64,000 nt of DNA, taken from the NCBI GenBank assembly GCA_010206265.1, contig VIQV01000023.1:124001-188000 (forward strand), in the 5' to 3' direction. How positions within the stretch are numbered: the stretch's first letter is position 1; each line of letters begins with the position of its first letter. The notes beneath the pieces are model-generated. The model searched no databases and was not told the origin of the DNA. It was given only the letters and a program-made list of their open reading frames with translations. The stretch is from Lachnospiraceae bacterium MD329. Its GTDB lineage: Bacteria > Bacillota > Clostridia > UBA1381. The translations under genes and the position numbers were made by a program. This document shows, piece by piece, positions 1-64,000 of the stretch.

Positions 1-189
1 CAGACCATATAAGGTTAAACCCGTTTTTTCAAAAGAATCACGCACTTTTTTTAGGGATTCGTAGTCAGACGGGTCATTTAAGCCTGTAATCTCCGGAGCT
101 GCTTTTGTAATTGCATATTTTATGCCTAACTGCGCGGCTAAATTCCATTGTGTACTCTCTTTTGCCGGCAGCATCATTGCCATTTTCAT
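1..189 (-). CDS. Mannonate dehydratase-like TIM-barrel protein (5' part only, runs off the window)
   Basis: The 63 visible codons begin MKMAMMLPAKESTQWNLAA and contain AITKAAPEITG. A GGAGG site sits about 10 bases before the ATG at 189. The N-terminus resembles TIM-barrel proteins annotated as mannonate dehydratase (COG1312-like), but it does not match the usual UxuA N-terminus, which starts with a tryptophan-rich RWYG-type strand. It follows the SDR mannonate oxidoreductase by 21 bases and uxaC lies just upstream, so dehydration of D-mannonate to 2-keto-3-deoxygluconate is the expected job. Function rests mainly on context, since the catalytic part lies outside the window. Confidence 0.6.
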   Translation of the reverse strand, partial: MKMAMMLPAKESTQWNLAAQLGIKYAITKAAPEITGLNDPSDYESLKKVRDSFEKTGLTLYGL

Positions 190-210
190 TTTTAAATTCC
201 TCCGTAAAAT

Positions 211-1056
211 TTATACTCCGCTGCGTGTCAGAAAACCACCGTCAACAGGAACGGTGATACCGCTGACAAATGCAGATTTTTCGTCATTTAATAGCCATTC
301 TGCTGTTCCAAGCAAATCATCTGCTTTGCCAAAACGTTCCATAGGAGTATGGTCAATAACGCTTTGTCCACGAGGTGAAAGACCTGTTTCGGGTGTGCCA
401 AGAAACTTTTCACTGCGTTCATTTGCAAAAAAACCTGGGGCAATCGCATTAACTCTTATTCCTGCAGGCGCAAGATACGCAGCAAGCCATTTTGTAAGGG
501 CCATAACCGCTGATTTGCTCATCGCATATGCAGGTACTTTAGTAAGCGGACAATAACTGTTCATCGACGCAAAATTTATAATTGAACCACCGCCGTTTTG
601 AGCCATCTGACGTCCAAAAATTCGAGATGGAATTACACTGCCTATAGTGTTTATTTTCAATACATCCTCAAAAGCATTCATATCAATATTAAAAAAGCCT
701 TTAAATTCTGTACTATTATCCAGCTCTAATTCTCCCTGCTCAAAGCATTTGTTTGTAGTCATAACCTTTCCGTTGTTTCCGCCTGCTCCGTTTACAAGAA
801 ATTTGCAAGGTCCAAAACGCTCGCCGATTTTTTTTGCAATTTCACACATTCTTTTTTCATCGGTAACATCACACGCCGCAATCATACTTTCTCCGCCAAA
901 ATCATCTATCACATTTTTTACAGCTTTGAGTTTTTCCTCAGTTCTGCCTATAAGTACAACACGAGCTCCTTTTCGAGCTAAATCAACTGCAATTGCAGAA
1001 CAAAGTGTACCGCCTGCGCCTGTTACTACAGCTGTTTTACCTTTAAAATAATCCAT
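211..1056 (-). CDS. uxuB: SDR-family D-mannonate oxidoreductase (fructuronate reductase)
   Basis: A 281-residue short-chain dehydrogenase. It has the NAD(P)-binding glycine motif TGAGGTLCSAIA near residues 12-23, an NGAG-type segment (LVNGAGG) near 88, and the catalytic Ser164, Tyr177 and Lys181 (AYAMSK). The C-terminal DGGF is typical of the family. The ATG at 1056 is preferred over an in-frame start at 1089 because GGAGG lies 6 bases before it and the 1089 start would overlap uxaC. Bacillus subtilis uses an SDR of this kind (YjmF/UxuB) to interconvert fructuronate and mannonate, and the position between uxaC and a mannonate dehydratase-like gene fits. Another sugar-acid dehydrogenase cannot be excluded. 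Cytoplasmic. Confidence 0.8.
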   Translation of the reverse strand: MDYFKGKTAVVTGAGGTLCSAIAVDLARKGARVVLIGRTEEKLKAVKNVIDDFGGESMIAACDVTDEKRMCEIAKKIGERFGPCKFLVNGAGGNNGKVMTTNKCFEQGELELDNSTEFKGFFNIDMNAFEDVLKINTIGSVIPSRIFGRQMAQNGGGSIINFASMNSYCPLTKVPAYAMSKSAVMALTKWLAAYLAPAGIRVNAIAPGFFANERSEKFLGTPETGLSPRGQSVIDHTPMERFGKADDLLGTAEWLLNDEKSAFVSGITVPVDGGFLTRSGV

Positions 1057-1057
1057 T

Positions 1058-2419
1058 TTATGCCTCCATTCCTGCAGCTGACGCCGCATTTAAATAACAT
1101 ATACGTTCAATCATTTCACCCAGAAAGTTAAGGTCTGCGTCAAATTCACCGCTTTTAACTTTTCTGCCAATCCATACGCATAATACACGTCTAAAATATT
1201 CGTGTCTGACAAACGATAAAATACTTCGTGAGTCAGTTGTCATTCCTATAAATTCATACAGCAATCCAAAAGAACTGATACTGTCCAGCATACCGTATAT
1301 TCCCTGATAATGGTCACACCACCACCAGGCAGGTCCCTGCTGAATTAACGCCGATACACCATCACGGCTATATGAGCCTTCCAGAATTGCTATTTCAGCA
1401 TTGCTGGCAGGATTCAATGTAAACAATATTGTTCTTGGAATGCCATTTTCACCGTGTTCAATATCATCCAAAAGCTGTGCAATATGTCGGGTATCCACCC
1501 TGCCTATTCCTGCAAAGCCTCCTGCCGCACCTACAGCATTTCTTAAGCGTGTGCTTGTATATCTCATTGCTCCGATATGAAGTTGCATAACCCAGCCTTG
1601 CAGTGCATATTCGTTTCCTGCTATTCTTAAAAGCTCGGAATTAAGATATGCCATATCCTCAACATTCAGTTCTTCTCCTTGAATAATTTTTTGCAACCTT
1701 TTATTATTGTTACCATCGTCGCACTTATAATAAAAATTATAGTCAAGCGCGTGGTCAGCGAAACGACAACCGGCAAGATGAAATACCTCACAACGTTTGT
1801 GTATTGCTTTTTTCAGACTGTCAAGAGAACTTATTTGAACACCTGTATTGTCTTCAAGTTCTCTTATAAATTCAGCTGTTATGTTATTCATATCATCACC
1901 GCGCAATGACGGAGAGTGTATTTTATTTTTCTCAAATTGAGATATATCACTGTTAATCGTCATACAAGGGGCGCAATACTCAATATTAAATCTTGACAGT
2001 ATGCTTTTTGAAGTGTATTCAGGAGTTTTTAGTTTTTTATTTAGGTCCTTCCACAATATGTCTGCATTTTCTGAATTTATAGGTATATCCAGATTAAAAA
2101 CCTGTGTAAGCTCCATTTTTGACCAATGATATAGTGGATTACCTATAAGTTTTGGAAATACAGAACACCATTTTTTAAACTTCTCAAAATCAGAGGCGTC
2201 CCCTGTAATATAGTGCTCCTCAACTCCACACATACGCATAGCGCGGTGCTTATACGGGTCAGACTTCAACCAAAGCTCTGTAATGTTTTCATATCTGTAG
2301 TCCTGCAATATTTCTTTTGCTGACAGATGGTTGTGGTAATCTATAATAGGTAATTGCTCTGCAAAATTCTTAAATAAATATTTAGATTCCTCAGTATCAA
2401 GTAAAAAATCACTGTTCAT
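1058..2419 (-). CDS. uxaC: Glucuronate isomerase (uronate isomerase)
   Basis: A 453-residue member of the UxaC amidohydrolase-fold family, close to the usual ~465 residues. The start MNSDFLLDTEESKYLF and the metal-site segment PIIDYHNHLSAKEI are characteristic. The C-terminal half keeps the QLHIGAMRYTSTR segment and the FVRHEYFRR end. It isomerises D-glucuronate to D-fructuronate and D-galacturonate to D-tagaturonate. GGAGG lies 8 bases before the ATG, and one base separates its stop from the start of the downstream SDR gene. It is 3 bases after the GH39 gene, so the products of the intracellular glycosidases are probably fed straight to it. Confidence 0.95.
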   Translation of the reverse strand: MNSDFLLDTEESKYLFKNFAEQLPIIDYHNHLSAKEILQDYRYENITELWLKSDPYKHRAMRMCGVEEHYITGDASDFEKFKKWCSVFPKLIGNPLYHWSKMELTQVFNLDIPINSENADILWKDLNKKLKTPEYTSKSILSRFNIEYCAPCMTINSDISQFEKNKIHSPSLRGDDMNNITAEFIRELEDNTGVQISSLDSLKKAIHKRCEVFHLAGCRFADHALDYNFYYKCDDGNNNKRLQKIIQGEELNVEDMAYLNSELLRIAGNEYALQGWVMQLHIGAMRYTSTRLRNAVGAAGGFAGIGRVDTRHIAQLLDDIEHGENGIPRTILFTLNPASNAEIAILEGSYSRDGVSALIQQGPAWWWCDHYQGIYGMLDSISSFGLLYEFIGMTTDSRSILSFVRHEYFRRVLCVWIGRKVKSGEFDADLNFLGEMIERICYLNAASAAGMEA

Positions 2420-2422
2420 TTA

Positions 2423-3883
2423 TTATTCCTCCCCGATAAACTCAATGAGCGTTACCCCACAGCTGCGTAAAGTTATATTTTCGTGATATTCGCCGTCTGT
2501 ATATATTTTCTCCTCAGATACGTCAAGCTTACCGCTATTTTTAATACTTTCCTTCATATCATTGTCCATTTCCTTAGGACTTCCTTCACTGAGCCATACA
2601 CTGTATGCATTGGAATGTGTATCATCTATTATATATCTTTTAACTGTATATCCACCGTTTAATCCTTTAATGGTAAGATTGATTTCCTTAGTTGCATTTT
2701 CAAGTGAATATAGTGCTATTACGAGATTCTGCTTTTCATTTATCGTTGCAATACAGTCACCGTCACATTCAAGCCAGTCATTTCCGAGATGTCCTGCAAG
2801 GCAATATCCGTTATATATTGGTTTTGAAAATCCGCTTAATGTGAAAAAGCTTCTGTATCCGTCAAAGTCATATGTTGATTTGTGCTGTCCTGACAAACAA
2901 ATAAGCATTTTATAAAGCTTATAGTCACTTTTGGCAATTAAATTTATTAATGCAAAGTAAAAAGCCGGAAAATATTCATTTTCACGAAAAATCATTTCAG
3001 GATTCTTTTTTACACTTAAAAAGCCTCCTGCGGCAGCGCCCCATTCGTCTAATATTATTTCTGTATCATATAATCCGCGTTCATCAAGCATACATCTGGC
3101 TGATTGAACTCTTTTCAATATGTTATTGGGATCAATTTTTCCGCTTGTATTGCTGTATTCAATATCAGAATAGGCGTGTATTGATAAAAAATCAAGATTA
3201 CTGCCGATATTATCAAGAAAGTCAGATATAAATTTATCGCTCATTGCCGCAGATGGTCCGCCTGCTTTTGCCTGAGGATATGCTTTTTTTACACCACTCC
3301 AAAAACTGTTATATAATTTTGTATATTCTGTAATTTTATCATTGTCCCCGTCCCGTTCATAATCAAAACAACTCTTAGATGTAACCCAGTATTCGTGGTC
3401 AGGCTCATTCCAGCAATGAAAACGCCATTGTGAAAGAGTGTTTTCTCCATATCTATTCAATAAATGCTCCGTATAACGAAAACAAACTTCTTCCCACAAA
3501 TCATAATCTGACGGAACAGAGTTATTGACCGTTTTCCCTTTATATCTCGGTATGCCCATATCTCGATTTGGAACGGACGCAATGCAATCAGGCATAAAAT
3601 TATAACAAATAAGAAGTGTAAAACCTTTTTCCACAAGATAATCAATACGTTTGTCATTAAGCTCAAAATCGTATACTAAATTACCCTTTTCATCTCTTGA
3701 CACAATATCTTCAAACATAGAGTACATTCTGACAAAACTTGCAGCTTTATCCTCTGCAATGCTGTTAAGTATATTCTGTCCCCATTTATCCTCTATCGCG
3801 TCTGTGGGATGAAAATGAATTGCATTATAAAAATTATTAATCTTTGTTCTTTTGCCTAACGCATTTATTTCTATATCTACCAT
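2423..3883 (-). CDS. GH39-type glycoside hydrolase, intracellular
   Basis: A 486-residue protein with a (beta/alpha)8 clan-A layout. WNEPD holds the likely acid/base Glu160, and IILDEWG holds the likely nucleophile Glu280. A C-terminal beta domain (about 370-486) follows, as in GH39. There is no signal peptide, so it acts on imported oligosaccharides. Known GH39 activities include beta-xylosidase and alpha-L-iduronidase, and the specificity here cannot be read from sequence. It overlaps the end of the GH88 gene by a few bases (ATGGTAG) and has a GGTGAGG ribosome site. The pairing with GH88 and uxaC suggests a uronic-acid-containing substrate. Confidence 0.8.
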   Translation of the reverse strand: MVDIEINALGKRTKINNFYNAIHFHPTDAIEDKWGQNILNSIAEDKAASFVRMYSMFEDIVSRDEKGNLVYDFELNDKRIDYLVEKGFTLLICYNFMPDCIASVPNRDMGIPRYKGKTVNNSVPSDYDLWEEVCFRYTEHLLNRYGENTLSQWRFHCWNEPDHEYWVTSKSCFDYERDGDNDKITEYTKLYNSFWSGVKKAYPQAKAGGPSAAMSDKFISDFLDNIGSNLDFLSIHAYSDIEYSNTSGKIDPNNILKRVQSARCMLDERGLYDTEIILDEWGAAAGGFLSVKKNPEMIFRENEYFPAFYFALINLIAKSDYKLYKMLICLSGQHKSTYDFDGYRSFFTLSGFSKPIYNGYCLAGHLGNDWLECDGDCIATINEKQNLVIALYSLENATKEINLTIKGLNGGYTVKRYIIDDTHSNAYSVWLSEGSPKEMDNDMKESIKNSGKLDVSEEKIYTDGEYHENITLRSCGVTLIEFIGEE

Positions 3884-5004
3884 AGCAAAACCTCACCGCC
3901 TTTCAGTTTGTATATAGCCTCTATAAAGTAATAGTCACCGTATATAAGCGGAAGATTTTGCAGTCCGTCGTGATATGCTTCACAGCCATTTAATGTTAAC
4001 GCGTCGCTATCATTACTCCAAATGCAATAGTCCTTTTCAACTGCCTTTAAAATCCGAATTGCCGTGTTAAAATACATCTGTTTTTCATTCTCCGGTACAA
4101 TTCGGGCAAGCTCCAAAAATCCACATGCGGCACACGTTCCGGCTGATGTATCGTGATATACAGGCATTTTAGGCGCGCGAAAATCGCATAGCGGAACTGC
4201 GTCATCTAAAAGGTTCGACATAAAATAATGAGCTGCACGTTTTGAAGCGTCAAGATATTCTTGTTTTCCTGTATGAATATAGCTAAGTACAAATCCGTAG
4301 ACTGCCCAAGCAGTACCGCGTGACCACGATGATGTTTTAGGGTCGTACCCTTGTGTCTTATTTGGAATTGTTACTTCACCGTTATCATCATAGTTTATAA
4401 TATGATATACTGAACCGTCAGGACGAAGATGATTTTTTAATGCTGAATCAGCGTGAGCTTCCGCAATAAGGCGAAATCTTGAATCCTCTGTAATTTCGGA
4501 GGCAAGGTACAGGAGCGGAAGATTCATCATACAGTCAATGATTGAAAAACCAATCCTATCCGCTCCGTTCCAAGCCCGAATATATCCCGCGTTTATATTA
4601 TAACGCGAGGAGAGAGAGAAAGCGGCGGTAAGTATTCTGTTTTCGGACAGCTTACCGCCGTGCAGCCGGTAATTTGCTCCGGCTGAAAGAAGCCATATAA
4701 ATCCCACATCGTGATTTAATGACTGACTGTCATATAACGCTTTATCAAGAATTTCCTCGTCGTATACAGCAATTTCTCTGTAACGTTCATCATTAGTCAT
4801 CATATACATAAGCCACATAACGCCTGCCCAAAATCCATTCGTCCAGCGTCCTATTTTTTCGTAACGCCAGTCATCGTGAACACCGTCAACTGCAGTATAC
4901 GGTATTTTTTCAGCAGAACGTTCACGCACATAACGCATTTTTTTATCGAGTTTTTCACTTATCTCGTCAATCCATTCCCTATGGGGCGCAATATATTTAT
5001 TCAT
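3877..5004 (-). CDS. GH88 unsaturated glucuronyl hydrolase
   Basis: A 375-residue (alpha/alpha)6-barrel protein. The GH88 landmarks are visible: NHDVGF with Asp99, SIIDCMMNLPLLYLA with Asp157 (the catalytic pair of the family), SSWSRGTAWAVYGF, and DTSAGTCAACGFLELA. Such enzymes remove the 4,5-unsaturated uronic acid that polysaccharide lyases leave on the non-reducing end. There is no signal peptide, so it works in the cytoplasm after uptake. The start overlaps the end of the upstream SLH gene by 8 bases, with an AGGAG site a rather long 13 bases away. Its presence implies that a lyase elsewhere generates the imported oligomers. Confidence 0.9.
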   Translation of the reverse strand: MNKYIAPHREWIDEISEKLDKKMRYVRERSAEKIPYTAVDGVHDDWRYEKIGRWTNGFWAGVMWLMYMMTNDERYREIAVYDEEILDKALYDSQSLNHDVGFIWLLSAGANYRLHGGKLSENRILTAAFSLSSRYNINAGYIRAWNGADRIGFSIIDCMMNLPLLYLASEITEDSRFRLIAEAHADSALKNHLRPDGSVYHIINYDDNGEVTIPNKTQGYDPKTSSWSRGTAWAVYGFVLSYIHTGKQEYLDASKRAAHYFMSNLLDDAVPLCDFRAPKMPVYHDTSAGTCAACGFLELARIVPENEKQMYFNTAIRILKAVEKDYCIWSNDSDALTLNGCEAYHDGLQNLPLIYGDYYFIEAIYKLKGGEVLLW

Positions 5005-8000
5005 AATGACTTACATTGCTCCTTTCCTGTACCATCATATATATTATTTTTGCCATTTCAGCTCTTGTAGCATAATTAAGAGGGTTAAAATTCCCGTTTT
5101 CATCGCCTGAAATAATATTTATACCGCTTAAACGCTGTACCGCATCAACTGCATAATCAGAAATTTTATCCGAATCATTAAACACTTTTATATTATCAGA
5201 CTGTTGTATATTGTTTAACACGCGTGAAATCATAACTGCCATATCCTGACGTGTTATTTTTTTATTTATTCCAAAACGGTCATTATCCATACCGCTTGCA
5301 ATACCGTTATTTACTGCTGAGGCTATATAAGGATAATACCACCTATCCTTTTCAACGTCAACAAATTCACAATCTCCTGACACGTCAAATTCAGCAGCCG
5401 TAATCAAGGTTTTGACAAATTCCTCACGCGTTACAAAATCATTAGGCGCAAACTCATATTCAGTTCTTCCGTCAACAATACCTTTTTCAAACAGTCCCTG
5501 TATATATTGTTTCGCCCAAGGCGCTTTTATAAGGTCCGTAAATTTCATTTCTTTTACAGAAGGAATTTCAGGTGTTGGGATAGGCGTTGGCGCTAAAGTC
5601 GGAATTGGTTTTTCCGTCACAGCAGGTTTTGTTTTAGGGATACTTCCACCGCCTCCGCCACCACCGCCGGAGGAAGAAGTACTTTCGCCTGTCCCTGCGA
5701 CATTTACCGTAAAACTACGCTCTGCCTGAGTGCCGTTTAAGCTCACAACTGCAGTTAATTTTACTCCCTTTGTTTTAGGCTGCCGTTTTACAACGGCATT
5801 ATATCCGCTGTTTGTTTTTGAAATTATTATTGTATTTGTATCTCCGAAAGTCCATTCTACTACCGCGTCTTTTACTCTATCCGAGAGTTTGAAATCAGTT
5901 GTAACACTTCCAGAAGGTATACCTGATAATTTCACAAAATCAGTATCATTTAAAATGTCCTCTGCTGTAGCCGTTGTCCAGCTGCCTGAATATGCTCCTG
6001 CCTCACATATACCTCCATAGCCTTCCGTATTAACTGATAGACGCAGATATGATGTATCAACAGGTGAAAAAGTTATTGAATTTATTCCTTCTGATACTAT
6101 ATTCTTGCTTGAAATAGGGCTCCAATTTGTTCCGTCGGCACTTGTGTATACATTGACTGATTTTATATTATCATAATTATATGGCACAAAGACAATACTT
6201 CCTATACTTCTTTGATTTGGAAATGAATAGTCAATATTAAAACTATTGTCTGACGCATAATATGTTAAAATATTATCATCATTTGTATTAGTCATACTAC
6301 TGTCATCACCTAAAATTTTAACACCGTATAAGTAATTTTCAGTGCTATCTCTCAAAACTAAGGCTTCAAACTGCTTTTCAGCTTGTTCAGCGCTGCCCTT
6401 TTTTATAACTGCGTTGAATTTAACAGGAATATCGGTTTTACTGTCACGCTTTAACACCTTATAACTATTTCCTGTTATTTCAATCACGTCTTTGGGCTCT
6501 GCTGTCCATTCCAGTTCTGCATTGTAAAAACCTTTTGGTAATGTGCCTTGTGTGGTTATTATATTTGAATCTAAAGTAAGATGATTTTTGTTAAAGCGTA
6601 CAGCCTCTTCATCTGAAACCTGCGGTAAAACTGTAACTGCAGTTTCAATTACAATTGGTTCTCCATCATAATCTTCTCGGCTTACAGTTGCTTTTAGGAT
6701 AACTTTAACATTATTTTCACCATATGCAGGTTGTTTTAGCAGTTTACCAGCGTTTGAGATATATTCCGATGTTTTGCCGTTTTCGTCCACCGCGTCCCAA
6801 ATAACTTTTACTCCGTAGAGGTCAGTATTTGGTAAAGATATATCGCTTGTTACGGCGCTTAATTCAGAACTCATATTATTTAATGACTGTCTGATTTTAT
6901 CTGCCGCGTTTCTTACTACTTGTTCCGCGTCTGTTATATGTTCAGAGTTATAAATTTTAAGCTGAGGCAGATATTTTTGAGCATTTCCATACATCATACA
7001 GTATGCTGTGCCCGTAGATTCTATTTCAAATCTGAATACAGGGTCGCCGTCAGCACTGTTAATGTATTCTGTCACGTCCCATTCAAGCCAATCCGACTGT
7101 GACGGATTTTGCTCATTTTCTACTGTGTATACTCCCTCGTCATCAATAATATTTTTTGAATCATTATATGTCATATCAGCAGTGCACTCCTCGAATAGAG
7201 CATAATTTACTGCTGTCATTTTAAGCTTAAACGCTCCCTGCATAAAATACGGTTTCATACGAAGAACTGCTTTGGGAGCATAGCCAAATGTACTGTCGTC
7301 AAACGGAAACCTTACAAATCCAATATATTTTGTACTGTCTTTACAATAGGCATATACGGTACTGTTTGGATTGGAGTTTTTTGAATTGCTCTGAACATAA
7401 TTTGTCAAAACAGGATTATATACTCCTTGCGGTAATATATACAATTTAAAACTTTTACTTTCTTTAACATCACCGTTTGATATTACGGCAGTAAGCGTAA
7501 CTTCCGCGTCACCGTGCTTTGACGATTGCGGCCGCCTTACATAAGCGTTATAAACATCACCTGCCTTTTCAAGGCTTACTACTGATTCAGTATCACTGCG
7601 CCATTCTATTTCACTTGCGTACCCTTCATTTCGTTCTGTGCCAATAACTGCCGGAAGTGAAAAATCCGAGGCTACCTGATGGCGTTTATCAATTTTTAAA
7701 TTCAAAACATCTTTTTTTGCATATCCCTTATGTCCTGAACTTACAGACAACATTGGAAGATTACTTTCACTTGTTGTCCCCTTTCCGTTATCCGCATATA
7801 CTCTGAAATAATCGTTGGGAGAATTAGCATTTGCTCCGCATATCAGAAATACAAATTCTGCGTCACTTCCTTCTTCTGTTAAGGCTGCTTGCTCCATAAC
7901 ATAATCAGTAACGTCAAATTCCAAATAATCAGAAGCTGAAGCATTTTCTAATGATATTGAATCAATCAGAGGGATGTCATCACTGCCTATAGCCTTTAAA

Positions 8001-8434
8001 ATACCAAGCTTATCTGCTGTTCCGTAATTCATCTGTCCATCCTGCCAAGAGGATTTCATATTGCTGTCACATATACAGTAAATCTCCATATCGGGTGCGC
8101 CAAGATTTTGACTTAAACGCACCCTTAATGTGATTTGATTTGCAGAAGTCAGCAGAGCCTGAGTGCTTTCACCCATATCTGCTCCATATCTAAAACGCAT
8201 TATCCCCATACGCAGTGCTGAGGCGCGTCCGTCTACAATCATTGTAGTTTCACTTGAATAGTCGTTTGTATTATAATTCCTTCTTATATATGTATCATAA
8301 TCGACAAAAAATGAAAAGTTTATTTCCGCGTCCGCTGACTGATTATCTGCATATACCATACCGCCAAACGACATTAAATACACAACTAAAGTGAATAGCG
8401 CCAGCGTGCGGTTTAAACATTTTTTACCGTACAT
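4997..8434 (-). CDS. SLH-anchored surface protein with DNRLRE/CBM96-like and atrophied-Ig modules
   Basis: 1145 residues. A signal peptide (1 to about 30, ending VYA) is followed by a DNRLRE/CBM96-like module (about 40-235, starting DTYIRRNYNTNDY), an atrophied-Ig module, a second CBM96-like module (about 340-495), two more Ig-like modules, a discoidin-like module (about 700-820), another Ig-like module, a polyglycine and Pro/Thr linker, and three SLH repeats at the C-terminus that should bind secondary wall polymer. No catalytic domain is recognisable. Strong AGGAGGTGAG site. It lies between the binding protein/permease genes and the GH88 gene, so a role as a cell-surface polysaccharide-capture scaffold is inferred. 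Module borders are approximate. Confidence 0.8.
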   Translation of the reverse strand: MYGKKCLNRTLALFTLVVYLMSFGGMVYADNQSADAEINFSFFVDYDTYIRRNYNTNDYSSETTMIVDGRASALRMGIMRFRYGADMGESTQALLTSANQITLRVRLSQNLGAPDMEIYCICDSNMKSSWQDGQMNYGTADKLGILKAIGSDDIPLIDSISLENASASDYLEFDVTDYVMEQAALTEEGSDAEFVFLICGANANSPNDYFRVYADNGKGTTSESNLPMLSVSSGHKGYAKKDVLNLKIDKRHQVASDFSLPAVIGTERNEGYASEIEWRSDTESVVSLEKAGDVYNAYVRRPQSSKHGDAEVTLTAVISNGDVKESKSFKLYILPQGVYNPVLTNYVQSNSKNSNPNSTVYAYCKDSTKYIGFVRFPFDDSTFGYAPKAVLRMKPYFMQGAFKLKMTAVNYALFEECTADMTYNDSKNIIDDEGVYTVENEQNPSQSDWLEWDVTEYINSADGDPVFRFEIESTGTAYCMMYGNAQKYLPQLKIYNSEHITDAEQVVRNAADKIRQSLNNMSSELSAVTSDISLPNTDLYGVKVIWDAVDENGKTSEYISNAGKLLKQPAYGENNVKVILKATVSREDYDGEPIVIETAVTVLPQVSDEEAVRFNKNHLTLDSNIITTQGTLPKGFYNAELEWTAEPKDVIEITGNSYKVLKRDSKTDIPVKFNAVIKKGSAEQAEKQFEALVLRDSTENYLYGVKILGDDSSMTNTNDDNILTYYASDNSFNIDYSFPNQRSIGSIVFVPYNYDNIKSVNVYTSADGTNWSPISSKNIVSEGINSITFSPVDTSYLRLSVNTEGYGGICEAGAYSGSWTTATAEDILNDTDFVKLSGIPSGSVTTDFKLSDRVKDAVVEWTFGDTNTIIISKTNSGYNAVVKRQPKTKGVKLTAVVSLNGTQAERSFTVNVAGTGESTSSSGGGGGGGGSIPKTKPAVTEKPIPTLAPTPIPTPEIPSVKEMKFTDLIKAPWAKQYIQGLFEKGIVDGRTEYEFAPNDFVTREEFVKTLITAAEFDVSGDCEFVDVEKDRWYYPYIASAVNNGIASGMDNDRFGINKKITRQDMAVMISRVLNNIQQSDNIKVFNDSDKISDYAVDAVQRLSGINIISGDENGNFNPLNYATRAEMAKIIYMMVQERSNVSHYE

Positions 8435-8460
8435 TCGGACTCACCTCCTATAAATTTTGA

Positions 8461-10437
8461 TTATTGTTCATTTACCTGCTTATATATCTTGTCAAACTCA
8501 TATGGTGTTAAATTATCGTCCCATATAAAGACTGCAACTGAACTCAGCTTTTCCTCGGGATTTACCGTTATATCTATATTTCCCGAATTCTTTAACTCCC
8601 ATATATGGAAGAAAACTCCGTCTGTGTTATACATTGCAATATACATTGTTTTTCCTGACGGAAATTCTGCGCTCGGCAGAGTTCCTGCCAAAATATGCTG
8701 TCCGTCTGTAAAACTGCTTATTTCTTCACCGCTGTCCTTATCTGCAAAGTATACAATAGATGACGCGATTGTAATTTCAAAATCTTTCGTTACTGAAACT
8801 TCGCCTTTTTCAATTGTAGCTGTCAAAGTTACTGTTGCAGGTTCTTCAACCTTTTGAGCAGTTGCATTAGCGCCATCAATTGCAATCAGGTCGCTTGTAC
8901 TGCTCCAGCTTATAGTTGTTTCGTTTTCACCTGCAATCGGAAGAATAAAATTGCCATATACCTTTTTTGCTATATCCAGTTTTTCAGCGGCGGCATTAAC
9001 GTCCTCTTCGTCATTTCCCGAAGGCGGAAGCGTAGGAGGAGTTTCGTTCTGCTGTACAACAAGCAACGGCGGATATGTTTCATTCTCACGTGAATAGAAA
9101 TATGCCTGAATTGATGGTCCAAACATACGGAAAGCGTATATTCCGTCCTTCTGCGATTTTACATAATCTGTTACGTCTATTGAAACATAGCGTGGGTCAT
9201 TTTCAGGTGCTGTATTTTCATCTGGTACCGCGTTTAATATGTCCTTATTTACAACCGTAGTACCAATCAAATCTCCTGTACCGTAGTTTGTATCAGCGTC
9301 TTTATTAAGTAATCCTAACTGTTCTCCGATTTGATAAGTAAATGTTTTCTCTCGCCACGATATTTTATCATTACCTGTAAGTCCCAGAACAGTAATACCA
9401 AAATTCCCTTCTTCTGTTAAAGCCTCCGGCTTTTTAATATCATACAAATACATTTTTAGATATACAGAATCATTTTCATTAACAACTAAATCAGGCTTGT
9501 TAAAACGCATAAAGTTCTGACGTCCGCTGCCATTTAAATAAATACAATGCTGTTCGTCAAAGTTTTTATCAGCATTTGCTGCCTGTGCATATGTATCTGC
9601 ATTGCTTGTTTCAGGGCTTGGCAGTGTTATAACAAAATCCTTCGTTACAGACTGTTCACCTACCGCAATTTCTGCAGTAAGTGTTACAGTCTTATCCTCC
9701 ACGCCTTCAGCAGGCAATGTTACTTTTGCGGATTCGCCTTCAATGGCAATAGCTGAGTCAGAAGATGACCAGCTTATTGGCATATCAAATTTTCCTATAA
9801 GAGGCAGAACAAAGTCTTTAGCGGCAACAGTTTTGATATTTATAGCACTAATCGCTGATTGAGCCTTTGCCGCGTCGCTATAATCAAAATTCAATGTAAA
9901 GTCTTTATATCTAAGCTGAGGATTTCCAGGTCCGATGAAATTAAATAAGTAATCTCCGTCTGTCTGTGATTTGATATAATCAGTTACATCAATAGATACT
10001 GCCTGTTTACCTTCGCCTGAAACCGAACCGATTAGATTTCCCGCGCTGAATATTGATGCATCATAAGTTGCTGTTGAGCCGTGAAGCTCTTTATTTTCTG
10101 CTATTCCATATATCTTTGTTGAAAAAGCTCCTTCTTCAAGGTAACTTTGTGACATATTCAGAGTTATTACAGGTGTATTTTCTATATATTCATCAACAGT
10201 ACCCTCAGTTACGCTAATTGAATCCTTACTGAATCGCACAAAGCCGTGAATTGAGCCGTAAGGGCGTATAACAGCATTTGCTGTGGTTGTGTATACACCG
10301 CTTTTAAGCGTTACAAACCAGCTGTCTGTCTTTTCAATTGATTTTGCGTCAGTATCTGCGAGTACAGGAATACTTATAATTCCTGATATTATAGACAGCG
10401 CCGCCAGTAAAGCTGTTGCTTTTTTTATAATTTTCAT
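8461..10437 (-). CDS. Exported protein with two CBM96-like and two atrophied-Ig modules
   Basis: 658 residues. A signal peptide ends near residue 28 (PVLA). Two CBM96/DNRLRE-like modules (about 35-190 and 285-465) are each followed by an atrophied-Ig module with the ISWSS motif (about 190-275 and 480-560). The C-terminal ~90 residues end in SSVAVFIWDDNL, a module also found at the end of the protein at 62031. There are no SLH repeats, no sortase motif and no recognisable catalytic site, so it is probably secreted or held by carbohydrate or protein contacts. It shares its module types with the SLH protein just downstream, suggesting duplication or a working pair. A polysaccharide-binding role is inferred. 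Confidence 0.75.
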   Translation of the reverse strand: MKIIKKATALLAALSIISGIISIPVLADTDAKSIEKTDSWFVTLKSGVYTTTANAVIRPYGSIHGFVRFSKDSISVTEGTVDEYIENTPVITLNMSQSYLEEGAFSTKIYGIAENKELHGSTATYDASIFSAGNLIGSVSGEGKQAVSIDVTDYIKSQTDGDYLFNFIGPGNPQLRYKDFTLNFDYSDAAKAQSAISAINIKTVAAKDFVLPLIGKFDMPISWSSSDSAIAIEGESAKVTLPAEGVEDKTVTLTAEIAVGEQSVTKDFVITLPSPETSNADTYAQAANADKNFDEQHCIYLNGSGRQNFMRFNKPDLVVNENDSVYLKMYLYDIKKPEALTEEGNFGITVLGLTGNDKISWREKTFTYQIGEQLGLLNKDADTNYGTGDLIGTTVVNKDILNAVPDENTAPENDPRYVSIDVTDYVKSQKDGIYAFRMFGPSIQAYFYSRENETYPPLLVVQQNETPPTLPPSGNDEEDVNAAAEKLDIAKKVYGNFILPIAGENETTISWSSTSDLIAIDGANATAQKVEEPATVTLTATIEKGEVSVTKDFEITIASSIVYFADKDSGEEISSFTDGQHILAGTLPSAEFPSGKTMYIAMYNTDGVFFHIWELKNSGNIDITVNPEEKLSSVAVFIWDDNLTPYEFDKIYKQVNEQ

Positions 10438-10502
10438 TGTTTATTCCTCCCCTTCTTTAACTTCATCTATTCCTTCAGTCACCGCATAAGACTTGGTGCA
10501 TA

Positions 10503-12116
10503 TTATTTTCCGATAGCTCGATTATATGCCTTCTGCATACTCTCCGTAACCTTGTCAATACCCATACTCTTTATTCTTTCAATCATTGTATCATAAGAAC
10601 TCATCGGTTCACGTCCGACAATGATTTTACTCTGCATTTCTGAAACATATGTGTTTATCTCATTTTTAAGGTTGTTTGCAAGCTCCAGTTCCTCCTGAGT
10701 ATATTTCAGTGTAGGCAGTGTTCTTGATGTGTTTCCTTCCTTCCATATATTGATTGCATTTTTCTGACTGCCTGTCATAAACTGGTTGAAATAGTGAATA
10801 CTCTGTTCCATTGCATAGTTGCCGGGAATTGCATATCTTGCCAGAGCCTCACCCATTGATAAGCCATTCGGATTAGCAGTTATTTCACTGCTGTAAACAG
10901 GCACACCATTGTCCAGATTATAGCTCTGTCCCTCTATTCCGAAATTAAACAGAAGGTGACCTTCTTCGCCATAAGCATAATCGCACCATTTTGCTGCAAG
11001 TTCAGGATTTTGACAATTAGGAGTAATTGCAATACCAATATTTATAACATTATCAATATACTTTGCAGGCATTGCGTAACCCTCTGAATTATTATCCTTT
11101 TTTAACCAAGGAACACCTACTATTGAAAAATCAGGATTTACAGATGACATTGCAGCTTCAAGTGTACCAAGAGTGCCTGCCGCTCTTCCGTACCATACAC
11201 CTGCCTGTTCATTAACTGCCTTTGACCTGAACTGTGTTGTGTCGCAGGTAAGATAATCTGCGTCAATAAGTCCTTCACTATACCACTTGGACATTGTTTC
11301 AAGAAATTCCTTGTACTCAGGCTGTACCCAACCGCATTTAACTTCACCGTTTTCCTGATAAAATGTATCAATACCAAACCAGTTCATTGCGTGGTCAGCA
11401 AACGGTAATTTTTTATCTGAAATAATAGGTATTTCATCCTGTTGTCCGTTTCCGTTAGGGTCCTGTTCTTTGAAGGCTTTTAAGACATTATACATATCTT
11501 CAACCGTTTGAGGAGTTTCTAAGTTCAGTTTGTCAAGCCAGTCTTGACGTATCTGGAATCCCTCAAAGACTCTTAGCTCTTCCTCAGGACGGATGAACGG
11601 ATAAAGATAAAGATGTTTATCAACATCTAACGCGTTATTAAGAATTGATGAATCATTCTTTAAAATGTTTAGAAAATTAGGGGAATTTTCCATTATCAGT
11701 TCGTCAAGCGGAATAATCTGACTGTCCATAGCGTACTTATAGGTTCCTCCAAGATTATCCCAGTTTGCAAGAATCATATCAGGCAATGTATTTGACGCAA
11801 ACATCAGGCTTAATTTTTCTTCCGATACAGTCTGATATTCAACTTCAACTCCCGTACGTCTTTCAAACTCCTTAAATGCCTCAATATCGCCAAGTCCGAA
11901 AGTCTGTCCTGCCGAGGTCACAGAAATTGTGGACGCCACTGTAAGTTTTACAGGCGTATCGCTTAACGGCAGCGTTACTTCCTGAGGATTAGCCGCTAAA
12001 AGCTTATTGACATCTCCCTCGCCTGCATTTTTACTGCCGCCTCCGCCGGAACAGCCTGTCATAGCGCTTACAAGCGCCGCGCATACTGCAATAGCAATAA
12101 CTTTTTTGATTTTCAT
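10503..12116 (-). CDS. Extracellular solute-binding lipoprotein of an oligosaccharide ABC importer (LplA-like)
   Basis: 537 residues. A lipoprotein signal peptide with lipobox SAMTGC puts the lipidated Cys at 22, followed by a Gly/Ser spacer. The rest is a family-1-like binding protein of the large LplA type used with LplB/YtcP permeases; internal landmarks are DPNGNGQQDEIP and the TPNCQNPELAAKWCDY segment. It would sit on the outer face of the membrane and deliver oligosaccharides to the two permeases encoded directly upstream. AAGGAGGT ribosome site. No ATPase gene is visible here, and in this family a shared MsmX-type ATPase usually serves. The substrate is unknown but probably uronic-acid oligomers, from the neighbouring GH88 and uxaC. 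Confidence 0.88.
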   Translation of the reverse strand: MKIKKVIAIAVCAALVSAMTGCSGGGGSKNAGEGDVNKLLAANPQEVTLPLSDTPVKLTVASTISVTSAGQTFGLGDIEAFKEFERRTGVEVEYQTVSEEKLSLMFASNTLPDMILANWDNLGGTYKYAMDSQIIPLDELIMENSPNFLNILKNDSSILNNALDVDKHLYLYPFIRPEEELRVFEGFQIRQDWLDKLNLETPQTVEDMYNVLKAFKEQDPNGNGQQDEIPIISDKKLPFADHAMNWFGIDTFYQENGEVKCGWVQPEYKEFLETMSKWYSEGLIDADYLTCDTTQFRSKAVNEQAGVWYGRAAGTLGTLEAAMSSVNPDFSIVGVPWLKKDNNSEGYAMPAKYIDNVINIGIAITPNCQNPELAAKWCDYAYGEEGHLLFNFGIEGQSYNLDNGVPVYSSEITANPNGLSMGEALARYAIPGNYAMEQSIHYFNQFMTGSQKNAINIWKEGNTSRTLPTLKYTQEELELANNLKNEINTYVSEMQSKIIVGREPMSSYDTMIERIKSMGIDKVTESMQKAYNRAIGK

Positions 12117-12152
12117 TGTGATTACCTCCTTAATTTTATATAATTTAATTTT

Positions 12153-13100
12153 TTATCCCTTGACAGCGCCTACCATTACACCCTTGACAAAGAATCTTTG
12201 TACGAATGGGTAAACAAATAATATAGGCAATGTCGCAACTACTATAGTTGCATATTTTATACTTTCCGCAATAGGCATTTTATCAGCGGCAAAATCCTGC
12301 TGAGCTGCACTAACTTCATTAAGAATAAGTATTTCTCTCAGGAAAATCTGTATAGGATATTTTGAACGGTCTGAAAGATATATCATTTCATTAAACCACG
12401 AGTTCCAGTGAGTAACAGCATAATAAAGAGCAAGTACAGCAATAATCGGACCTGACAGCGGAACCATTATTTCAAACAGGATTCGTATTTCACCTGCTCC
12501 GTCTATTCGCGCCGATTCTTCAAGCGACGCAGGAATTGTTGAAAAATATGTTCTTGCCATAATAAGATTATAGGTATTTACTGCTGTAACAAGAATTATT
12601 CCCCATCGTGAATCAAGCAAATTAAGCCCTTTCATCAGCATATATAGCGGTATCATACCACCGCTAATAAACATTGTTAATGTCACATATAAATTAAGAA
12701 ATCTTTTTAATGCCAGTTTCTGTCTTGAAAGCACATACGCTCCTATTATTGTCAGAAACAAATTTAAAAGTGTACCGACAATTACATAAAATAGTGTGTT
12801 CATATATCCGCTAAATATTTCGTGGTTTGCAAATACCGACTTATATGCCTCCATCTGGAATCCTTTAGGCCAGACCATAAATCCTCCTGCTGCCGCAAGT
12901 GCCGTAGGGTCGCTGATTGAGGCGACTACACAATAGAAAATCGGATAAAAACATATCAACGCTACAAACAGCATTACAATAGTATTCACTGAATCAAATG
13001 CAATATCTAACGGCGTAAGCTTTCTTTTCATAGGCTTATCTTTATTTTTGCGTATGCCGCGCTGCGGTTTTATTTCCGCAGCCGTAAATTCTTTTTTCAT
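12153..13100 (-). CDS. ABC sugar transporter permease, YtcP/LplC type
   Basis: 315 residues with six predicted membrane segments after a basic N-terminal tail. The permease EAA-loop is clear (EESARIDGAGEIRILFEI). The C-terminus PFVQRFFVKGVMVGAVKG is the standard ending of the YtcP/LplC/MalG branch. It forms a heterodimer with the LplB-type permease encoded 21 bases upstream, and receives substrate from the lipoprotein encoded 36 bases downstream. The ribosome site AAGGAAGG precedes the ATG. Confidence 0.9.
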   Translation of the reverse strand: MKKEFTAAEIKPQRGIRKNKDKPMKRKLTPLDIAFDSVNTIVMLFVALICFYPIFYCVVASISDPTALAAAGGFMVWPKGFQMEAYKSVFANHEIFSGYMNTLFYVIVGTLLNLFLTIIGAYVLSRQKLALKRFLNLYVTLTMFISGGMIPLYMLMKGLNLLDSRWGIILVTAVNTYNLIMARTYFSTIPASLEESARIDGAGEIRILFEIMVPLSGPIIAVLALYYAVTHWNSWFNEMIYLSDRSKYPIQIFLREILILNEVSAAQQDFAADKMPIAESIKYATIVVATLPILFVYPFVQRFFVKGVMVGAVKG

Positions 13101-13121
13101 AAGCTCAACCTTCCTTTCTTA

Positions 13122-14078
13122 CTACCATAGACTTGTTTCATTGACACGGCGGCTGAACCAGTTTGCCGCGCATAGTATTATAAGATTTACCACCATATTA
13201 AACAGGTTTACAGCCGTTGAATATCCATAATCCGGATATGTTCCAAAACCGAGCTTATACACATATGACGAAATAACCTCTGATTTTGCCAATACCAAAT
13301 CATTTGACATCAGAATAATTTTTTCATAACCAACCGACATAACCTTTCCAAGCTGCATTATAAACAATACCGTAATAGTAGGCATAATTTCCGAAAGCGT
13401 GATATGCCACATTTTACGGAATCGTCCTGCCCCGTCTATTTCTGCTGCCTCATATAAATCCTGACTTATTCCGCTTATTGCTGCAAGATAAATAATTGAA
13501 CCCCAGCCCACTTGCTGCCATATTCCAGATATAACGTATATCGGAGTGAAATAGTTTTCCTCCATCATAAACGCTATACGTTCAAGTCCCATAGATGCAC
13601 GTATATTATTGAAAATGCCGTCACGTGCAAGGAAATCAGTTAAAAGACCGATTGCTACAACAAGCGATATAAAGTGCGGAAGATATGTTATAGTCTGTAC
13701 AGTCTTTTTAAAGAATGTATTACGCACTTCATTAAGTAAAATCGCAAGTATAATAGGCGCAGGAAAGTTAAAAGCAATTGAACACAAACTTATTCTTATT
13801 GTGTTCCACAAAATTCTGCCAAAATTATAGCTTGAAAAGAATTTTATAAAATTATCAAATCCTATCCAATCACTTCCGAAAATACCAAGCGCGGGTGAAT
13901 ATCTCTTAAATGCCAGTAATATACCCCCAAGCGGTATGTATGCAAATATAAGATAATACAGAAATACCGGTATGAATAAAAAGTACAACGCACGTTCTCT
14001 GTATATCTGGTTACCCAGTTTTTTAAAACGTCCGTCTGTACGTTTTAAAGCTGCCGTTTTTGTAGTTCGTTTGCGCAC
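13122..14078 (-). CDS. ABC sugar transporter permease, LplB type
   Basis: 318 residues. The N-terminal Arg/Lys-rich stretch is followed by six predicted membrane helices starting with YFLFIPVFLYYLIFAYIPLG. The EAA loop YEAAEIDGAGRFRKMWHI is present. The ending ANWFSRRVNETSLW is the conserved tail of LplB-type polysaccharide permeases. The start is GTG at 14078 with AAGGAGG 9 bases before it. It is the partner of the YtcP-type permease directly downstream. Cytoplasmic membrane, oligosaccharide import. Confidence 0.9.
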   Translation of the reverse strand: MRKRTTKTAALKRTDGRFKKLGNQIYRERALYFLFIPVFLYYLIFAYIPLGGILLAFKRYSPALGIFGSDWIGFDNFIKFFSSYNFGRILWNTIRISLCSIAFNFPAPIILAILLNEVRNTFFKKTVQTITYLPHFISLVVAIGLLTDFLARDGIFNNIRASMGLERIAFMMEENYFTPIYVISGIWQQVGWGSIIYLAAISGISQDLYEAAEIDGAGRFRKMWHITLSEIMPTITVLFIMQLGKVMSVGYEKIILMSNDLVLAKSEVISSYVYKLGFGTYPDYGYSTAVNLFNMVVNLIILCAANWFSRRVNETSLW

Positions 14079-14094
14079 TGTCCTAATCCTCCTT

Positions 14095-16557
14095 CTAATT
14101 ATTGATTGTCACTATAAATTTAACATCGTCATTTTTAGAAAAAATGAAAGTGTTTGCCGTTCCGTATTCACCGGCAACTACAGAATCAATATTTCCTTTT
14201 TCAAATTTTTCAGCGTGTCTGTAATATTCAAAATAATTGCTGAAACCCTTGTTATCACTGTCAGGTACTTTTTCTTCCGAAACAGGTACGCAGCTTGTAA
14301 TTACCCTGCCGTCTATATTACATTTTATTTCATTTACAAGGTATTTCTTGAAGTTTGTCATAACGTCTTTATTAACTTCTGTTACAGATGAAAACAACTC
14401 TGTGTTCTTATAATCAGAATCGTCAAAATAAGCGTCGTTAAGCTCTGAAAAGTCCATAACCTGTCTTACAAGACCAATATCTCCGTTCCAGTTGCATACA
14501 AGCTCTATAACATCTCCGCTGCCAACCATAGACAATACATTAAACACACTTTGTCTGCTTGCAGCCATAAGAGTTACTCTTTCTCCGTCCATAAGTCCGT
14601 TTACTTCATATGTAGCTTCATCATCATCTGTAGTTGTCTGCCATACACTGTCAACAGCCATAAACTTAGATGATGAGCCAAAACCTGCCTCAACAGGCTT
14701 ATCGGGGTCAACCACTACAACTGCCGCCTGCACACGTCTAAGACGGTCGTCATAGCCGAAACCTTCTACCATATATTCTTCGTCGTTATCAAGCGCAAAG
14801 GTATTAAAATAGTCCTCTTTTTTGTTTGTGGAAGGTACGATAAATACCTTGCTTCTTCCTTTGTCACAAGCAAATGGAGTCAGTTTTTTATTTTCATAAT
14901 CCACAAAACCAAAATCATTTTCACAATAGGTTCTGTAACCTTTCGAGGCATAAGACTCTGCCAGTTCAACTACAGTCACATCACCTGCATTATTAAATTT
15001 CAGCGTAGCTACTGCACCTTCGCCAACTTCTGTACCGCCTGTTACTCTTACCCTATCCGAAAGACGATAGCTGTTAAACGTATTTCCGTCAAAAACTTCT
15101 ATATATTCGTTGTCACCACTGTCATCTGTATATTTTTGCCTTATGTATAAATAATTATCAAACTTTTTTCGTGCATAAAAGATTCTTCCCCATAAATCAG
15201 TGTAAAATGTACCCTCTGAACCCGTGATTAAGTCATATCTTCCGTCAATATACTGATACTTTTCAGAATTAACGCTTACCTCAGAATTTTTTTCATTCTT
15301 CGCAGACGCTGTACCGTCAAACGGAGGGTTTAGTCTGTATATGTTTACCTGCTCCATATTTTTGTCTGCTATGATTGAAATTGCGTCGCCTGATTTTATA
15401 TCATCAATGCTTATTTTTTCTCCGTCACTTCCGTAATATCTGCAAACAATATCAGCATTATCGGTTTGCAGTCTTTTTTTAGCATCTGTTCCGTATTCAA
15501 AGGCTATTTGCCCTTGTTTGGGATATACAGTTTCAACAACATAACTTTCTATATCTGTTATAACCGCAACGTCATACATATCGTCACCGTCGTTATCTAT
15601 CATCTTAACTCTAATGTCATCAGACAGCACTTCTTCCATTGTATCTATAGTAGGACGGTTGTTTAATACTACCTGTGGTGCGTCAGAAAGTTTTATTTTC
15701 TGATATCTGCTGCTTTCATCATTGCTGTAAAACAGCTTACCGTCTTCAATATACTTTTCCGTATTTTCATCAATATATACGGTACTGTTATCTCTGTGCA
15801 GTTCTATCCATTTAATAGTGTCTTCACTAACAAGAAATTTAACGTAACTGCCTATATATTCCGTAAGTTCATATTCACCAGTATTAAACTCGTCATTATT
15901 AATTCTAACCATTCCTTCTGCTGCACAATTTCCTATCAGCGCGCCTTCATCTGTAGCCTCAATAATTCCGATTTTATATTCTCCGTCATTCATTCCCAAC
16001 AGTATTTCTTCAAAAGTTTTACCAAACTTTCCGTCTGCACCGCAGGTTTGAACATCAAGTGCATTATGTATAATTGTATAAGCGTCAGAACGGGTTAATT
16101 TATCCTTATATCCTGTGTTTATCCCTTTATCCAGCTTTAACTCAATAGCCTGCTTATACCACGCCTCAAATGTGCTTGGAAGAACGTATCTGTAGCCAAG
16201 TGCAGCAGTTGTCATAGCCAACGCATATTCTGCCGTTACTTCTTTTTCAGGATCGACAGAATTGGAAAACGCCTTATACAGACCAATATTATCTGCTGTT
16301 CTTACATAACCGTCATACCAGTGTACTTCATTTTCCGTTGATATACCGCTGTCAGCAGCCATTGCGCGCAGTAACATTGCACTATATTCTGCAAATGTAA
16401 CAGTATTTTGAGTATCAACCTTTTCCGCTATTATTCCGAAATTCAGCATTTCTTCTTCAGGATTATCAGGCGATATCTTTGCTGATACTCCTGTAGCGCA
16501 TACAAGCAGTATAATAACTGTAAAAATTGCAGAAATCTTAAATTTCCTTTTCAGCAT
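14095..16557 (-). CDS. Large exported protein with N-terminal SLH-like repeats
   Basis: 820 residues with a signal peptide (1 to about 26, ending VSA). Residues about 30-180 look like degenerate S-layer homology repeats (TVTFAEYSAMLLRAM, then TAEYALAMTTAALGYRYV, then LTRSDAYTIIHNAL). The remaining ~640 residues are rich in short beta-strand patterns and acidic residues. I recognise no enzyme motif or named fold there. It is the second gene of the uronate operon, between the RraA-like gene and the permeases, with an AGGAGGG site. A cell-wall-bound role at the surface is likely; binding of polysaccharide is only inferred. Confidence 0.65.
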   Translation of the reverse strand: MLKRKFKISAIFTVIILLVCATGVSAKISPDNPEEEMLNFGIIAEKVDTQNTVTFAEYSAMLLRAMAADSGISTENEVHWYDGYVRTADNIGLYKAFSNSVDPEKEVTAEYALAMTTAALGYRYVLPSTFEAWYKQAIELKLDKGINTGYKDKLTRSDAYTIIHNALDVQTCGADGKFGKTFEEILLGMNDGEYKIGIIEATDEGALIGNCAAEGMVRINNDEFNTGEYELTEYIGSYVKFLVSEDTIKWIELHRDNSTVYIDENTEKYIEDGKLFYSNDESSRYQKIKLSDAPQVVLNNRPTIDTMEEVLSDDIRVKMIDNDGDDMYDVAVITDIESYVVETVYPKQGQIAFEYGTDAKKRLQTDNADIVCRYYGSDGEKISIDDIKSGDAISIIADKNMEQVNIYRLNPPFDGTASAKNEKNSEVSVNSEKYQYIDGRYDLITGSEGTFYTDLWGRIFYARKKFDNYLYIRQKYTDDSGDNEYIEVFDGNTFNSYRLSDRVRVTGGTEVGEGAVATLKFNNAGDVTVVELAESYASKGYRTYCENDFGFVDYENKKLTPFACDKGRSKVFIVPSTNKKEDYFNTFALDNDEEYMVEGFGYDDRLRRVQAAVVVVDPDKPVEAGFGSSSKFMAVDSVWQTTTDDDEATYEVNGLMDGERVTLMAASRQSVFNVLSMVGSGDVIELVCNWNGDIGLVRQVMDFSELNDAYFDDSDYKNTELFSSVTEVNKDVMTNFKKYLVNEIKCNIDGRVITSCVPVSEEKVPDSDNKGFSNYFEYYRHAEKFEKGNIDSVVAGEYGTANTFIFSKNDDVKFIVTINN

Positions 16558-16578
16558 ATTATTCCCTCCTATCTTACA

Positions 16579-17478
16579 TTACAATGCCGACTGCGTATCG
16601 TTTGGGTCACCCTCTCTTGCAAGCTTATATTCCTCAGACCAGTCAAGCCCTCTATAGCGTTCTGCACGTTCATCTGTTTTAATGAAATCCATAAGTAAAT
16701 CAAGCATTTCCTCTGTCCACGTATTTCTGTCAATCTGTGCGGTTGTAAATTTATTCTGCGTTATCATCTCAAAACCAAACATATCTTTCACCTGTGTTTT
16801 TGCTGCACCGTCCACAACTTCCGCAACAAGGTGCGACGGTATAAACAATACGCCCCCACAAGTACCAAATACAATATCACCCGGCAGAACCACTGCATTT
16901 CCGATTCGGGTTACGTCATTAAAGCTTGTCATTATAAACTCTCGTATAGGCGTGGGGTCAATTCCCCTGTAATATACCTGTGCGTCTATTTTCTGCATTT
17001 GCTCAACATCTCTGACACCGCCCCAGACAATTGCACCGCCTGTTTTAGTTTTATTTTTTAATGCGGTAGTAAGATTTCCTCCAAGGAATGTTCCCTTGTA
17101 TATCTTGTCATACATATCTATAACCGCAACATCGCCTTCTACCAGACTATCAATTACCCATTGATTATATGTACCTGTTCTGCCTTCTCTTTTTCCTGTT
17201 TCCAACGCAACCTCATTTAAGTCAGGACGCGTCGGTGCAAACGTAGCGGTCACAGCTCTTCCGACAAGCTTTCTGCCGTCGTCGTGCATTGTCAGTAACC
17301 TACCCTCAAACTGACTCTGATATCCTTTTACAAATATCGGTTTCCATACTTCCTCCAGTGTAAGTTCGTGGAGCGCCTTTAAATATCTGTCAGGAACCTT
17401 GGGACGTCCATCAGGTAAACGTTCTCCTTTCCATTTCGGTGTAAGCGCAATAATATTTTCTCTAACATTAAAATTCAT
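16579..17478 (-). CDS. RraA-family (HMG-aldolase-like) protein, first gene of the uronate operon
   Basis: 299 residues. The core matches the RraA/4-hydroxy-4-methyl-2-oxoglutarate aldolase family: GGNLTTALKN near 133-142 and GGAIVWGGVRD near 147-157, with the ligand-type pair Arg156-Asp157. The residue normally Asp in the G-x-V-x-DG-x-x-RD signature reads as Trp-Gly here. The protein is longer than ordinary RraA (about 160-230 residues), with extra N- and C-terminal segments. Family members with the aldolase residues cleave 2-keto acids to pyruvate. Leading a uronate operon, a pyruvate aldolase acting on a keto-deoxy sugar acid is a hypothesis, not a demonstrated role. GGGAGG site 6 bases before the ATG. 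Confidence 0.7.
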   Translation of the reverse strand: MNFNVRENIIALTPKWKGERLPDGRPKVPDRYLKALHELTLEEVWKPIFVKGYQSQFEGRLLTMHDDGRKLVGRAVTATFAPTRPDLNEVALETGKREGRTGTYNQWVIDSLVEGDVAVIDMYDKIYKGTFLGGNLTTALKNKTKTGGAIVWGGVRDVEQMQKIDAQVYYRGIDPTPIREFIMTSFNDVTRIGNAVVLPGDIVFGTCGGVLFIPSHLVAEVVDGAAKTQVKDMFGFEMITQNKFTTAQIDRNTWTEEMLDLLMDFIKTDERAERYRGLDWSEEYKLAREGDPNDTQSAL

Positions 17479-17535
17479 AATAACCTCCCACTAAAATTCA
17501 ACAGTTAATATCTACTTTTTTGTTCTTTTGACTAT

Positions 17536-17541
17536 ATTATA
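17536..17541 (-). promoter_or_regulatory. Possible -10 box for the uronate operon
   Basis: TATAAT (minus strand) with flanking GTG...ATAG lies 58 bases upstream of the RraA-like start. No good -35 hexamer sits at 16-18 bases, which would fit an activator-dependent promoter (inferred). No other gene-length sequence lies in the 234 bases between the operon and the tRNA. Confidence 0.35.
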
Positions 17542-17622
17542 CACTAAAAGCAATCAAAAAATCGTGCAAAATATTCAGTTGTTTCTCTACTATAATTCGA
17601 TTTTATGTGCAAATCATATAAT

Positions 17623-17645
17623 AAAAAAAAACGCCTTACAGGCGT
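17623..17645 (-). terminator. Rho-independent terminator, minus strand
   Basis: Minus-strand hairpin ACGCCT-gta-AGGCGT followed by a run of nine T. It would stop minus-strand transcripts coming from the tRNA region before the uronate operon promoter. Confidence 0.65.
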
Positions 17646-17712
17646 GCAAGTGTTTGTTTTACCCTAACTATTGACAATAATTTCATTATATGATATAATT
17701 TTTCTGTTGTGT

Positions 17713-17800
17713 GGAGAGGTGGCCGAGAGGTTGAAGGCGCAGCATTGGAAATGCTGTGATGTGAAAGCATCCGTGGGTTCGAATCCCATCCTTTCCTCCA
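17713..17800 (+). tRNA. tRNA-Ser (anticodon GGA)
   Basis: An 88-base class II tRNA. The acceptor stem GGAGAGG pairs with CCTTTCC (one G-U), the D-arm contains GGCCGAGAGGTTGAAGG, and the anticodon stem/loop gives TTGGAAA with anticodon GGA. A long variable arm (GATGTGAAAGCATC) is followed by the T-arm GTGGGTTCGAATCCCAT and an encoded CCA end. The discriminator base before CCA reads T, where serine tRNAs usually have G. A terminator hairpin follows immediately. Confidence 0.95.
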
Positions 17801-17803
17801 CGT

Positions 17804-17839
17804 CGCGGCAAGCCTTATGGCTTGTCGTGTTTTTATTTT
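17804..17839 (+). terminator. Terminator of tRNA-Ser
   Basis: Hairpin CGGCAAGCC-ttat-GGCTTGTCG followed by TGTTTTTATTTT, starting 5 bases after the encoded CCA. Confidence 0.85.
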
Positions 17840-17849
17840 ATAAAAATAC

Positions 17850-17985
17850 GACTGCGCTTTGCCGTCTGCCGCTCCTTTTCCGAAAAAGGTCACGTTCGCA
17901 CAAGCTAAGCACTTGTAAACGCGAGCTTTTAACGCTTGACTTCTCACTACCAACCTTTTTCGGGTGCGCCTGCGGCGCTTTGGAC
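17850..17985. other. Structured, GC-richer intergenic island without a convincing gene
   Basis: This stretch is visibly richer in G+C than its surroundings. It holds a perfect 11-base inverted repeat, CCGAAAAAGGT at 17880-17890 and ACCTTTTTCGG at 17953-17963, with further short pairings inside (CAAGC/GCTTG) and outside (GCCGC/GCGGC). Both strands are nominally open, but the readings show no recognisable protein and one crosses the tRNA. It may be an RNA, a dispersed intergenic repeat or a remnant of an element inserted beside the tRNA. Confidence 0.5.
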
Positions 17986-18015
17986 TGACAGTAAAATCGT
18001 AACACCTGTTCAGTT

Positions 18016-18054
18016 AAAAAGGCTAAAACTTATTTTTTTGTTTTGAGCCTTTTT
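18016..18054. terminator. Bidirectional hairpin at the end of the small conserved gene
   Basis: Near-perfect inverted repeat: AAAAAGGCTAAAAC at 18016-18029 pairs with GTTTTGAGCCTTTTT at 18040-18054. The stop codon of the minus-strand small gene lies inside the stem, so on that strand it ends the transcript in U residues. Confidence 0.6.
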
Positions 18055-18241
18055 CAATTCTTTCCAAAATTTTCAAATATTCTGAAATTCTGTACTCTCG
18101 AATCGGCATAGGTCTGTTATTGTCAAAGTATAATACCAACGCCGGAGAAATCCCATTCCAATTATCAACTATTTCATAATGAATAAAATGTCCTTCGGCA
18201 ATAAGTTTTTTAGCTTTAGCGTGATAATTAAAATATGACAT
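18023..18241 (-). CDS. Small conserved protein of unknown function (72 aa)
   Basis: The 72-residue reading from MSYFNYHAKAKKLI is preferred over an in-frame ATG 33 bases earlier, because AGGAG sits 9 bases before the internal ATG. The conserved core ISPALVLYFDNNRPMPIREYR resembles a family of ~70-residue clostridial proteins often labelled 'thermostable hemolysin delta-VPH'. I regard that label as an unreliable transfer and see no signal peptide or membrane segment. It follows the sensor kinase gene on the same strand by 66 bases. Function unknown. Confidence 0.65.
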   Translation of the reverse strand: MSYFNYHAKAKKLIAEGHFIHYEIVDNWNGISPALVLYFDNNRPMPIREYRISEYLKILERIEKGSKQKNKF

Positions 18242-18307
18242 AACAGTACACTCCTGAAATTTTATATACTTCAAGATAGTGTTTCCATTTATCTCTTCAA
18301 ATAAACT

Positions 18308-19627
18308 TTATAAAAAATCATACGGCAGCTTTAATACAACGCAAAAGCCATTGTTATTTTCAGCCTTAAATTCGCCACCGTGTGCAAGAATTATCTTATA
18401 AGCAATAGGCAGCCCCAATCCGTGATTTGTCTTAGGTATCTCAGAAATATTATTCAATATTTCCACAGGCACTCCGCTGCCGTTATCCGAAATTTTAATA
18501 ATCACAAAATTATTGGGTTTATCTGTTTTTTCCATAATACTTATTCGGCAATCCTCATTATGCACAATACTGTTATTAATAATATTAAATACCGCACGTT
18601 CTATAAGATTTTCATCACCTAATATGACTGCTTTTTCATCATCTAAATCAAGCTGTATATCAGCCTGTCTGTTGCTGTTTATAATGTCGGTTACAACACG
18701 TCGCAAAAGCGAACATACATTTAATTCTGACACTCTTAACGGCTGCATATCATATTCAAGCGCCGAAATTAAATTTAAATCCTCCACAAGCTTTTTGATT
18801 TTCATAGTCTGCGCTGTTATGGCTTGTAATTTTAAATACTCATCTTCTGACATATCCGCATTTTCTGAAAGTTCCTCGGCATAACCCAGTATTACTGCCA
18901 AAGGTGTTCTTATATCGTGCGACACGCCTGCAATCCAGTTTGAACGCGCTGTATCGCGTTGAGATATTACAGAATTTTTATATTGCATTTTCTGTGATGT
19001 TTTATTAAGACTGTGCGTTACTGCCTTTAACATCCCCCGCTCCTTTAAATTTACCGGCTTTTCATCTTTCAGACCTTTAATCGCAGTCATAATCATTTTT
19101 ATGTTCTTATATATGCCCGTACCTAAAAAACAGGCAAGAATTGCTGCTATACATACATTCAACAGCAATACAATCATTACCTTTTGCGGTAAGGAATTAA
19201 ACCACGCCATTGAATATTCCATATCATATTTACCTACCGAACCTTTAGGATAACCCAGAACAAAAAGTCCGTATTGTTCGGTACGAACATATACAGGATA
19301 GTCATTTAAAAACCACTTTGTCATTTTTGCCACATCATTTATAGAATAACGCGTCGGAATATCGTCAGGCATATTAACCTCCCAGATAACTTCACCGTCT
19401 GAATCAATCAGAATACACCACGCTCCGTCAGGTATGTCAACTATACGTCTTTCGTTATACGCCGTTGAAATATCCTCAAGTATATATATAGGCTGACTTC
19501 CGTACAATTTATTTGTATCGCTTAATGTTAATGCAAATCCTAAAAAATTCAGTATCAGTAAAAAAATTGACGTAACAACCGAAATCAGAACAATACAGGT
19601 ATAAATTTTAATAATCGTTTTCTTCAT
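18308..19627 (-). CDS. Sensor histidine kinase (LanK/CprK-like)
   Basis: 439 residues. One membrane helix at about 10-35, an external domain of roughly 110 residues, and a second helix at about 148-170. The HisKA box SHDIRTPLAVILGYAEEL holds the phospho-His at 237, and the ATPase domain has the N-box (NIINNSIVHNE), the G1 box ISDNGSGVP and NHGLGLPIAYKI. It overlaps the upstream response regulator by 20 bases. The divergent ABC operon looks like a lantibiotic/cationic-peptide exporter, so this kinase probably senses such a peptide or envelope stress (inference from the NisK/CprK arrangement). Confidence 0.88.
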   Translation of the reverse strand: MKKTIIKIYTCIVLISVVTSIFLLILNFLGFALTLSDTNKLYGSQPIYILEDISTAYNERRIVDIPDGAWCILIDSDGEVIWEVNMPDDIPTRYSINDVAKMTKWFLNDYPVYVRTEQYGLFVLGYPKGSVGKYDMEYSMAWFNSLPQKVMIVLLLNVCIAAILACFLGTGIYKNIKMIMTAIKGLKDEKPVNLKERGMLKAVTHSLNKTSQKMQYKNSVISQRDTARSNWIAGVSHDIRTPLAVILGYAEELSENADMSEDEYLKLQAITAQTMKIKKLVEDLNLISALEYDMQPLRVSELNVCSLLRRVVTDIINSNRQADIQLDLDDEKAVILGDENLIERAVFNIINNSIVHNEDCRISIMEKTDKPNNFVIIKISDNGSGVPVEILNNISEIPKTNHGLGLPIAYKIILAHGGEFKAENNNGFCVVLKLPYDFL

Positions 19628-20324
19628 CTCTAAGCACTAGCTTATATCCAAGCCCTTTCGCTGTAATTATATGCCGGGGATTTGACGGTTCAAGCTCAAG
19701 CTTTTTACGCAGACGCCGTATATGAACCATTAATGTATTTTCATAGCCATAGTATTCATCTCCCCAAGCGGCAAAACAAAGCGCGTCATTAGTTACAATA
19801 CGATTCTTATTCTCATAGAGCTTTTTTAATAATATTATTTCCTTTGCCGTAAGCTGTATTTCATCATTAGCTAAAATAACCAGAGCATTACCAATATCAA
19901 TCTCTCTGTCAGACAATACAATACGCTCTTCTATGTCTGTCGTTTTATACGTCCTTTTTAAAACGGCAGTAACACGGAGCGCAAATTCCTTCATTAAAAA
20001 CGGTTTTACAATATAATCATCAGCGCCTAAACCAAGTCCGAACAGTCTGTCATTATCGCCTCCTCTTGCTGTAAGAAAAATAACGGGACTGTCTGTAACG
20101 CGCTTAAAATCTCTGTACAAGTCAAAACCGTTTCCATCAGGCAGGTTAACGTCCAGCACAAAAAGCGAAATATTGTTCTCGTGCTGTATAACACTTGCCT
20201 CCTCGCAGCTTGACGCGGTATATATATGATAAAATCCCTCTCTTATCAGACTGTTTTTAAGCAGTCCCAAAAGTTCGGTTTCATCATCTACTATCAATAT
20301 TTTCTTATTTAATATTTCCTGCAT
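19608..20324 (-). CDS. OmpR-family response regulator
   Basis: 238 residues from the ATG at 20324 (MQEILNKKILIVDDE), preferred over one 12 bases earlier because a GGTG site precedes it at 6 bases. The receiver domain has DDE near 13-15, phospho-acceptor Asp58 (FVLDVNLPDG), Thr in FLTARGG, and Lys in YIVKPF. The winged-helix DNA-binding domain has the LMVHIRRLRKKLE recognition helix. It forms a pair with the kinase encoded downstream and probably controls the divergent ABC genes. Three 11-base-spaced TAAG repeats in the shared intergenic region are candidate binding sites. Confidence 0.9.
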   Translation of the reverse strand: MQEILNKKILIVDDETELLGLLKNSLIREGFYHIYTASSCEEASVIQHENNISLFVLDVNLPDGNGFDLYRDFKRVTDSPVIFLTARGGDNDRLFGLGLGADDYIVKPFLMKEFALRVTAVLKRTYKTTDIEERIVLSDREIDIGNALVILANDEIQLTAKEIILLKKLYENKNRIVTNDALCFAAWGDEYYGYENTLMVHIRRLRKKLELEPSNPRHIITAKGLGYKLVLRDEENDY

Positions 20325-20385
20325 AATCATCACCATTCTTATTATACAACGTTGGATTCAAAAAATAAAGCGATTTTGTTAACAT

Positions 20386-20412
20386 TTAAGGTTTATGTAA
20401 GATTAAATTAAG
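20386..20412 (+). promoter_or_regulatory. 11-base-spaced direct repeats, candidate response-regulator operator
   Basis: TTAAG, GTAAG and TTAAG start at 20386, 20397 and 20408, one per helical turn. This is the usual arrangement for OmpR-family dimers. They lie in the 156-base region between the divergent regulator and ABC genes, just upstream of an AT-rich TATATGATATTATG stretch that could serve as -10. Confidence 0.5.
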
Positions 20413-20480
20413 TTTTCGGAAAGGTTTATATGATATTATGTGTATGTCACAAGATATTCATATTGAAAGGATTGATTAAA

Positions 20481-21209
20481 ATGGAAATTGTAAAAACTCA
20501 GCGCCTTACAAAGACTTACGGTGATTTTAAGGCTGTAGATACGCTTGATATGAGCGTATCAGAAAATCATATCTACGGCTTTTTAGGACCTAACGGTGCA
20601 GGAAAATCAACAACACTGAAAATGCTGCTGGGACTGGCAAAGCCTACAGGCGGTATTATAAGTATTTTCGGCAAGGAATTTAACGGCCGTAACCGTATTA
20701 ATATACTAAAACACGTCGGCTCGCTTATTGAATCACCGTCGTATTACGGACATCTTACCGCAACAGAAAATCTAAGGATTTTACAGACCATTCTGGACGT
20801 GCCTCGTGCAAACATTGAAAAAGTATTAAAGATTGTACGCCTCGACAGACAGGCAGGGAAAAAGGTATCACAATATTCGCTCGGTATGAAACAGCGTTTA
20901 GGTCTGGCGTCAGCTATGCTTGCTTTTCCGAGATTACTTATATTAGACGAGCCTACAAACGGGCTGGACCCTGCAGGTATACAGGAAATGCGCGAGCTTA
21001 TATGCTCACTTCCTAAGGAATATGGTATGACTGTAATCGTATCAAGTCATCTGCTTTCCGAAATAGACCAGATGGCTGAAGATATAGGAATAATCGCAAA
21101 CGGGCGTATGAAATATCAGGGTACTCTTGATTTACTTCATAACCTCGATACCTCGAAATCACTTGAGGAAATATTCCTTGACCTTACAGGAAAAGAGGTA
21201 AGTCTGTAA
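20481..21209 (+). CDS. ABC transporter ATPase, lantibiotic/peptide exporter type (LanF/CprA-like)
   Basis: 242 residues. Walker A GPNGAGKST near 37-45, signature YSLGMKQRLGLA, Walker B LLILDEPTNGLDP, and a switch His in VSSHLLSEI. The LIESPSYYGHLTATENL segment is typical of the BcrA/LanF branch. The ATG at 20481 has AAGGA 9 bases ahead, so an in-frame start at 20430 is not used here. The next gene starts within its stop codon (TAATG). It powers the two membrane proteins that follow. Export of cationic antimicrobial peptides or immunity to them is the family role; the substrate is not shown. Confidence 0.9.
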   Translation: MEIVKTQRLTKTYGDFKAVDTLDMSVSENHIYGFLGPNGAGKSTTLKMLLGLAKPTGGIISIFGKEFNGRNRINILKHVGSLIESPSYYGHLTATENLRILQTILDVPRANIEKVLKIVRLDRQAGKKVSQYSLGMKQRLGLASAMLAFPRLLILDEPTNGLDPAGIQEMRELICSLPKEYGMTVIVSSHLLSEIDQMAEDIGIIANGRMKYQGTLDLLHNLDTSKSLEEIFLDLTGKEVSL

Positions 21210-21967
21210 TGAAACTTTTAAAATGCGAATACTTAAAAACACGAAAAAGGTATGTATGGCTAACCGCATTGATTATAACCGCATTTTGTCTTATATGGAC
21301 ACTGCACGGTAATTATAATGATTTTATTCTCGACAATGGCTGGATGATGTTCCTATACCAATTGCCGATAATAAACACACTGTTCCTGCCCATACTTGCA
21401 ATGGTAATTGCGTCACGTCTTGCAGATATTGAGCATAAAGGTGTAATGCTAAAACAATTATGTCCTATTACCGAAAAAGGCAGACTGTTTGACGCCAAGC
21501 TTTTATACGGGCTTTTGATTATGACAGTTTCGCTTGTTATTATGTACACTGGAATTGTTGTAGGTTGTAATTTTATAGGTTTTAGGAGTGAATTTCCCGT
21601 CAGGCTTTACGCAATATTTTTTCTGTTTACCGCAACAACCACCTTTGTAATTTACATTTTACAGCACACACTGTCGCTCTTGATTAAAAATCAGATAATT
21701 CCGTTCTTCATAGGAATTATCGGTGAATTTATTGGCATAATTTCATTGTTTCTGCCGTCAGCGCCGATTCTTAGAAAAAGTATTATATGGGGTTATTACG
21801 GCGTATTGGGCTTTGTCGGAATGTTCGGCTGGGATAAGGATTCACGCTATGCCAACGCATACTTTGAGGTTATGCATATAGACTGGACATTCTGGTGTGT
21901 GCTGATTGCCTGCGGAATTTTGATTTATATAATCGGACGAAAAATATTTTGTAAAAAGGAGATTTAA
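21209..21967 (+). CDS. ABC-2 type permease subunit (LanE/CprB-like)
   Basis: 252 residues with six predicted membrane segments (for example near 15-30, 45-70, 100-125, 135-160, 167-190 and 228-247). MKLLKCEYLKTRKRYVW is the usual cytoplasmic start of this ABC-2 branch. Translationally coupled to the ATPase (TAATG overlap), with the second permease 3 bases downstream. It forms the membrane channel together with that protein. Confidence 0.85.
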   Translation: MKLLKCEYLKTRKRYVWLTALIITAFCLIWTLHGNYNDFILDNGWMMFLYQLPIINTLFLPILAMVIASRLADIEHKGVMLKQLCPITEKGRLFDAKLLYGLLIMTVSLVIMYTGIVVGCNFIGFRSEFPVRLYAIFFLFTATTTFVIYILQHTLSLLIKNQIIPFFIGIIGEFIGIISLFLPSAPILRKSIIWGYYGVLGFVGMFGWDKDSRYANAYFEVMHIDWTFWCVLIACGILIYIIGRKIFCKKEI

Positions 21968-21970
21968 ACT

Positions 21971-22702
21971 ATGATTTTAAAAATTTTGCGTGCAGATAAA
22001 ATGAAACTTCGCCGCTCGCCCGTATGGATTGCATTTCTGTTGGTACCTCTTGTACCTGCCTTTCTCGGAACGGCTAATTATCTTAATAATTTAGAGCTTT
22101 TAACAAGTGAATGGTACAGTTTATGGACGCAGCATACATTGTTTACAGGCTATATATTTCTGCCTGTAATACTCGGAATTTACTGTTCTTACCTTATGCG
22201 GCTTGAACATAATAACCGAAACTGGAATAATGTGCTTACTATGCCTGCAAACCCTGCATTATTTTTTCTTTCAAAGGTTATTATTGCGTCGATAATGCTT
22301 GTATTTACAGGTATATGGATTTCTGTTCTGTTTGTAATATCAGGTAAAATAGCCGGTATTACAGCTCCTGTCCCCTATGGTCAGCTTTCTTTGTGGATTT
22401 CGGGCGGAATACTCGGCGGAATGGTTATGATAAGTATACAACTGCTTCTGTCAATGCTCATAAAGAGCTTTGCAATTCCGATTGGCATTTCCCTTGCAGG
22501 CGGTTTCAGCGGTTTGGTCGTTTTATCCAAAGGATTCGGGCATATTTACCCGTACGCTCTTATGGCTTTCGGAATGAAATCAAATAATAATATGCAGCAG
22601 ATTTCTCAGGGTGATTACGGTCAGTTTGTGATTGTCTGTATTATATATATCCTGTTGTTTACTATTATAGGTGGTACAATAATCAAAAAGAAAGAACTAT
22701 AA
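21971..22702 (+). CDS. ABC-2 type permease subunit (LanG/CprC-like)
   Basis: 243 residues with six predicted membrane helices. It starts MILKILRADKMKLRRSPVW and contains the RLEHNNRNWNNVLTMP segment characteristic of LanG/BcrB-type permeases. It is the last gene of the three-gene exporter and is followed by a strong terminator. Its similarity in layout to the preceding permease suggests an old duplication. Confidence 0.85.
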   Translation: MILKILRADKMKLRRSPVWIAFLLVPLVPAFLGTANYLNNLELLTSEWYSLWTQHTLFTGYIFLPVILGIYCSYLMRLEHNNRNWNNVLTMPANPALFFLSKVIIASIMLVFTGIWISVLFVISGKIAGITAPVPYGQLSLWISGGILGGMVMISIQLLLSMLIKSFAIPIGISLAGGFSGLVVLSKGFGHIYPYALMAFGMKSNNNMQQISQGDYGQFVIVCIIYILLFTIIGGTIIKKKEL

Positions 22703-22708
22703 AAACCA

Positions 22709-22740
22709 AAAAGCAGTGGATTTTATCCACTGCTTTTCTT
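22709..22740 (+). terminator. Terminator of the ABC exporter operon
   Basis: Hairpin AAAGCAGTGGA-ttttatt-loop-TCCACTGCTTT followed by TCTT. It starts 7 bases after the permease stop codon. Confidence 0.85.
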
Positions 22741-22815
22741 AAAATAAGGGGGTTTTAACCGACAAAATCGGTTTAATGTATTTTGTGAGGTCATTTATAT
22801 TTTTACCCTTATTTT
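22741..22815. other. Closed-stem structured intergenic element
   Basis: A perfect 10-base outer stem (AAAATAAGGG at 22741-22750, CCCTTATTTT at 22806-22815) encloses an inner hairpin AACCGA-caaaa-TCGGTT (22757-22773). It lies between a terminator and the 3' end of rhaM, so it may simply end the minus-strand transcript. The multi-part closed stem looks more like a structured RNA or repeat than a plain terminator. Confidence 0.4.
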
Positions 22816-22835
22816 GAAAATTATTCATATTTTCT

Positions 22836-23150
22836 TCAATCTAAATGAAACAGTAAGTCAAGGTCAGTTGATACAGGACTGTTATCGGGATTTGTTTCCA
22901 TAATATCCGCCATAAAGTCCCACCATTTTCTATTGATTGCGGTATCAGCACCCTTTGCCCACAATTCTTCGTCTTCAATTTCAATATATCCGAAAAGTGT
23001 AAGCGTGTCTTTGTCAAGATAAATCGAATAATTCCTGCCGCCGTGTTCGTGAATCATATCCTTCATTTCCTGCCAAAGCTCATTATGTCTTTTTTCGTAT
23101 TCTGCCTCCATTCCCTCATATAACTTCATTTTAAAGCCCTTGTGTATCAT
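22836..23150 (-). CDS. rhaM: L-rhamnose mutarotase
   Basis: 104 residues, exactly the length of the E. coli enzyme. The conserved blocks are YEKRHNELW, HGGRNYSIYLD, KWWDFMADIM and NPDNSPVS. It interconverts the alpha and beta anomers of L-rhamnose, speeding entry into rhamnose catabolism. It follows the SCIFF maturase by 18 bases on the same strand with its own AAGGAGG site. The link is probably one of read-through only, but rhamnose use fits the GH105 and rhamnogalacturonan-type esterase near 58-62 kb. Confidence 0.92.
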   Translation of the reverse strand: MIHKGFKMKLYEGMEAEYEKRHNELWQEMKDMIHEHGGRNYSIYLDKDTLTLFGYIEIEDEELWAKGADTAINRKWWDFMADIMETNPDNSPVSTDLDLLFHLD

Positions 23151-23168
23151 TTTAATTCCTCCTTAAAA

Positions 23169-24542
23169 TTATTTACTCAGCTTTTTATGCGCCTCAATTG
23201 CAATTGAACATTCCAGACGCTTTTTTTCAAATTCACACGCAAGTTCATATGGCTTATTAATATCACCGTTAAAATTAAACGCATTAGCGCTGCAGCCGCC
23301 GCTGCAATAGAACTTTGCAAAACAGCTTTTACACTTTTCCTTTGTATATACGTTCGAACGTTCAAAATGAGTTTTAATTTCATTATCTATTGTACCGTCA
23401 TACACATTTCCCATTTTGAAATCAGTATTTCCGACAAACTGATGACACGGATAAATATCACCTTCGGGAGTTACTGCAAGATATTCGTGTCCTGCACCGC
23501 AGCCCGAAAGACGTTTAACTGCACATGGTCCCTGATCAAGGTCAACCATAAAGTGAAAAAAGTTAAATCCTTTTCCCTCACCATAACGTTTTACATACTC
23601 TTCTGTCAGTTTATCATACTCTTTTAATACAGTATCAATATGTTTGGACGTAAGAGCATAATCTTCTGTTTCAGGAGCTACGACAGGCTCAACGCTCGTC
23701 TGCTTAAAGCCTAAATCAGCGAGGTGAATTACGTCCTTTGCAAAGTCGACGTTATGTGCCGTAAATGTACCTCGTACATAATAGTTATCCTGGTTTCTGC
23801 TCTCAGCTAAATCCTGAAACTTCGGAACAATCGTATCATATGAACCGCTGCCGTCAACACGATAACGCATTCTGTCGTTCGTTTCCTTCGTTCCGTCAAT
23901 CGAAAGTACAACGTTTGACATATTTTCATTTATGTAAGATTTAATTTCATCATTTAAAAGTATTCCGTTTGTCGTTATTGTAAAGCGGAAATTTTTATTA
24001 TGCAGTTTACCCTGTTCTTTGGCATATTCGGTAATTTCTTTTACTACCTCAAAATTCATAAGCGGTTCACCGCCGAAATAGTCAATTTCAATATTATGCC
24101 TGTTTCCGCTGTTAGCAATCACAAAATCAATTGCCTTTTTACCGGTTTCAGAACTCATAAGACTTCTTCCGCCGTGAAATTCACCCGTATCTGCAAAACA
24201 GTATTTGCACCTTAAATTACAGTCGTGCGCGACGTGCAGGCATAAAGCCTTAACTACAGACTGCTTATTCCAGTTTTGTGCAATATCCTTATAGCAGTCG
24301 TCGGTAAAAAGCTGTCCGTTTTCGTACAGTCCGCATATCTCTTTGTAACTTTCTTCAATTTCATCATAACCATACTTATTCTTTAACGGTTTTACAACTT
24401 CATAAGGACACGTTTCTGATACCTGAAACGGTTCATTTATATAATCAAGCATATCATACATCACATCATCAACAACGTGAACTGCGCCTGAATATACGTC
24501 CATTACTATATTTAGTCCCAATTGCTTATACTTATGTATCAC
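23169..24542 (-). CDS. scfB: Radical SAM thioether (SCIFF) maturase, SPASM family
   Basis: 457 residues from a GTG at 24542 (VIHKYKQLGLNIV). An ATG exists 78 bases upstream, but it has no ribosome site, while GAGGAG lies 9 bases before the GTG. The start also then matches the family, which usually opens MIHKY. The radical SAM motif CNLRCKYC supplies Cys108, 112 and 115, and the C-terminal SPASM/twitch cysteines appear in CAVKRLSGCG, PCHQF, CKSCFAKFYCSGGC and CEFEKKRLEC. Such enzymes install Cys-to-Thr/other thioether links in the 46-47-residue SCIFF peptide, whose gene is 94 bases upstream. Cytoplasmic, Fe-S dependent. Confidence 0.92.
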   Translation of the reverse strand: MIHKYKQLGLNIVMDVYSGAVHVVDDVMYDMLDYINEPFQVSETCPYEVVKPLKNKYGYDEIEESYKEICGLYENGQLFTDDCYKDIAQNWNKQSVVKALCLHVAHDCNLRCKYCFADTGEFHGGRSLMSSETGKKAIDFVIANSGNRHNIEIDYFGGEPLMNFEVVKEITEYAKEQGKLHNKNFRFTITTNGILLNDEIKSYINENMSNVVLSIDGTKETNDRMRYRVDGSGSYDTIVPKFQDLAESRNQDNYYVRGTFTAHNVDFAKDVIHLADLGFKQTSVEPVVAPETEDYALTSKHIDTVLKEYDKLTEEYVKRYGEGKGFNFFHFMVDLDQGPCAVKRLSGCGAGHEYLAVTPEGDIYPCHQFVGNTDFKMGNVYDGTIDNEIKTHFERSNVYTKEKCKSCFAKFYCSGGCSANAFNFNGDINKPYELACEFEKKRLECSIAIEAHKKLSK

Positions 24543-24636
24543 TTTAAAAAACTCCTCATTACAGCATATTAACAGAAAATCACCGACTATATAAGCCGAT
24601 GATTGACTTTTGATGTTCATTTATTCGGCAAAACAA

Positions 24637-24780
24637 TTAGTTTGCTTTCTCACATTTTTGGTTTGCAACTGTGCACGATGTCTTGCAAGCTGACTGGCAG
24701 GAAGTCTGACATTCGCCGCAGCCGCCGTGTACTGCTGATTCCTTCAAATTAGCTTTGTTAAGTGTCTGAACGTGTTTCAT
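24637..24780 (-). CDS. scfA: SCIFF peptide (six cysteines in forty-five residues)
   Basis: A 47-residue peptide beginning MKHVQTLNKANLKESAVHGG, with cysteines at 21, 24, 28, 32, 36 and 43. This is the substrate of the adjacent radical SAM maturase and is nearly universal in Clostridia. GGAGGAG lies 8 bases before the ATG, and a strong sigma-A promoter lies 40-70 bases upstream. Its biological role is not settled. Confidence 0.95.
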   Translation of the reverse strand: MKHVQTLNKANLKESAVHGGCGECQTSCQSACKTSCTVANQKCEKAN

Positions 24781-24819
24781 CACTAACTCCTCCTTATATG
24801 TAAACTTTTTAATGGACTA

Positions 24820-24848
24820 ATTGTATCATACTTTGACAAAAAAGTCAA
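24820..24848 (-). promoter_or_regulatory. Sigma-A promoter of the SCIFF gene
   Basis: Minus strand: -35 TTGACT (24848-24843), 17-base spacer, -10 TACAAT (24825-24820). The -35 lies within TTGAC-tttttt-GTCAA, a small palindrome that could also act as an operator. Confidence 0.8.
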
Positions 24849-24853
24849 TATTC

Positions 24854-25210
24854 TTATTTCCCTATTATGGAACCTAAAAATCCTGTTGCAAATATACCTA
24901 TTATAATAAGAGCCAGTCTGCTGTTAAACATCGGCATACCATTCAGGACAAATGAAATTCCAGTAAGCACAACTGCATATATAAGGCACATCATTAATGC
25001 GTGAATAAGAGCTTTCTGCTGTACAGCCTTTGAAACAAGAATTGCGCCTAAAAGCACACCTACCCCCACAGCTCCATATGCGCAGCCCAATAACACATTT
25101 TCTGAAATTGATGTAAAAAACGCCAGCAACGCTAATATAAATATCACGGCAAACGTAATCAGAAGTGAAAACACCGTGGCTTTTATCACCCCTTTAATAT
25201 GTATACCCAT
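24854..25210 (-). CDS. TIGR04086-like small membrane protein
   Basis: 118 residues with four predicted membrane helices (about 10-32, 38-60, 66-88, 92-115). The GCAYGAVGVGVLLGAILVSKAVQQKALIHA region, glycine-rich with a short polar break, matches the small TIGR04086 family commonly next to yajC and SCIFF genes in Clostridia. Function unknown. Its ribosome site (AGGGAGG) is built into the downstream arm of a hairpin. Confidence 0.75.
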   Translation of the reverse strand: MGIHIKGVIKATVFSLLITFAVIFILALLAFFTSISENVLLGCAYGAVGVGVLLGAILVSKAVQQKALIHALMMCLIYAVVLTGISFVLNGMPMFNSRLALIIIGIFATGFLGSIIGK

Positions 25211-25252
25211 AAAAAAACCTCCCTAATATTTTATTATATATATATTAGGGAG
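25211..25252 (-). promoter_or_regulatory. Hairpin enclosing the ribosome-binding site, terminator-like
   Basis: On the minus strand an 11-base perfect inverted repeat, CTCCCTAATAT (25252-25242) and ATATTAGGGAG (25229-25219), is followed by seven T and then the ATG at 25210. The downstream arm contains the AGGGAGG ribosome site. The same element could terminate yajC transcription or block translation of the membrane-protein gene. Confidence 0.65.
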
Positions 25253-25275
25253 ATTTAATTTTTATACTTATCCAA

Positions 25276-25674
25276 TTAGTTTTTAGATGATTCAACTGCC
25301 TTTACAGCATCTCTTTCCATCTTTATAATAGATTTTTCGTCCTGTGTACCAATGTTGCCTGTTTCAATGAATACAAATTCATCCTTGATTTTTGCAACTT
25401 TACCGCATATACCGCCGATAGTCACTACCTTATCACCGACCTTCATTGCGTTAATCATTGCCTTTGCTTCCTTTTCACGCTTTCTCTGCGGTCTTATCAT
25501 CATAAAATACAATAGTACTATAATAATAACAGGAAATAGCAACGATACTCCCATACTCATTGTTGAATTAGGTCCTTGCGGCGCCTGCTGTCCTGTCTGA
25601 GTTCCTGTAGCCTGAGTTTGAGCTGCAGCGTTCTCACCTTCGGCAAAAACAACTGTTTCTAAAATATTTGTCAT
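25276..25674 (-). CDS. yajC: Preprotein translocase accessory subunit YajC
   Basis: 132 residues. A Gln/Thr-rich N-terminal extension (about 1-40) precedes one membrane helix (VSLLFPVIIIVLLYFMMIRPQ) and the conserved RPQRKREKEAKAMINAMKVGDKVVTIGGICGKV block. It associates with SecDF in the membrane. AAGGAG site before the ATG. The N-terminal extension is longer than in most YajC proteins. Confidence 0.93.
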   Translation of the reverse strand: MTNILETVVFAEGENAAAQTQATGTQTGQQAPQGPNSTMSMGVSLLFPVIIIVLLYFMMIRPQRKREKEAKAMINAMKVGDKVVTIGGICGKVAKIKDEFVFIETGNIGTQDEKSIIKMERDAVKAVESSKN

Positions 25675-25739
25675 AATTATTCTCCTTCTATGTTAGTTTT
25701 CTTTTGTATTTTAACATACTTATCCAAAATTTTCAAGTG

Positions 25740-26342
25740 TTAAATCAGATTTCGAATATTTTTTCTTAAACTAACAAGCTCCTTACCCTCGGCAACCAGT
25801 TTACCGTGTTCCTGAACATATGTAATATGAGCCGGAAAGCTCTTATTATTTGTAGCGAATTCAGTCATTTTATGTGCGCATTTTTTATGCTTTGTAGTGT
25901 CTTTTAATGAAAAACAAAAAGAATCCTCTAATTTATACAGACTGCCGTCATAAAGCGCCTCAACAGTCATTTCTGTCAATGCCGCGCATAAATCATCAAA
26001 ATTTGCAAAAAAGAAAAGATTAAATATTTTCTTTTCCTTAATATGCGCCGTTACGCGAGTTGCCTTATTGAACTTTTCTCTCGTCACCTTTTTCGCCGCA
26101 GTATTTAAACGGCTTACAAGTATTGTTATCCCTTCACTTGAGGGGGTAGCCTCAACGACTACCTGACCGCTGTACGGATTAAATCCTGTTTCCTTATGTA
26201 TTGTTTCCATTATATGAAACAGGAACGTATGCAGTTCCTTAGAGTTTGGTGACAATTGTTTTATGTCAATATCCAGCGTTGTGAGGTCCGCTGTTGTAAG
26301 AGTCACCACGACTTTATCGTTGTTAAGTTTTTCTATTCTCAC
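25740..26342 (-). CDS. mecA: Adaptor protein MecA-like
   Basis: 200 residues, GTG start at 26342 (MRIEKLNNDKVVVTLTTADL). The N-terminal domain (about 1-95) matches the MecA target-binding domain, including the FLFHIMETIHKETGFNPYSGQVVVEATPS stretch (residues 41-69). The C-terminal domain (about 108-200) resembles the ClpC-binding part. In Bacillus MecA presents ComK and aggregated proteins to ClpCP. It is monocistronic here, with a TATAAT stretch upstream. Confidence 0.85.
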   Translation of the reverse strand: MRIEKLNNDKVVVTLTTADLTTLDIDIKQLSPNSKELHTFLFHIMETIHKETGFNPYSGQVVVEATPSSEGITILVSRLNTAAKKVTREKFNKATRVTAHIKEKKIFNLFFFANFDDLCAALTEMTVEALYDGSLYKLEDSFCFSLKDTTKHKKCAHKMTEFATNNKSFPAHITYVQEHGKLVAEGKELVSLRKNIRNLI

Positions 26343-26441
26343 TATGTAGCACCTACCTTCTATATAGTTATTATACTATAGAATTATTGATTTGGGAATA
26401 GTGATTTTAATATTTAAAGTTTAAAATTTTTACCATACAAG

Positions 26442-26470
26442 GTATAATCCAGAAAAATAAGGAAAGAATA
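26442..26470 (+). promoter_or_regulatory. Sigma-F-like promoter of the SpoIIQ-like gene
   Basis: GTATA (26442-26446), 14-base spacer, GGAAAGAATA (26461-26470). This matches the forespore sigma-F consensus GYATA-N15-GGNNANANTR at every fixed position, with the spacer one base short. The AGGAGG ribosome site follows at 26491. Confidence 0.65.
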
Positions 26471-26505
26471 CTAAATACTACAGTGAAAACAGGAGGTTTT
26501 AAAAA

Positions 26506-27261
26506 ATGAATCAAGAACAAAAAAAGGAAACAAAAAAGCTGCCGGGCTTTTACATAGCACTTTGCTGCTGTGTATTGGTAATTGGAGTTGCCGGTTATTT
26601 TACGGAAAGATACAATGATAAACATTCGGCAAGCGTAATTAATGAAAAAATCAAAGAGGCGGAGGCTACTACCGCTCCCGTATTCTCTGAGAAGAACGAT
26701 ACCTACGTTCCGCCGCTGCCGACAGACGAACCTGCAAACAGTGACGCAGTTACAGAAGGAAACGACATTCCGGTTGTATCTCAGCCTCAGCCTATTGAGG
26801 AATATGCAGTAGATAATCCAGATACAAGCGATGACGCAATAACGGTATCATCAGAACAGCCGACATTCATTATGCCTGTAATGGGAAATATTTTAGAGGA
26901 ATATTCGGACAAGCTTCAATATAACAAAGCTTTATCAGACTGGAGAACGCATAACGGTATTGATATTGCCGCAGAAAAAGGCTGCAGCGTTCAGGCAGTA
27001 GCCGATGGTGTAATCGATTCAGTATATGAGGACGCTACAGGCGGCTGTATAGTAATCTCACACGCAGCAGGCTTTGTAACTAAATATATGGGGCTTGACA
27101 GCACCGAAGGACTGACTGAAGGCAGAGAATTAAAATCAGGAGAAGTTGTAGGTATTGTTGGCGACAGTAAAGGTGAAAACGTTACTGACAGTCATCTGCA
27201 CTTTGAAATGTCTAAGGACGGCGTAAACGTAAATCCCTGCGATTTCCTTCCGCAGGAATAA
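26506..27261 (+). CDS. spoIIQ: M23-domain forespore protein, SpoIIQ-like
   Basis: 251 residues. A short basic cytoplasmic tail, one membrane helix (about 16-36), an acidic Pro/Thr linker (about 50-125) and a C-terminal LytM/M23 domain (about 125-250). The zinc ligands of an active M23 enzyme are present (RTHNGIDIA and HLHFE). The IMPVMGNILEEYSDKL...WRTHNGIDIA layout is that of SpoIIQ, the forespore half of the SpoIIQ-SpoIIIAH channel in engulfment. In Clostridium, unlike Bacillus, the zinc site is often intact, as here. The sigma-F-like promoter supports the assignment. Confidence 0.8.
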   Translation: MNQEQKKETKKLPGFYIALCCCVLVIGVAGYFTERYNDKHSASVINEKIKEAEATTAPVFSEKNDTYVPPLPTDEPANSDAVTEGNDIPVVSQPQPIEEYAVDNPDTSDDAITVSSEQPTFIMPVMGNILEEYSDKLQYNKALSDWRTHNGIDIAAEKGCSVQAVADGVIDSVYEDATGGCIVISHAAGFVTKYMGLDSTEGLTEGRELKSGEVVGIVGDSKGENVTDSHLHFEMSKDGVNVNPCDFLPQE

Positions 27262-27267
27262 TCCTGT

Positions 27268-27301
27268 TATCTCCACGGTATAACCGTGGAGATATTTTTT
27301 A
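27268..27301 (+). terminator. Terminator after the SpoIIQ-like gene
   Basis: Hairpin ATCTCCACGG-tata-ACCGTGGAGAT followed by ATTTTTTAT. Confidence 0.85.
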
Positions 27302-27309
27302 TATTGCTA

Positions 27310-27338
27310 TTGTTTTTTATTTCCCAATAATATATAAT
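27310..27338 (+). promoter_or_regulatory. Sigma-A promoter of the phosphofructokinase gene
   Basis: TTGTTT (27310-27315), 17-base spacer, TATAAT (27333-27338), 33 bases before the ATG. Confidence 0.65.
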
Positions 27339-27370
27339 TATAATATCTTAATAAGAAAGGTCGGGAAAAT

Positions 27371-28597
27371 ATGAAATATGGAAATGTTATTGTAGGTCAA
27401 TCCGGCGGTCCGACCGCCGTAATTAATTCAAGTCTGGCAGGCGTATTTAAAACTGCACGCGACAGAGGCGCTAACAAGGTCTTTGGTATGCAAAACGGTA
27501 TTCAGGGATTTTTAGACGGCAGATATGTTGATTTGTCACAACATATACAGACAGATTTACATATTGAACTTTTAAAGCGTACCCCGTCATCATATCTCGG
27601 TTCCTGCCGATTTAAACTGCCTGAAATAGAAGAAGATGAAGAAATATACATTAAAATTTTTAAAATGCTTAGTGACCTTGAAATTGAACACTTTTTCTAT
27701 ATAGGCGGAAATGATTCAATGGATACTATAAAAAAGCTGTCCCAATACGGTGAAATGACTAACAGCAAAATACGTTTTATGGGTGTTCCAAAAACAATAG
27801 ACAATGACCTTGCTGAAACAGACCATACCCCCGGCTACGGCAGTGCAGCAAAATTTATAGGCACTGTAATGAAAGAAATTATAAAAGACGCCAGTGTGTA
27901 TGGCAAACAAAATATACATATCGTTGAAATTATGGGAAGAAATGCGGGTTGGCTGACTGCCTCTGCGGCGCTCAGTAAGGGTGAGGACTGTATCGGTCCA
28001 GATTTAATATATCTTCCTGAAAAGACATTCAGTTTAGAAAGTTTTCTTGAAAGTATATCAAAATTAAAGAAACAAAAAAAATCAATTGTAATTGCAGTGT
28101 CCGAGGGTATAAAGCTAAAAGACGGCAGATACGTCTGTGAGCTTATTTCAAGTCAGTCACAGTTTACCGACTCTTTCGGTCATATTGCTTTGGGCGGTAC
28201 AGCGCAATACCTTTCAAATACTATAACTAAAGAATTTGGCTGCAAGTCACGAGCAATAGATTTAAATATTCTTCAAAGGTGCAGTTCTCATATGGTTTCC
28301 AGAGTGGATATCACAGAGGCATTTGTTGCGGGCGGTCACGCGGTTGAAGCGTCATTCAGAGGTGAATCCGGTAAAATGATTATCTTTAACCGAGTAACAA
28401 ATAACCCTTATCAATGTACGACAGAACCATTTGACATTAATAAAATAGCAAATATAGAGAAAAAAGTGCCTTTAGAATGGATAACCGATAACGGAACATA
28501 TGTATCACCTGAATTTTTATCATATGCACGTCCGCTAATTCAGGCAGAGCTGTCGCCTATAATGGTAGATGGACTTCCGAGCCACTTATATAACTAA
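27371..28597 (+). CDS. PPi-dependent 6-phosphofructokinase
   Basis: 408 residues. QSGGPTAVIN at the start, GGNDSMDT for phosphoryl-donor binding, PKTIDNDL for catalysis and MGRNAGW for fructose 6-phosphate. The Asp of GGNDS (in place of the Gly of ATP enzymes) and the Lys of PKTIDND are the marks of pyrophosphate-using enzymes. It converts fructose 6-phosphate to the 1,6-bisphosphate reversibly, saving ATP, which suits a fermentative organism. AGAAAGG site before the ATG. Monocistronic, with its own promoter and a bidirectional terminator. Confidence 0.9.
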   Translation: MKYGNVIVGQSGGPTAVINSSLAGVFKTARDRGANKVFGMQNGIQGFLDGRYVDLSQHIQTDLHIELLKRTPSSYLGSCRFKLPEIEEDEEIYIKIFKMLSDLEIEHFFYIGGNDSMDTIKKLSQYGEMTNSKIRFMGVPKTIDNDLAETDHTPGYGSAAKFIGTVMKEIIKDASVYGKQNIHIVEIMGRNAGWLTASAALSKGEDCIGPDLIYLPEKTFSLESFLESISKLKKQKKSIVIAVSEGIKLKDGRYVCELISSQSQFTDSFGHIALGGTAQYLSNTITKEFGCKSRAIDLNILQRCSSHMVSRVDITEAFVAGGHAVEASFRGESGKMIIFNRVTNNPYQCTTEPFDINKIANIEKKVPLEWITDNGTYVSPEFLSYARPLIQAELSPIMVDGLPSHLYN

Positions 28598-28600
28598 TAA

Positions 28601-28638
28601 AAAATAACTGTTACCTAAATGAGGTAACAGTTATTTTT
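28601..28638. terminator. Bidirectional terminator between convergent genes
   Basis: AAAATAACTGTTACCT-aaatg-AGGTAACAGTTATTTT. Serves both the phosphofructokinase gene and the DUF1858 gene. Confidence 0.9.
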
Positions 28639-28643
28639 ATTTA

Positions 28644-28844
28644 TTAATTTTCCGCAAGAAAGTCATTAATTTTCTTTACAAGCTCATCAGCGTCAACACC
28701 GTGCACCATACAAGCGTCCGCTATTGACTCTCCCTGAGATGAAGGGCAGCCAAGGCAGTGCATACCTATTCCCATCAAAATAGGGGCTATTCCTGCATTC
28801 ATTTCAAGAGCCTCTCCGATTAAAGTTTCTTTAGTCACCTGCAT
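28644..28844 (-). CDS. DUF1858 redox-disulfide domain protein
   Basis: 66 residues from the ATG at 28844 ([16 protein letters not shown]), with GGAGG 8 bases before it. The [12 protein letters not shown] segment gives the CxxC pair of the DUF1858/TIGR03980 family, described as a disulfide domain found with hybrid-cluster proteins. It overlaps the end of ftsH by 14 bases. Cytoplasmic; precise function unknown. Confidence 0.85.
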
Positions 28845-30645
28845 TTGTATTTCCTCCTTCCTGTGAATTAAAACATTCCTCAAATTCAATACCGTCAATT
28901 GTTTCCTTCTCAAGCAGCTTATTTGCAATACGAGTAAGGATTTCCATATTGTCGGTAAGTATTTGTTGTGTTTTCTCATATTGACTCATTAAAATATGTT
29001 TTACTTCATCGTCAATATCTGCTGCTGTTTTTTCAGAATATGTTTTTGAATGCGCAAAATCACGTCCTATAAACACCTCGTCACCGTCATCGTATGAAAC
29101 AGGACCTATAACATCTGACATAGCATATTTTGTCACCATATTCCTCGCAAGTTCTGTTGCGCGCTGAATGTCACTTGAGGCGCCTGTGCTGATATCATTC
29201 ATTGTAAGAGCCTCTGCCACTCTTCCGCCAAGTAAAACTACTATCTCATCCAGCATATCATTTTTTGATGTATACATTTTATCCTCGTCAGGAACGTGCA
29301 TAGTAAATCCTCCTGCCCTGCCGCGCGGAACAATAGATACCTTGTGTATATGAGAATTATTATCTGCCAGTCTGGCAAGCACAGCGTGACCTGCCTCGTG
29401 AAATGCTGTCAGCCTGCGTTCCTTTTCAGTAATAATTCTTGAACGTTTTTCACTACCCATCATTACTTTTAAATTAGCGTCTTCAACATCTCGTTTAGTA
29501 ATTGCCGAATGATTACGCCGTGCTGCAAAAATGGCAGCCTCATTCATAAGGTTTTCCAAATCTGCTCCTGAATAACCCGAAGTTGCCTTGGCAATTTCAG
29601 CCAAATCAACTTCCTGAGCCAGTGGCTTTCTTGCAGAATGTACCTGCAAAATCGCCTCTCTGCCCTTTACGTCAGGTACATCTACAACAACCTGTCTGTC
29701 AAATCTTCCCGGACGCAGCAATGCACGGTCAAGTATATCAGGTCTGTTTGTAGCAGCAATTATAATAACTCCGTCATTTTCAGCAAAACCGTCCATTTCA
29801 ACAAGCAGCTGATTCAATGTTTGTTCACGTTCATCGTGTCCGCCTCCCATACCAGCGCCTCTCTTACGTCCTACTGCGTCGATTTCATCAATAAATACAA
29901 TACACGGTTTATTCTTTTTAGCCTGTTCAAACAAATCACGAACACGCGATGCTCCCACACCTACATACAATTCAACAAAATCTGAACCGCTTATGGAAAA
30001 GAAAGGTACACCTGCCTCTCCTGCCACAGCCTTGGCAAGCAATGTTTTTCCTGTACCGGGAGAACCTACAAGCAATACACCCTTAGGTATTCTCGCGCCT
30101 AAAGAAATAAACTTCTGCGGATTTTTCAGAAATTCAACAATTTCAGCCAGCTCTGCTTTTTCCTCCTCAGCTCCTGCCACCTCTTTAAATGTCACTTTTT
30201 TTATACCCATATTAAGCTTGGCACGGCTTTTGGTGAAGTTACCGGCACCGCCTCCTCGTCTAAATACGCCAAAAACAAGCACTACTATAAATATAATTAT
30301 AAGCAAAATATTAGTTACAACCGCCCACGAAATTTTTGCCTCCAAAACCTCAACAGACAGAGTGCCTTCACTCATTTGTTTATTCATTTCAGCGCCGACA
30401 TCAGCCTGCAAATTATCCGTGGATAAGATTGTTACCTTTGCCTTATTGCCGTTTTTTAGCGAAACCGACACATCATTTCCTGTAACGCTCATTGACTGAA
30501 CCTGTTCAGATTTAATGCTTGACACCAAATCTGAATAATTCATTTTTATTGTTGATGAATTCATAGACCAGACAAACGCGTAAATAAGATATGCAATAAT
30601 AAGCATTGCAAGCCATATCCCCAGACCTCTAACCCTTTTCTGCAA
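28831..30645 (-). CDS. ftsH: ATP-dependent zinc metalloprotease FtsH
   Basis: 604 residues, TTG start at 30645 with AGGAGG 7 bases ahead. Membrane helices at about 8-27 and 106-128 bracket a small external domain. The AAA module has Walker A GSPGTGKT (194-201), Walker [10 protein letters not shown], and the second region of homology with [20 protein letters not shown]. The protease site is HEAGH (416-420), with a downstream Asp ligand expected in the [12 protein letters not shown] region. It degrades misassembled membrane and regulatory proteins. It directly follows tilS (gap of 11 bases), an arrangement common in Firmicutes. Confidence 0.97.
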
Positions 30646-30656
30646 GTCATTACCTC

Positions 30657-31994
30657 CTAAATGTTATAAAATTCTATTTTAATACCCTTGTCATAAAACA
30701 GAAAGTGTTCATCGACTCTCTGCCCTACAGCTGCTATTTTTCCGTCAATCTCTATAATGGGTATTTTATTTCGTTCATCTTTTGGAATTTTACTGTTTAT
30801 AAAGTACTCCTTTATCTTCTTACTTCCGCTCATTCCGGAAGGGTAAAAACGGTCGCCGTTTTTTCTGTTTCTTAATATAATTTCATTAACTCCGTTGTTA
30901 TTCAGATATACAGCCCCGTCCTTTTGGCGTGAACACACCTCGGAAACAACAACTTTTTTCTTTATTTCATCAATTATATATGTTTTACCTACAGTTAATC
31001 GGTATTCAAAGCCTTGCACATCTACGTTTTCACTATTTGTAATAATAAGTTTTCCATATTCATTTTTTACCTGTGTATTATTATAAATATTTATTGATTT
31101 ACCACTGTTTTTTTCAGCCAGCATTAAAATATCATCAATAAATACTGATGAAACACCGTCAAGAGTACCGTAAAAATTATATAATGCCATTCTTATCAGT
31201 CTGCGCTGAATTGATATGTCATTTTTTAACAGTCCATCTATATCAATAATATTACTGCTCACAATTCTCTTATACACTTCTTTAGTACATTTATCGAGAT
31301 ATTTGTTGTCCTCTCGTATAAGTATAGAATTTGCAGTGACCGTCGATATAAAATTAGTATTAAACTCATTTTCAATTTGCGGAATTAACAAATTACGTAT
31401 TTTATTCCTTGTATAGTCATTTTCAAGATTTGTACTGTCCGTAACAAATTCCAGATCATTTTTAATACAGTATTTTTCAATTTCACTTCGCTCCGCATTA
31501 AGCAAAGGTCTTACAATACTGCCTCTCTTATACGGGATTCCGCATAAACCTGAAAGCGAACCTCCTCTGATAAAATTCATAATAATAGTTTCTGCATTAT
31601 CATTTTTATTATGAGCTGTTGCTATTTTATCAATTCCGTTTTCAGCAGAAATGTAAGAAAAAAAATCGTATCTTGCCTGTCTGCCTGCTGTTTCTTCAGA
31701 TTGTCCGGTATTATGTGCAATTTCAGGTATATTTATATGTTTAACAAAACATTTAAGACCAAGTTTTTCAGAAAATCTAATCGCAAATTGTTCATCCTGT
31801 GTTGCCTCGTCACCGCGTATACCGTGATTTATATGTGCTGTAAACAATTCTATATCAAGTTCTTTCTTTAAAATGTTCAGCGCATATGTAAGGCAAACAC
31901 TGTCTGCTCCGCCTGAAAGTCCTATAAGCACTCTTTCGCCTTTGTTAAATAAATTATATTCACTTATTGTTTGTCTGATTATATTTAAAATCAT
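30657..31994 (-). CDS. tilS: tRNA(Ile)-lysidine synthase
   Basis: 445 residues. The PP-loop SGGADSV (27-33) opens the N-type ATP-pyrophosphatase domain, with HINHGIRG and [10 protein letters not shown] downstream. A central helical region and the C-terminal TilS substrate domain ([23 protein letters not shown] starting near 371) follow. It changes C34 of the CAU-anticodon tRNA-Ile to lysidine so that AUA is read as Ile. Its ATG overlaps the dnaB stop codon (TAATG). Confidence 0.95.
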
Positions 31995-33352
31995 TATTCT
32001 TCCCTGTGCACAAAATCCACATTACGAAACTTTGTAAACTGACCTTCCCAGCCAAGTTTAAAGGTCCCCGGTTCACCGCTCCTATTCTTTGCTATAATAC
32101 ATTCCGCAAGATTTTTCTCGTCGGTATCCTTATTATAATAATCGTCTCTGTAAAGAAACATTATAAGGTCCGCGTCCTGCTCTATCTGTCCCGATTCGCG
32201 CAAATCCGACAGCATAGGACGCTTATCACTTCGGGATTCACTCGCACGCGACAATTGCGAAAGCGCAATAACAGGAATATTAAGTTCTTTTGAAAGAATT
32301 TTCAGTGAGCGCGAAATTTCAGCAATTTCCTGCTGACGGCTATCGCTTCGTCCGCTTGACTGCATAAGCTGTAAATAGTCTATTACTATCAGCTGTAAAT
32401 CTTTAGTTTGTTTTAACCTTCTGCATTTTGCCCTTATTTCAGATACAGTTATTGACGCTGTATCGTCAATATACATTGGTGCCGTTGCTATTCTGTCAAC
32501 AATTGCTCCTATTTTCTCCCAATCCTCACCGGTCATATCACCTGTTCTGATTTTACCTAAATTTACAAGCGCCTGCGAACATATAATTCTATTTACAATC
32601 TGTTCCTTAGGCATTTCCAGATTAAAGATAGCGACTGTTTTATTATTCGCAATACTCATATGTTCTGCAATATTAACTGCAAAACTTGATTTACCCATAC
32701 CGGGACGTCCTGCAATAATAATAAGCTCTCCGCCGTGGAAACCGCCTGTACGACGATTCAGTTCTCCAAAGCCTGTATCCAAGCCCGTAATACCGCTGTC
32801 ATTCATTGAGTTTTCAACAATTTCCTGATAACTGCCTAAAAATATTTCACTCATAGGCAGTATATCGCCTTTATCTCTTGACGAAGAAACATCAAAAATA
32901 AGCTGCTCCGCCTGATCAACAACGCGTTCAACCTTGTCCGTTTCGCTGTACGCCAAATCGGCAATTGCATTAGAACGCTGAATAAGCGCGCGCAAAGTAG
33001 CCTTATCCTTGATTATATTTGAGTAATAAGTGACGTGTCTTGTAGTCGGAACATTTGTCGCGGCATTTCGAAGGTATGTTATTCCCCCTACCGCATCAAG
33101 CTTGTCATTACGACTAAGTCTGTTAGATACTGTAATAAAGTCAATCGGTTCATTTTCATTAAAGAGCTCCAGTATTGACGAGTAAATCTCCCTGTTCTGC
33201 GGAAAATAAAAATCATCAGGTTTCACAATCTCAGCAGATTCTGCAACACTATGTGAATTTGAAAGTGCGCTTCCGATAACGGCAATTTCTGCCTCCTGAC
33301 TGTATGGCAGTTCTCTGCCCATCACATCTACAGGACTTGACATTTCTGCCAT
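31994..33352 (-). CDS. dnaB: Replicative DNA helicase DnaB
   Basis: 452 residues. The N-terminal DnaG-interacting domain (about 15-120) is joined by a linker to a RecA-like hexamer domain. Walker A is GRPGMGKS (215-222), Walker B is LIVIDYLQLM, and the ALSQLSRASESR and DLRESGQIEQDADLI arginine-finger regions are intact. It unwinds DNA ahead of the polymerase. The gene follows rplI by 18 bases, the usual rplI-dnaB pairing. Confidence 0.97.
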   Translation of the reverse strand: MAEMSSPVDVMGRELPYSQEAEIAVIGSALSNSHSVAESAEIVKPDDFYFPQNREIYSSILELFNENEPIDFITVSNRLSRNDKLDAVGGITYLRNAATNVPTTRHVTYYSNIIKDKATLRALIQRSNAIADLAYSETDKVERVVDQAEQLIFDVSSSRDKGDILPMSEIFLGSYQEIVENSMNDSGITGLDTGFGELNRRTGGFHGGELIIIAGRPGMGKSSFAVNIAEHMSIANNKTVAIFNLEMPKEQIVNRIICSQALVNLGKIRTGDMTGEDWEKIGAIVDRIATAPMYIDDTASITVSEIRAKCRRLKQTKDLQLIVIDYLQLMQSSGRSDSRQQEIAEISRSLKILSKELNIPVIALSQLSRASESRSDKRPMLSDLRESGQIEQDADLIMFLYRDDYYNKDTDEKNLAECIIAKNRSGEPGTFKLGWEGQFTKFRNVDFVHREE

Positions 33353-33370
33353 AGTATTCCCTCCCCGATT

Positions 33371-33817
33371 TTAAAGCTGTTCAACTACCACGGTTAATTT
33401 GCCTGTAACTCCCGTATATATCTTTACATCAATAACCGTAGTTCCAAGAGTTTTAATTCCATCAGGCATAACAAATTTTTTCTTATCGAGCTTTATATGG
33501 TGCTGCATTGTAAGAGCCTCAGAAACGTCTTTTGAAGTAACCGAACCGAAAAGCTTTCCGTTATCGCCTGCCTTTGCCTTCAGCAACACCTTAATCTCTT
33601 TCATTTTGTCAGCTATTGCATTAGCCTCTTCAAGTTCTACCTTTTTCTTGTATTCAAGAGATTCCTGCTTACCCTTCATAACATTTATGTTAGATTTTGT
33701 CGCAGGCTCAGCTAAACCGCGAGGCAGCAAAAAATTCCTCGCATACCCATCAGACACATTAACCATCTGACCTTTTTTACCTTGTCCTCTTACATCCTGC
33801 GTTAAAATAACCTGCAT
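33371..33817 (-). CDS. rplI: 50S ribosomal protein L9
   Basis: 148 residues, the normal length. It opens with MQVILTQDVRGQGKKGQMVNVSDGYARNFLLPRGLA-type sequence (the L9 N-domain), has the long connecting helix (about 45-75), and ends with the C-domain containing LFGSVTSKDVSEAL. Binds 23S rRNA. Sits between gdpP and dnaB as in many Firmicutes. Confidence 0.97.
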   Translation of the reverse strand: MQVILTQDVRGQGKKGQMVNVSDGYARNFLLPRGLAEPATKSNINVMKGKQESLEYKKKVELEEANAIADKMKEIKVLLKAKAGDNGKLFGSVTSKDVSEALTMQHHIKLDKKKFVMPDGIKTLGTTVIDVKIYTGVTGKLTVVVEQL

Positions 33818-33832
33818 AATTCTTCCTCCACT

Positions 33833-35845
33833 CTATTCTACATTATTTTTAAGATATTTACTTACTGCCTCAGTCACCTCATCGACAACCATATCGACAT
33901 TTTTATCTTTGACCTGCGCCCCTGCCACTGTGCTGTGACCACCGCCGCCCAGATATTCCATTATGAGCTGAACATTTATATCTCCTAACGAACGCGCACT
34001 TATTCCAACATTATTATCAATCGGATAAACAACTATTGACGCGTGAGTATCAGCAATATTCAGCATTTCATCTGCCGCCTGAGAGGCTACAACTCTTATA
34101 TTGGGCAGTTTTTGATATGTTTTCGCAACTGCAATTTTAGGCGCGACCATCTCGGCTGTTCTTACTATATCTGCTCTTCGGTCATACTCATCTTTATTTA
34201 CATTAAAAAGTTTCTTTATGTCAATAGTATTAAGTCCTAATCTTTTTAAATGCGAGGCTGCCTCAAACGTTCTTACTCCTGTTTTTACAATAAAATTCTT
34301 CGTATCCATCAAAATACCGGTATAAAGACACTCTGCCTCTGTTGTTGTAAGTGAACTGCTCAAATTCATATATTCAAGCAATTCAGTAGCCATCTCACAC
34401 GTTGACGACGCATACGGCTCGTGATAAATCAGCGAACACGGATTTATGAAATCAGTCGAACGTCTGTGATGGTCAATAAGAACTACCTTTGCTGCTCTTT
34501 CGGCAAGCTGCGGACAAGGTAGCATTGACGGTCTGTGCGTATCAAGCACAACCAAAAGAGTATCGGGCGTCAAAAGCTCAAGCGCGTTTTCTCCGCTCAC
34601 ATACATTCCCTTATATTCCTGAACGGTATGAAGTTCATCAAATAGCTTACCGATTGCAGGAGAATTGTTATCGTAAATAATATATGGTTTTTTACCCATT
34701 GTCCGAACTGCACGCTGCAATCCCATTGCGGCGCCAAAGCTATCGTAATCTGCATTGGAATGTCCCATAAAAATAACCTTGTCCGAGCTTTTTATAAAAT
34801 CCTTCAATGCAGACGCAAACGCACGAGTCTTTACTCTTGTACTCTTTTCATAATCACGCGCTTTACTTCCATAAAATGAAAACTGAGTTTCATCTTTTAT
34901 ACTGACCTGATCTCCTCCGCGTCCAAGCGCCATATCCAAAGCGCTGCGCGCATAAGAATCAGTTTCTGCAAGTGTTTTTCCGACACCAATACCTATACTG
35001 ATACTTACAGGCAGCTTTATTTCTTCTCCAACCTTACGCACACGATAAAGGATATCAAACTTTTTTTCAATATAGTCTGACAAATATCTATGCTCAAAGA
35101 ACACATAATATCTATCTCTGTCAACGCTCTTTACAAGAGCACTGCCTTCTTCGCCCCATTCGTTTATGCATCGGCGTATCTGAGATATAATATGCTGCTG
35201 TTCATTGTCGTTAACTCTTTGAAGTACATCGTCATAATTGTCTATATTAATAATCGCAATATCGGTTTTATCTTTTTCATACATCTCGCGAAGTTCTGTT
35301 TCGGCAGTCATATCAATAAGATAGATATATACAGATACTTTATCTTCGTCGCTGATACCGGAAGTTTTATTCTGAATAGTATGCGCGAGCAATGAATATT
35401 TATTTTCACCGACTTTAACCTGTTTTTCATAAAATGATGCTGACTTCAGAACATCACTCCATTTCAAATCATAGATAATGGTTTCAACAGAAATTCCAAA
35501 TAAATCTTTATTTGAAAACAATTCCGAAAATTTTTCATTATACCAGAAAACAGACCCGTCAATATGAGTTACAACAACAGGAATAGGAACTGAACCCATA
35601 ACGTTTGACGAAACCGAATTTGAGTTTTTCGCCATCATCGCGAGAAAATTATTTACACTTTCCCTTCGTCTGCGGTTCAGCAAAAGCACTGTACCGAAAA
35701 TACCTGCTCCCGATACAGCCTCTAAAAGTATTACAATTTCATTTTTCGTCACAAAAAACAGCACCGCACCTATAATAAGTAAAAGTGCCGAGATAACCGC
35801 TGCTTTTGTGTACGACTTTGTTATCTGTCCGTAATACTTTCTCAT
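33833..35845 (-). CDS. gdpP: Cyclic-di-AMP phosphodiesterase GdpP
   Basis: 670 residues. Two membrane helices (about 15-32 and 36-56), a PAS-like domain (about 75-180), a degenerate GGDEF-like domain (about 185-320, with GRGGDQV rather than an active GGDEF), and a DHH/DHHA1 phosphoesterase. The metal-site motifs are GHSNADYDSFGAA (DxD), DTHRPS, DHHRRS and GGGGHSTVAGAQV. It hydrolyses c-di-AMP and so controls potassium and turgor homeostasis and beta-lactam tolerance. It lies 16 bases upstream of rplI and 31 bases downstream of the MazG-like gene. Confidence 0.95.
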   Translation of the reverse strand: MRKYYGQITKSYTKAAVISALLLIIGAVLFFVTKNEIVILLEAVSGAGIFGTVLLLNRRRRESVNNFLAMMAKNSNSVSSNVMGSVPIPVVVTHIDGSVFWYNEKFSELFSNKDLFGISVETIIYDLKWSDVLKSASFYEKQVKVGENKYSLLAHTIQNKTSGISDEDKVSVYIYLIDMTAETELREMYEKDKTDIAIINIDNYDDVLQRVNDNEQQHIISQIRRCINEWGEEGSALVKSVDRDRYYVFFEHRYLSDYIEKKFDILYRVRKVGEEIKLPVSISIGIGVGKTLAETDSYARSALDMALGRGGDQVSIKDETQFSFYGSKARDYEKSTRVKTRAFASALKDFIKSSDKVIFMGHSNADYDSFGAAMGLQRAVRTMGKKPYIIYDNNSPAIGKLFDELHTVQEYKGMYVSGENALELLTPDTLLVVLDTHRPSMLPCPQLAERAAKVVLIDHHRRSTDFINPCSLIYHEPYASSTCEMATELLEYMNLSSSLTTTEAECLYTGILMDTKNFIVKTGVRTFEAASHLKRLGLNTIDIKKLFNVNKDEYDRRADIVRTAEMVAPKIAVAKTYQKLPNIRVVASQAADEMLNIADTHASIVVYPIDNNVGISARSLGDINVQLIMEYLGGGGHSTVAGAQVKDKNVDMVVDEVTEAVSKYLKNNVE

Positions 35846-35876
35846 ATAACCCTCCGCGTATCAAATACGCTTGCAT

Positions 35877-36179
35877 TTAACGGCTTTTTAAGTATTTATT
35901 GAGTTCCGACATATCGGAAAATTCCAGTTCGAGTTCGTGACCGTTTTCTTCGCCAATAGCTAAAAGCTCTGAAATTTTATTGTCAATATTTGAAAATGTT
36001 ACTCCCAGCCTTCTTGCAAGTATGTAATCCATAGCTATAATAGTTGCAATTTCGTTTGTAACACTTTCATATTCGCCTATTTCATCATAGTCTGCCAAAG
36101 TTTTATAGAGCTTTGCCATTTCGGAAAGAATTTCTCCCTTAATTGTCTCAATAGCCTTTAAATTTGTTGAAATGTTCAT
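35877..36179 (-). CDS. MazG-like small protein
   Basis: 100 residues, almost all alpha-helical, starting MNISTNLKAIETIKGEIL and with ATIIAMDYILARRLGVTFSNID. It resembles the short MazG-like family proteins seen near rplI/gdpP clusters in Clostridia, but the acidic metal-binding residues of true MazG pyrophosphatases are not obvious. GGAGG site before the ATG and a sigma-A promoter 54-82 bases upstream suggest it is the first gene of the gdpP-rplI-dnaB-tilS-ftsH run. Activity unknown. Confidence 0.6.
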   Translation of the reverse strand: MNISTNLKAIETIKGEILSEMAKLYKTLADYDEIGEYESVTNEIATIIAMDYILARRLGVTFSNIDNKISELLAIGEENGHELELEFSDMSELNKYLKSR

Positions 36180-36232
36180 AGTTATGTCCTCCTAAGCTGT
36201 TTAATAAAATTATACACTTCATCTAATTTTAT

Positions 36233-36261
36233 ATTTTAGCATAAACAAAGTTATAAGTCAA
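36233..36261 (-). promoter_or_regulatory. Sigma-A promoter of the MazG-like/gdpP/rplI/dnaB operon
   Basis: Minus strand: TTGACT (36261-36256), 17-base spacer, TAAAAT (36238-36233). Confidence 0.75.
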
Positions 36262-36291
36262 CAAAATACAATAATTTTTCCATAAAAATAC

Positions 36292-36320
36292 AAAAACACC
36301 TGTATAACGCAAGTGTTTTT
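36292..36320 (-). terminator. Terminator of leuCDB
   Basis: Hairpin AAAAACAC / GTGTTTTT with a 13-base loop, 11 bases beyond the leuB stop codon. Confidence 0.55.
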
Positions 36321-36330
36321 GATAAAATCA

Positions 36331-37392
36331 TTATATATTTTCAGCAATAAGCTTCGCCATTTCTTTACAACCGACTTTTGTCATACCATCAGACATAATA
36401 TCTGTGGTTCTGTAATTTTCATCAAGAACCTTGTCTACAGCATTATTGATAGCCTTTGCCTCTTCAACAAGTCCAAACGACATTTCAAGCATCATTGCGG
36501 CTGAAACAATTGTAGCAATCGGATTTGCGATATCCTGACCTGCAATATCAGGCGCACTGCCGTGAATAGGCTCATACATACCGCACTTAGTTGCGCCAAG
36601 CGACGCTGACGGCAGCATTCCTATTGAACCTGCAATTGCGCTTGACAAATCGGAAAGAATATCACCAAAGATATTTGATGTTACAATAACGTCAAACTGA
36701 GCCGGATTTATTACAAGCTGCATTGCCGCATTATCTACATACATATGAGTCAGCGTAACTTCCGGATAGTCTTTTGCAATACTTTCCATAGTAGAACGCC
36801 ACAGACGCGAAGATTCAAGCACATTTGCCTTATCAACTGAAACAACGCGTTTATTACGCAGCATAGCAGTTTCAAAAGCTATTTTTCCGATTCTGGTAAT
36901 TTCCTCTACGCTGTACTTTTCTTCGTCGGACGCCCAATCATCACCCTTTGTACGTTTACCGAAATAAATTCCGCCTGTAAGTTCTCTTACCACCATTACG
37001 TCAAGTCCGTTTCTGAGTTTTTCATCCTTTAGCGGCGACGCGTCCTTTAACTGTTTCTTTAAAATAGACGGGCGCAGATTTGAATATAAACCAAGAGCTT
37101 TTCTTATTCCCAGAAGTCCTTTTTCAGGTCTGTTCTCTGACGGCTGACTATCCCATTTAGGTCCGCCCACGGCGCCTAAGAGTACACTGTCTGATTTTTT
37201 ACAGATATCTATTGTTTCCTGCGGAAGAGGCACACCGTATTTATCAATTGCACAGCCTCCCATATAAACTTCCGTATAATTAAATTTATGACCGTATTTT
37301 TTCTCAACTGCATTAAGCACCGTAACGGCACCGCTTACGATTTCAGGACCTATTCCATCGCCCGGAATAAGCGCTATATTAAATTCACTCAT
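36331..37392 (-). CDS. leuB: 3-Isopropylmalate dehydrogenase
   Basis: 353 residues. The start [12 protein letters not shown] is the classic nucleotide-site motif, followed by [22 protein letters not shown], the catalytic Tyr in that segment, and [21 protein letters not shown]. It oxidises and decarboxylates 3-isopropylmalate to 2-oxoisocaproate in leucine synthesis. Third gene of the leuCDB operon, 3 bases after leuD, with an AAAGGAAA site. Confidence 0.97.
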
Positions 37393-37395
37393 TAT

Positions 37396-37884
37396 TTAAT
37401 TTCCTTTCTTTATGTACTCTACCAATCCGCCTGCATTAATAATTTCCTGCATAAATTTAGGAAATGCTACAGCCTGATAAGTCTTATTTTTAGTTTTATT
37501 TGTAATTATACCCGTGTCAAAATCAACTTCGACCTCGTTACCTGCCTCAATATCTTCTGACGCCTCTGCACATTCCAGAATCGGCAAACCTATATTTATT
37601 GAATTTCTGTAAAAAATTCTTGCAAAATCCTTGGCAATAACACACGAAATACCGCTTGCCTTGATAGCTATAGGGGCGTGTTCTCTTGATGAACCGCATC
37701 CAAAATTTGCGCCTCCGACCATTATATCTCCGTTCTGCACCTTATTCACAAATTCTTTATCGATATCCTCCATACAATGCTTTGCAAGCTCCTTGGGGTC
37801 AGATGTTGTAAGATGTCTTGCAGGAATTATTACGTCAGTATCAATATTGTCACCGTATTTAATTACTTTTCCGTTTGCTTTCAT
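37396..37884 (-). CDS. leuD: 3-Isopropylmalate dehydratase small subunit
   Basis: 162 residues, the short bacterial/archaeal form. [13 protein letters not shown] and [21 protein letters not shown] are the swivelling-domain hallmarks, and [12 protein letters not shown] is conserved. It pairs with LeuC to isomerise 2-isopropylmalate to 3-isopropylmalate. One base separates it from leuC. Confidence 0.97.
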
Positions 37885-37885
37885 T

Positions 37886-39148
37886 TTACATTACCTCCTC
37901 TGGTGATGTTATCTTGCCTGTTATTGCACTTGCCGCAGCAACTTCAGGACTGGCAAGGTATACTTCACTTTCAATATGTCCCATACGTCCTATGAAATTT
38001 CTGTTTGTAGTTGAAACACATCTTTCACCCTCTGCAAGAATACCCATATGACCTCCCAGACACGGTCCGCAGGTAGGCGCTGATATTACACAGCCTGCCT
38101 CAACCAATGCTGACAGAGTACCATCCTTTAAAGCCTCAAGATAAATCGATTGTGTTGCAGGGAATACAATAACTCTTATTCCCTTTTTCACCCGTTTACC
38201 CTTCAAAATCTCTGCAGCACGGCGCAAATCTGAAATTCTGCCGTTTGTACAGGAGCCTATTACTACCTGATCTATAGCAACGTTACCCCAGTTTTCAGGT
38301 GTACGAGCATTCTCAGGAAGATGCGGAAATGCAACAGTATGCGGAACCTTTGATAAATCTATATCTATTATCTGCGAATATTCTGCGTCGCTGTCTGCCG
38401 TAAACACTTTATATTCTCTGTCCGTACGTCCCTTCATATATTCAATTGTAAGATCGTCAACCTCGAATATGCCGTTCTTTGCGCCTGCCTCAATCGCCAT
38501 ATTAGCAATAGTGAAACGGTCGTCCATTGTAAGAGAATGCATTCCCTCGCCTGTAAATTCCATTGATTTATACAGTGCGCCGTCTACTCCTATCATACCT
38601 ATTATATGTAAAATCAAGTCTTTACCGCTTGTATATTTCGGAAGTTTTCCTGTAAGATTGAACTTTATTGCCTCAGGCACCTTAAACCACGCTTTGCCTG
38701 TAGCCATACCTGCTGCCATATCTGTTGAACCTACGCCTGTCGAAAATGCTCCCAAAGCACCGTATGTACAGGTATGTGAATCTGCTCCGATTACAACATC
38801 GCCGGCTATTACAAGTCCCTTTTCAGGTAAAAGCGCGTGTTCTATACCAACCTCGCCTACTTCAAAATAATTTAAAATATCCTGTTCTTTTGCAAAAGTA
38901 CGCACCTGCAATGCCTGCTGTGCCGATTTAATATCCTTATTAGGTGTAAAATGGTCAGGCACAAGTGCTATTTTAGTCTTATCAAATACCGACTTACCGC
39001 CTATTTTATCAAATTCACCTATTGCAACAGGCGTTGTAATATCATTGCCGAGAACTAAGTTTAAATCTGCCATAATCAGTTCACCGGCTTTAACACTGTC
39101 TTTTCCTGCGGCAGCCGCAAGAATTTTCTGCGTCATTGTCATTCCCAT
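37886..39148 (-). CDS. leuC: 3-Isopropylmalate dehydratase large subunit
   Basis: 420 residues, the shorter LeuC type. The 4Fe-4S cysteines appear in [10 protein letters not shown] and in [36 protein letters not shown] is the aconitase-family substrate segment. First gene of leuCDB, transcribed from the promoter at 39184-39212. No leucine-rich leader peptide or T-box is visible in the 100-base upstream region, so control by the divergent LysR protein is likely. Confidence 0.97.
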
Positions 39149-39183
39149 AATAAATTCAGTCCTTTCTTCTATTTATGTATTGA

Positions 39184-39212
39184 ATTATAGCATATTAAGT
39201 GATATAATTCAA
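39184..39212 (-). promoter_or_regulatory. Sigma-A promoter of leuCDB
   Basis: Minus strand: TTGAAT (39212-39207), 17-base spacer, TATAAT (39189-39184). AT-rich dyads such as ATAATTTATATTAT just upstream are possible LysR-type binding sites. Confidence 0.8.
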
Positions 39213-39261
39213 ATATATATAATTTATATTATCCATAAATTTTAATTATATGAGGTGCTTT

Positions 39262-40137
39262 ATGAATAATTACGACAACCTATCCAGATACAGAATATTT
39301 CTTGAAGTTGCAGACTACGGAAGTATCTCAAAAGCCGCGGAACATTTATATATTTCACAACCTGCAGTCAGTATGACGATTAAAAAGCTTGAAGAAAACC
39401 TGTCTGCTACGCTTTTTATCCGAAAAACACGTGGAGTTGCGCTGACAGAAGAGGGTAAGCTCCTTTATGACTGTGCGCGAATTGCGCTGTACGCTTTAGC
39501 TGACGCGGAAGAAAAGCTAAAACAAAGTAAAAATACAGGCAGGCTCCGAATTGCCGCAAGTAATGTACTATGCAAGTATATTCTTATGCCTTATCTTGAA
39601 AAATTCACAAAAAAATATCCCGACACCGATGTTTCAATCACCTGCACATCTTCCTCAAATGCCCACGCAATGCTTGAAGAATGCAGTATCGACCTTGCTC
39701 TTATGGCTAAACCCGATAATATTGGAACAATGTCATACTATTCACTTGGTGAAATAGAGGATATTTTCGTATGTACCCCTGCATACCTGAAACGTCTTGA
39801 CTGCAAAATGAATGACGTGTTTAAATACGGTAATATTATGCTTTTAAACAAGTCTAACGTTTCGCGTATGCACGTTAATAATTATTATGCGGAGAACAAT
39901 ATCAATCCTGCTCATATTCTTGAGGTTAACGAAATGGATATGCTTATTGAGTTTGCAAAAATCGGCATAGGAATTTCCTGTGTCGTAAAGCAATTCGTTA
40001 AAAATGAACTTCTCTCAGGCAGTCTTATTGAAATACAATTACCCAAACCCATATCAGCGCGTGAAATAGGGTTTCTTTATAACGAGAACATTCAGCCCAT
40101 AAACGAAAATATATTAAAACTGATTAACATAAATTAA
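39262..40137 (+). CDS. LysR-family transcriptional regulator, probably of leuCDB
   Basis: 291 residues from the ATG at 39262 (MNNYDNLSRYRIFLEVADYGS), where GAGGTG is 4 bases ahead; an in-frame ATG 12 bases earlier would have no site. The winged helix-turn-helix SISKAAEHLYISQPAVSMTIKKLEE lies near 19-43, and the C-terminal effector-binding domain follows. It is divergent from leuC with 113 bases between, the usual layout for a regulator of the neighbouring operon. The effector is unknown; 2-isopropylmalate is the known one for LeuO/IlvY-like cases only by analogy. Confidence 0.88.
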   Translation: MNNYDNLSRYRIFLEVADYGSISKAAEHLYISQPAVSMTIKKLEENLSATLFIRKTRGVALTEEGKLLYDCARIALYALADAEEKLKQSKNTGRLRIAASNVLCKYILMPYLEKFTKKYPDTDVSITCTSSSNAHAMLEECSIDLALMAKPDNIGTMSYYSLGEIEDIFVCTPAYLKRLDCKMNDVFKYGNIMLLNKSNVSRMHVNNYYAENNINPAHILEVNEMDMLIEFAKIGIGISCVVKQFVKNELLSGSLIEIQLPKPISAREIGFLYNENIQPINENILKLININ

Positions 40138-40143
40138 GACATA

Positions 40144-40178
40144 AAACAGAGGCATACATAACGTATGCCTCTGTTTTC
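40144..40178. terminator. Bidirectional terminator between LysR and pcrA genes
   Basis: AAAACAGAGGCATAC-ataac-GTATGCCTCTGTTTT, between convergent genes. Confidence 0.9.
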
Positions 40179-42375
40179 AATTTATCTTTTTTACATTTGA
40201 GAAAGCCGCCATTAATCGTTTAAATCCTATGCTTTCAAATTGAATTTCAAGAATACAGTCATTTCCGCAGGGTGTGGCTTTAAGAATCTCACCTCTTCCG
40301 AATTTTCTGTGTTCAATTATATCTCCTGCCTTATAATCGCTGTATACAGCGTCCGTTTTTTGTATAGGAGTATATGTATTCTTTTTCTTATCTGGTATAT
40401 TATAAAAGCCCATTTTCTGAAATCCTTCTGCAATTTTGGGCTTTACAGCAGTTTTATCTTCTACATATTCTTTTGGAATTTCATTAAAAAATCTCGACGG
40501 AATGGTAGGGGTTGTTTTACCGTAAAGCGTGCGGCTGACAGTTTTTGTTATATACAAACGCTGTTTTGCCCTTGTAATCGCAACATAACACAATCTGCGC
40601 TCCTCCTCAATGTCCTCCTCCGAATTCATTGACCTCATTCCCGGAAAAATCCCTTCTTCAAGACCTGACAGGAACACTATGGGAAATTCAAGACCTTTTG
40701 CACTGTGAATCGTCATCAGAACAACAGAATCCTCGTTTTCGTCGTAGCCGTCAACATCTGACACAAGCGTTATACTTTCCAGAAATTCGCCGAGTGTACT
40801 GCCTGTTTCCTCATTTTTTTCAAATTCCATTATTACGGACATAAATTCACCAAGGTTTTCTATTCTTGTCTTGCTTTCCGTTGTATCCTCCAGCATAAGC
40901 GCCGGCATATATCCCGTATCGTTCATAACTCGTGAAGCAAGCTCGTTAATGGGTACTGTATCTCTGATTTTTATAAGCGAATTTATTATTTCGGAAAAAT
41001 CAAGCAGTTTTTTTATTGCGGTTTTAAATTCAGGATAGTTATCTGCGTGCGATACAACATCATAAAGAGAAGTACCGTTTTCCTCGGCAATATTACGAGC
41101 TTTTTCCAACGTTGCATTTCCAATTTTACGTTTTGGCTCATTTATAATTCTCGCAAGACTTACATCATCATTAGGGTTATAAATTACGCGCAAATACGCA
41201 ACAATATCCTTAATTTCCTTTCTGTCATAGAAACGCAGTCCCGACAGCACTCTATACGGAATATTTTCTCTCATAAGCATTTCTTCTATTACACGCGACT
41301 GTGCATTTGTACGATACAGCACAGCACAATCCGAAAACGTACCAATTTCGTTAAAATGCTCCTTTACTTCTTTCGCAATATAACGAGCCTCATCATATTC
41401 ATTTGTGCCTGTATACACAAGAACTTTCTCACCCTCGCCCTGAGATGTCCACAACGATTTGCCAAGTCTACCGTTATTATTTTTAATAACACTGTTTGCA
41501 GTATCAAGAATATTCTGTGTTGAGCGGTAATTCTGGTCAAGCGTAATTTTCTTTACCTCAGGGAAATCATCATTAAAATTCAAAATATTGTTAATATTTG
41601 CTCCTCTGAATTTATAAATACTCTGGTCATCATCACCAACAACGCATAAATTATGATGTTCTCCTGCCAACAGATTTATAAGCAAATACTGTGAATTATT
41701 TGTGTCCTGATACTCGTCTACCAATATGTATTTGAATTTATCACGATACTTTGCGAGAACGTCAGGATTTTCGCTTAAAATTTTTACGGTATTTAAAATT
41801 ATATCGTCAAAGTCAAGTGCGTTGTTCTTTCGCAGTTTCGTCTGATAACGGTAATAAATCTTTGAAATAATGTTCATTCTATAATCATTACGATAAATAT
41901 TTTCAAACGTAGGGGCGTCCATAAGGTCGTTTTTAGCGTTACTTATAATAGAAAGTACATTTCTGTGCGGAAAGCTTTTTTCGTCGATATTAAGCTCTCT
42001 GAGGCACTCCTTCATCAATGTACGTGTATCGGCAGTATCATATATAATAAAATCACGTCCGTAACCAAGAAGGTCGATACAGGTACGCAAAATTTTTACA
42101 CACACCGAATGAAACGTACCTACCCATATATTGTTTGCAGTATCTCCAAGAAGTTTGTCAATACGTTCCTTCATTTCATTAGCGGCTTTATTTGTAAATG
42201 TGATTGCTAAAATATTCCAAGGCAAAATATTCTTTTCAGAAATCATATATGCAATTCTATTTACAAGTACGGTCGTTTTTCCGCTGCCTGCTCCTGCAAG
42301 TACAAGTACAGGTCCTTCTGTTTCCATAACCGCCTCTTTTTGTCTGTCATTCAAATTACTCAGTATATTACTCAT
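40177..42375 (-). CDS. pcrA: ATP-dependent DNA helicase PcrA/UvrD
   Basis: 732 residues. Walker A LAGAGSGKTTVLVNRI near 28-43, motif Ia TFTNKAANEMKERI, DEYQDTNNSQY (motif II), VVGDDDQSIYKFRGA (motif III), and motif VI VAITRAKQRLYI. The C-terminal 60 residues hold the RNA-polymerase-contacting tail (GDIIEHRKFGRGEIL). A superfamily 1 3'-5' helicase for repair and plasmid replication. GGAGC site before the ATG and a TACAAT -10 about 35 bases ahead. Confidence 0.97.
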   Translation of the reverse strand: MSNILSNLNDRQKEAVMETEGPVLVLAGAGSGKTTVLVNRIAYMISEKNILPWNILAITFTNKAANEMKERIDKLLGDTANNIWVGTFHSVCVKILRTCIDLLGYGRDFIIYDTADTRTLMKECLRELNIDEKSFPHRNVLSIISNAKNDLMDAPTFENIYRNDYRMNIISKIYYRYQTKLRKNNALDFDDIILNTVKILSENPDVLAKYRDKFKYILVDEYQDTNNSQYLLINLLAGEHHNLCVVGDDDQSIYKFRGANINNILNFNDDFPEVKKITLDQNYRSTQNILDTANSVIKNNNGRLGKSLWTSQGEGEKVLVYTGTNEYDEARYIAKEVKEHFNEIGTFSDCAVLYRTNAQSRVIEEMLMRENIPYRVLSGLRFYDRKEIKDIVAYLRVIYNPNDDVSLARIINEPKRKIGNATLEKARNIAEENGTSLYDVVSHADNYPEFKTAIKKLLDFSEIINSLIKIRDTVPINELASRVMNDTGYMPALMLEDTTESKTRIENLGEFMSVIMEFEKNEETGSTLGEFLESITLVSDVDGYDENEDSVVLMTIHSAKGLEFPIVFLSGLEEGIFPGMRSMNSEEDIEEERRLCYVAITRAKQRLYITKTVSRTLYGKTTPTIPSRFFNEIPKEYVEDKTAVKPKIAEGFQKMGFYNIPDKKKNTYTPIQKTDAVYSDYKAGDIIEHRKFGRGEILKATPCGNDCILEIQFESIGFKRLMAAFSNVKKIN

Positions 42376-42458
42376 TTTTCTGCTCCTATTTTAATTTATA
42401 CATCTATTGTAGCATATTCATTAAAAAATTAAAAGCCATTTTTGCAATATGTTTTTCA

Positions 42459-42488
42459 GTATAAACATCTTTCGTTTAGGCAAATTTA
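42459..42488 (+). promoter_or_regulatory. Sigma-F-like (or sigma-G) promoter of spoIVB
   Basis: GTATA (42459-42463), 15-base spacer, GGCAAATTTA (42479-42488). This matches GYATA-N15-GGNNANANTR with one mismatch (T for A at position 7 of the -10). In Bacillus spoIVB is read by sigma-F and sigma-G. Confidence 0.6.
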
Positions 42489-42512
42489 AATTTGTGAAAG
42501 GTGGTGATGCCA

Positions 42513-43502
42513 TTGGTAAGGGCTTACAAAAAAATAATTTTATTTCTGACGTTTTCTCTATGCCTTTTAAGTACCAGCTATGCAAATGCTGTAGAGGTAA
42601 TTCCGATAGGTAAAACGATAGGAGTAAAGATTTTCACTGACGGCTTGCTTGTTATAGGCTCGTCCGAGGTGAACGGTAAAAACATCGCAAAAGAATATGG
42701 AATCCGTACAAATGACAGAATTAAAGGAATTAATGGCGAAAGTATTGATAATACTGAAAAGCTCGTTCGCCTTGTGAACGAAAATCCCGAAGGTGTACGC
42801 TTATCTGTGACGCGGGACAATCGTGACATAGAGATTGATGCCGTTCCTGCGCGCGGTGACGATAATGTGTACCGTCTGGGTCTTTGGGTTCGTGACAGCA
42901 CCGCCGGTATAGGTACTGTCACCTTTTACAATCCTGCGACCAGAGATTTTGCTGCGCTTGGTCATTGTATAAATGATGTTGATACAGGTAATATTTTATC
43001 CTTAAAATCAGGAAATATTCTTAACTGCAATATTTTATCAGTGACAAAAAGCGAAAAAGGCGCGCCGGGTGAAATTAACGGTGCGTTTGAAGGTGACACT
43101 ATAGGTAATATAAGCGTTAATTCTCAGATAGGTATTTTCGGTAAAATGACCTGCAATGAGTTTAACTCCGCAGGCGATACACTCCCTGTTGCTTCACGCA
43201 ATGAAGTGGAAACAGGCGAAGCGTATATTTTGACTGACGCTTTTGGTGATGAAAACAACAAATATTCAATAAACATCAAAAAAATCACGCAATCCGCTGA
43301 CAAAGCTCTTGTTATTGAAATAACAGACTCGCGTCTTATTGACAGCGCCGGCGGCATTGTTCAGGGAATGAGCGGTTCACCTATTATTCAAAACGGTAAG
43401 CTGATAGGCGCGGTTACGCACGTTTTTGTGAACAACCCGTTAAAGGGCTACGGTACGCTTGCCGAAAATATGCTTGAAATTATAGAAAAATCCTCTGTGT
43501 AA
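42513..43502 (+). CDS. spoIVB: SpoIVB peptidase
   Basis: 329 residues from the TTG at 42513. The near-consensus AAAGGTGGTGAT site lies 8 bases before that codon (GGTGG to TTG), but in-frame GTG 42501 and ATG 42507 are alternatives. An N-terminal signal-anchor (about 7-25) is followed by a PDZ domain (about 30-105) and an S55 serine peptidase with ALGHCI (His) and GMSGSPI (Ser). SpoIVB is made in the forespore and cleaves SpoIVFA to release sigma-K processing. It is a clear sporulation marker, and it sits divergently from pcrA. Confidence 0.92.
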   Translation: MVRAYKKIILFLTFSLCLLSTSYANAVEVIPIGKTIGVKIFTDGLLVIGSSEVNGKNIAKEYGIRTNDRIKGINGESIDNTEKLVRLVNENPEGVRLSVTRDNRDIEIDAVPARGDDNVYRLGLWVRDSTAGIGTVTFYNPATRDFAALGHCINDVDTGNILSLKSGNILNCNILSVTKSEKGAPGEINGAFEGDTIGNISVNSQIGIFGKMTCNEFNSAGDTLPVASRNEVETGEAYILTDAFGDENNKYSINIKKITQSADKALVIEITDSRLIDSAGGIVQGMSGSPIIQNGKLIGAVTHVFVNNPLKGYGTLAENMLEIIEKSSV

Positions 43503-43505
43503 GAC

Positions 43506-43546
43506 AAAAAAACGGATAAAGGTTATTTTACCTTTATCCGTTTTAA
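43506..43546. terminator. Bidirectional terminator between spoIVB and the FtsX gene
   Basis: AAAACGGATAAAGG-ttatttta-CCTTTATCCGTTTT, between convergent genes. Confidence 0.9.
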
Positions 43547-43551
43547 CCTGT

Positions 43552-46110
43552 TTAATTTTCATTTTCACGAAGTCTGTCCACTATACTTTGTTTTTCAACT
43601 GTTTTCAGTACAGGCATTGGCAATACTATACCGATTATAAGTAATATTGGAATTGTTATAATAAGCGGCAGCAGCGTAAACTGATATGTGAAGAACCACA
43701 GGCTTTTTGCGACTGTATTTGCAAGCAGCGCCGATACCCCTACTCCGAATACCAGAGATACCGCACCTGCCGACGCAGTATACATAAGCCCCTCCGCTAT
43801 CAGCATTTTTTTGAGCTGCAATGTAGTCATACCTATTGACTGCAGCATTGCAAATTCGCGTTTTCTTGTAAGTATGCTCGTAAGCATTGAATTTATAAAA
43901 TTCAGTACTCCGATAAGCCCTATTATAAGGCTCAGCACTCCGCCGACTATCAATACCATATTTTGCATACCTTTAAATTCATTTGCTTTTGTCTGCTTTG
44001 ACGAATATGCCATAACAGGCTCAATATTTTCCGTGTAGTTCTGCAAGAATGCGTCCATTGCAGGCTCCGTGCCTTCCTCAACATCATATACATACATCAT
44101 TGTACCGGGATTTACCACCATTGTTTTATATACCTCAGCAGGCAAATAATAGGAATAGTCATATCCTACGCGGCAGGAATTGGTAAAGGTATTTACTTCA
44201 ACCTTAGCCATAACCTCATAACTGTATTCGGTATATTCATTGTCTGCCATAGTTTCACCGTTACCTCTGTTATTGTAGAGCGTTACGGTATCACCTATAT
44301 CGTAATGAGAGGTTTCATTTATCGGATTACGGTTATCGTCCGTATGCACACCCTCTAAAATATATTTGCCCGTCTTAAGTTTCTCATAGTCAATCTCGCC
44401 CTCAAGTACGTTTAAATTGCCGAGAGGGAAATCCTCCAAGCCATATACCGCACAAAAAGCATTACCTTTATCGTCCCTATTCACGCGGATATAGTTTGTA
44501 TTTCTGCCGCCGGGAAGAATACGGAAAGTTTCCGCATCTCTTATATTTGCGAAAAATCTGCCGCCCTCCTTAAAGCCGCTTTGTTCCTCAATCGCAGAAA
44601 TCATACTTTCCGTTACAGTGTCCTCATCTCCTGCGTAAGTATAATTTCCAAGACTTGCGTGAGATACAAGATAATCGGTTTCCACAAAGGTTGATAAGAA
44701 TTTATCCATATCAAAACCAAGACTCATTGTATAAATAGTGTTAAACATAACAAGCGACAGTGACATTGAAATGACAACAAGAATTGTACGTTTTTTATTT
44801 CGTCCCAGATTTGCCGCCGCCATACCGCTTATCTTTGCGCCGCCGCGTGATTTCCGATTTTTCTTTTTAGTATTTGTATTATCGGTATATCTGACAGCCT
44901 CGACAGGTGACACACTCGCTGCAATACGTCCGGGCTTTGAGGTGCTTATCGCAACAGTTACAAGAGCAAATATTGTACTGCCAACAAATATAAGCGGATT
45001 TGCGCTTGTTGTAAATACCGCTCCCGCAAATGAGCTTTGATTCATAATAAGTGGTACAATAGCCGTACCTATGAAGTATCCTGCAATAAGTCCAATCGGT
45101 ATACCTATACAAGACAGTATTAAAGCCTGACGGCGTATAATCTTCTTTACCTGCTTACCTGTTGTACCAATTGTCTTTAACAAACCGTAAAAGCGTATGT
45201 CCTTAATAACGGAAATCTGAAAAATGTTGTAAATTATCAGATATCCCGTAAATATTATAAGCGCAATAGCCGCTATTACAGCAGCAACAGTCGGCAAATC
45301 CAGACTGAAATTACTTGACAGATACGACCAGTTTACATTTGACTCAACAAAATTCGGCGCGTTTTCGTCCATTGAATAGCCGCTTTCGGTTATTATACGT
45401 TCCAGCTTGCTTTCCAGACCAAACGAGTTCTTAAACATAACATAACTGTTTATAACGCCCGTATATTCATAATTTTCTCTGAAACTGTTGTAAAGCTCGT
45501 CAATATGAGCGTCTATATAAGCCTTTGAAACCACCATAATTGACGCCATATCAAAGGTAGGGTCAGCCTCCCACCAGCCCGAGAGTACAAACTCGCGCTC
45601 GACAATTTCACCGTCGTGAATTTTCATTTGAAATGTTACGGACGCTCCGACCTCCTCAGGAAGTCCGAGCATTTTCATTGCTCGTGTATCCATTATTATT
45701 TCATTTTCCTTTTCAGGATTACGCCCGTGAGTAGGCACACAAAATCCAAGCTCCATTCCGACGTCGTTCATATAGTAAATTTCCGCGTGACGTTTTAAAA
45801 GCTTATCGCTTATAACCTCGTCGCATATCATTCTGCTGTATGAAATCCTGTCAATCAGCGGATGGTCTTTTATATCGTTATACTGTTCATCGGTTATATA
45901 TTTTAAATACGCCATACCGCCTCCGCCTGCCTGACGCATAGTCTGACGCTGAATATTTTCAATCATTCCGCTGCCGACCGTAAAAAGTGCGGTAAAGAGT
46001 ATTGCCGTAAGCGCAATAGCAATAACCGCTATAACATTTCTTGATACATTAGACTTAAAACTTCTGTTTGACAGACGGCGGATTGCTTTTTTACTGTTTA
46101 CCTTAAGCAT
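43552..46110 (-). CDS. FtsX-type ABC transporter permease (large, duplicated)
   Basis: 852 residues from the ATG at 46110, chosen over an earlier GTG because AGGTGG sits 5 bases ahead. A membrane helix (about 26-50), a large extracytoplasmic domain (about 60-270), three membrane helices (about 275-395), a second helix (about 440-465), a second extracytoplasmic domain (about 475-715) and three final helices (about 720-840). Two FtsX repeats are thus present. It overlaps the ATPase gene by 8 bases. Such permeases with two-component systems usually handle antimicrobial peptides or envelope lipids; the substrate here is unknown. Confidence 0.88.
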   Translation of the reverse strand: MLKVNSKKAIRRLSNRSFKSNVSRNVIAVIAIALTAILFTALFTVGSGMIENIQRQTMRQAGGGGMAYLKYITDEQYNDIKDHPLIDRISYSRMICDEVISDKLLKRHAEIYYMNDVGMELGFCVPTHGRNPEKENEIIMDTRAMKMLGLPEEVGASVTFQMKIHDGEIVEREFVLSGWWEADPTFDMASIMVVSKAYIDAHIDELYNSFRENYEYTGVINSYVMFKNSFGLESKLERIITESGYSMDENAPNFVESNVNWSYLSSNFSLDLPTVAAVIAAIALIIFTGYLIIYNIFQISVIKDIRFYGLLKTIGTTGKQVKKIIRRQALILSCIGIPIGLIAGYFIGTAIVPLIMNQSSFAGAVFTTSANPLIFVGSTIFALVTVAISTSKPGRIAASVSPVEAVRYTDNTNTKKKNRKSRGGAKISGMAAANLGRNKKRTILVVISMSLSLVMFNTIYTMSLGFDMDKFLSTFVETDYLVSHASLGNYTYAGDEDTVTESMISAIEEQSGFKEGGRFFANIRDAETFRILPGGRNTNYIRVNRDDKGNAFCAVYGLEDFPLGNLNVLEGEIDYEKLKTGKYILEGVHTDDNRNPINETSHYDIGDTVTLYNNRGNGETMADNEYTEYSYEVMAKVEVNTFTNSCRVGYDYSYYLPAEVYKTMVVNPGTMMYVYDVEEGTEPAMDAFLQNYTENIEPVMAYSSKQTKANEFKGMQNMVLIVGGVLSLIIGLIGVLNFINSMLTSILTRKREFAMLQSIGMTTLQLKKMLIAEGLMYTASAGAVSLVFGVGVSALLANTVAKSLWFFTYQFTLLPLIITIPILLIIGIVLPMPVLKTVEKQSIVDRLRENEN

Positions 46111-46780
46111 TGTTACCACCTACTATCTTTCCGTCCTCAATACGAATGATTCTGTCCGCCATCTGCGCGATTTCCTCATTATGAGTAATCATAACTATAG
46201 TCTGAGAAAAACGCTCGCTTGTTACCTTTAAAAGCCCCATAACGTCAAGACTTGTCTTGCTGTCGAGGTTACCCGTAGGCTCGTCCGCAAGAATAATAGC
46301 AGGCTTTGACGCAAGCGCGCGGGCGATTGCCACCCTCTGCTGCTGTCCGCCCGAAAGCTGGTTAGGCAGATTATTTACCTTTTCGGTAAGACCAAGCGTT
46401 TCTATAATATTGTTAATATGTTTTTTATCAAGCTTGTTTCCGTCAAGCTCAATAGGCAGAACAATATTTTCATATACATTAAGTACAGGCACAAGATTAT
46501 AGCTTTGAAATATAAAACCTATCTTGCGGCGGCGGAAAATAGTAAGCGCGTCGTCTTTTAACGAAAAGATACTTTTTCCGTCTACCTCTACAGTGCCGCT
46601 TGTAGGTCTGTCAAGACCGCCGAGCATATGCAGAAGTGTTGATTTACCGCTTCCCGAAGTACCGACAATTGCCGCAAACTCACCATCAGCAACAGACAGA
46701 TTAACTCCGTCAAGCGCTTTTACGACAGTATCGCCGCTGCCGTAGTATTTTTTTAGATTATTTGTTTTTAAAATATCCAT
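46103..46780 (-). CDS. ABC transporter ATPase, MacB/LolD type
   Basis: 225 residues from the ATG at 46780 with GGAGG 8 bases ahead. Walker [10 protein letters not shown], signature [15 protein letters not shown], Walker [13 protein letters not shown] and switch His in [28 protein letters not shown] (Q-loop) is typical of the MacB/LolD/BceA branch. Partner of the permease downstream. A perfect 11-base inverted repeat with its own -10 box lies directly upstream. Confidence 0.93.
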
Positions 46781-46800
46781 AACATTAACCTCCATAGTAA

Positions 46801-46838
46801 AATAGTGTATGCAAATCTTGTTTACATACACTATTATA
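46801..46838 (-). promoter_or_regulatory. Promoter -10 with downstream inverted repeat, candidate operator
   Basis: AATAGTGTATG (46801-46811) and CATACACTATT (46825-46835) form a perfect inverted repeat with a 13-base centre. On the minus strand TATAAT (46838-46833) overlaps its edge, so the repeat covers the likely start of transcription of the ABC genes, just before their GGAGG site. Confidence 0.55.
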
Positions 46839-46888
46839 AAATATAATTCTTTCTGAAATCTTTCGAAAAAGTGACAGTTTTGACAGAT

Positions 46889-47785
46889 TTAATTTTTAGG
46901 CAAAAAAATTGAAAAAATGCTGCCCTTGCCAATATTGGAACCGACTTTTACATATCCGCCTTCTTTTGAGATAATTTCACGGACAAGATAAAGACCTATA
47001 CCCACTCCTTTTTCATCACTTACTGACGGTGAACGGTAGAATCTCATAAAAATTTTAGCCGTTTCTTCCTCTCCTATACCAATGCCGGTATCAGCTATAT
47101 CAATCCTTACAAACATTTCATATTCACTTGCGCTGACGCTTACTCTTCCTCCGTCGGGAGTATATTTCAAGGCGTTGTCTATGATGTTGGACAAAGCCTC
47201 CCCTGTCCACTTTAAATCAAATACTGCAGTTAAATCACCTGCTTTTTCTACAGTAAGTTCAATATGCTTTTGCATAGCAGCCTGTGTGAAATCAATAGTA
47301 TCAAACAAGTCATTTATTAGGTTTTCACGCGGAATGACTGCAACAATTCCGTTTTCAAGGCGCGAAACCTTGACTAATGATTGAATAAGGAAATTGAGTT
47401 TTTCTGTCTGAATATTTATATTTGAAATCAATTCTTTCGCATTTTCATTCAAGCCCGACTGCTCATTCAGTAAATCTGTGTAAAGCAGGACATTTGCAAT
47501 CGGTGTTTTAGTCTGATGCGATATATCACTGACTAACGCTTTGACTGCGTCCTGCTCCTTTGAAATCTTATTACGCGCAGTTTTCCCTGCATTTAAGTAA
47601 CGGTACATCTTGCTTTCAATCTTTGAAAGCTGAGCCTCAGTAAAATCGTCCTCTGAAAAGCTGTTATTTATCGCGCTGTCAAGCATTTTATCAATACGTC
47701 TTAAAACATTTGCCGCTCTGTAATATATAAACGCTGTAAAAGCTATCGCTAAAATAATCACCGGAATTACAATTACTTTTCCCAT
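46889..47785 (-). CDS. Sensor histidine kinase without an external sensing domain
   Basis: 298 residues. Only one membrane helix (about 3-22), directly followed by a coiled cytoplasmic segment, the HisKA box DISHQTKTPIANVLLY with phospho-His 90, and an ATPase domain with NIIDNALKYTPDGG, ADTGIGIGEE and GVGIGLYLVREI. No extracytoplasmic domain exists, so the signal is probably passed by the neighbouring ABC transporter, as in Bce-type modules (inference). It overlaps the regulator upstream by 13 bases. Confidence 0.9.
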   Translation of the reverse strand: MGKVIVIPVIILAIAFTAFIYYRAANVLRRIDKMLDSAINNSFSEDDFTEAQLSKIESKMYRYLNAGKTARNKISKEQDAVKALVSDISHQTKTPIANVLLYTDLLNEQSGLNENAKELISNINIQTEKLNFLIQSLVKVSRLENGIVAVIPRENLINDLFDTIDFTQAAMQKHIELTVEKAGDLTAVFDLKWTGEALSNIIDNALKYTPDGGRVSVSASEYEMFVRIDIADTGIGIGEEETAKIFMRFYRSPSVSDEKGVGIGLYLVREIISKEGGYVKVGSNIGKGSIFSIFLPKN

Positions 47786-48417
47786 ATATATCCTATCCCA
47801 TATACTGTTTTTATAGGCGAGTCTGTCAGTTTTTCCCGCAATCGCCTCACTGCAACCGACAACGCATTGCCTTCCACGAATTCAGCTCCGTCAGTCCATA
47901 TTCTATCTATTAGCATATCCCTTGAAAGTGTACGTCCGCGATTATTTACAAACAGTTTTAACAGCTTTTGCTCGGTTTTGCTAAGTTCCACAGGCATTCC
48001 GTTATTAAAAAATGTCATTGTATCAAAATTAAAATCAAAACCGCTTTCTTTAAAAACACTTTCATCAGATTCATTACGACGCAAAACCGCATTCACCCGT
48101 GCGCGCAGTACAGCAAGCGAAAACGGTTTTGTTATGTAATCATCCGCTCCGCTCTCAAGCCCTGTCACAATATCAGTTTCCATATCATTTGCAGTTAAAA
48201 ATATAATCGGTACTCTGCTTGTCTGACGTATCTTTCTGCAAAAATCAATACCGTTTCCGTCAGGAAGATTAATATCTAAAATAATCAGGTCAATCTCATT
48301 ATTAAACTGATTCTCCGCCTCACTTATACTGTAGGTCTGAACAGTTTCATCATTATTAAACGATAATGCAATGCCGTTATTCAACGCTTTATCGTCCTCA
48401 ACAATTAAAATCTTCAT
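47773..48417 (-). CDS. OmpR-family response regulator
   Basis: 214 residues from the ATG at 48417 (MKILIVEDD) with GGAG 9 bases ahead; an in-frame TTG 15 bases earlier is within that site. Receiver domain with phospho-Asp48 (LIILDINLPDG), Thr in FLTAND, Lys in YITKPF, and a winged-helix domain with LSVAVRRLREKLTDSP. Pairs with the kinase encoded downstream. Follows pepQ by 24 bases. Confidence 0.92.
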   Translation of the reverse strand: MKILIVEDDKALNNGIALSFNNDETVQTYSISEAENQFNNEIDLIILDINLPDGNGIDFCRKIRQTSRVPIIFLTANDMETDIVTGLESGADDYITKPFSLAVLRARVNAVLRRNESDESVFKESGFDFNFDTMTFFNNGMPVELSKTEQKLLKLFVNNRGRTLSRDMLIDRIWTDGAEFVEGNALSVAVRRLREKLTDSPIKTVYGIGYIWEK

Positions 48418-48440
48418 TTTATATTTCTCCAAGTAAAAGT

Positions 48441-49493
48441 CTATAACTCAATAAGCTCTTTTGATGAATGGGTAAGATTTAACGCTTTACCGTTTTCAAC
48501 TGCGATTAAATCTTCTATTCGCACACCTCCGAAACCATCAATATAAATTCCCGGTTCTACGCTCATAATATATCCGTTTTTTACCGTTTCACTGCACTTT
48601 GGAGCAAAAGAAGGCGCCTCGTGAATTTCTATACCAACACTATGACCCAATCCGTGACCGAAGTTATCACCGTATCCCGAATTTTTTATTATATCCCTCG
48701 CAATTGCGTCTACAGCCGAACACTTCACTCCTTCGCGAACTTCATTAATAGCCTCTGTCTGCGCGCGAAGTACAATATTGTATATCTCCTTCTGACGTTC
48801 GTCAGCCTTACCTACCACCACTGTACGCGTCATATCTGAGCAATACCCTTCAAATACACAACCAAAATCAAGAGTCAGAAAGTCACCGTTTTCAATGAGT
48901 TTGTTCGTAGCTACACCGTGAGGCATTGCGCTGCGTTTACCCGACGCCGCAATAGTATCAAACGATAACGCGCTTGCGCCCTGCTTTTTCATAAAAAATT
49001 CTATAAGCAGAGCTATTTCACGTTCTGTTTTTCCTGCTCTGATTTCTTTTAAAACATACGAAAAAGCCGCATCGCCGATTTTTTCAGCCTCTGCTATCTT
49101 TTTTATCTCACCTGCATCCTTTATTTTTCGCTGTTCATTTATGATATTCTGCATTTCAACAAAGTCTTGATTTGCACGCAGATTTGTTCGCAAACGCTTA
49201 TATTCCCGAACGCTCATTACATTTTCTTCATAGCCGATATATTTAGCATTTGTCTTAGAAAAAATCTTTTCAAAACCATCTTTAATATCTATCAAATCAA
49301 ATCCTTTTGCCTGTTCTTTTGCCTGAATTGTATATCTTGAATCAGTCACAATAATACGTGTATCGTGTGAAATTAATAAATATGCGTCTTCCGAAGTGAA
49401 ACCGCTGTAATAAAATATATTCGGATATCCTGAAATCAAGACAGCCTCATTATCGTGCAGCTTTTCACACAGCTTATCTACTCTGTTATGCAC
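48441..49493 (-). CDS. pepQ: Xaa-Pro aminopeptidase/dipeptidase (M24 family)
   Basis: 350 residues, GTG start at 49493 with GGAGG 7 bases ahead. The creatinase-like N-domain (about 1-120) is followed by the pita-bread catalytic domain. The five metal ligands are in LDFGCVFEGYCSDMTR (two Asp), GHGLGHSVG (His), VEPGIY (Glu) and GVRIEDL (Glu). It removes N-terminal residues ahead of proline or splits Xaa-Pro dipeptides; which of the two cannot be told. Overlaps aroQ by 16 bases. Confidence 0.93.
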   Translation of the reverse strand: MHNRVDKLCEKLHDNEAVLISGYPNIFYYSGFTSEDAYLLISHDTRIIVTDSRYTIQAKEQAKGFDLIDIKDGFEKIFSKTNAKYIGYEENVMSVREYKRLRTNLRANQDFVEMQNIINEQRKIKDAGEIKKIAEAEKIGDAAFSYVLKEIRAGKTEREIALLIEFFMKKQGASALSFDTIAASGKRSAMPHGVATNKLIENGDFLTLDFGCVFEGYCSDMTRTVVVGKADERQKEIYNIVLRAQTEAINEVREGVKCSAVDAIARDIIKNSGYGDNFGHGLGHSVGIEIHEAPSFAPKCSETVKNGYIMSVEPGIYIDGFGGVRIEDLIAVENGKALNLTHSSKELIEL

Positions 49494-49912
49494 GTCAGCG
49501 CCTCCAATGCAAGCTCATAGCCCTTAAAGCCGAGTCCGCATATTTGTCCGATACATTCAGGTACAATAACAGATGTATGTCGAAATTCCTCACGTTTATG
49601 AATATTGGAAATATGCACCTCAATTACAGGCAGTTTAACCGAACCGAACGCGTCACGGATAGCGTAAGAATAGTGCGTGAAAGCGCCGGGATTTATTATT
49701 ATCCCGTCATAACTGCCCAATGCTGTCTGGATTTTCTCTACAATTTCACCTTCAAAATTACTTTGAAAAAAATCTACAGACACTCCCAATTTATCTGCCT
49801 TTTTTACAAGCCTGTCCTCTAAATCTTTTAACGTGTCACCGCCGTAAATCTCAGGTTCACGAACACCAAGCATATTTAAATTTACTCCGTTAATTACAAG
49901 ATACTTTTTCAT
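49478..49912 (-). CDS. aroQ: Type II 3-dehydroquinate dehydratase
   Basis: 144 residues. INGVNLNMLGVREPEIYG at the start (catalytic Arg and Tyr), IIINPGAFTHYSYAIRD, and EVHISNIHKREEFR with the catalytic His region. It dehydrates 3-dehydroquinate in the shikimate pathway. The ATG overlaps the ispG stop (TAAATG context), so translation is coupled. Confidence 0.96.
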   Translation of the reverse strand: MKKYLVINGVNLNMLGVREPEIYGGDTLKDLEDRLVKKADKLGVSVDFFQSNFEGEIVEKIQTALGSYDGIIINPGAFTHYSYAIRDAFGSVKLPVIEVHISNIHKREEFRHTSVIVPECIGQICGLGFKGYELALEALTCITE

Positions 49913-50965
49913 TTAATCAACTCCCTGCATTTTTTCAATTTCAATCATAAGTTCATCAACAATTTTATTCTCAGGAACTTTTCTGATAATCTCACCCTTC
50001 TTGAATATAAGTCCCTCGCCTTTTCCGCCTGCTATTCCAATATCCGCCTCTCTTGCCTCGCCGGGTCCGTTAACTGCACAGCCCATAACCGCAATTTTTA
50101 TAGGTGTCTTTATATTTCTTGTACGGCGTTCAACCTCGTTTGCAATCGGTATAAGGTCAATTTGAGTACGGCCGCAGGTCGGACACGAAATGATTTCAGC
50201 ATTTTTCTCCCGAAGTCCCAAAACACGCTGAATATCATAAGCCGTATATACCTCCTCTACAGGATCCGCCGTAAGAGAAACACGCATTGTATCTCCAATC
50301 CCCTCTGAAAGCAGTGCGCCTATTCCTACAGCAGATTTTAGTGTCCCTGATTTTAGTGTCCCCGACTCTGTGACGCCTATATGTAAAGGAATATCCGATA
50401 TTGCGTCAAATTTTTTATAGGCACTAATCATTTTAGGGACATCTGAAATTTTAATTGATACCACTATATCTTGAAAATTTAATTCGTCCAGAATACGTAC
50501 GTGGCTCATTGCGCTTTCAACAAGAGCGTCAGACGTTACGCCTCCGTATTTTTTTAGCAGTTCCTTCTCAAGAGAACCGCCGTTTACTCCAATCCTTATC
50601 GGCACAGCGCGTTCCTTAGCCATTTCCACAACTTGCTTTACCCTATCTTTATCCCCTATATTTCCTGGATTAATCCGCACTTTATCAGCGCCGTTTTTCA
50701 TACATTCCAACGCTAAACGGTAATCGAAATGTATATCGACTACCAATGGTATATGAATTTGTTTTTTTATCTCTCCAACTGCCTTCGCCGCCTCCATATC
50801 AGGCACGGCAACGCGTATAATCTCGCAACCTGCATTTTCAAGCGTGTGTATCTGATTTACCGTACTTTTTATGTCACGCGTATCAGTATTGCACATTGAC
50901 TGTATTGCTACAGGATTATCACCGCCGACTTTAACACCGCCTATATTTACAACTCTTTTTCTCAT
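49913..50965 (-). CDS. ispG: 4-Hydroxy-3-methylbut-2-enyl-diphosphate synthase
   Basis: 350 residues, matching the family. [21 protein letters not shown] at the start, the TIM barrel (about 10-240), and the 4Fe-4S cysteines in [13 protein letters not shown] and [11 protein letters not shown]. It makes HMBPP, the last-but-one step of the MEP isoprenoid route. It lies 27 bases downstream of rseP, in a dxr-rseP-ispG order that is widespread in Firmicutes. Confidence 0.97.
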
Positions 50966-50992
50966 TCTTGTATCCTTTCATAACTTTAAGGT

Positions 50993-52141
50993 TTAAAATA
51001 ATCGCATTATATCGTGAAATGATATGAACAGTACAAACAGTATCAGCAATCCCATTCCTGCTAAATGTACCCAGCCCTCTTTATCAGGCGAAATCGGTTT
51101 TCTTCTTATAATCTCAATCAATACAAACAAAATACGTCCTCCGTCAAGGGCAGGTATCGGCAATAAATTGAATATTCCTAAATTTATTGTCAACAGTGCA
51201 ACAAGATTCAGTACATTAAGCAAGCTGTATTTACCTGAATTTACCGCATTATTTACTTCACTCACTATTCCCACCGGACCTGACATTTCATCAACGCCTA
51301 TTTTTCCTGTTATCATTTGCCAGAACGACTGATATACAAGTTTAACAGTGAATTTAGTTTCGTTATATGTTTCGCCCCATACGTTAAAGAAGTTTATATC
51401 TTTTAATTCCGGTGTAAAACCTATTATATACCGTACAGTATTTTGCGTTTCACCTACAAGTTCGTCTTTTTTCGGCAGTTCTTCACTGTATTCAGTGAAT
51501 TGCCCTGTGGTATATCCGTTTATTGAGCTGTCCACCTGTACGCCCTTATCAGTGTATGTCGCGTTTACGATTTGCTCTGTAGGACGAAATGTAAAATCAA
51601 GTTTTTCGTTGCCTCGTTTAACCCTGATTGTAGCTGTTTCATCCTTTGTAAAGCTTTGGGTATACAAAGCTATATCATTATAAAAGCTTACGCGTTTACC
51701 GTTTATTTCTATAATTTTATCACCTGACTGTATTCCTGCCTGCTCAATATAACTATGCTCTACAACATTATCTACGACATTTGTTCTTATCGGTGAAATC
51801 ATTGGCACTATTATTAAAAACAGCATAAAGCCGAGAATAACATTTACAGTTCCTCCTGCCAGCAATACCAGAAGTCTTTTCCACGGCTTTTGATTGGTGA
51901 AGGCTCTCGGATCAGTATTATCCGCTTCATCTTCGCCATCAAATTTACAGAATCCTCCGAGCGGCAATGCTCTAACCGAATACTGTGTTTCGCCTTTTTG
52001 GCGTTTAAAAATTACAGGCCCCATACCTATGGCAAATTCATCTACTTTAAAATTAAGCAGTTTCGCCACAGTAAAATGCCCCAGTTCGTGAAGTGAAATC
52101 ATCACCAGAAACATTGCTATTGATACAAGTGCTGTTATCAA
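50993..52141 (-). CDS. rseP: Site-2 intramembrane metalloprotease RseP
   Basis: 382 residues, TTG start at 52141 with GGAGGGG 5 bases before it. The zinc motif HELGH lies in the first membrane helix (ISLHELGHFTVAKLL), a PDZ domain occupies about 110-190, and the third ligand motif is NLLPIPALDGGR in the C-terminal half. It cleaves membrane-bound anti-sigma factors and signal peptides. Between dxr and ispG. Confidence 0.96.
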   Translation of the reverse strand: MITALVSIAMFLVMISLHELGHFTVAKLLNFKVDEFAIGMGPVIFKRQKGETQYSVRALPLGGFCKFDGEDEADNTDPRAFTNQKPWKRLLVLLAGGTVNVILGFMLFLIIVPMISPIRTNVVDNVVEHSYIEQAGIQSGDKIIEINGKRVSFYNDIALYTQSFTKDETATIRVKRGNEKLDFTFRPTEQIVNATYTDKGVQVDSSINGYTTGQFTEYSEELPKKDELVGETQNTVRYIIGFTPELKDINFFNVWGETYNETKFTVKLVYQSFWQMITGKIGVDEMSGPVGIVSEVNNAVNSGKYSLLNVLNLVALLTINLGIFNLLPIPALDGGRILFVLIEIIRRKPISPDKEGWVHLAGMGLLILFVLFISFHDIMRLF

Positions 52142-52153
52142 GAAAACCCCTCC

Positions 52154-53305
52154 TTATTGCAGGCTGTACACAATCTCTCTCGCCAGCCTGTCTGTTTCAA
52201 ATATATCATCAATTGTCGGACTTTCAATATTTTTAATTTTATCCATTGCTGTTCTTATCGCCTCCGATATTCCCAGATACGATATTTTATCCTTTAAAAA
52301 CAATTCCACCGCTGCCTCGTCCGCACTGTTAAATACCGTAGGCTTAACACCACTTTGTTTAAGCGCGTCAAACGCCAGACTTAGCGCAAAAAAAGTATCC
52401 GTATCAGGTTCGTCAAACGTCAGATTATGATATTTTGTAAAATCAAGTTCATTATTTATCATTGGAAGTCTGTGCGGATATGTAAGAGCATATTGTATAG
52501 GCAGCTTCATATCCGGCACACCAAGCTGTGCAATAACTGCATTGTCACAAAATTCAACCATAGAATGTACAACACTTTGACGATGAACAAGCACTTTTAT
52601 GTTATCTGTTCCGAAAAGCCACTTAGCTTCAATAACTTCAAGCCCCTTATTTACAAGGGTTGATGAATCAATTGTAACTTTTGCTCCCATATTCCAATTT
52701 GGGTGATTTAACGCGTCAGCTGGTGTTATATTAATCAGTTCCTCACGAGTTTTACAAAAAAACGGTCCGCCGGACGCAGTAAGCAGTATACGTTTCACCT
52801 CGCTTTTATTACGGCACCCCTGAAGTGACTGAAAAATCGCACTATGCTCACTGTCAACGGGAATAATCGAAACACCGTTTTCACTTGCTAAGCGTGTTAC
52901 GATATGACCACCTGTTACAAGTGTTTCCTTATTTGCAAGCGCAATATTTTTTTTAGCTTTTATTGCCTCGATTGTAGGTTCAAGACCTGAAATCCCAACT
53001 ACCGCAGTTACAACTGTATTTGCCTCCTGCACAGTTGCCGCGGCATTAAGTCCCTCTCTTCCCGAAACAACTTTTATATCCGTATCGGCAAGCTTAATTT
53101 TTAAATCCTTTGCTTTTTCTTCGTTTGTTACTGCCACAAGGCGCGGTTTAAATTCACGCGCTTGTTTTTCCAGTAAATCTATATTCGAATGTGCTGAAAT
53201 AGCGCATATTTTTATTTGCGGATACGCACGCGCAATTTCAAGCGTCTGAGTGCCTATTGAGCCAGTTGAACCCAGTATGGCTATTTTAATTTCTTCTCTG
53301 TACAA
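52154..53305 (-). CDS. dxr: 1-Deoxy-D-xylulose 5-phosphate reductoisomerase
   Basis: 383 residues, TTG start at 53305 with AAGGAG 10 bases ahead; there is no nearby ATG. NADPH motif GSTGSIGTQTL at 12-22, LANKETLV, PVDSEHSAIFQSL, TASGGPF and HPNWNMGAKVTIDS are all intact. It makes 2-C-methylerythritol 4-phosphate in the MEP pathway. First gene of the dxr-rseP-ispG-aroQ-pepQ run. The usual upstream frr-uppS-cdsA genes are absent here. Confidence 0.97.
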   Translation of the reverse strand: MYREEIKIAILGSTGSIGTQTLEIARAYPQIKICAISAHSNIDLLEKQAREFKPRLVAVTNEEKAKDLKIKLADTDIKVVSGREGLNAAATVQEANTVVTAVVGISGLEPTIEAIKAKKNIALANKETLVTGGHIVTRLASENGVSIIPVDSEHSAIFQSLQGCRNKSEVKRILLTASGGPFFCKTREELINITPADALNHPNWNMGAKVTIDSSTLVNKGLEVIEAKWLFGTDNIKVLVHRQSVVHSMVEFCDNAVIAQLGVPDMKLPIQYALTYPHRLPMINNELDFTKYHNLTFDEPDTDTFFALSLAFDALKQSGVKPTVFNSADEAAVELFLKDKISYLGISEAIRTAMDKIKNIESPTIDDIFETDRLAREIVYSLQ

Positions 53306-53347
53306 TTTATCTATACTCCTTATTATGTAGTATTTATGTCATTTCCT

Positions 53348-53365
53348 TTGATTATTTATAATCAA
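53348..53365. promoter_or_regulatory. Palindrome in the dxr leader
   Basis: TTGATTATTTATAATCAA has perfect 8-base arms. It lies 43-60 bases upstream of the dxr start codon, downstream of a TATAAT candidate (minus strand, ACCTATAAT). A transcription-factor site is plausible but the factor is not identifiable. Confidence 0.45.
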
Positions 53366-53439
53366 CAACTCAACATCTAATATATTATAGGTCTTTATTA
53401 AATTGATTATGTGAACATTTTTATTATATCTATAATAAA

Positions 53440-53498
53440 AAACGGGTTACGCGAATAAGCCCTACCAGAGGTGGTAGCCCCTTCGTATAACCCTTGGA
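53440..53498 (-). terminator. Large structured terminator after xylB
   Basis: On the minus strand GGGTTATACGAA pairs with TTCGCGTAACCC and encloses CTACCA-cctc-TGGTAG, and the outer stem is followed by GTTTTTT. The internal G-rich and GGCTTA loops make it more complex than a simple terminator. Confidence 0.7.
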
Positions 53499-53517
53499 AT
53501 TATTTTACCATATTTTT

Positions 53518-55038
53518 TTATTTTGTCAAGTCCTTAAAGTCCTCTTTTAAATGGCTGTAGAGCGAATTATAAATACCATAAAACTTTTTGTAGCTTTCCG
53601 AATTTTCCTTATTCGGACTGCATATCTTATCAATCTTAACAGCCTCGTCACACGCCGTCTTAACGTTATCGTAAATCCCTGCTCCAACTGCCGCTAAAAT
53701 AGCAACGCCGAGAGCAGGCCCTTCCTTTGATGATAAGGTTTTGACGTCGCACTCATACAAGTCCGCAAGCATTTGCCGCCACAATGCGCTGGTACCTCCG
53801 CCGCCGCACGCCATCATTTCATTAATTTCCGCGCCCATCTCATTTAAAATATCATTACAGTTTTTAAGTGAATACGCTACACCCTCCATTACTGAGCGTA
53901 TCATATCTGCCTTCGTATGAATTGCCGAAAGTCCAAAAAATACACCTCTGCAATCGGAATCAAGGTGAGGCGTTCTCTCGCCCATAAGATACGGAAGATA
54001 TATAAGACGATTACTTCCCACAGGAATTTTATCCGCTGCCTTATCCATAAGATAATATGGGTCAACACCCTCTTTTTCCGCCATTTCCATAAAATCACCG
54101 CAAAAATTATCTCTGAACCATTTCAGCGACAGTCCTGCTGCCTGAGTCACGCCCATAATATGCCAGCAATCAGGCACAGCACAGCAAAAGGTATGTACTC
54201 GACCTTTAGGGTCAATCGACACTTCGCTTGTATGAGCAAACACAACACCGCTTGTTCCTATTGTAGTAAATGCTTTTCCGTCACTGACAACACCTGTTCC
54301 GACAGCTGCCGCCGCATTGTCGCCTGCTCCGCCTACTACCACAGTATTTACGGAAAGCCCCGTCTTTTCAGCAATTTCTTTTGTTATTTTTCCTGTCACC
54401 TCAGGAGATTCATACATCTTTGGAAGCATAGATTTATCTATATCCAGTTTTTCCAAAACCTCGTCTGACCAACAGCGGTTCGGAATATCCATAAGCTGCA
54501 TACCGCTTGCGTCTGATACCTCAGTTGCAAATTCGCCTGTCAATATATAACGTATGTAATCTTTCGGCAAAAGAATATGTCTGCATTTCGCATAAATTTC
54601 AGGTTCATTTTCTCGTACCCACAAAATTTTTGAGGCGGTAAAACCTGTAAGCGCAGGATTTGCAGTTATTTCTATCAATCGTTCTTTGCCGATTTTCTCC
54701 GTTATTTCATCACACTGTTTTTGGGTTCTCTGGTCACACCAAATTATTGAAGGACGAAGCACTGCTCCATTCTCATCAAGCATAACAAGACCGTGCATTT
54801 GTCCTGAAAGTCCTATTCCTGCTATATCCTCGGCAGATACATTAGATTTTGATATTACTTCCCTTAATGTGTTAATTACAGCGTCACGCCAGTCCTCAGG
54901 CATTTGTTCTGCCCAGCCGTTACGCGGCTGATACATCGGGTATTCCTGTGACGCAGATGTTACAACATTAAATTTCTCGTCAAACATAACTGTTTTAGTT
55001 GCAGATGTACCTATATCTATTCCAATTAAATATTTCAT
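53518..55038 (-). CDS. xylB: Xylulokinase
   Basis: 506 residues of the FGGY sugar-kinase family. GIDIGTSATKTVMFDEKFNV (phosphate 1 motif), GLSGQMHGLVMLDENG, TIGTSGVVFAH and the second glycine motif MACGGGGTSALWRQMLADLY are present. Start ATG with AAAGGAT ahead. It phosphorylates D-xylulose, though a related ketose cannot be excluded. It is divergent from a fucose-isomerase-like gene, with a strong promoter and a palindromic operator upstream, and probably works on that enzyme's product. Confidence 0.9.
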   Translation of the reverse strand: MKYLIGIDIGTSATKTVMFDEKFNVVTSASQEYPMYQPRNGWAEQMPEDWRDAVINTLREVISKSNVSAEDIAGIGLSGQMHGLVMLDENGAVLRPSIIWCDQRTQKQCDEITEKIGKERLIEITANPALTGFTASKILWVRENEPEIYAKCRHILLPKDYIRYILTGEFATEVSDASGMQLMDIPNRCWSDEVLEKLDIDKSMLPKMYESPEVTGKITKEIAEKTGLSVNTVVVGGAGDNAAAAVGTGVVSDGKAFTTIGTSGVVFAHTSEVSIDPKGRVHTFCCAVPDCWHIMGVTQAAGLSLKWFRDNFCGDFMEMAEKEGVDPYYLMDKAADKIPVGSNRLIYLPYLMGERTPHLDSDCRGVFFGLSAIHTKADMIRSVMEGVAYSLKNCNDILNEMGAEINEMMACGGGGTSALWRQMLADLYECDVKTLSSKEGPALGVAILAAVGAGIYDNVKTACDEAVKIDKICSPNKENSESYKKFYGIYNSLYSHLKEDFKDLTK

Positions 55039-55052
55039 AATTACTTATCCTT

Positions 55053-55108
55053 TCATTTCATACTGTTATTTATGAAATGATATTACTAAATTTTTATTGT
55101 CCTGTCAA
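55053..55108 (-). promoter_or_regulatory. xylB promoter with palindromic operator
   Basis: Minus strand: TTGACA (55108-55103), 17-base spacer, TAATAT (55085-55080). Immediately downstream lies a perfect inverted repeat, TCATTTCATA (55053-55062) and TATGAAATGA (55071-55080), covering the likely transcription start. A repressor site is the simplest reading. Confidence 0.8.
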
Positions 55109-55138
55109 GGTAATTTTGTGTTTTTTGTTGGGGATATA

Positions 55139-55167
55139 TTGACATTATTTTTGTAAGATGATAAGAT
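55139..55167 (+). promoter_or_regulatory. Promoter of the fucose-isomerase-like gene
   Basis: TTGACA (55139-55144), 17-base spacer, TAAGAT (55162-55167). It excludes the in-frame ATG at 55166 as a start and supports the one at 55217. Confidence 0.75.
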
Positions 55168-55216
55168 GACTTTATCAAATAAAATCGGCACTTTGTGCGG
55201 AAAGGTTGGTAATATT

Positions 55217-56701
55217 ATGCAAAATATTCCAAAGGTAAAATTAGGCATTGTTGCGGTAAGCCGTGACTGTTTCCCTGAAAGTCTTTCAGTAAACAGAAGA
55301 AAAGCTCTTACTGCTGCATATGCTAAAAAGTATAATGCGGACGATATTTATGAATGTCCCGTCTGTATAGTTGAAAGCGAAATACATATGAAAGAAGCTT
55401 TGGACGACATAAAAAAAGCAGGCTGTAACGCTCTTTGCGTATATCTTGGCAACTTCGGTCCTGAAATCAGCGAAACAATGCTTGCTCAGCAGTTTGACGG
55501 TCCTAAAATGTTCGTCGCTGCAGCCGAAGAAAATATCGGTACGCTGTCCGACGACCGCGGGGACGCATACTGCGGTATGCTGAATGCAAGCTATAACCTG
55601 AAACTTCGCGGTGTAAATGCGTATATTCCGGAATATCCTGTAGGTACTGCTGAGGAATGTGCCGATATGATTAATGAATTTTTACCTGTTGCACGGGCAG
55701 TTATCGGTCTTTCCGACTTAAAGATTATATCATTCGGTCCGCGTCCTCTTAACTTCCTTGCTTGTAACGCCCCTATTTATCAGTTATATCAGCTTGGTGT
55801 TGAAATCGAGGAAAATTCAGAGCTTGACTTATTCGAAAGTTTCAACAAGCACGAGAGTGACAAGAGAATACCTGACGTTGTGGCTGATATGGAAAAAGAA
55901 CTTGGAGATGGCAACAAGAAACCTGAAATACTTGCAAAGCTTGCTCAGTACGAGCTGACACTTCTTGACTGGATTGAGGAACACAAAGGCTCAAAAAAGT
56001 ATGTTGCAATCGCAGGCAAATGCTGGCCTGCTTTCCAGACGCAATTCGGATTTGTTCCGTGCTATGTAAACAGCCGTCTCACAGGCAGAGGAATACCCGT
56101 ATCGTGTGAGGTTGATATTTACGGCGCATTGTCAGAATACATAGGAATCTGCGTATCAGAGGACGCTGTTACGCTTCTTGATATTAACAACTCAGTTCCT
56201 AAGGATATGTTCGACGCTGATATTAAAGGTAAATTCGATTACACTCACAAGGATACATTTATGGGCTTCCACTGCGGCAATACCTGCTCGACTAAGCTTG
56301 CAGCCTGCTCAATGAAATATCAGAAGATTATGGCACGTTCACTTCCTGTTGAAGTTACAAACGGCACGCTTGAAGGAGATATTGCTCCGGGTGATATCAC
56401 ATTCTTCAGACTGCAGTCAACCGCTGACGCAAAACTTCGCGGTTATATCGCAAACGGTGAAGTACTTCCTGTTGCAACGCGTTCATTCGGTTCAATCGGC
56501 GTATTTGCCATTCCTGAAATGGGACGTTTCTACCGCCACGTATTAATTGAGAAAAACTATCCTCACCACGGTGCAGTTGCATTCGGACATCACGCTAAAG
56601 CATTGTATGAGGTATTTAAGTATGTTGGTGTTCATGTTGATGAAATTGGATACAATCAACCTAAGGGCACAAGATACCCTACTGAAAATCCGTGGGGTTA
56701 A
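55217..56701 (+). CDS. L-fucose/L-arabinose isomerase-family protein
   Basis: 494 residues from the ATG at 55217; an earlier ATG at 55166 lies inside the promoter. The COG2407-type fold starts KLGIVAVSRDCFPESL and ends with the metal-binding region HHGAVAFGHHAKALYEVF. MGFHCGNT and SCEVDIYGALSEYIGI are family segments. Such enzymes interconvert aldoses and ketoses with a Mn2+ ion. Pairing with xylB suggests it feeds a ketose to that kinase. The sugar is not identifiable from sequence. Confidence 0.82.
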   Translation: MQNIPKVKLGIVAVSRDCFPESLSVNRRKALTAAYAKKYNADDIYECPVCIVESEIHMKEALDDIKKAGCNALCVYLGNFGPEISETMLAQQFDGPKMFVAAAEENIGTLSDDRGDAYCGMLNASYNLKLRGVNAYIPEYPVGTAEECADMINEFLPVARAVIGLSDLKIISFGPRPLNFLACNAPIYQLYQLGVEIEENSELDLFESFNKHESDKRIPDVVADMEKELGDGNKKPEILAKLAQYELTLLDWIEEHKGSKKYVAIAGKCWPAFQTQFGFVPCYVNSRLTGRGIPVSCEVDIYGALSEYIGICVSEDAVTLLDINNSVPKDMFDADIKGKFDYTHKDTFMGFHCGNTCSTKLAACSMKYQKIMARSLPVEVTNGTLEGDIAPGDITFFRLQSTADAKLRGYIANGEVLPVATRSFGSIGVFAIPEMGRFYRHVLIEKNYPHHGAVAFGHHAKALYEVFKYVGVHVDEIGYNQPKGTRYPTENPWG

Positions 56702-56713
56702 ATTCTTCGCTAT

Positions 56714-56748
56714 TAAATAGTCTATCGTATTTATACGATAGACTATTT
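56714..56748. terminator. Bidirectional terminator
   Basis: AAATAGTCTATCGTA-ttt-ATACGATAGACTATTT between the convergent isomerase and serine-hydrolase genes. Confidence 0.9.
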
Positions 56749-58101
56749 CTTTACCCCCTGTATTATTCCGTTAAATTCTTTAAAATCCGTTTTTTCTGTC
56801 GACCTTGCTGATAACGTAATCTCATTATCTTTAAAATACATTTCTATTGTTACCGAACCCACAGTTTTACCAATCAGACAACTTTTAACCGTTAACGTAT
56901 CCCCTGACCACGCTCCGCTTGTTATACTGTCGCAATCATAATACGGAAATACAGCACGATTAAAACTGCCTGTTTTAAATTTCAGGGTATGACACCCTGT
57001 TTCGTTTTCATATTCAATGATACCGCCGTTTTTATCAGTTTGTACCGATAACCATTTCATTCCTATAACATTTTTGTCAAAACAGTATGTTTCGCCAAAG
57101 TTTCTTACTTCCCCGTTTAATGGGTTAATTTGTCTGTTTTTCAGTATTGAATGTAATTTGCCATCTTTTTCATCATCAAGGTCAAGCTTATAATAGATTT
57201 CTTCCCAAAACGCGTCCAAAATTGCCTGTACAGCCCCTTGGCAGCCCATACCATCTGCCGTTGTTACAAGAATAATATCCTTATCTCTAAGACATAACGC
57301 AAGCTGTCCTGCCATACCATAAAACATAAAACCATTATTGCGCGTCCGCCAAATCTGCATTCCATAGCCTTGCTTTTCGTCACTCCACGCACCGCGTGTA
57401 CAAGTGCTTGTCAGATATGAAGTCGCTTCCTGTAAAAAACCACTGTCAATAAGCTCTAGTCCATTAAATACGCCGTTATCCATAACAAGCTGTGCAACAC
57501 ACATTATATCCATCGGCGTTGCCATAAGTCCTGAACCGCCTATGCTTATTCCTTGCGGGTCTTTTAGGCAATATGCCTCTTTGGAAAATCCTATTTCATC
57601 TAAAAATTTAATTCGCAAATAATCAAGAAACGGCATACCTGTAATTTTTTCAACCAACGCCCCCAAAACGTGAGTGGCAGAAGTGTCATATGCAAATACG
57701 GTATCGGGTCTGTGACTTGGTTTTGTCAAAAAAAAGCTCTCAACCCAGTTTCCGTTCAAATCCGCCTTATATGTTGTTTTGTCGTGTGGCGTACGCATCA
57801 TAAGCATATTTCGTATTGTAGTGTCCTTTATATACTCATATGGCGTAGGATATTCAGGAAAATACTTCGTGATACTGTCGTCCAGACTGATTTTCCCATC
57901 ATTTACAAGACAGCCTATTGCCAAGCCGACAAAGCTCTTTGTAACCGAAAACATTCTGTGCATACTTTCACGGTTAAACGGTTCATAATATACCTCAGTT
58001 ATAATATTACCGCCTCGCGATATTATAATACTATGCATATCCAAAGCCAAGCCGTCAAGGCGGTTAAAAAAATTACATAGTGATTTTTCACTTATACTCA
58101 T
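56743..58101 (-). CDS. Beta-lactamase-fold serine hydrolase
   Basis: 452 residues from the ATG at 58101, with GGAGG 6 bases before it; an ATG 21 bases upstream lacks a site. The SxxK motif SVTK (FSVTKSFVGLAIG) and the YDTSATHVLGALVE region mark a class C beta-lactamase/esterase fold (about 20-330), followed by a C-terminal ~110-residue beta domain. No signal peptide, so it is not a periplasmic-type beta-lactamase. Sitting 77 bases downstream of the GH105 gene, a carbohydrate deesterase or similar intracellular esterase is more likely; this is inference. Confidence 0.8.
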   Translation of the reverse strand: MSISEKSLCNFFNRLDGLALDMHSIIISRGGNIITEVYYEPFNRESMHRMFSVTKSFVGLAIGCLVNDGKISLDDSITKYFPEYPTPYEYIKDTTIRNMLMMRTPHDKTTYKADLNGNWVESFFLTKPSHRPDTVFAYDTSATHVLGALVEKITGMPFLDYLRIKFLDEIGFSKEAYCLKDPQGISIGGSGLMATPMDIMCVAQLVMDNGVFNGLELIDSGFLQEATSYLTSTCTRGAWSDEKQGYGMQIWRTRNNGFMFYGMAGQLALCLRDKDIILVTTADGMGCQGAVQAILDAFWEEIYYKLDLDDEKDGKLHSILKNRQINPLNGEVRNFGETYCFDKNVIGMKWLSVQTDKNGGIIEYENETGCHTLKFKTGSFNRAVFPYYDCDSITSGAWSGDTLTVKSCLIGKTVGSVTIEMYFKDNEITLSARSTEKTDFKEFNGIIQGVKK

Positions 58102-58122
58102 ACAATACCTCCGTAAAAACAA

Positions 58123-58158
58123 AAGAAACGACCATTCGACCGTCTCTTCTGTTTATTA
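58123..58158 (-). terminator. Hairpin between GH105 and serine-hydrolase genes
   Basis: Minus strand AAACAGAAGAGACGGTC-gaat-GGTCGTTTCTTTTGTTT, with several G-U pairs that make it stable only on this strand, followed by T-rich sequence. May give partial termination or protect the GH105 transcript. Confidence 0.7.
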
Positions 58159-58178
58159 GTTTATTTTTAAGAGAGAGC

Positions 58179-59273
58179 TTATTCATAATGCGCCGCAAGA
58201 ATTAAGAACGGTCCGACTCCCTTGAAGTCATTATTTCTTATTGGTTCGCTGAAATAATAATCAAGCGTTCCGTTTCGGCGCGGATTGTCCTCAGGACCTA
58301 AGCCGGCAACGGCACAGCCCTGCGTTATATAAGTTTTACCGTCAATTTCTTTTACAAAAACATTTAGTATGCCTTTAACTGCCTTGTCAAGATACGGTTT
58401 ATATATTTCATTATCTATATATCCCTTACGTATTGCTTTTTCCAGCGCATATGCAAACATACAAGTACAAGTAGACTCCTGATAGTTGTCACTGCGGCGA
58501 TTATCCATAACCTGATACCATACACCATCATTATCCTGATATTTCACTACATTTGAAATTGCTTTATTAAACAGTTCTATCAGTGTTTTATATCCATTGT
58601 GTTCAGATGGAATAAAGTCAAGCGCGTCCACAAGCGCCATACAGAACCACCCTACAGACCTTCCCCATACATTCAAGGAACGTCCTGTAGTCTTATCCGC
58701 CCAAAATGCCTGTTTTGATTCATCACACGCGTGAGCATACAGACCGCAGCGCGACTCATATGTAAGTCTTTCAGCATTTACAAACTGATTTACGACATCA
58801 TCAAATTTTTCATTATGATTAAATTCCTTTGCATACTGTGCGGCAAACGGCTCACCCATAAACAAACCGTCCAGCCATACCTGATTCGGATAAATCTGCT
58901 TATGCCAGAAAGTACCGGATTCTGTACGAGGCTGAATTGCAAACTGCGACGCCAACAGCTCAATCGCTTTCTTATACTTTTCTTCTTCTGTTTCATTATA
59001 CAGATAGAACAGGTTTTTTCCGTTATTAATATGGTCTATATTCCTTACCTCAGGATTATAAGTTTTAATTGTACCGTCCTCGTTTACGAAATAGTCCATA
59101 CCATTTTTTATATAATCATAGTATTTTTTATTTCCGCATTCTTTATATACCGCTTCAAAACCTTTTAAGCACAGTCCGGCGTCATACTGCCACTTGGTAC
59201 TGAGTATCCCGCCAAAGTCTTCCATTATCGTATCACACAGCTTTTTTGCCGTTTCCATCAATTGTTTTGACAT
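58179..59273 (-). CDS. GH105 unsaturated rhamnogalacturonyl hydrolase
   Basis: 364 residues, close to the family's ~370. (alpha/alpha)6 barrel with QVWLDGLFMGEPF carrying the catalytic Asp135 (equivalent to Asp143 of YteR), the NIDHINNGK region near 78, and GRSLNVWGRSVGWFCMALVDAL. It removes unsaturated galacturonic acid from lyase-cut rhamnogalacturonan. No signal peptide, so it is cytoplasmic. Own promoter with TATAAT 30 bases upstream of the ribosome site; a 12-base palindrome AGAATTAATTCT (59311-59322) lies in the spacer. Confidence 0.92.
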   Translation of the reverse strand: MSKQLMETAKKLCDTIMEDFGGILSTKWQYDAGLCLKGFEAVYKECGNKKYYDYIKNGMDYFVNEDGTIKTYNPEVRNIDHINNGKNLFYLYNETEEEKYKKAIELLASQFAIQPRTESGTFWHKQIYPNQVWLDGLFMGEPFAAQYAKEFNHNEKFDDVVNQFVNAERLTYESRCGLYAHACDESKQAFWADKTTGRSLNVWGRSVGWFCMALVDALDFIPSEHNGYKTLIELFNKAISNVVKYQDNDGVWYQVMDNRRSDNYQESTCTCMFAYALEKAIRKGYIDNEIYKPYLDKAVKGILNVFVKEIDGKTYITQGCAVAGLGPEDNPRRNGTLDYYFSEPIRNNDFKGVGPFLILAAHYE

Positions 59274-59310
59274 ATTGTTTCTCCTTTTTATTTTTCAATT
59301 ATATTATAGC

Positions 59311-59322
59311 AGAATTAATTCT
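59311..59322. promoter_or_regulatory. Palindrome in the GH105 promoter spacer
   Basis: AGAATTAATTCT, a perfect 12-base palindrome, lies immediately upstream of the minus-strand TATAAT of the GH105 gene. Candidate repressor site. Confidence 0.4.
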
Positions 59323-59381
59323 AAAATGATATGTTTTTTTTGTTCTTTAATACGGATTTATTATTTTGTTAAACTATTGTC

Positions 59382-59410
59382 TTGTAAAATATCGTACTTT
59401 ATTTTATAAT
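59382..59410 (+). promoter_or_regulatory. Promoter of the LUD/YesL/SGNH operon
   Basis: TTGTAA (59382-59387), 17-base spacer, TATAAT (59405-59410), with TAGGAGG 12 bases further on. Confidence 0.7.
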
Positions 59411-59435
59411 TATTTTATTATAGGAGGTTATAGAA

Positions 59436-60080
59436 ATGGATAATGTACAAAAATGGTCATATCAACTAAAAGCTAAAGAAATGGTTGATATTTTAAATTC
59501 AAAGAACTTTAATGCAATTTATGCAGAGGACGCAGCTGACGCAAAAAGAATTTTTCTTGAACTTATGCCTGATGGCGCAAGTGTTGCTGTGGGCGGAAGC
59601 GTTACTCTTAAACAAACAGGAATTATGGACGAAATCGAAAGCGGACGATATAATTTTTATGACCGTTTTCACTGCGAAAGCGTTGCCGCAATGCACGACG
59701 TATACCGCGAAAGTTACAAAGCTGACTATATGGTGTCAAGCTCAAATGCCATTACAAAAGAGGGACAGCTTGTAAATATTGACTGTGTAGGCAACCGTGC
59801 AAGTCAAATTGCATTCGGTCCAAAAAAGGTTATTATAGTTGCAGGCGTAAACAAAATTGTGGACACTATGGAGGACGGAATTAAACGTGCAAAATCAATC
59901 GCACCGCTGAATTCAAAAAGAATACGCCATAAAACCCCGTGTGCAACTGACGATTGCTGCACCTGCTCAAATTGCGAGGGACAGCCAAGAATGTGCAATT
60001 TTATCGGTATTGTAGACGGTTGTTTCCATTTCCCGAAACGTATTACAGTTATTATGGTTGCAGAGGAGCTGGGATATTAA
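59436..60080 (+). CDS. LUD-domain protein (LutC/DUF162-like)
   Basis: 214 residues. The LUD fold is recognisable from GASVAVGGSVTLKQTGIMDEI (family GGS signature near 48-55), ADYMVSSSNAITKEGQLVNIDCVGNR and VIIVAGVNKIV. The C-terminal part is cysteine-rich (CATDDCCTCSNCEGQPRMC, near 169-187) and may bind a metal or Fe-S centre. Known LUD proteins act in L-lactate oxidation, but no lutAB genes are near. It starts an operon with a YesL-like protein and an SGNH esterase, so its role there is open. Confidence 0.8.
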   Translation: MDNVQKWSYQLKAKEMVDILNSKNFNAIYAEDAADAKRIFLELMPDGASVAVGGSVTLKQTGIMDEIESGRYNFYDRFHCESVAAMHDVYRESYKADYMVSSSNAITKEGQLVNIDCVGNRASQIAFGPKKVIIVAGVNKIVDTMEDGIKRAKSIAPLNSKRIRHKTPCATDDCCTCSNCEGQPRMCNFIGIVDGCFHFPKRITVIMVAEELGY

Positions 60081-60081
60081 A

Positions 60082-60978
60082 ATGGGTATTTTTAACAGTA
60101 ACTATTCAAAACCGGGACCCGGTGTATATAAGGACACTCCCAAGAAAAAAGGACTAAGCCTGTTTTACGAACTCTTTTTCAGAAAATTCTGGAAACTTAT
60201 ACAATTGAATCTGTTATACATACTTACGCTCATTCCTACCTTTGCTATTATATTTATATTATCAGGAATGATTTCAAACAAACTGGGTATAAATGCAGAC
60301 ACGCTCGGAAAATTTATAGAAGTTAGCGAGGTTGATGCCGCCCGTATTTCCATAACTATGGATTTATTGACGCGCCTTTTTATATCACTTTTCTTTACAA
60401 TTTTCTGGGGCGGCGGTCCTGCTACTGCAGGCTTTATATATATTCTGCGCTCTTTTGTATGGGAGGACAGTGTATTTATGGCAAGTGACTTTTTTAAGCA
60501 TATTAAATCCAACTTTAAACAGTCGCTTATTGTATGGATAATTGATATTATAGCATTTACTGCCGTATGCTACGCATACTTTTTCTATGCTGCTATGCCA
60601 AATATAATGTATTTTCTAAAATATGTCATTCTTGTACTTGTATTTTTCTATACAATGCTGCACTTATATTTATACCATCTGCTTGTTACATATAAGCTGA
60701 CAATTGGCAAGCTTTATAAAAATTCAGCCCTGTTTGCGCTGTCTGCTCTTCCGTGGTCAGTGCTTACAATATTAATAAGCGCATTTTTAATTCTTATATT
60801 CCCCGCTATTGGTTTTACTGCTCAAATTGACCAGCTTGCAATATTTTTCACGACTGCCGGATTTATATTCATAATCCTGCTGATGTTTTCAGTATGCGGA
60901 TTTATTATTGAATTTAATGCCTGCACGCAGATAAAAAAATATATCAAGGAGGATACGGACGTTGAACGAAACGAATAA
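60082..60978 (+). CDS. YesL-like (DUF624) membrane protein
   Basis: 298 residues from the ATG at 60082 (MGIFNSNYSKPGPGV), 1 base after the LUD stop. Six predicted membrane helices (about 30-55, 88-115, 150-170, 175-200, 210-235, 240-275). The YELFFRKFWKLIQLNLLYIL start is the DUF624/YesL pattern. In Bacillus yesL heads the rhamnogalacturonan gene cluster, with unknown function. Here it is followed by an esterase gene that overlaps it by 17 bases. Confidence 0.85.
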   Translation: MGIFNSNYSKPGPGVYKDTPKKKGLSLFYELFFRKFWKLIQLNLLYILTLIPTFAIIFILSGMISNKLGINADTLGKFIEVSEVDAARISITMDLLTRLFISLFFTIFWGGGPATAGFIYILRSFVWEDSVFMASDFFKHIKSNFKQSLIVWIIDIIAFTAVCYAYFFYAAMPNIMYFLKYVILVLVFFYTMLHLYLYHLLVTYKLTIGKLYKNSALFALSALPWSVLTILISAFLILIFPAIGFTAQIDQLAIFFTTAGFIFIILLMFSVCGFIIEFNACTQIKKYIKEDTDVERNE

Positions 60979-61996
60979 ACTCCTTCAAGAAGAGCTTGAA
61001 AAAATATCATTTTCTGAAATTGCTATGAAAAATCCCTCAGCCGACGCTGTAACTACGGATTTAAATTTATATGACGGACGCAATACACAGTTTGGCTATG
61101 CTGATATAGTATGGAAAAGCGATAAACCTGAAATAGTAAGTCCGTCAGGATTTGTTATGTGTCCCCCGTCGGAGCAGACTGTCACCCTGACAGCCACTTT
61201 TACTTATCAGGATAAATCTGATTTAAAAGGAGAAAAGATATTCCAAGTCACTGTTTTGCCATCCGCTGATTCAAATACGACGCCTAAGCTTGATACCAAT
61301 AAAATACGCATATTTGTTGCAGGTGACTCAACTGCCTGTAACTATCCTCACGAGGGCAAAAACAATCGTTTTCCGCAGACGGGCTGGGGACAAGTTTTCG
61401 GCGAAATGTTTAATGATGAAATAATTGTCGTAAACTGCGCCAGAAGCGGCAGAAGTTCAAAGAGCTTTTTAACAGAGGAAAATTACCTTTTTATCTGCGA
61501 TAATATTCAAAAAGGAGATTATTTGTTTATACAGTTTGCACATAATGACTGTAAATACGAGGATCTACAGCGTTATACCTCTCCAAATGATAATTCTTAT
61601 CAGGAATGTATTTATAAATTTATAAATACTGCCCGAAATGTCGGAGCATACCCTGTACTATGCACATCAATAACACGTAATCTTCCATTAGATACAACTC
61701 TTGTTCCCTACGGAAATGCGCTGAAAGAAATCGGCAGAACAGAAAACATTCCGCTAATTGACTTATACGAACTCACCCATTCACGTCTTAATACCGGAAT
61801 ACAAAATTTTTATATGCGTCTTGAACCTCGTGACAAACGCTTTATTCATAACCCTGAATTTACACATTCTCAGTATTATGAAAAAGGCAGTATCGACAAC
61901 ACACATCTTAACATTAACGGTGCATATGAGATTGCTAAAATGGTATCCGAGGAATTAAAAAAACTAAATCACCCTCTTGCCGAATATCTAATATAA
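60962..61996 (+). CDS. SGNH esterase, rhamnogalacturonan-acetylesterase-like, with an N-terminal Ig-like module
   Basis: 344 residues from a TTG at 60962 with AGGAGG 9 bases before it. A stop lies in frame 27 bases upstream, so no signal peptide can precede it. Residues 1-100 resemble an atrophied bacterial Ig module (IVWKSDKPEIV and VTLTATFTY). The catalytic domain (about 115-340) has block I AGDSTAC, block III-type FAHND, and the DNTHLN block. The CE12 family of YesT/YesY and fungal RgaE deacetylates rhamnogalacturonan. Cytoplasmic, unlike most homologs with Ig modules. Confidence 0.85.
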   Translation: MNETNKLLQEELEKISFSEIAMKNPSADAVTTDLNLYDGRNTQFGYADIVWKSDKPEIVSPSGFVMCPPSEQTVTLTATFTYQDKSDLKGEKIFQVTVLPSADSNTTPKLDTNKIRIFVAGDSTACNYPHEGKNNRFPQTGWGQVFGEMFNDEIIVVNCARSGRSSKSFLTEENYLFICDNIQKGDYLFIQFAHNDCKYEDLQRYTSPNDNSYQECIYKFINTARNVGAYPVLCTSITRNLPLDTTLVPYGNALKEIGRTENIPLIDLYELTHSRLNTGIQNFYMRLEPRDKRFIHNPEFTHSQYYEKGSIDNTHLNINGAYEIAKMVSEELKKLNHPLAEYLI

Positions 61997-61998
61997 AA

Positions 61999-62033
61999 TA
62001 AAACACCTGCTTATGCAGGTGTTTTATTTATTA
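61999..62033. terminator. Bidirectional terminator
   Basis: AAAACACCTGC-ttat-GCAGGTGTTTT, between the convergent SGNH esterase and carbohydrate-binding protein genes. Confidence 0.9.
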
Positions 62034-64000
62034 TATTTCCGGTTTCATATTTTCAAGACTATCCCATACAAAAACTTCTACTCTAAACACATTGTCATTA
62101 AAATTTTCTTCAGGTTTAATATTCTGACTTCCCTTTTTAAGCTTTGTATTTTCCCTTACTGATAAACTTTCCAGAATCCCCTCAGAATTGTATGCCGCAA
62201 ATACTACTGCTGCATTACAGTCCTCTGTAACCGTGATTTGAGCTTGTCTGTCAGTTTTATTATATTCTGCTGATGGATTTATCGTCTGCGGCACAAATTT
62301 TACAGCGTACAAATCAGGCAGCCACATCGTACTGTTATAGAACGTAACCTCTCCGTTATACTCTTTATTAACAGTAATTTCAGCCTCGTGCATAATCAGC
62401 TTATTTGCTGCAAAAGCATACTGCTTAATCGGTGAAACCGTTACATTGTTATCTGTATCATTTACAAATGTAATTTCAATATCATTCTTGTTTCCGCCTA
62501 TATAGTAAAACGTGTACTTTCCCTCATGCAGTTTTATACTTGTTATTGCAGGCTTTACGTTATAATCGGCTCCGTTATCTTTTATTCCGATATAGTTTAC
62601 CATAGAATTCGTATATGTTCCCGATATTTTACCGCTGTCCTCGCCATCCGCAAACTGAGCACGAACTGTACTGCTTACGCCGTCGGCAAAGGTAAATACA
62701 TCATCATTTGAGTTCGATCTCGCCTTTTTCGCGCCTGTACTGTATTTTGTAATATCAAAATATCCCGTACCTTCAGGGTGATTATCAGACGTACCTGCAT
62801 AAGTATATTCATTTATCGTCTTGTCGGGCGCTTTAGTAGGAGGCGGTGTTTGATTACCGTCCTCAAATTCCTCGTCCATATTATATAAATGCAGTTCATA
62901 TATTGACCAATACTTAGCCGCCGAAGTCCCTGTCTGACATATCTTGATATAACGTGCCTTCTGACGTACAAAGGTAATTTCATTATCTCCGTGTACTCCC
63001 TGTCCCGACGCAATTTTATCACCATAATTTTTATCATCAACAGAGGTATAAATCTCATATTGTCTTGGGTAGTCGTCAAGAGAACGCATAATTATTTTAT
63101 TAAACTCACATACTTCACCTAAATCCAGTATATACCACTCATTTCCTGTCTGATATGATGAATTCCAGCGTGTTGCGCTATCTCTGTCAAACGCACTTGA
63201 CGCGGCACTGCTGTTGTGAGACGCTTTTGCAGTCCAGTTTTTATTTGAAATTTGATATTTGTAATCAAACACAAAGCTGTCTATGTCAACAAGTTCCGAG
63301 CTTTCCTGATTATTTGTGCGAAAACGGAATACAACATTATTTGTGCCGCTTATAACAGTATTAAGCTCACAAGTAACCGTGCGCCACTCACCGTTTGTAT
63401 TTGGTATTTGAATTTCCTGCACTGTTTCTCCGCTTACAAGCCCAAGCGCAAGCTCAATGTATGACTCCTTATTACTCCTAACCGTAAGTGTAATTGACTT
63501 AGCTCCGTCCTCAAAACCTACACCGTCATATTTCACATAATCCTGATCGTCACATTCAGTGATGAATTTTGCTCCGTTTTCCTCTTTAATACTTATACCG
63601 CCGAAACCTGAATATTTTTCAGCCTCAATAGTCCTGAAAGCACTCATTTCCGCTGTAACCGGCGGAACATCAATATCGTCGGGCTTTTCCGGATCTGACG
63701 GCGGTTCCTTCCCTGCTTCTCCTGACGTTATGATGTTTATACCCTCACTTGTAACTGCCGAATTATATTCAACGGCAAGCTCTTTTGTATAACCTTCACC
63801 AACACGCTCAAACGGATATGATAAACCATTAATTGTTACAGTAACATTCTCTCCAAAGTTATCCTCTAAATAAAGAGTTCCGACATACGTTTCATTCTCC
63901 GGCTTAAATACAATATTTTTATTCTGATATGCCCTGCTGCCCTCAATCGCAGTTTCAATACAGCTTATAGTTCCCCAGCCTTCAGGCGAAATATATGCGG
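62031..64000 (-). CDS. Multimodular carbohydrate-binding protein, 3' part (runs off the window)
   Basis: The frame stays open past an internal ATG at 63647 to the window edge, so about 656 C-terminal residues are visible and the beginning lies outside. From its N-terminal visible end: a beta-rich segment (AYISPEGWGT...), an acidic Pro-rich linker (PPSDPEKPDDIDVPP), a CBM6/35-like module (TIEAEKYSGFGG), an F5/8 type C (CBM32-like) module with ATRWNSSYQ, another beta domain and a C-terminal module ending VEVFVWDSLENMKPEI. No catalytic residues are visible. It is probably the tail of a secreted enzyme such as a pectin-family lyase, but that is unseen. Confidence 0.75.
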   Translation of the reverse strand, partial: AYISPEGWGTISCIETAIEGSRAYQNKNIVFKPENETYVGTLYLEDNFGENVTVTINGLSYPFERVGEGYTKELAVEYNSAVTSEGINIITSGEAGKEPPSDPEKPDDIDVPPVTAEMSAFRTIEAEKYSGFGGISIKEENGAKFITECDDQDYVKYDGVGFEDGAKSITLTVRSNKESYIELALGLVSGETVQEIQIPNTNGEWRTVTCELNTVISGTNNVVFRFRTNNQESSELVDIDSFVFDYKYQISNKNWTAKASHNSSAASSAFDRDSATRWNSSYQTGNEWYILDLGEVCEFNKIIMRSLDDYPRQYEIYTSVDDKNYGDKIASGQGVHGDNEITFVRQKARYIKICQTGTSAAKYWSIYELHLYNMDEEFEDGNQTPPPTKAPDKTINEYTYAGTSDNHPEGTGYFDITKYSTGAKKARSNSNDDVFTFADGVSSTVRAQFADGEDSGKISGTYTNSMVNYIGIKDNGADYNVKPAITSIKLHEGKYTFYYIGGNKNDIEITFVNDTDNNVTVSPIKQYAFAANKLIMHEAEITVNKEYNGEVTFYNSTMWLPDLYAVKFVPQTINPSAEYNKTDRQAQITVTEDCNAAVVFAAYNSEGILESLSVRENTKLKKGSQNIKPEENFNDNVFRVEVFVWDSLENMKPEI

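Follow-up and report, generated by a model that had tools for sequence, protein, structure and literature searches.

The window, a stretch of 64,000 nucleotides, comes from a draft genome of 86 contigs that is about 91% complete. Eleven genes within it form one tight operon with intergenic gaps of -32 to +65 bp, read in the order RraA-like protein, a protein with a degenerate SLH region (SLHdeg), two permeases, binding protein, two CBM96 proteins, GH88, GH39, UxaC, UxuB-like and, running out of the window, UxuA-like protein (Table 1). The coordinates and strand given for the two CBM96 proteins by the first-pass annotation were correct, and the gene order agrees with its placement of both between an importer and GH88/GH39. 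The UxuA-like protein is 75% identical to its counterpart in a genome of a second genus (G009), and the AraC-type ORF beyond it is 52% identical to a contig-cut AraC ORF that is divergent from the operon in G009.

Table 1. Features of the operon and its flank
Feature	Position	Strand	Evidence and remarks
UxuA-like mannonate dehydratase, start only	1..189	-	gene continues outside the window (L008:17233-18189); named by reading the sequence
UxuB-like D-mannonate oxidoreductase (SDR)	211..1089	-	NCBIfam PRK08277 321.8 bits, cut-off 281
UxaC glucuronate isomerase	1058..2419	-	Pfam 440 bits; NCBIfam 390.8, cut-off 387
GH39 enzyme	2423..3883	-	Pfam GH39 107.5 bits; no visible signal peptide
GH88, unsaturated glucuronyl hydrolase homologue	3877..5004	-	196 bits to 1vd5; no visible signal peptide
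SLH-anchored non-catalytic protein, 1145 aa	4997..8434	-	2 CBM96, 4 aBig_2, 1 F5/8 type C, glycine-rich linker, 3 SLH
Free exported protein, 658 aa	8461..10437	-	2 CBM96, 2 aBig_2; NCBIfam DNRLRE domain
Importer solute-binding protein	10503..12116	-	SBP_bac_1 57.8 bits
ABC permease, presumably YtcP-type	12153..13100	-	BPD_transp_1 29 bits, cut-off 26.4
ABC permease, presumably LplB-type	13122..14078	-	BPD_transp_1 58.8 bits
SLHdeg, exported, degenerate N-terminal SLH region and body of about 600 aa	14095..16557	-	Pfam: nothing over cut-off
RraA-like protein at the start of the operon	16579..17478	-	Pfam RraA-like 59.2 bits; an 87% identical gene heads the G009 operon
AraC-type regulator	L008:16344-17210	convergent	beyond the UxuA-like gene; named by reading the sequence

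In GH88 the motifs flanking two aspartates, which we take to be catalytic, are conserved. The nearest relatives of GH39 are beta-xylosidases (97 bits), and N159-E160 and E280, presumably its catalytic residues, are identical in 3/3 aligned sequences. Oligosaccharides are the expected substrates of both enzymes. No match to KduI was found in the window's own genome (about 91% complete), which leaves a gap in the route proposed below for the unsaturated residue. The Pfam and NCBIfam scans of the 11 operon genes yielded no SusC/SusD pair; this absence leaves a comparison with Bacteroidetes loci in terms of how they work unaffected.

Modules of the exported proteins

Both CBM96 proteins start with hydrophobic signal-like N-termini (judged by eye), in line with their earlier description as exported, and the one described as SLH-anchored ends in three SLH stretches (107.4 bits, Pfam). 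No anchor was found in the smaller protein by Pfam or NCBIfam. The pair had been described as consisting of CBM96 and atrophied-Ig modules alone, which needs amending: both module types are present, but the larger protein also includes an F5_F8_type_C module (CBM32-like; Pfam 35.4 bits, cut-off 28.2), and in the smaller one about 100 residues at the C-terminus fall outside the assigned modules. CBM96 Pfam scores were 42.5 and 54.5 bits (cut-off 26). A profile search for a hidden catalytic domain, as had been proposed, found none above the Pfam curated cut-offs in either protein. The structure prediction of the SLH-anchored protein, made from two sequences, was too poor for a fold search (mean pLDDT 40.5).

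The best structure match of the CBM96 module profile was 7vbo (E 6.9e-7), which is named as an alginate lyase and was taken as the founder structure of the family. The four modules are acidic overall (pI 4.2-4.9), and only about two of the six basic groove residues that the consulted part of PMC9971899 gives for the founder are kept, by eye, in the first CBM96 copy. Polyanion binding is therefore not a given.

The upstream protein SLHdeg had been called SLH-like. It has no Pfam SLH match of its own at E values up to 1; within its family, SLH was matched in 8/14 aligned members, and columns 29-178 of the family profile match the solved SLH domains of the S-layer protein Sap and of the surface-layer glycoprotein 6cwc. 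Its single-sequence structure prediction had a mean pLDDT of 32, too poor for a fold search. The family is strongly multiplied, with 3-40 matches per genome, some of them partial; the best 104 candidates were scored in each genome, and the counts for the richest genomes are to be read as "at least". The window genome has 66 matches to the SLHdeg profile in all, with dozens of stretches matching its SLH part.

A lyase with the same modules on another contig

The genome has seven CBM96 matches (E<=1e-3), all of them in three ORFs: the two operon proteins and, on a different contig (C34), a heparinase II/III-type lyase with an SLH anchor. Compared with lyases of solved structure, the lyase profile is nearest to heparinase III structures, which we take to be PL12 (4mmi 242 bits, 5jmd 221; 4fnv scored 136); the best alginate lyase was 4nei with 42 bits. 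Asn399, Tyr453, His576, His578 and His619, to which we assign the roles of the conserved N/Y/H residues of such lyases, are kept in 18/18 aligned sequences. By its best similarity among solved lyases and its invariant N/Y/H residues, the protein is a predicted PL12 lyase. A uronate lyase would be expected to have GH88 as its partner. In G009 the orthologous operon includes an orthologue of the lyase (72-73% identity in the catalytic region). The window can thus be seen as one half of a lyase system, the half for holding and import. Alginate, which the name of the CBM family would suggest as the substrate, was rejected, since the lyase is far nearer to heparinase III than to alginate lyases; the founder's lysines, mostly missing by eye, and the glucuronate route of the operon count further against it.

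The N-terminal half of the lyase also has CBM96 and aBig_2 modules and is detectably similar to the SLH-CBM96 protein of G009 (23% identity, 59 bits). Such similarity would be left if the two operon proteins were functionless remnants, lyase copies that lost the catalytic core and retained the module frame. We hold this to be highly unlikely: both are full open frames, conserved with their G009 counterparts at 57% identity over almost the full length (larger protein) and 48% (smaller protein, whose counterpart a contig end splits), and separate SLH/aBig_2 ORFs recur in 25/48 stretches around lyases in other genomes against 4/20 controls. The proteins could instead be adhesins or ornaments of the S-layer by which the cell attaches to a matrix such as mucus or plant fibre, with shared regulation and no feeding step behind their location in a uronate operon. 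All recognised modules are indeed non-catalytic, and this bacterium makes general use of SLH display, as the numerous SLHdeg-profile matches and SLH-part stretches illustrate. This explanation is nonetheless unlikely, as both genes are internal to a tight importer-enzyme operon, their place is kept in G009, and CBM96 is otherwise found in this genome only in the lyase.

Recurrence in other genomes

The gene set is present outside the strain, and its confinement to one strain was rejected. In G009, where it spans two contigs, the order is RraA, SLHdeg, LplB, YtcP, SBP, lyase, CBM96-free protein (split by a contig end), SLH-CBM96 protein, GH88, GH39, UxaC, UxuB and UxuA. Partial sets that combine SLHdeg, a non-catalytic companion, lyase and permease were found in L098, L102, L144 and L146.

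Stretches around 48 lyases were compared with 20 control places, which were chosen by us, unseen, on contigs with a known SLHdeg or lyase match elsewhere. At most the best two lyase candidates per genome were scored, and the 49 matches outside the window genome are not every lyase there; 18 of the 48 stretches are shorter than 15 kb, at contig ends. An SLHdeg protein was present in 20/48 lyase stretches and in 1/20 controls; one control (L173) has both an SLHdeg protein and an SLH ORF. The SLHdeg model was built in part from 11 of these 48 stretches, found by BLAST with the window protein alone (11/16). In the 32 stretches outside that first set SLHdeg was found in 8/32 against 1/20 (one-sided Fisher 0.065), and among those whose lyase ORF has SLH in 7/13 (one-sided Fisher 0.003), the tests not being independent since the genomes are related. 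Where the lyase ORF lacks SLH, SLHdeg was found in only 4/22 stretches. LplB/YtcP were not significantly more frequent near the lyases (9/48 vs 1/20, one-sided Fisher 0.14).

A recognised catalytic domain over the Pfam cut-off was found in 0/30 companion ORFs of the lyase loci, which have long unannotated parts and, in some cases, frames cut by contig ends; the companion in L152 has a Laminin_G_3 domain of the lectin/glucanase superfamily over the cut-off and a sub-threshold 3keto-disac_hyd match. Over the Pfam cut-offs, CBM96 occurs in 1/30 companions (a small model of our own adds two) and F5/8 type C in 12/30. This distribution, together with the founder's groove lysines, most of which are not kept by eye, would suit CBM96/DNRLRE modules that act as structural spacers, with sugar bound by the F5/8 type C module or by SLHdeg. 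We consider such a role rather unlikely, given that 7vbo is the best match of the module profile and that two CBM96 copies are kept per protein.

Proposed function and comparison with known systems

The exported operon proteins most likely hold an acidic polysaccharide for the matching surface-anchored lyase encoded elsewhere, as judged from their sequences. What was directly observed comprises the genes and their modules, the orthology between the lyase and a copy embedded in an operon, and recurrence. From this we propose, as the probable reading, that the operon serves a Gram-positive bacterium in the use of an acidic polysaccharide that contains glucuronate. The SLH-anchored lyase would cut the polymer outside the cell by beta-elimination, and the SLH-anchored and free CBM96 proteins, as putative glycan binders, would hold polymer and products at the wall, with SLHdeg as a candidate further surface partner. 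The ABC importer would take up oligosaccharides, from which cytosolic GH88 would remove the unsaturated end residue and which GH39 would cut further. Glucuronate would then be converted by the UxaC, UxuB-like and UxuA-like enzymes to KDG, the known pathway. Co-expression of the detached lyase with the operon, like the nature of the substrate, is what we infer. The pairing of lyase and operon is supported because the CBM96 matches fall only in these three ORFs and because the lyase is orthologous to the copy inside the G009 operon. Besides the acidic modules and the lack of a KduI match, two more points count against the model: the lyase lies on another contig of a draft genome, and the SLH-CBM96 protein is rare, being found at full length in only 2/95 genomes.

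The first-pass annotation, whose observation largely holds, had proposed an analogue of the surface-capture part of Bacteroidetes loci. This interpretation is partly supported: a non-catalytic surface set is encoded with an importer and uronate enzymes, but the surface system is not enzyme-free, since the same genome has the CBM96- and SLH-bearing lyase, and a wholly enzyme-free system was rejected once this lyase was found. Neither outcome that the annotation had named as refuting, a catalytic domain in either protein or no recurrence of the gene set, was seen. Cutting at the wall and import may be linked by this layout. Tentatively, and with more doubt than confidence, the SLHdeg family may be a general, multiplied core of S-layer glycan capture in Clostridia, a wall-bound counterpart of the SusC/D expansion, in which each locus would combine one paralogue of the family with a non-catalytic SLH/aBig_2 binder of its own, an SLH enzyme and an ABC importer, so coupling wall cutting to import.

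The first-pass annotation knew of no described system with exactly this layout, but consulted parts of the literature offer precedents. The gpPULs of Roseburia/Eubacterium rectale are a named kind, which in the quoted definition unites a degrading enzyme, a transport system and a regulator (PMC5320581). Here the transport system is represented by two BPD_transp_1 permeases with SBP_bac_1, and the regulator by an AraC-type ORF (named by reading) adjoining the operon in both genomes. As for a polysaccharide-degrading enzyme, the lyase is within the operon in G009 but on another contig in the window genome, where the operon itself has the GH88 and GH39 homologues, for which oligosaccharides are the expected substrates. 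Unlike that definition, which is without dedicated non-catalytic wall-anchored proteins, the window operon has two to three internally. The CBM96 founder, alginate lyase Dp0100 of Defluviitalea phaphyphila, likewise unites CBM96, heparinase II/III and F5/8 type C (CBM32) modules in one surface system. Dp0100 is one polypeptide for alginate (PMC9971899), whereas in the present system additional binding modules sit on proteins of their own and the lyase scores nearest to heparinase III. SusE/SusF of Bacteroides and Sas20 of Ruminococcus bromii are non-catalytic surface glycan binders serving separate enzymes, a functional likeness to the predicted binders here; in the part of PMC9112005 consulted they are lipoproteins or amylosome proteins for starch, unlike the window proteins.

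In Paenibacillus sp. JDR-2 the distal surface-anchored xylanase Xyn10A1 is coordinately regulated with an aldouronate cluster of intracellular hydrolases and transporter, and among the SLH proteins tabulated for it are an "alginate lyase/heparinase" and some that carry Ig-like modules (PMC4765114, excerpts). Both systems thus have a surface-anchored depolymerase encoded away from a transporter and intracellular glucuronic-acid enzyme cluster; JDR-2 uses a hydrolase on xylan and the window system a lyase, and separate SLH-CBM proteins, one of which is in the window operon, are not described for the JDR-2 cluster in these excerpts. How the products of surface hydrolysis are retained in JDR-2 is called unidentified in the same excerpts (PMC4765114). 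Concrete candidates for such retention are offered here by the separate modular proteins anchored to the wall and by a multiplied, unnamed family whose N-terminus is of the SLH type. Compared with controls, these lie more often in the vicinity of lyases and importers, and their modules lend themselves to expression and testing one at a time.

Gene content of the operon

The operon is an 11-gene run on the minus strand, with intergenic gaps of -32 to +65 bp. A UxuA-like gene extends beyond the window edge, and a convergent AraC-type regulator lies farther on; both names were assigned by reading the sequences. The two CBM96 ORFs were found at the coordinates and on the strand reported in the first-pass annotation, and neither product carries a catalytic domain above the Pfam cut-off, as had been claimed. 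The larger one, the SLH-CBM96 protein (1145 aa), has two CBM96, four aBig_2 and one F5/8 type C module and three SLH stretches (Pfam). The predicted CBM96, aBig_2 and SLH modules are therefore present, and the F5/8 type C module shows that the protein is not built of CBM96 and Ig modules alone. The other, the free CBM96 protein (658 aa), contains two CBM96 and two aBig_2 modules (Pfam, NCBIfam), and an anchor was looked for in the same scan and not found. All module families in both proteins exceeded the Pfam cut-off, scored per whole protein.

Features of the operon, its surroundings and related loci (window coordinates unless a contig or stretch is named; SLHdeg, degenerate-SLH family)
Feature	Position	Strand	Remark
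Gene 1, RraA-like	16579-17478	-	operon head
Gene 2, SLHdeg	14095-16557	-	exported, degenerate SLH N-terminus
Genes 3 and 4, two permeases		-	
Gene 5, solute-binding protein		-	
Gene 6, free CBM96 protein	8461-10437	-	
C-terminus of gene 6 product	8461-8760		about 100 residues without family assignment
Gene 7, SLH-CBM96 protein	4997-8434	-	
Gene 8, GH88		-	
Gene 9, GH39		-	
Gene 10, UxaC		-	
Gene 11, UxuB-like SDR		-	
tRNA-Ser(gga)	17713-17800	+	separates operon start from next ORFs
ORFs	18308-22702		read like two-component pair (-) and ABC transporter (+)
ORF near C34 lyase (G000, the MD329 genome)	L009:114-6494		2126 aa, GH95 and pectinesterase domains
SLHdeg paralogues (G000)	C15:19642, C12:208509, C1:278694, C13:17394, C78:72751, C45:158022, C23:199682, C23:236115		
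L118, second locus (G000)	C12:199500-219400		about 60 kb from operon

By eye, the terminal motif of the free CBM96 protein resembles a motif in the GH95-pectinesterase protein. The RraA-like gene is the best conserved of the operon (87% against G009, a genome from the same family but a different genus), an observation set beside the absence of a KduI match when KduI was searched for in the MD329 genome.

The window GH88 aligns with the unsaturated glucuronyl hydrolase 1vd5, and the UxaC, UxuB-like and UxuA-like genes point to a probable use of saturated glucuronate too. The GH39 type is rare (3/70 family genomes at E<=1e-30, MD329 included). It occurs together with UxaC-, UxuB- and UxuA-like genes in all three genomes, and this company suggests that it may act on glucuronate linkages.

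A lyase outside the operon

When the Pfam CBM96 model was compared with the whole MD329 genome, seven matches at E<=1e-3 were found in three ORFs. The third ORF, beside the operon's two, encodes 1842 aa with three CBM96 modules, Hepar_II_III_N, Hepar_II_III_C and three SLH stretches, and is located about 136-142 kb into the 264-kb contig C34. G009 has an orthologous operon, spread over two contigs, in which the lyase orthologue (1835 aa; catalytic regions 72-73% identical) has the solute-binding protein and the free CBM96 protein as its immediate neighbours. The window operon therefore lost, or never had, a linked lyase. If the two contigs come from a single organism, the function would be supplied in trans.

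A profile of 18 lyase sequences, searched against solved structures, matched heparinase III best (4mmi, 242 bits; 5jmd, 221; 4fnv, 136), followed by heparinase II/III-like 8khv (50), alginate lyase 4nei (42) and heparinase II (28); the DNRLRE protein 8wab (43 bits) was matched through the CBM96 part. The alignment shows no variation at Asn399, Tyr453, His576, His578 and His619, which are presumably catalytic. Heparinase III is a PL12 enzyme, and the lyase may be called PL12-like at most, because the comparison took in solved-structure families alone.

Recurrence of the layout and the degenerate-SLH family

With the SLH end removed from the query, the SLH-CBM96 protein was found at full length in 2/95 genomes of the order and partially in a third; in genome_contigs it matched one contig, that of G009. 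The lyase core occurs in 31/391 genomes drawn from the class, a census of at most two candidates per genome, so these need not give every lyase. All 49 lyase rows outside MD329 gave 48 stretches (L076 and L085 being short contigs), which were compared with 20 controls; the counts are affected by circularity of the SLHdeg model, contig ends and relatedness of the genomes. SLHdeg was present in 20/48 lyase stretches versus 1/20 controls, a companion ORF (a separate SLH or aBig_2 ORF other than the lyase and SLHdeg) in 25/48 versus 4/20, and LplB/YtcP in 9/48 versus 1/20; GH88 was in 4/48. SLHdeg was nearby for 16 of the 26 lyase ORFs with SLH, versus 4 of the 22 without. The 30 companion ORFs, all scanned with Pfam, included 12 with F5/8 type C and one with CBM96, and none had a recognised catalytic domain above the cut-off. 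Outside this strain, the expected gene set recurs as the orthologous operon of G009, and SLHdeg, a non-catalytic companion and a permease stand together in L098, L102, L144 and L146, with GH88 too in L098 and L144.

The third exported protein, annotated as SLH-like, does lie upstream of the permeases; its SLH region is degenerate. Among 14 aligned SLHdeg members, all repeated Pfam/NCBIfam matches were SLH-type (SLH in 8, NF033190 in 4), two further Pfam families matched one member each near E 0.01, and profile matches to solved structures were confined to the SLH part. SLHdeg is a paralogous family with a conserved body of about 600 aa, multiplied in Clostridia genomes. Counts at E<=1e-40 in nine genomes of the bacterial family were 9, 10, 3, 16, 10, 22, 40, 17 and 9 (total 136, some matches partial), and 102/391 class genomes had a match at E<=1e-60.

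In six genomes, 20/58 SLHdeg matches had an LplB-type permease no more than 10 kb away, where permease number and genome size would predict 4.3 at most, and 19/35 such permeases had an SLHdeg match equally near; one of the six, G035, had 0/9 matches near a permease. The MD329 genome had 3/9 within 10 kb. There, L118 has a like layout, with an SLHdeg paralogue, two SLH/aBig_2 proteins, an importer, GH28, GH43 and an altronate dehydratase-type gene. Other paralogues accompany an SLH protein, importer, GH36, GH3 and GH1 (L120), SLH proteins and a binding protein (L121), or SLH ORFs and glycosidase-type genes in stretches without a permease (L117, L119), and three lie amid genes that by eye read like housekeeping ones (L122-L124). 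Because of this permease proximity and these neighbourhoods, the family is tied to sugar-uptake loci, but not exclusively.

Proposed mechanism and related systems

In the most likely scheme, the lyase, if co-expressed with the operon, would cut a putative substrate polymer at the wall, where the non-catalytic proteins may hold the chain and its products; the importer would then take up the oligosaccharides and cytosolic enzymes would complete their breakdown. Gene content, orthology and recurrence are observed, whereas the holding, the substrate and the co-expression are inferred. The CBM96 founder binds alginate (PMC9971899). The modules found here are acidic and, by eye, lack most of the founder's lysines, both of which count against a simple polyanion grip.

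Among the best matches in PMC, judged by titles and abstract openings and with subscription papers outside, no paper describes the SLHdeg family or this layout. The operon system is a variant of the known gpPUL kind (PMC5320581); it fits that kind save that its polymer-degrading enzyme is unlinked. The broader idea lies, with less certainty, in the degenerate-SLH family. Among the literature examined, the nearest described case is Paenibacillus JDR-2. According to PMC4765114, this bacterium regulates its aldouronate cluster in coordination with a surface-anchored xylanase encoded distally, and the table of its SLH proteins contains an 'alginate lyase/heparinase'.
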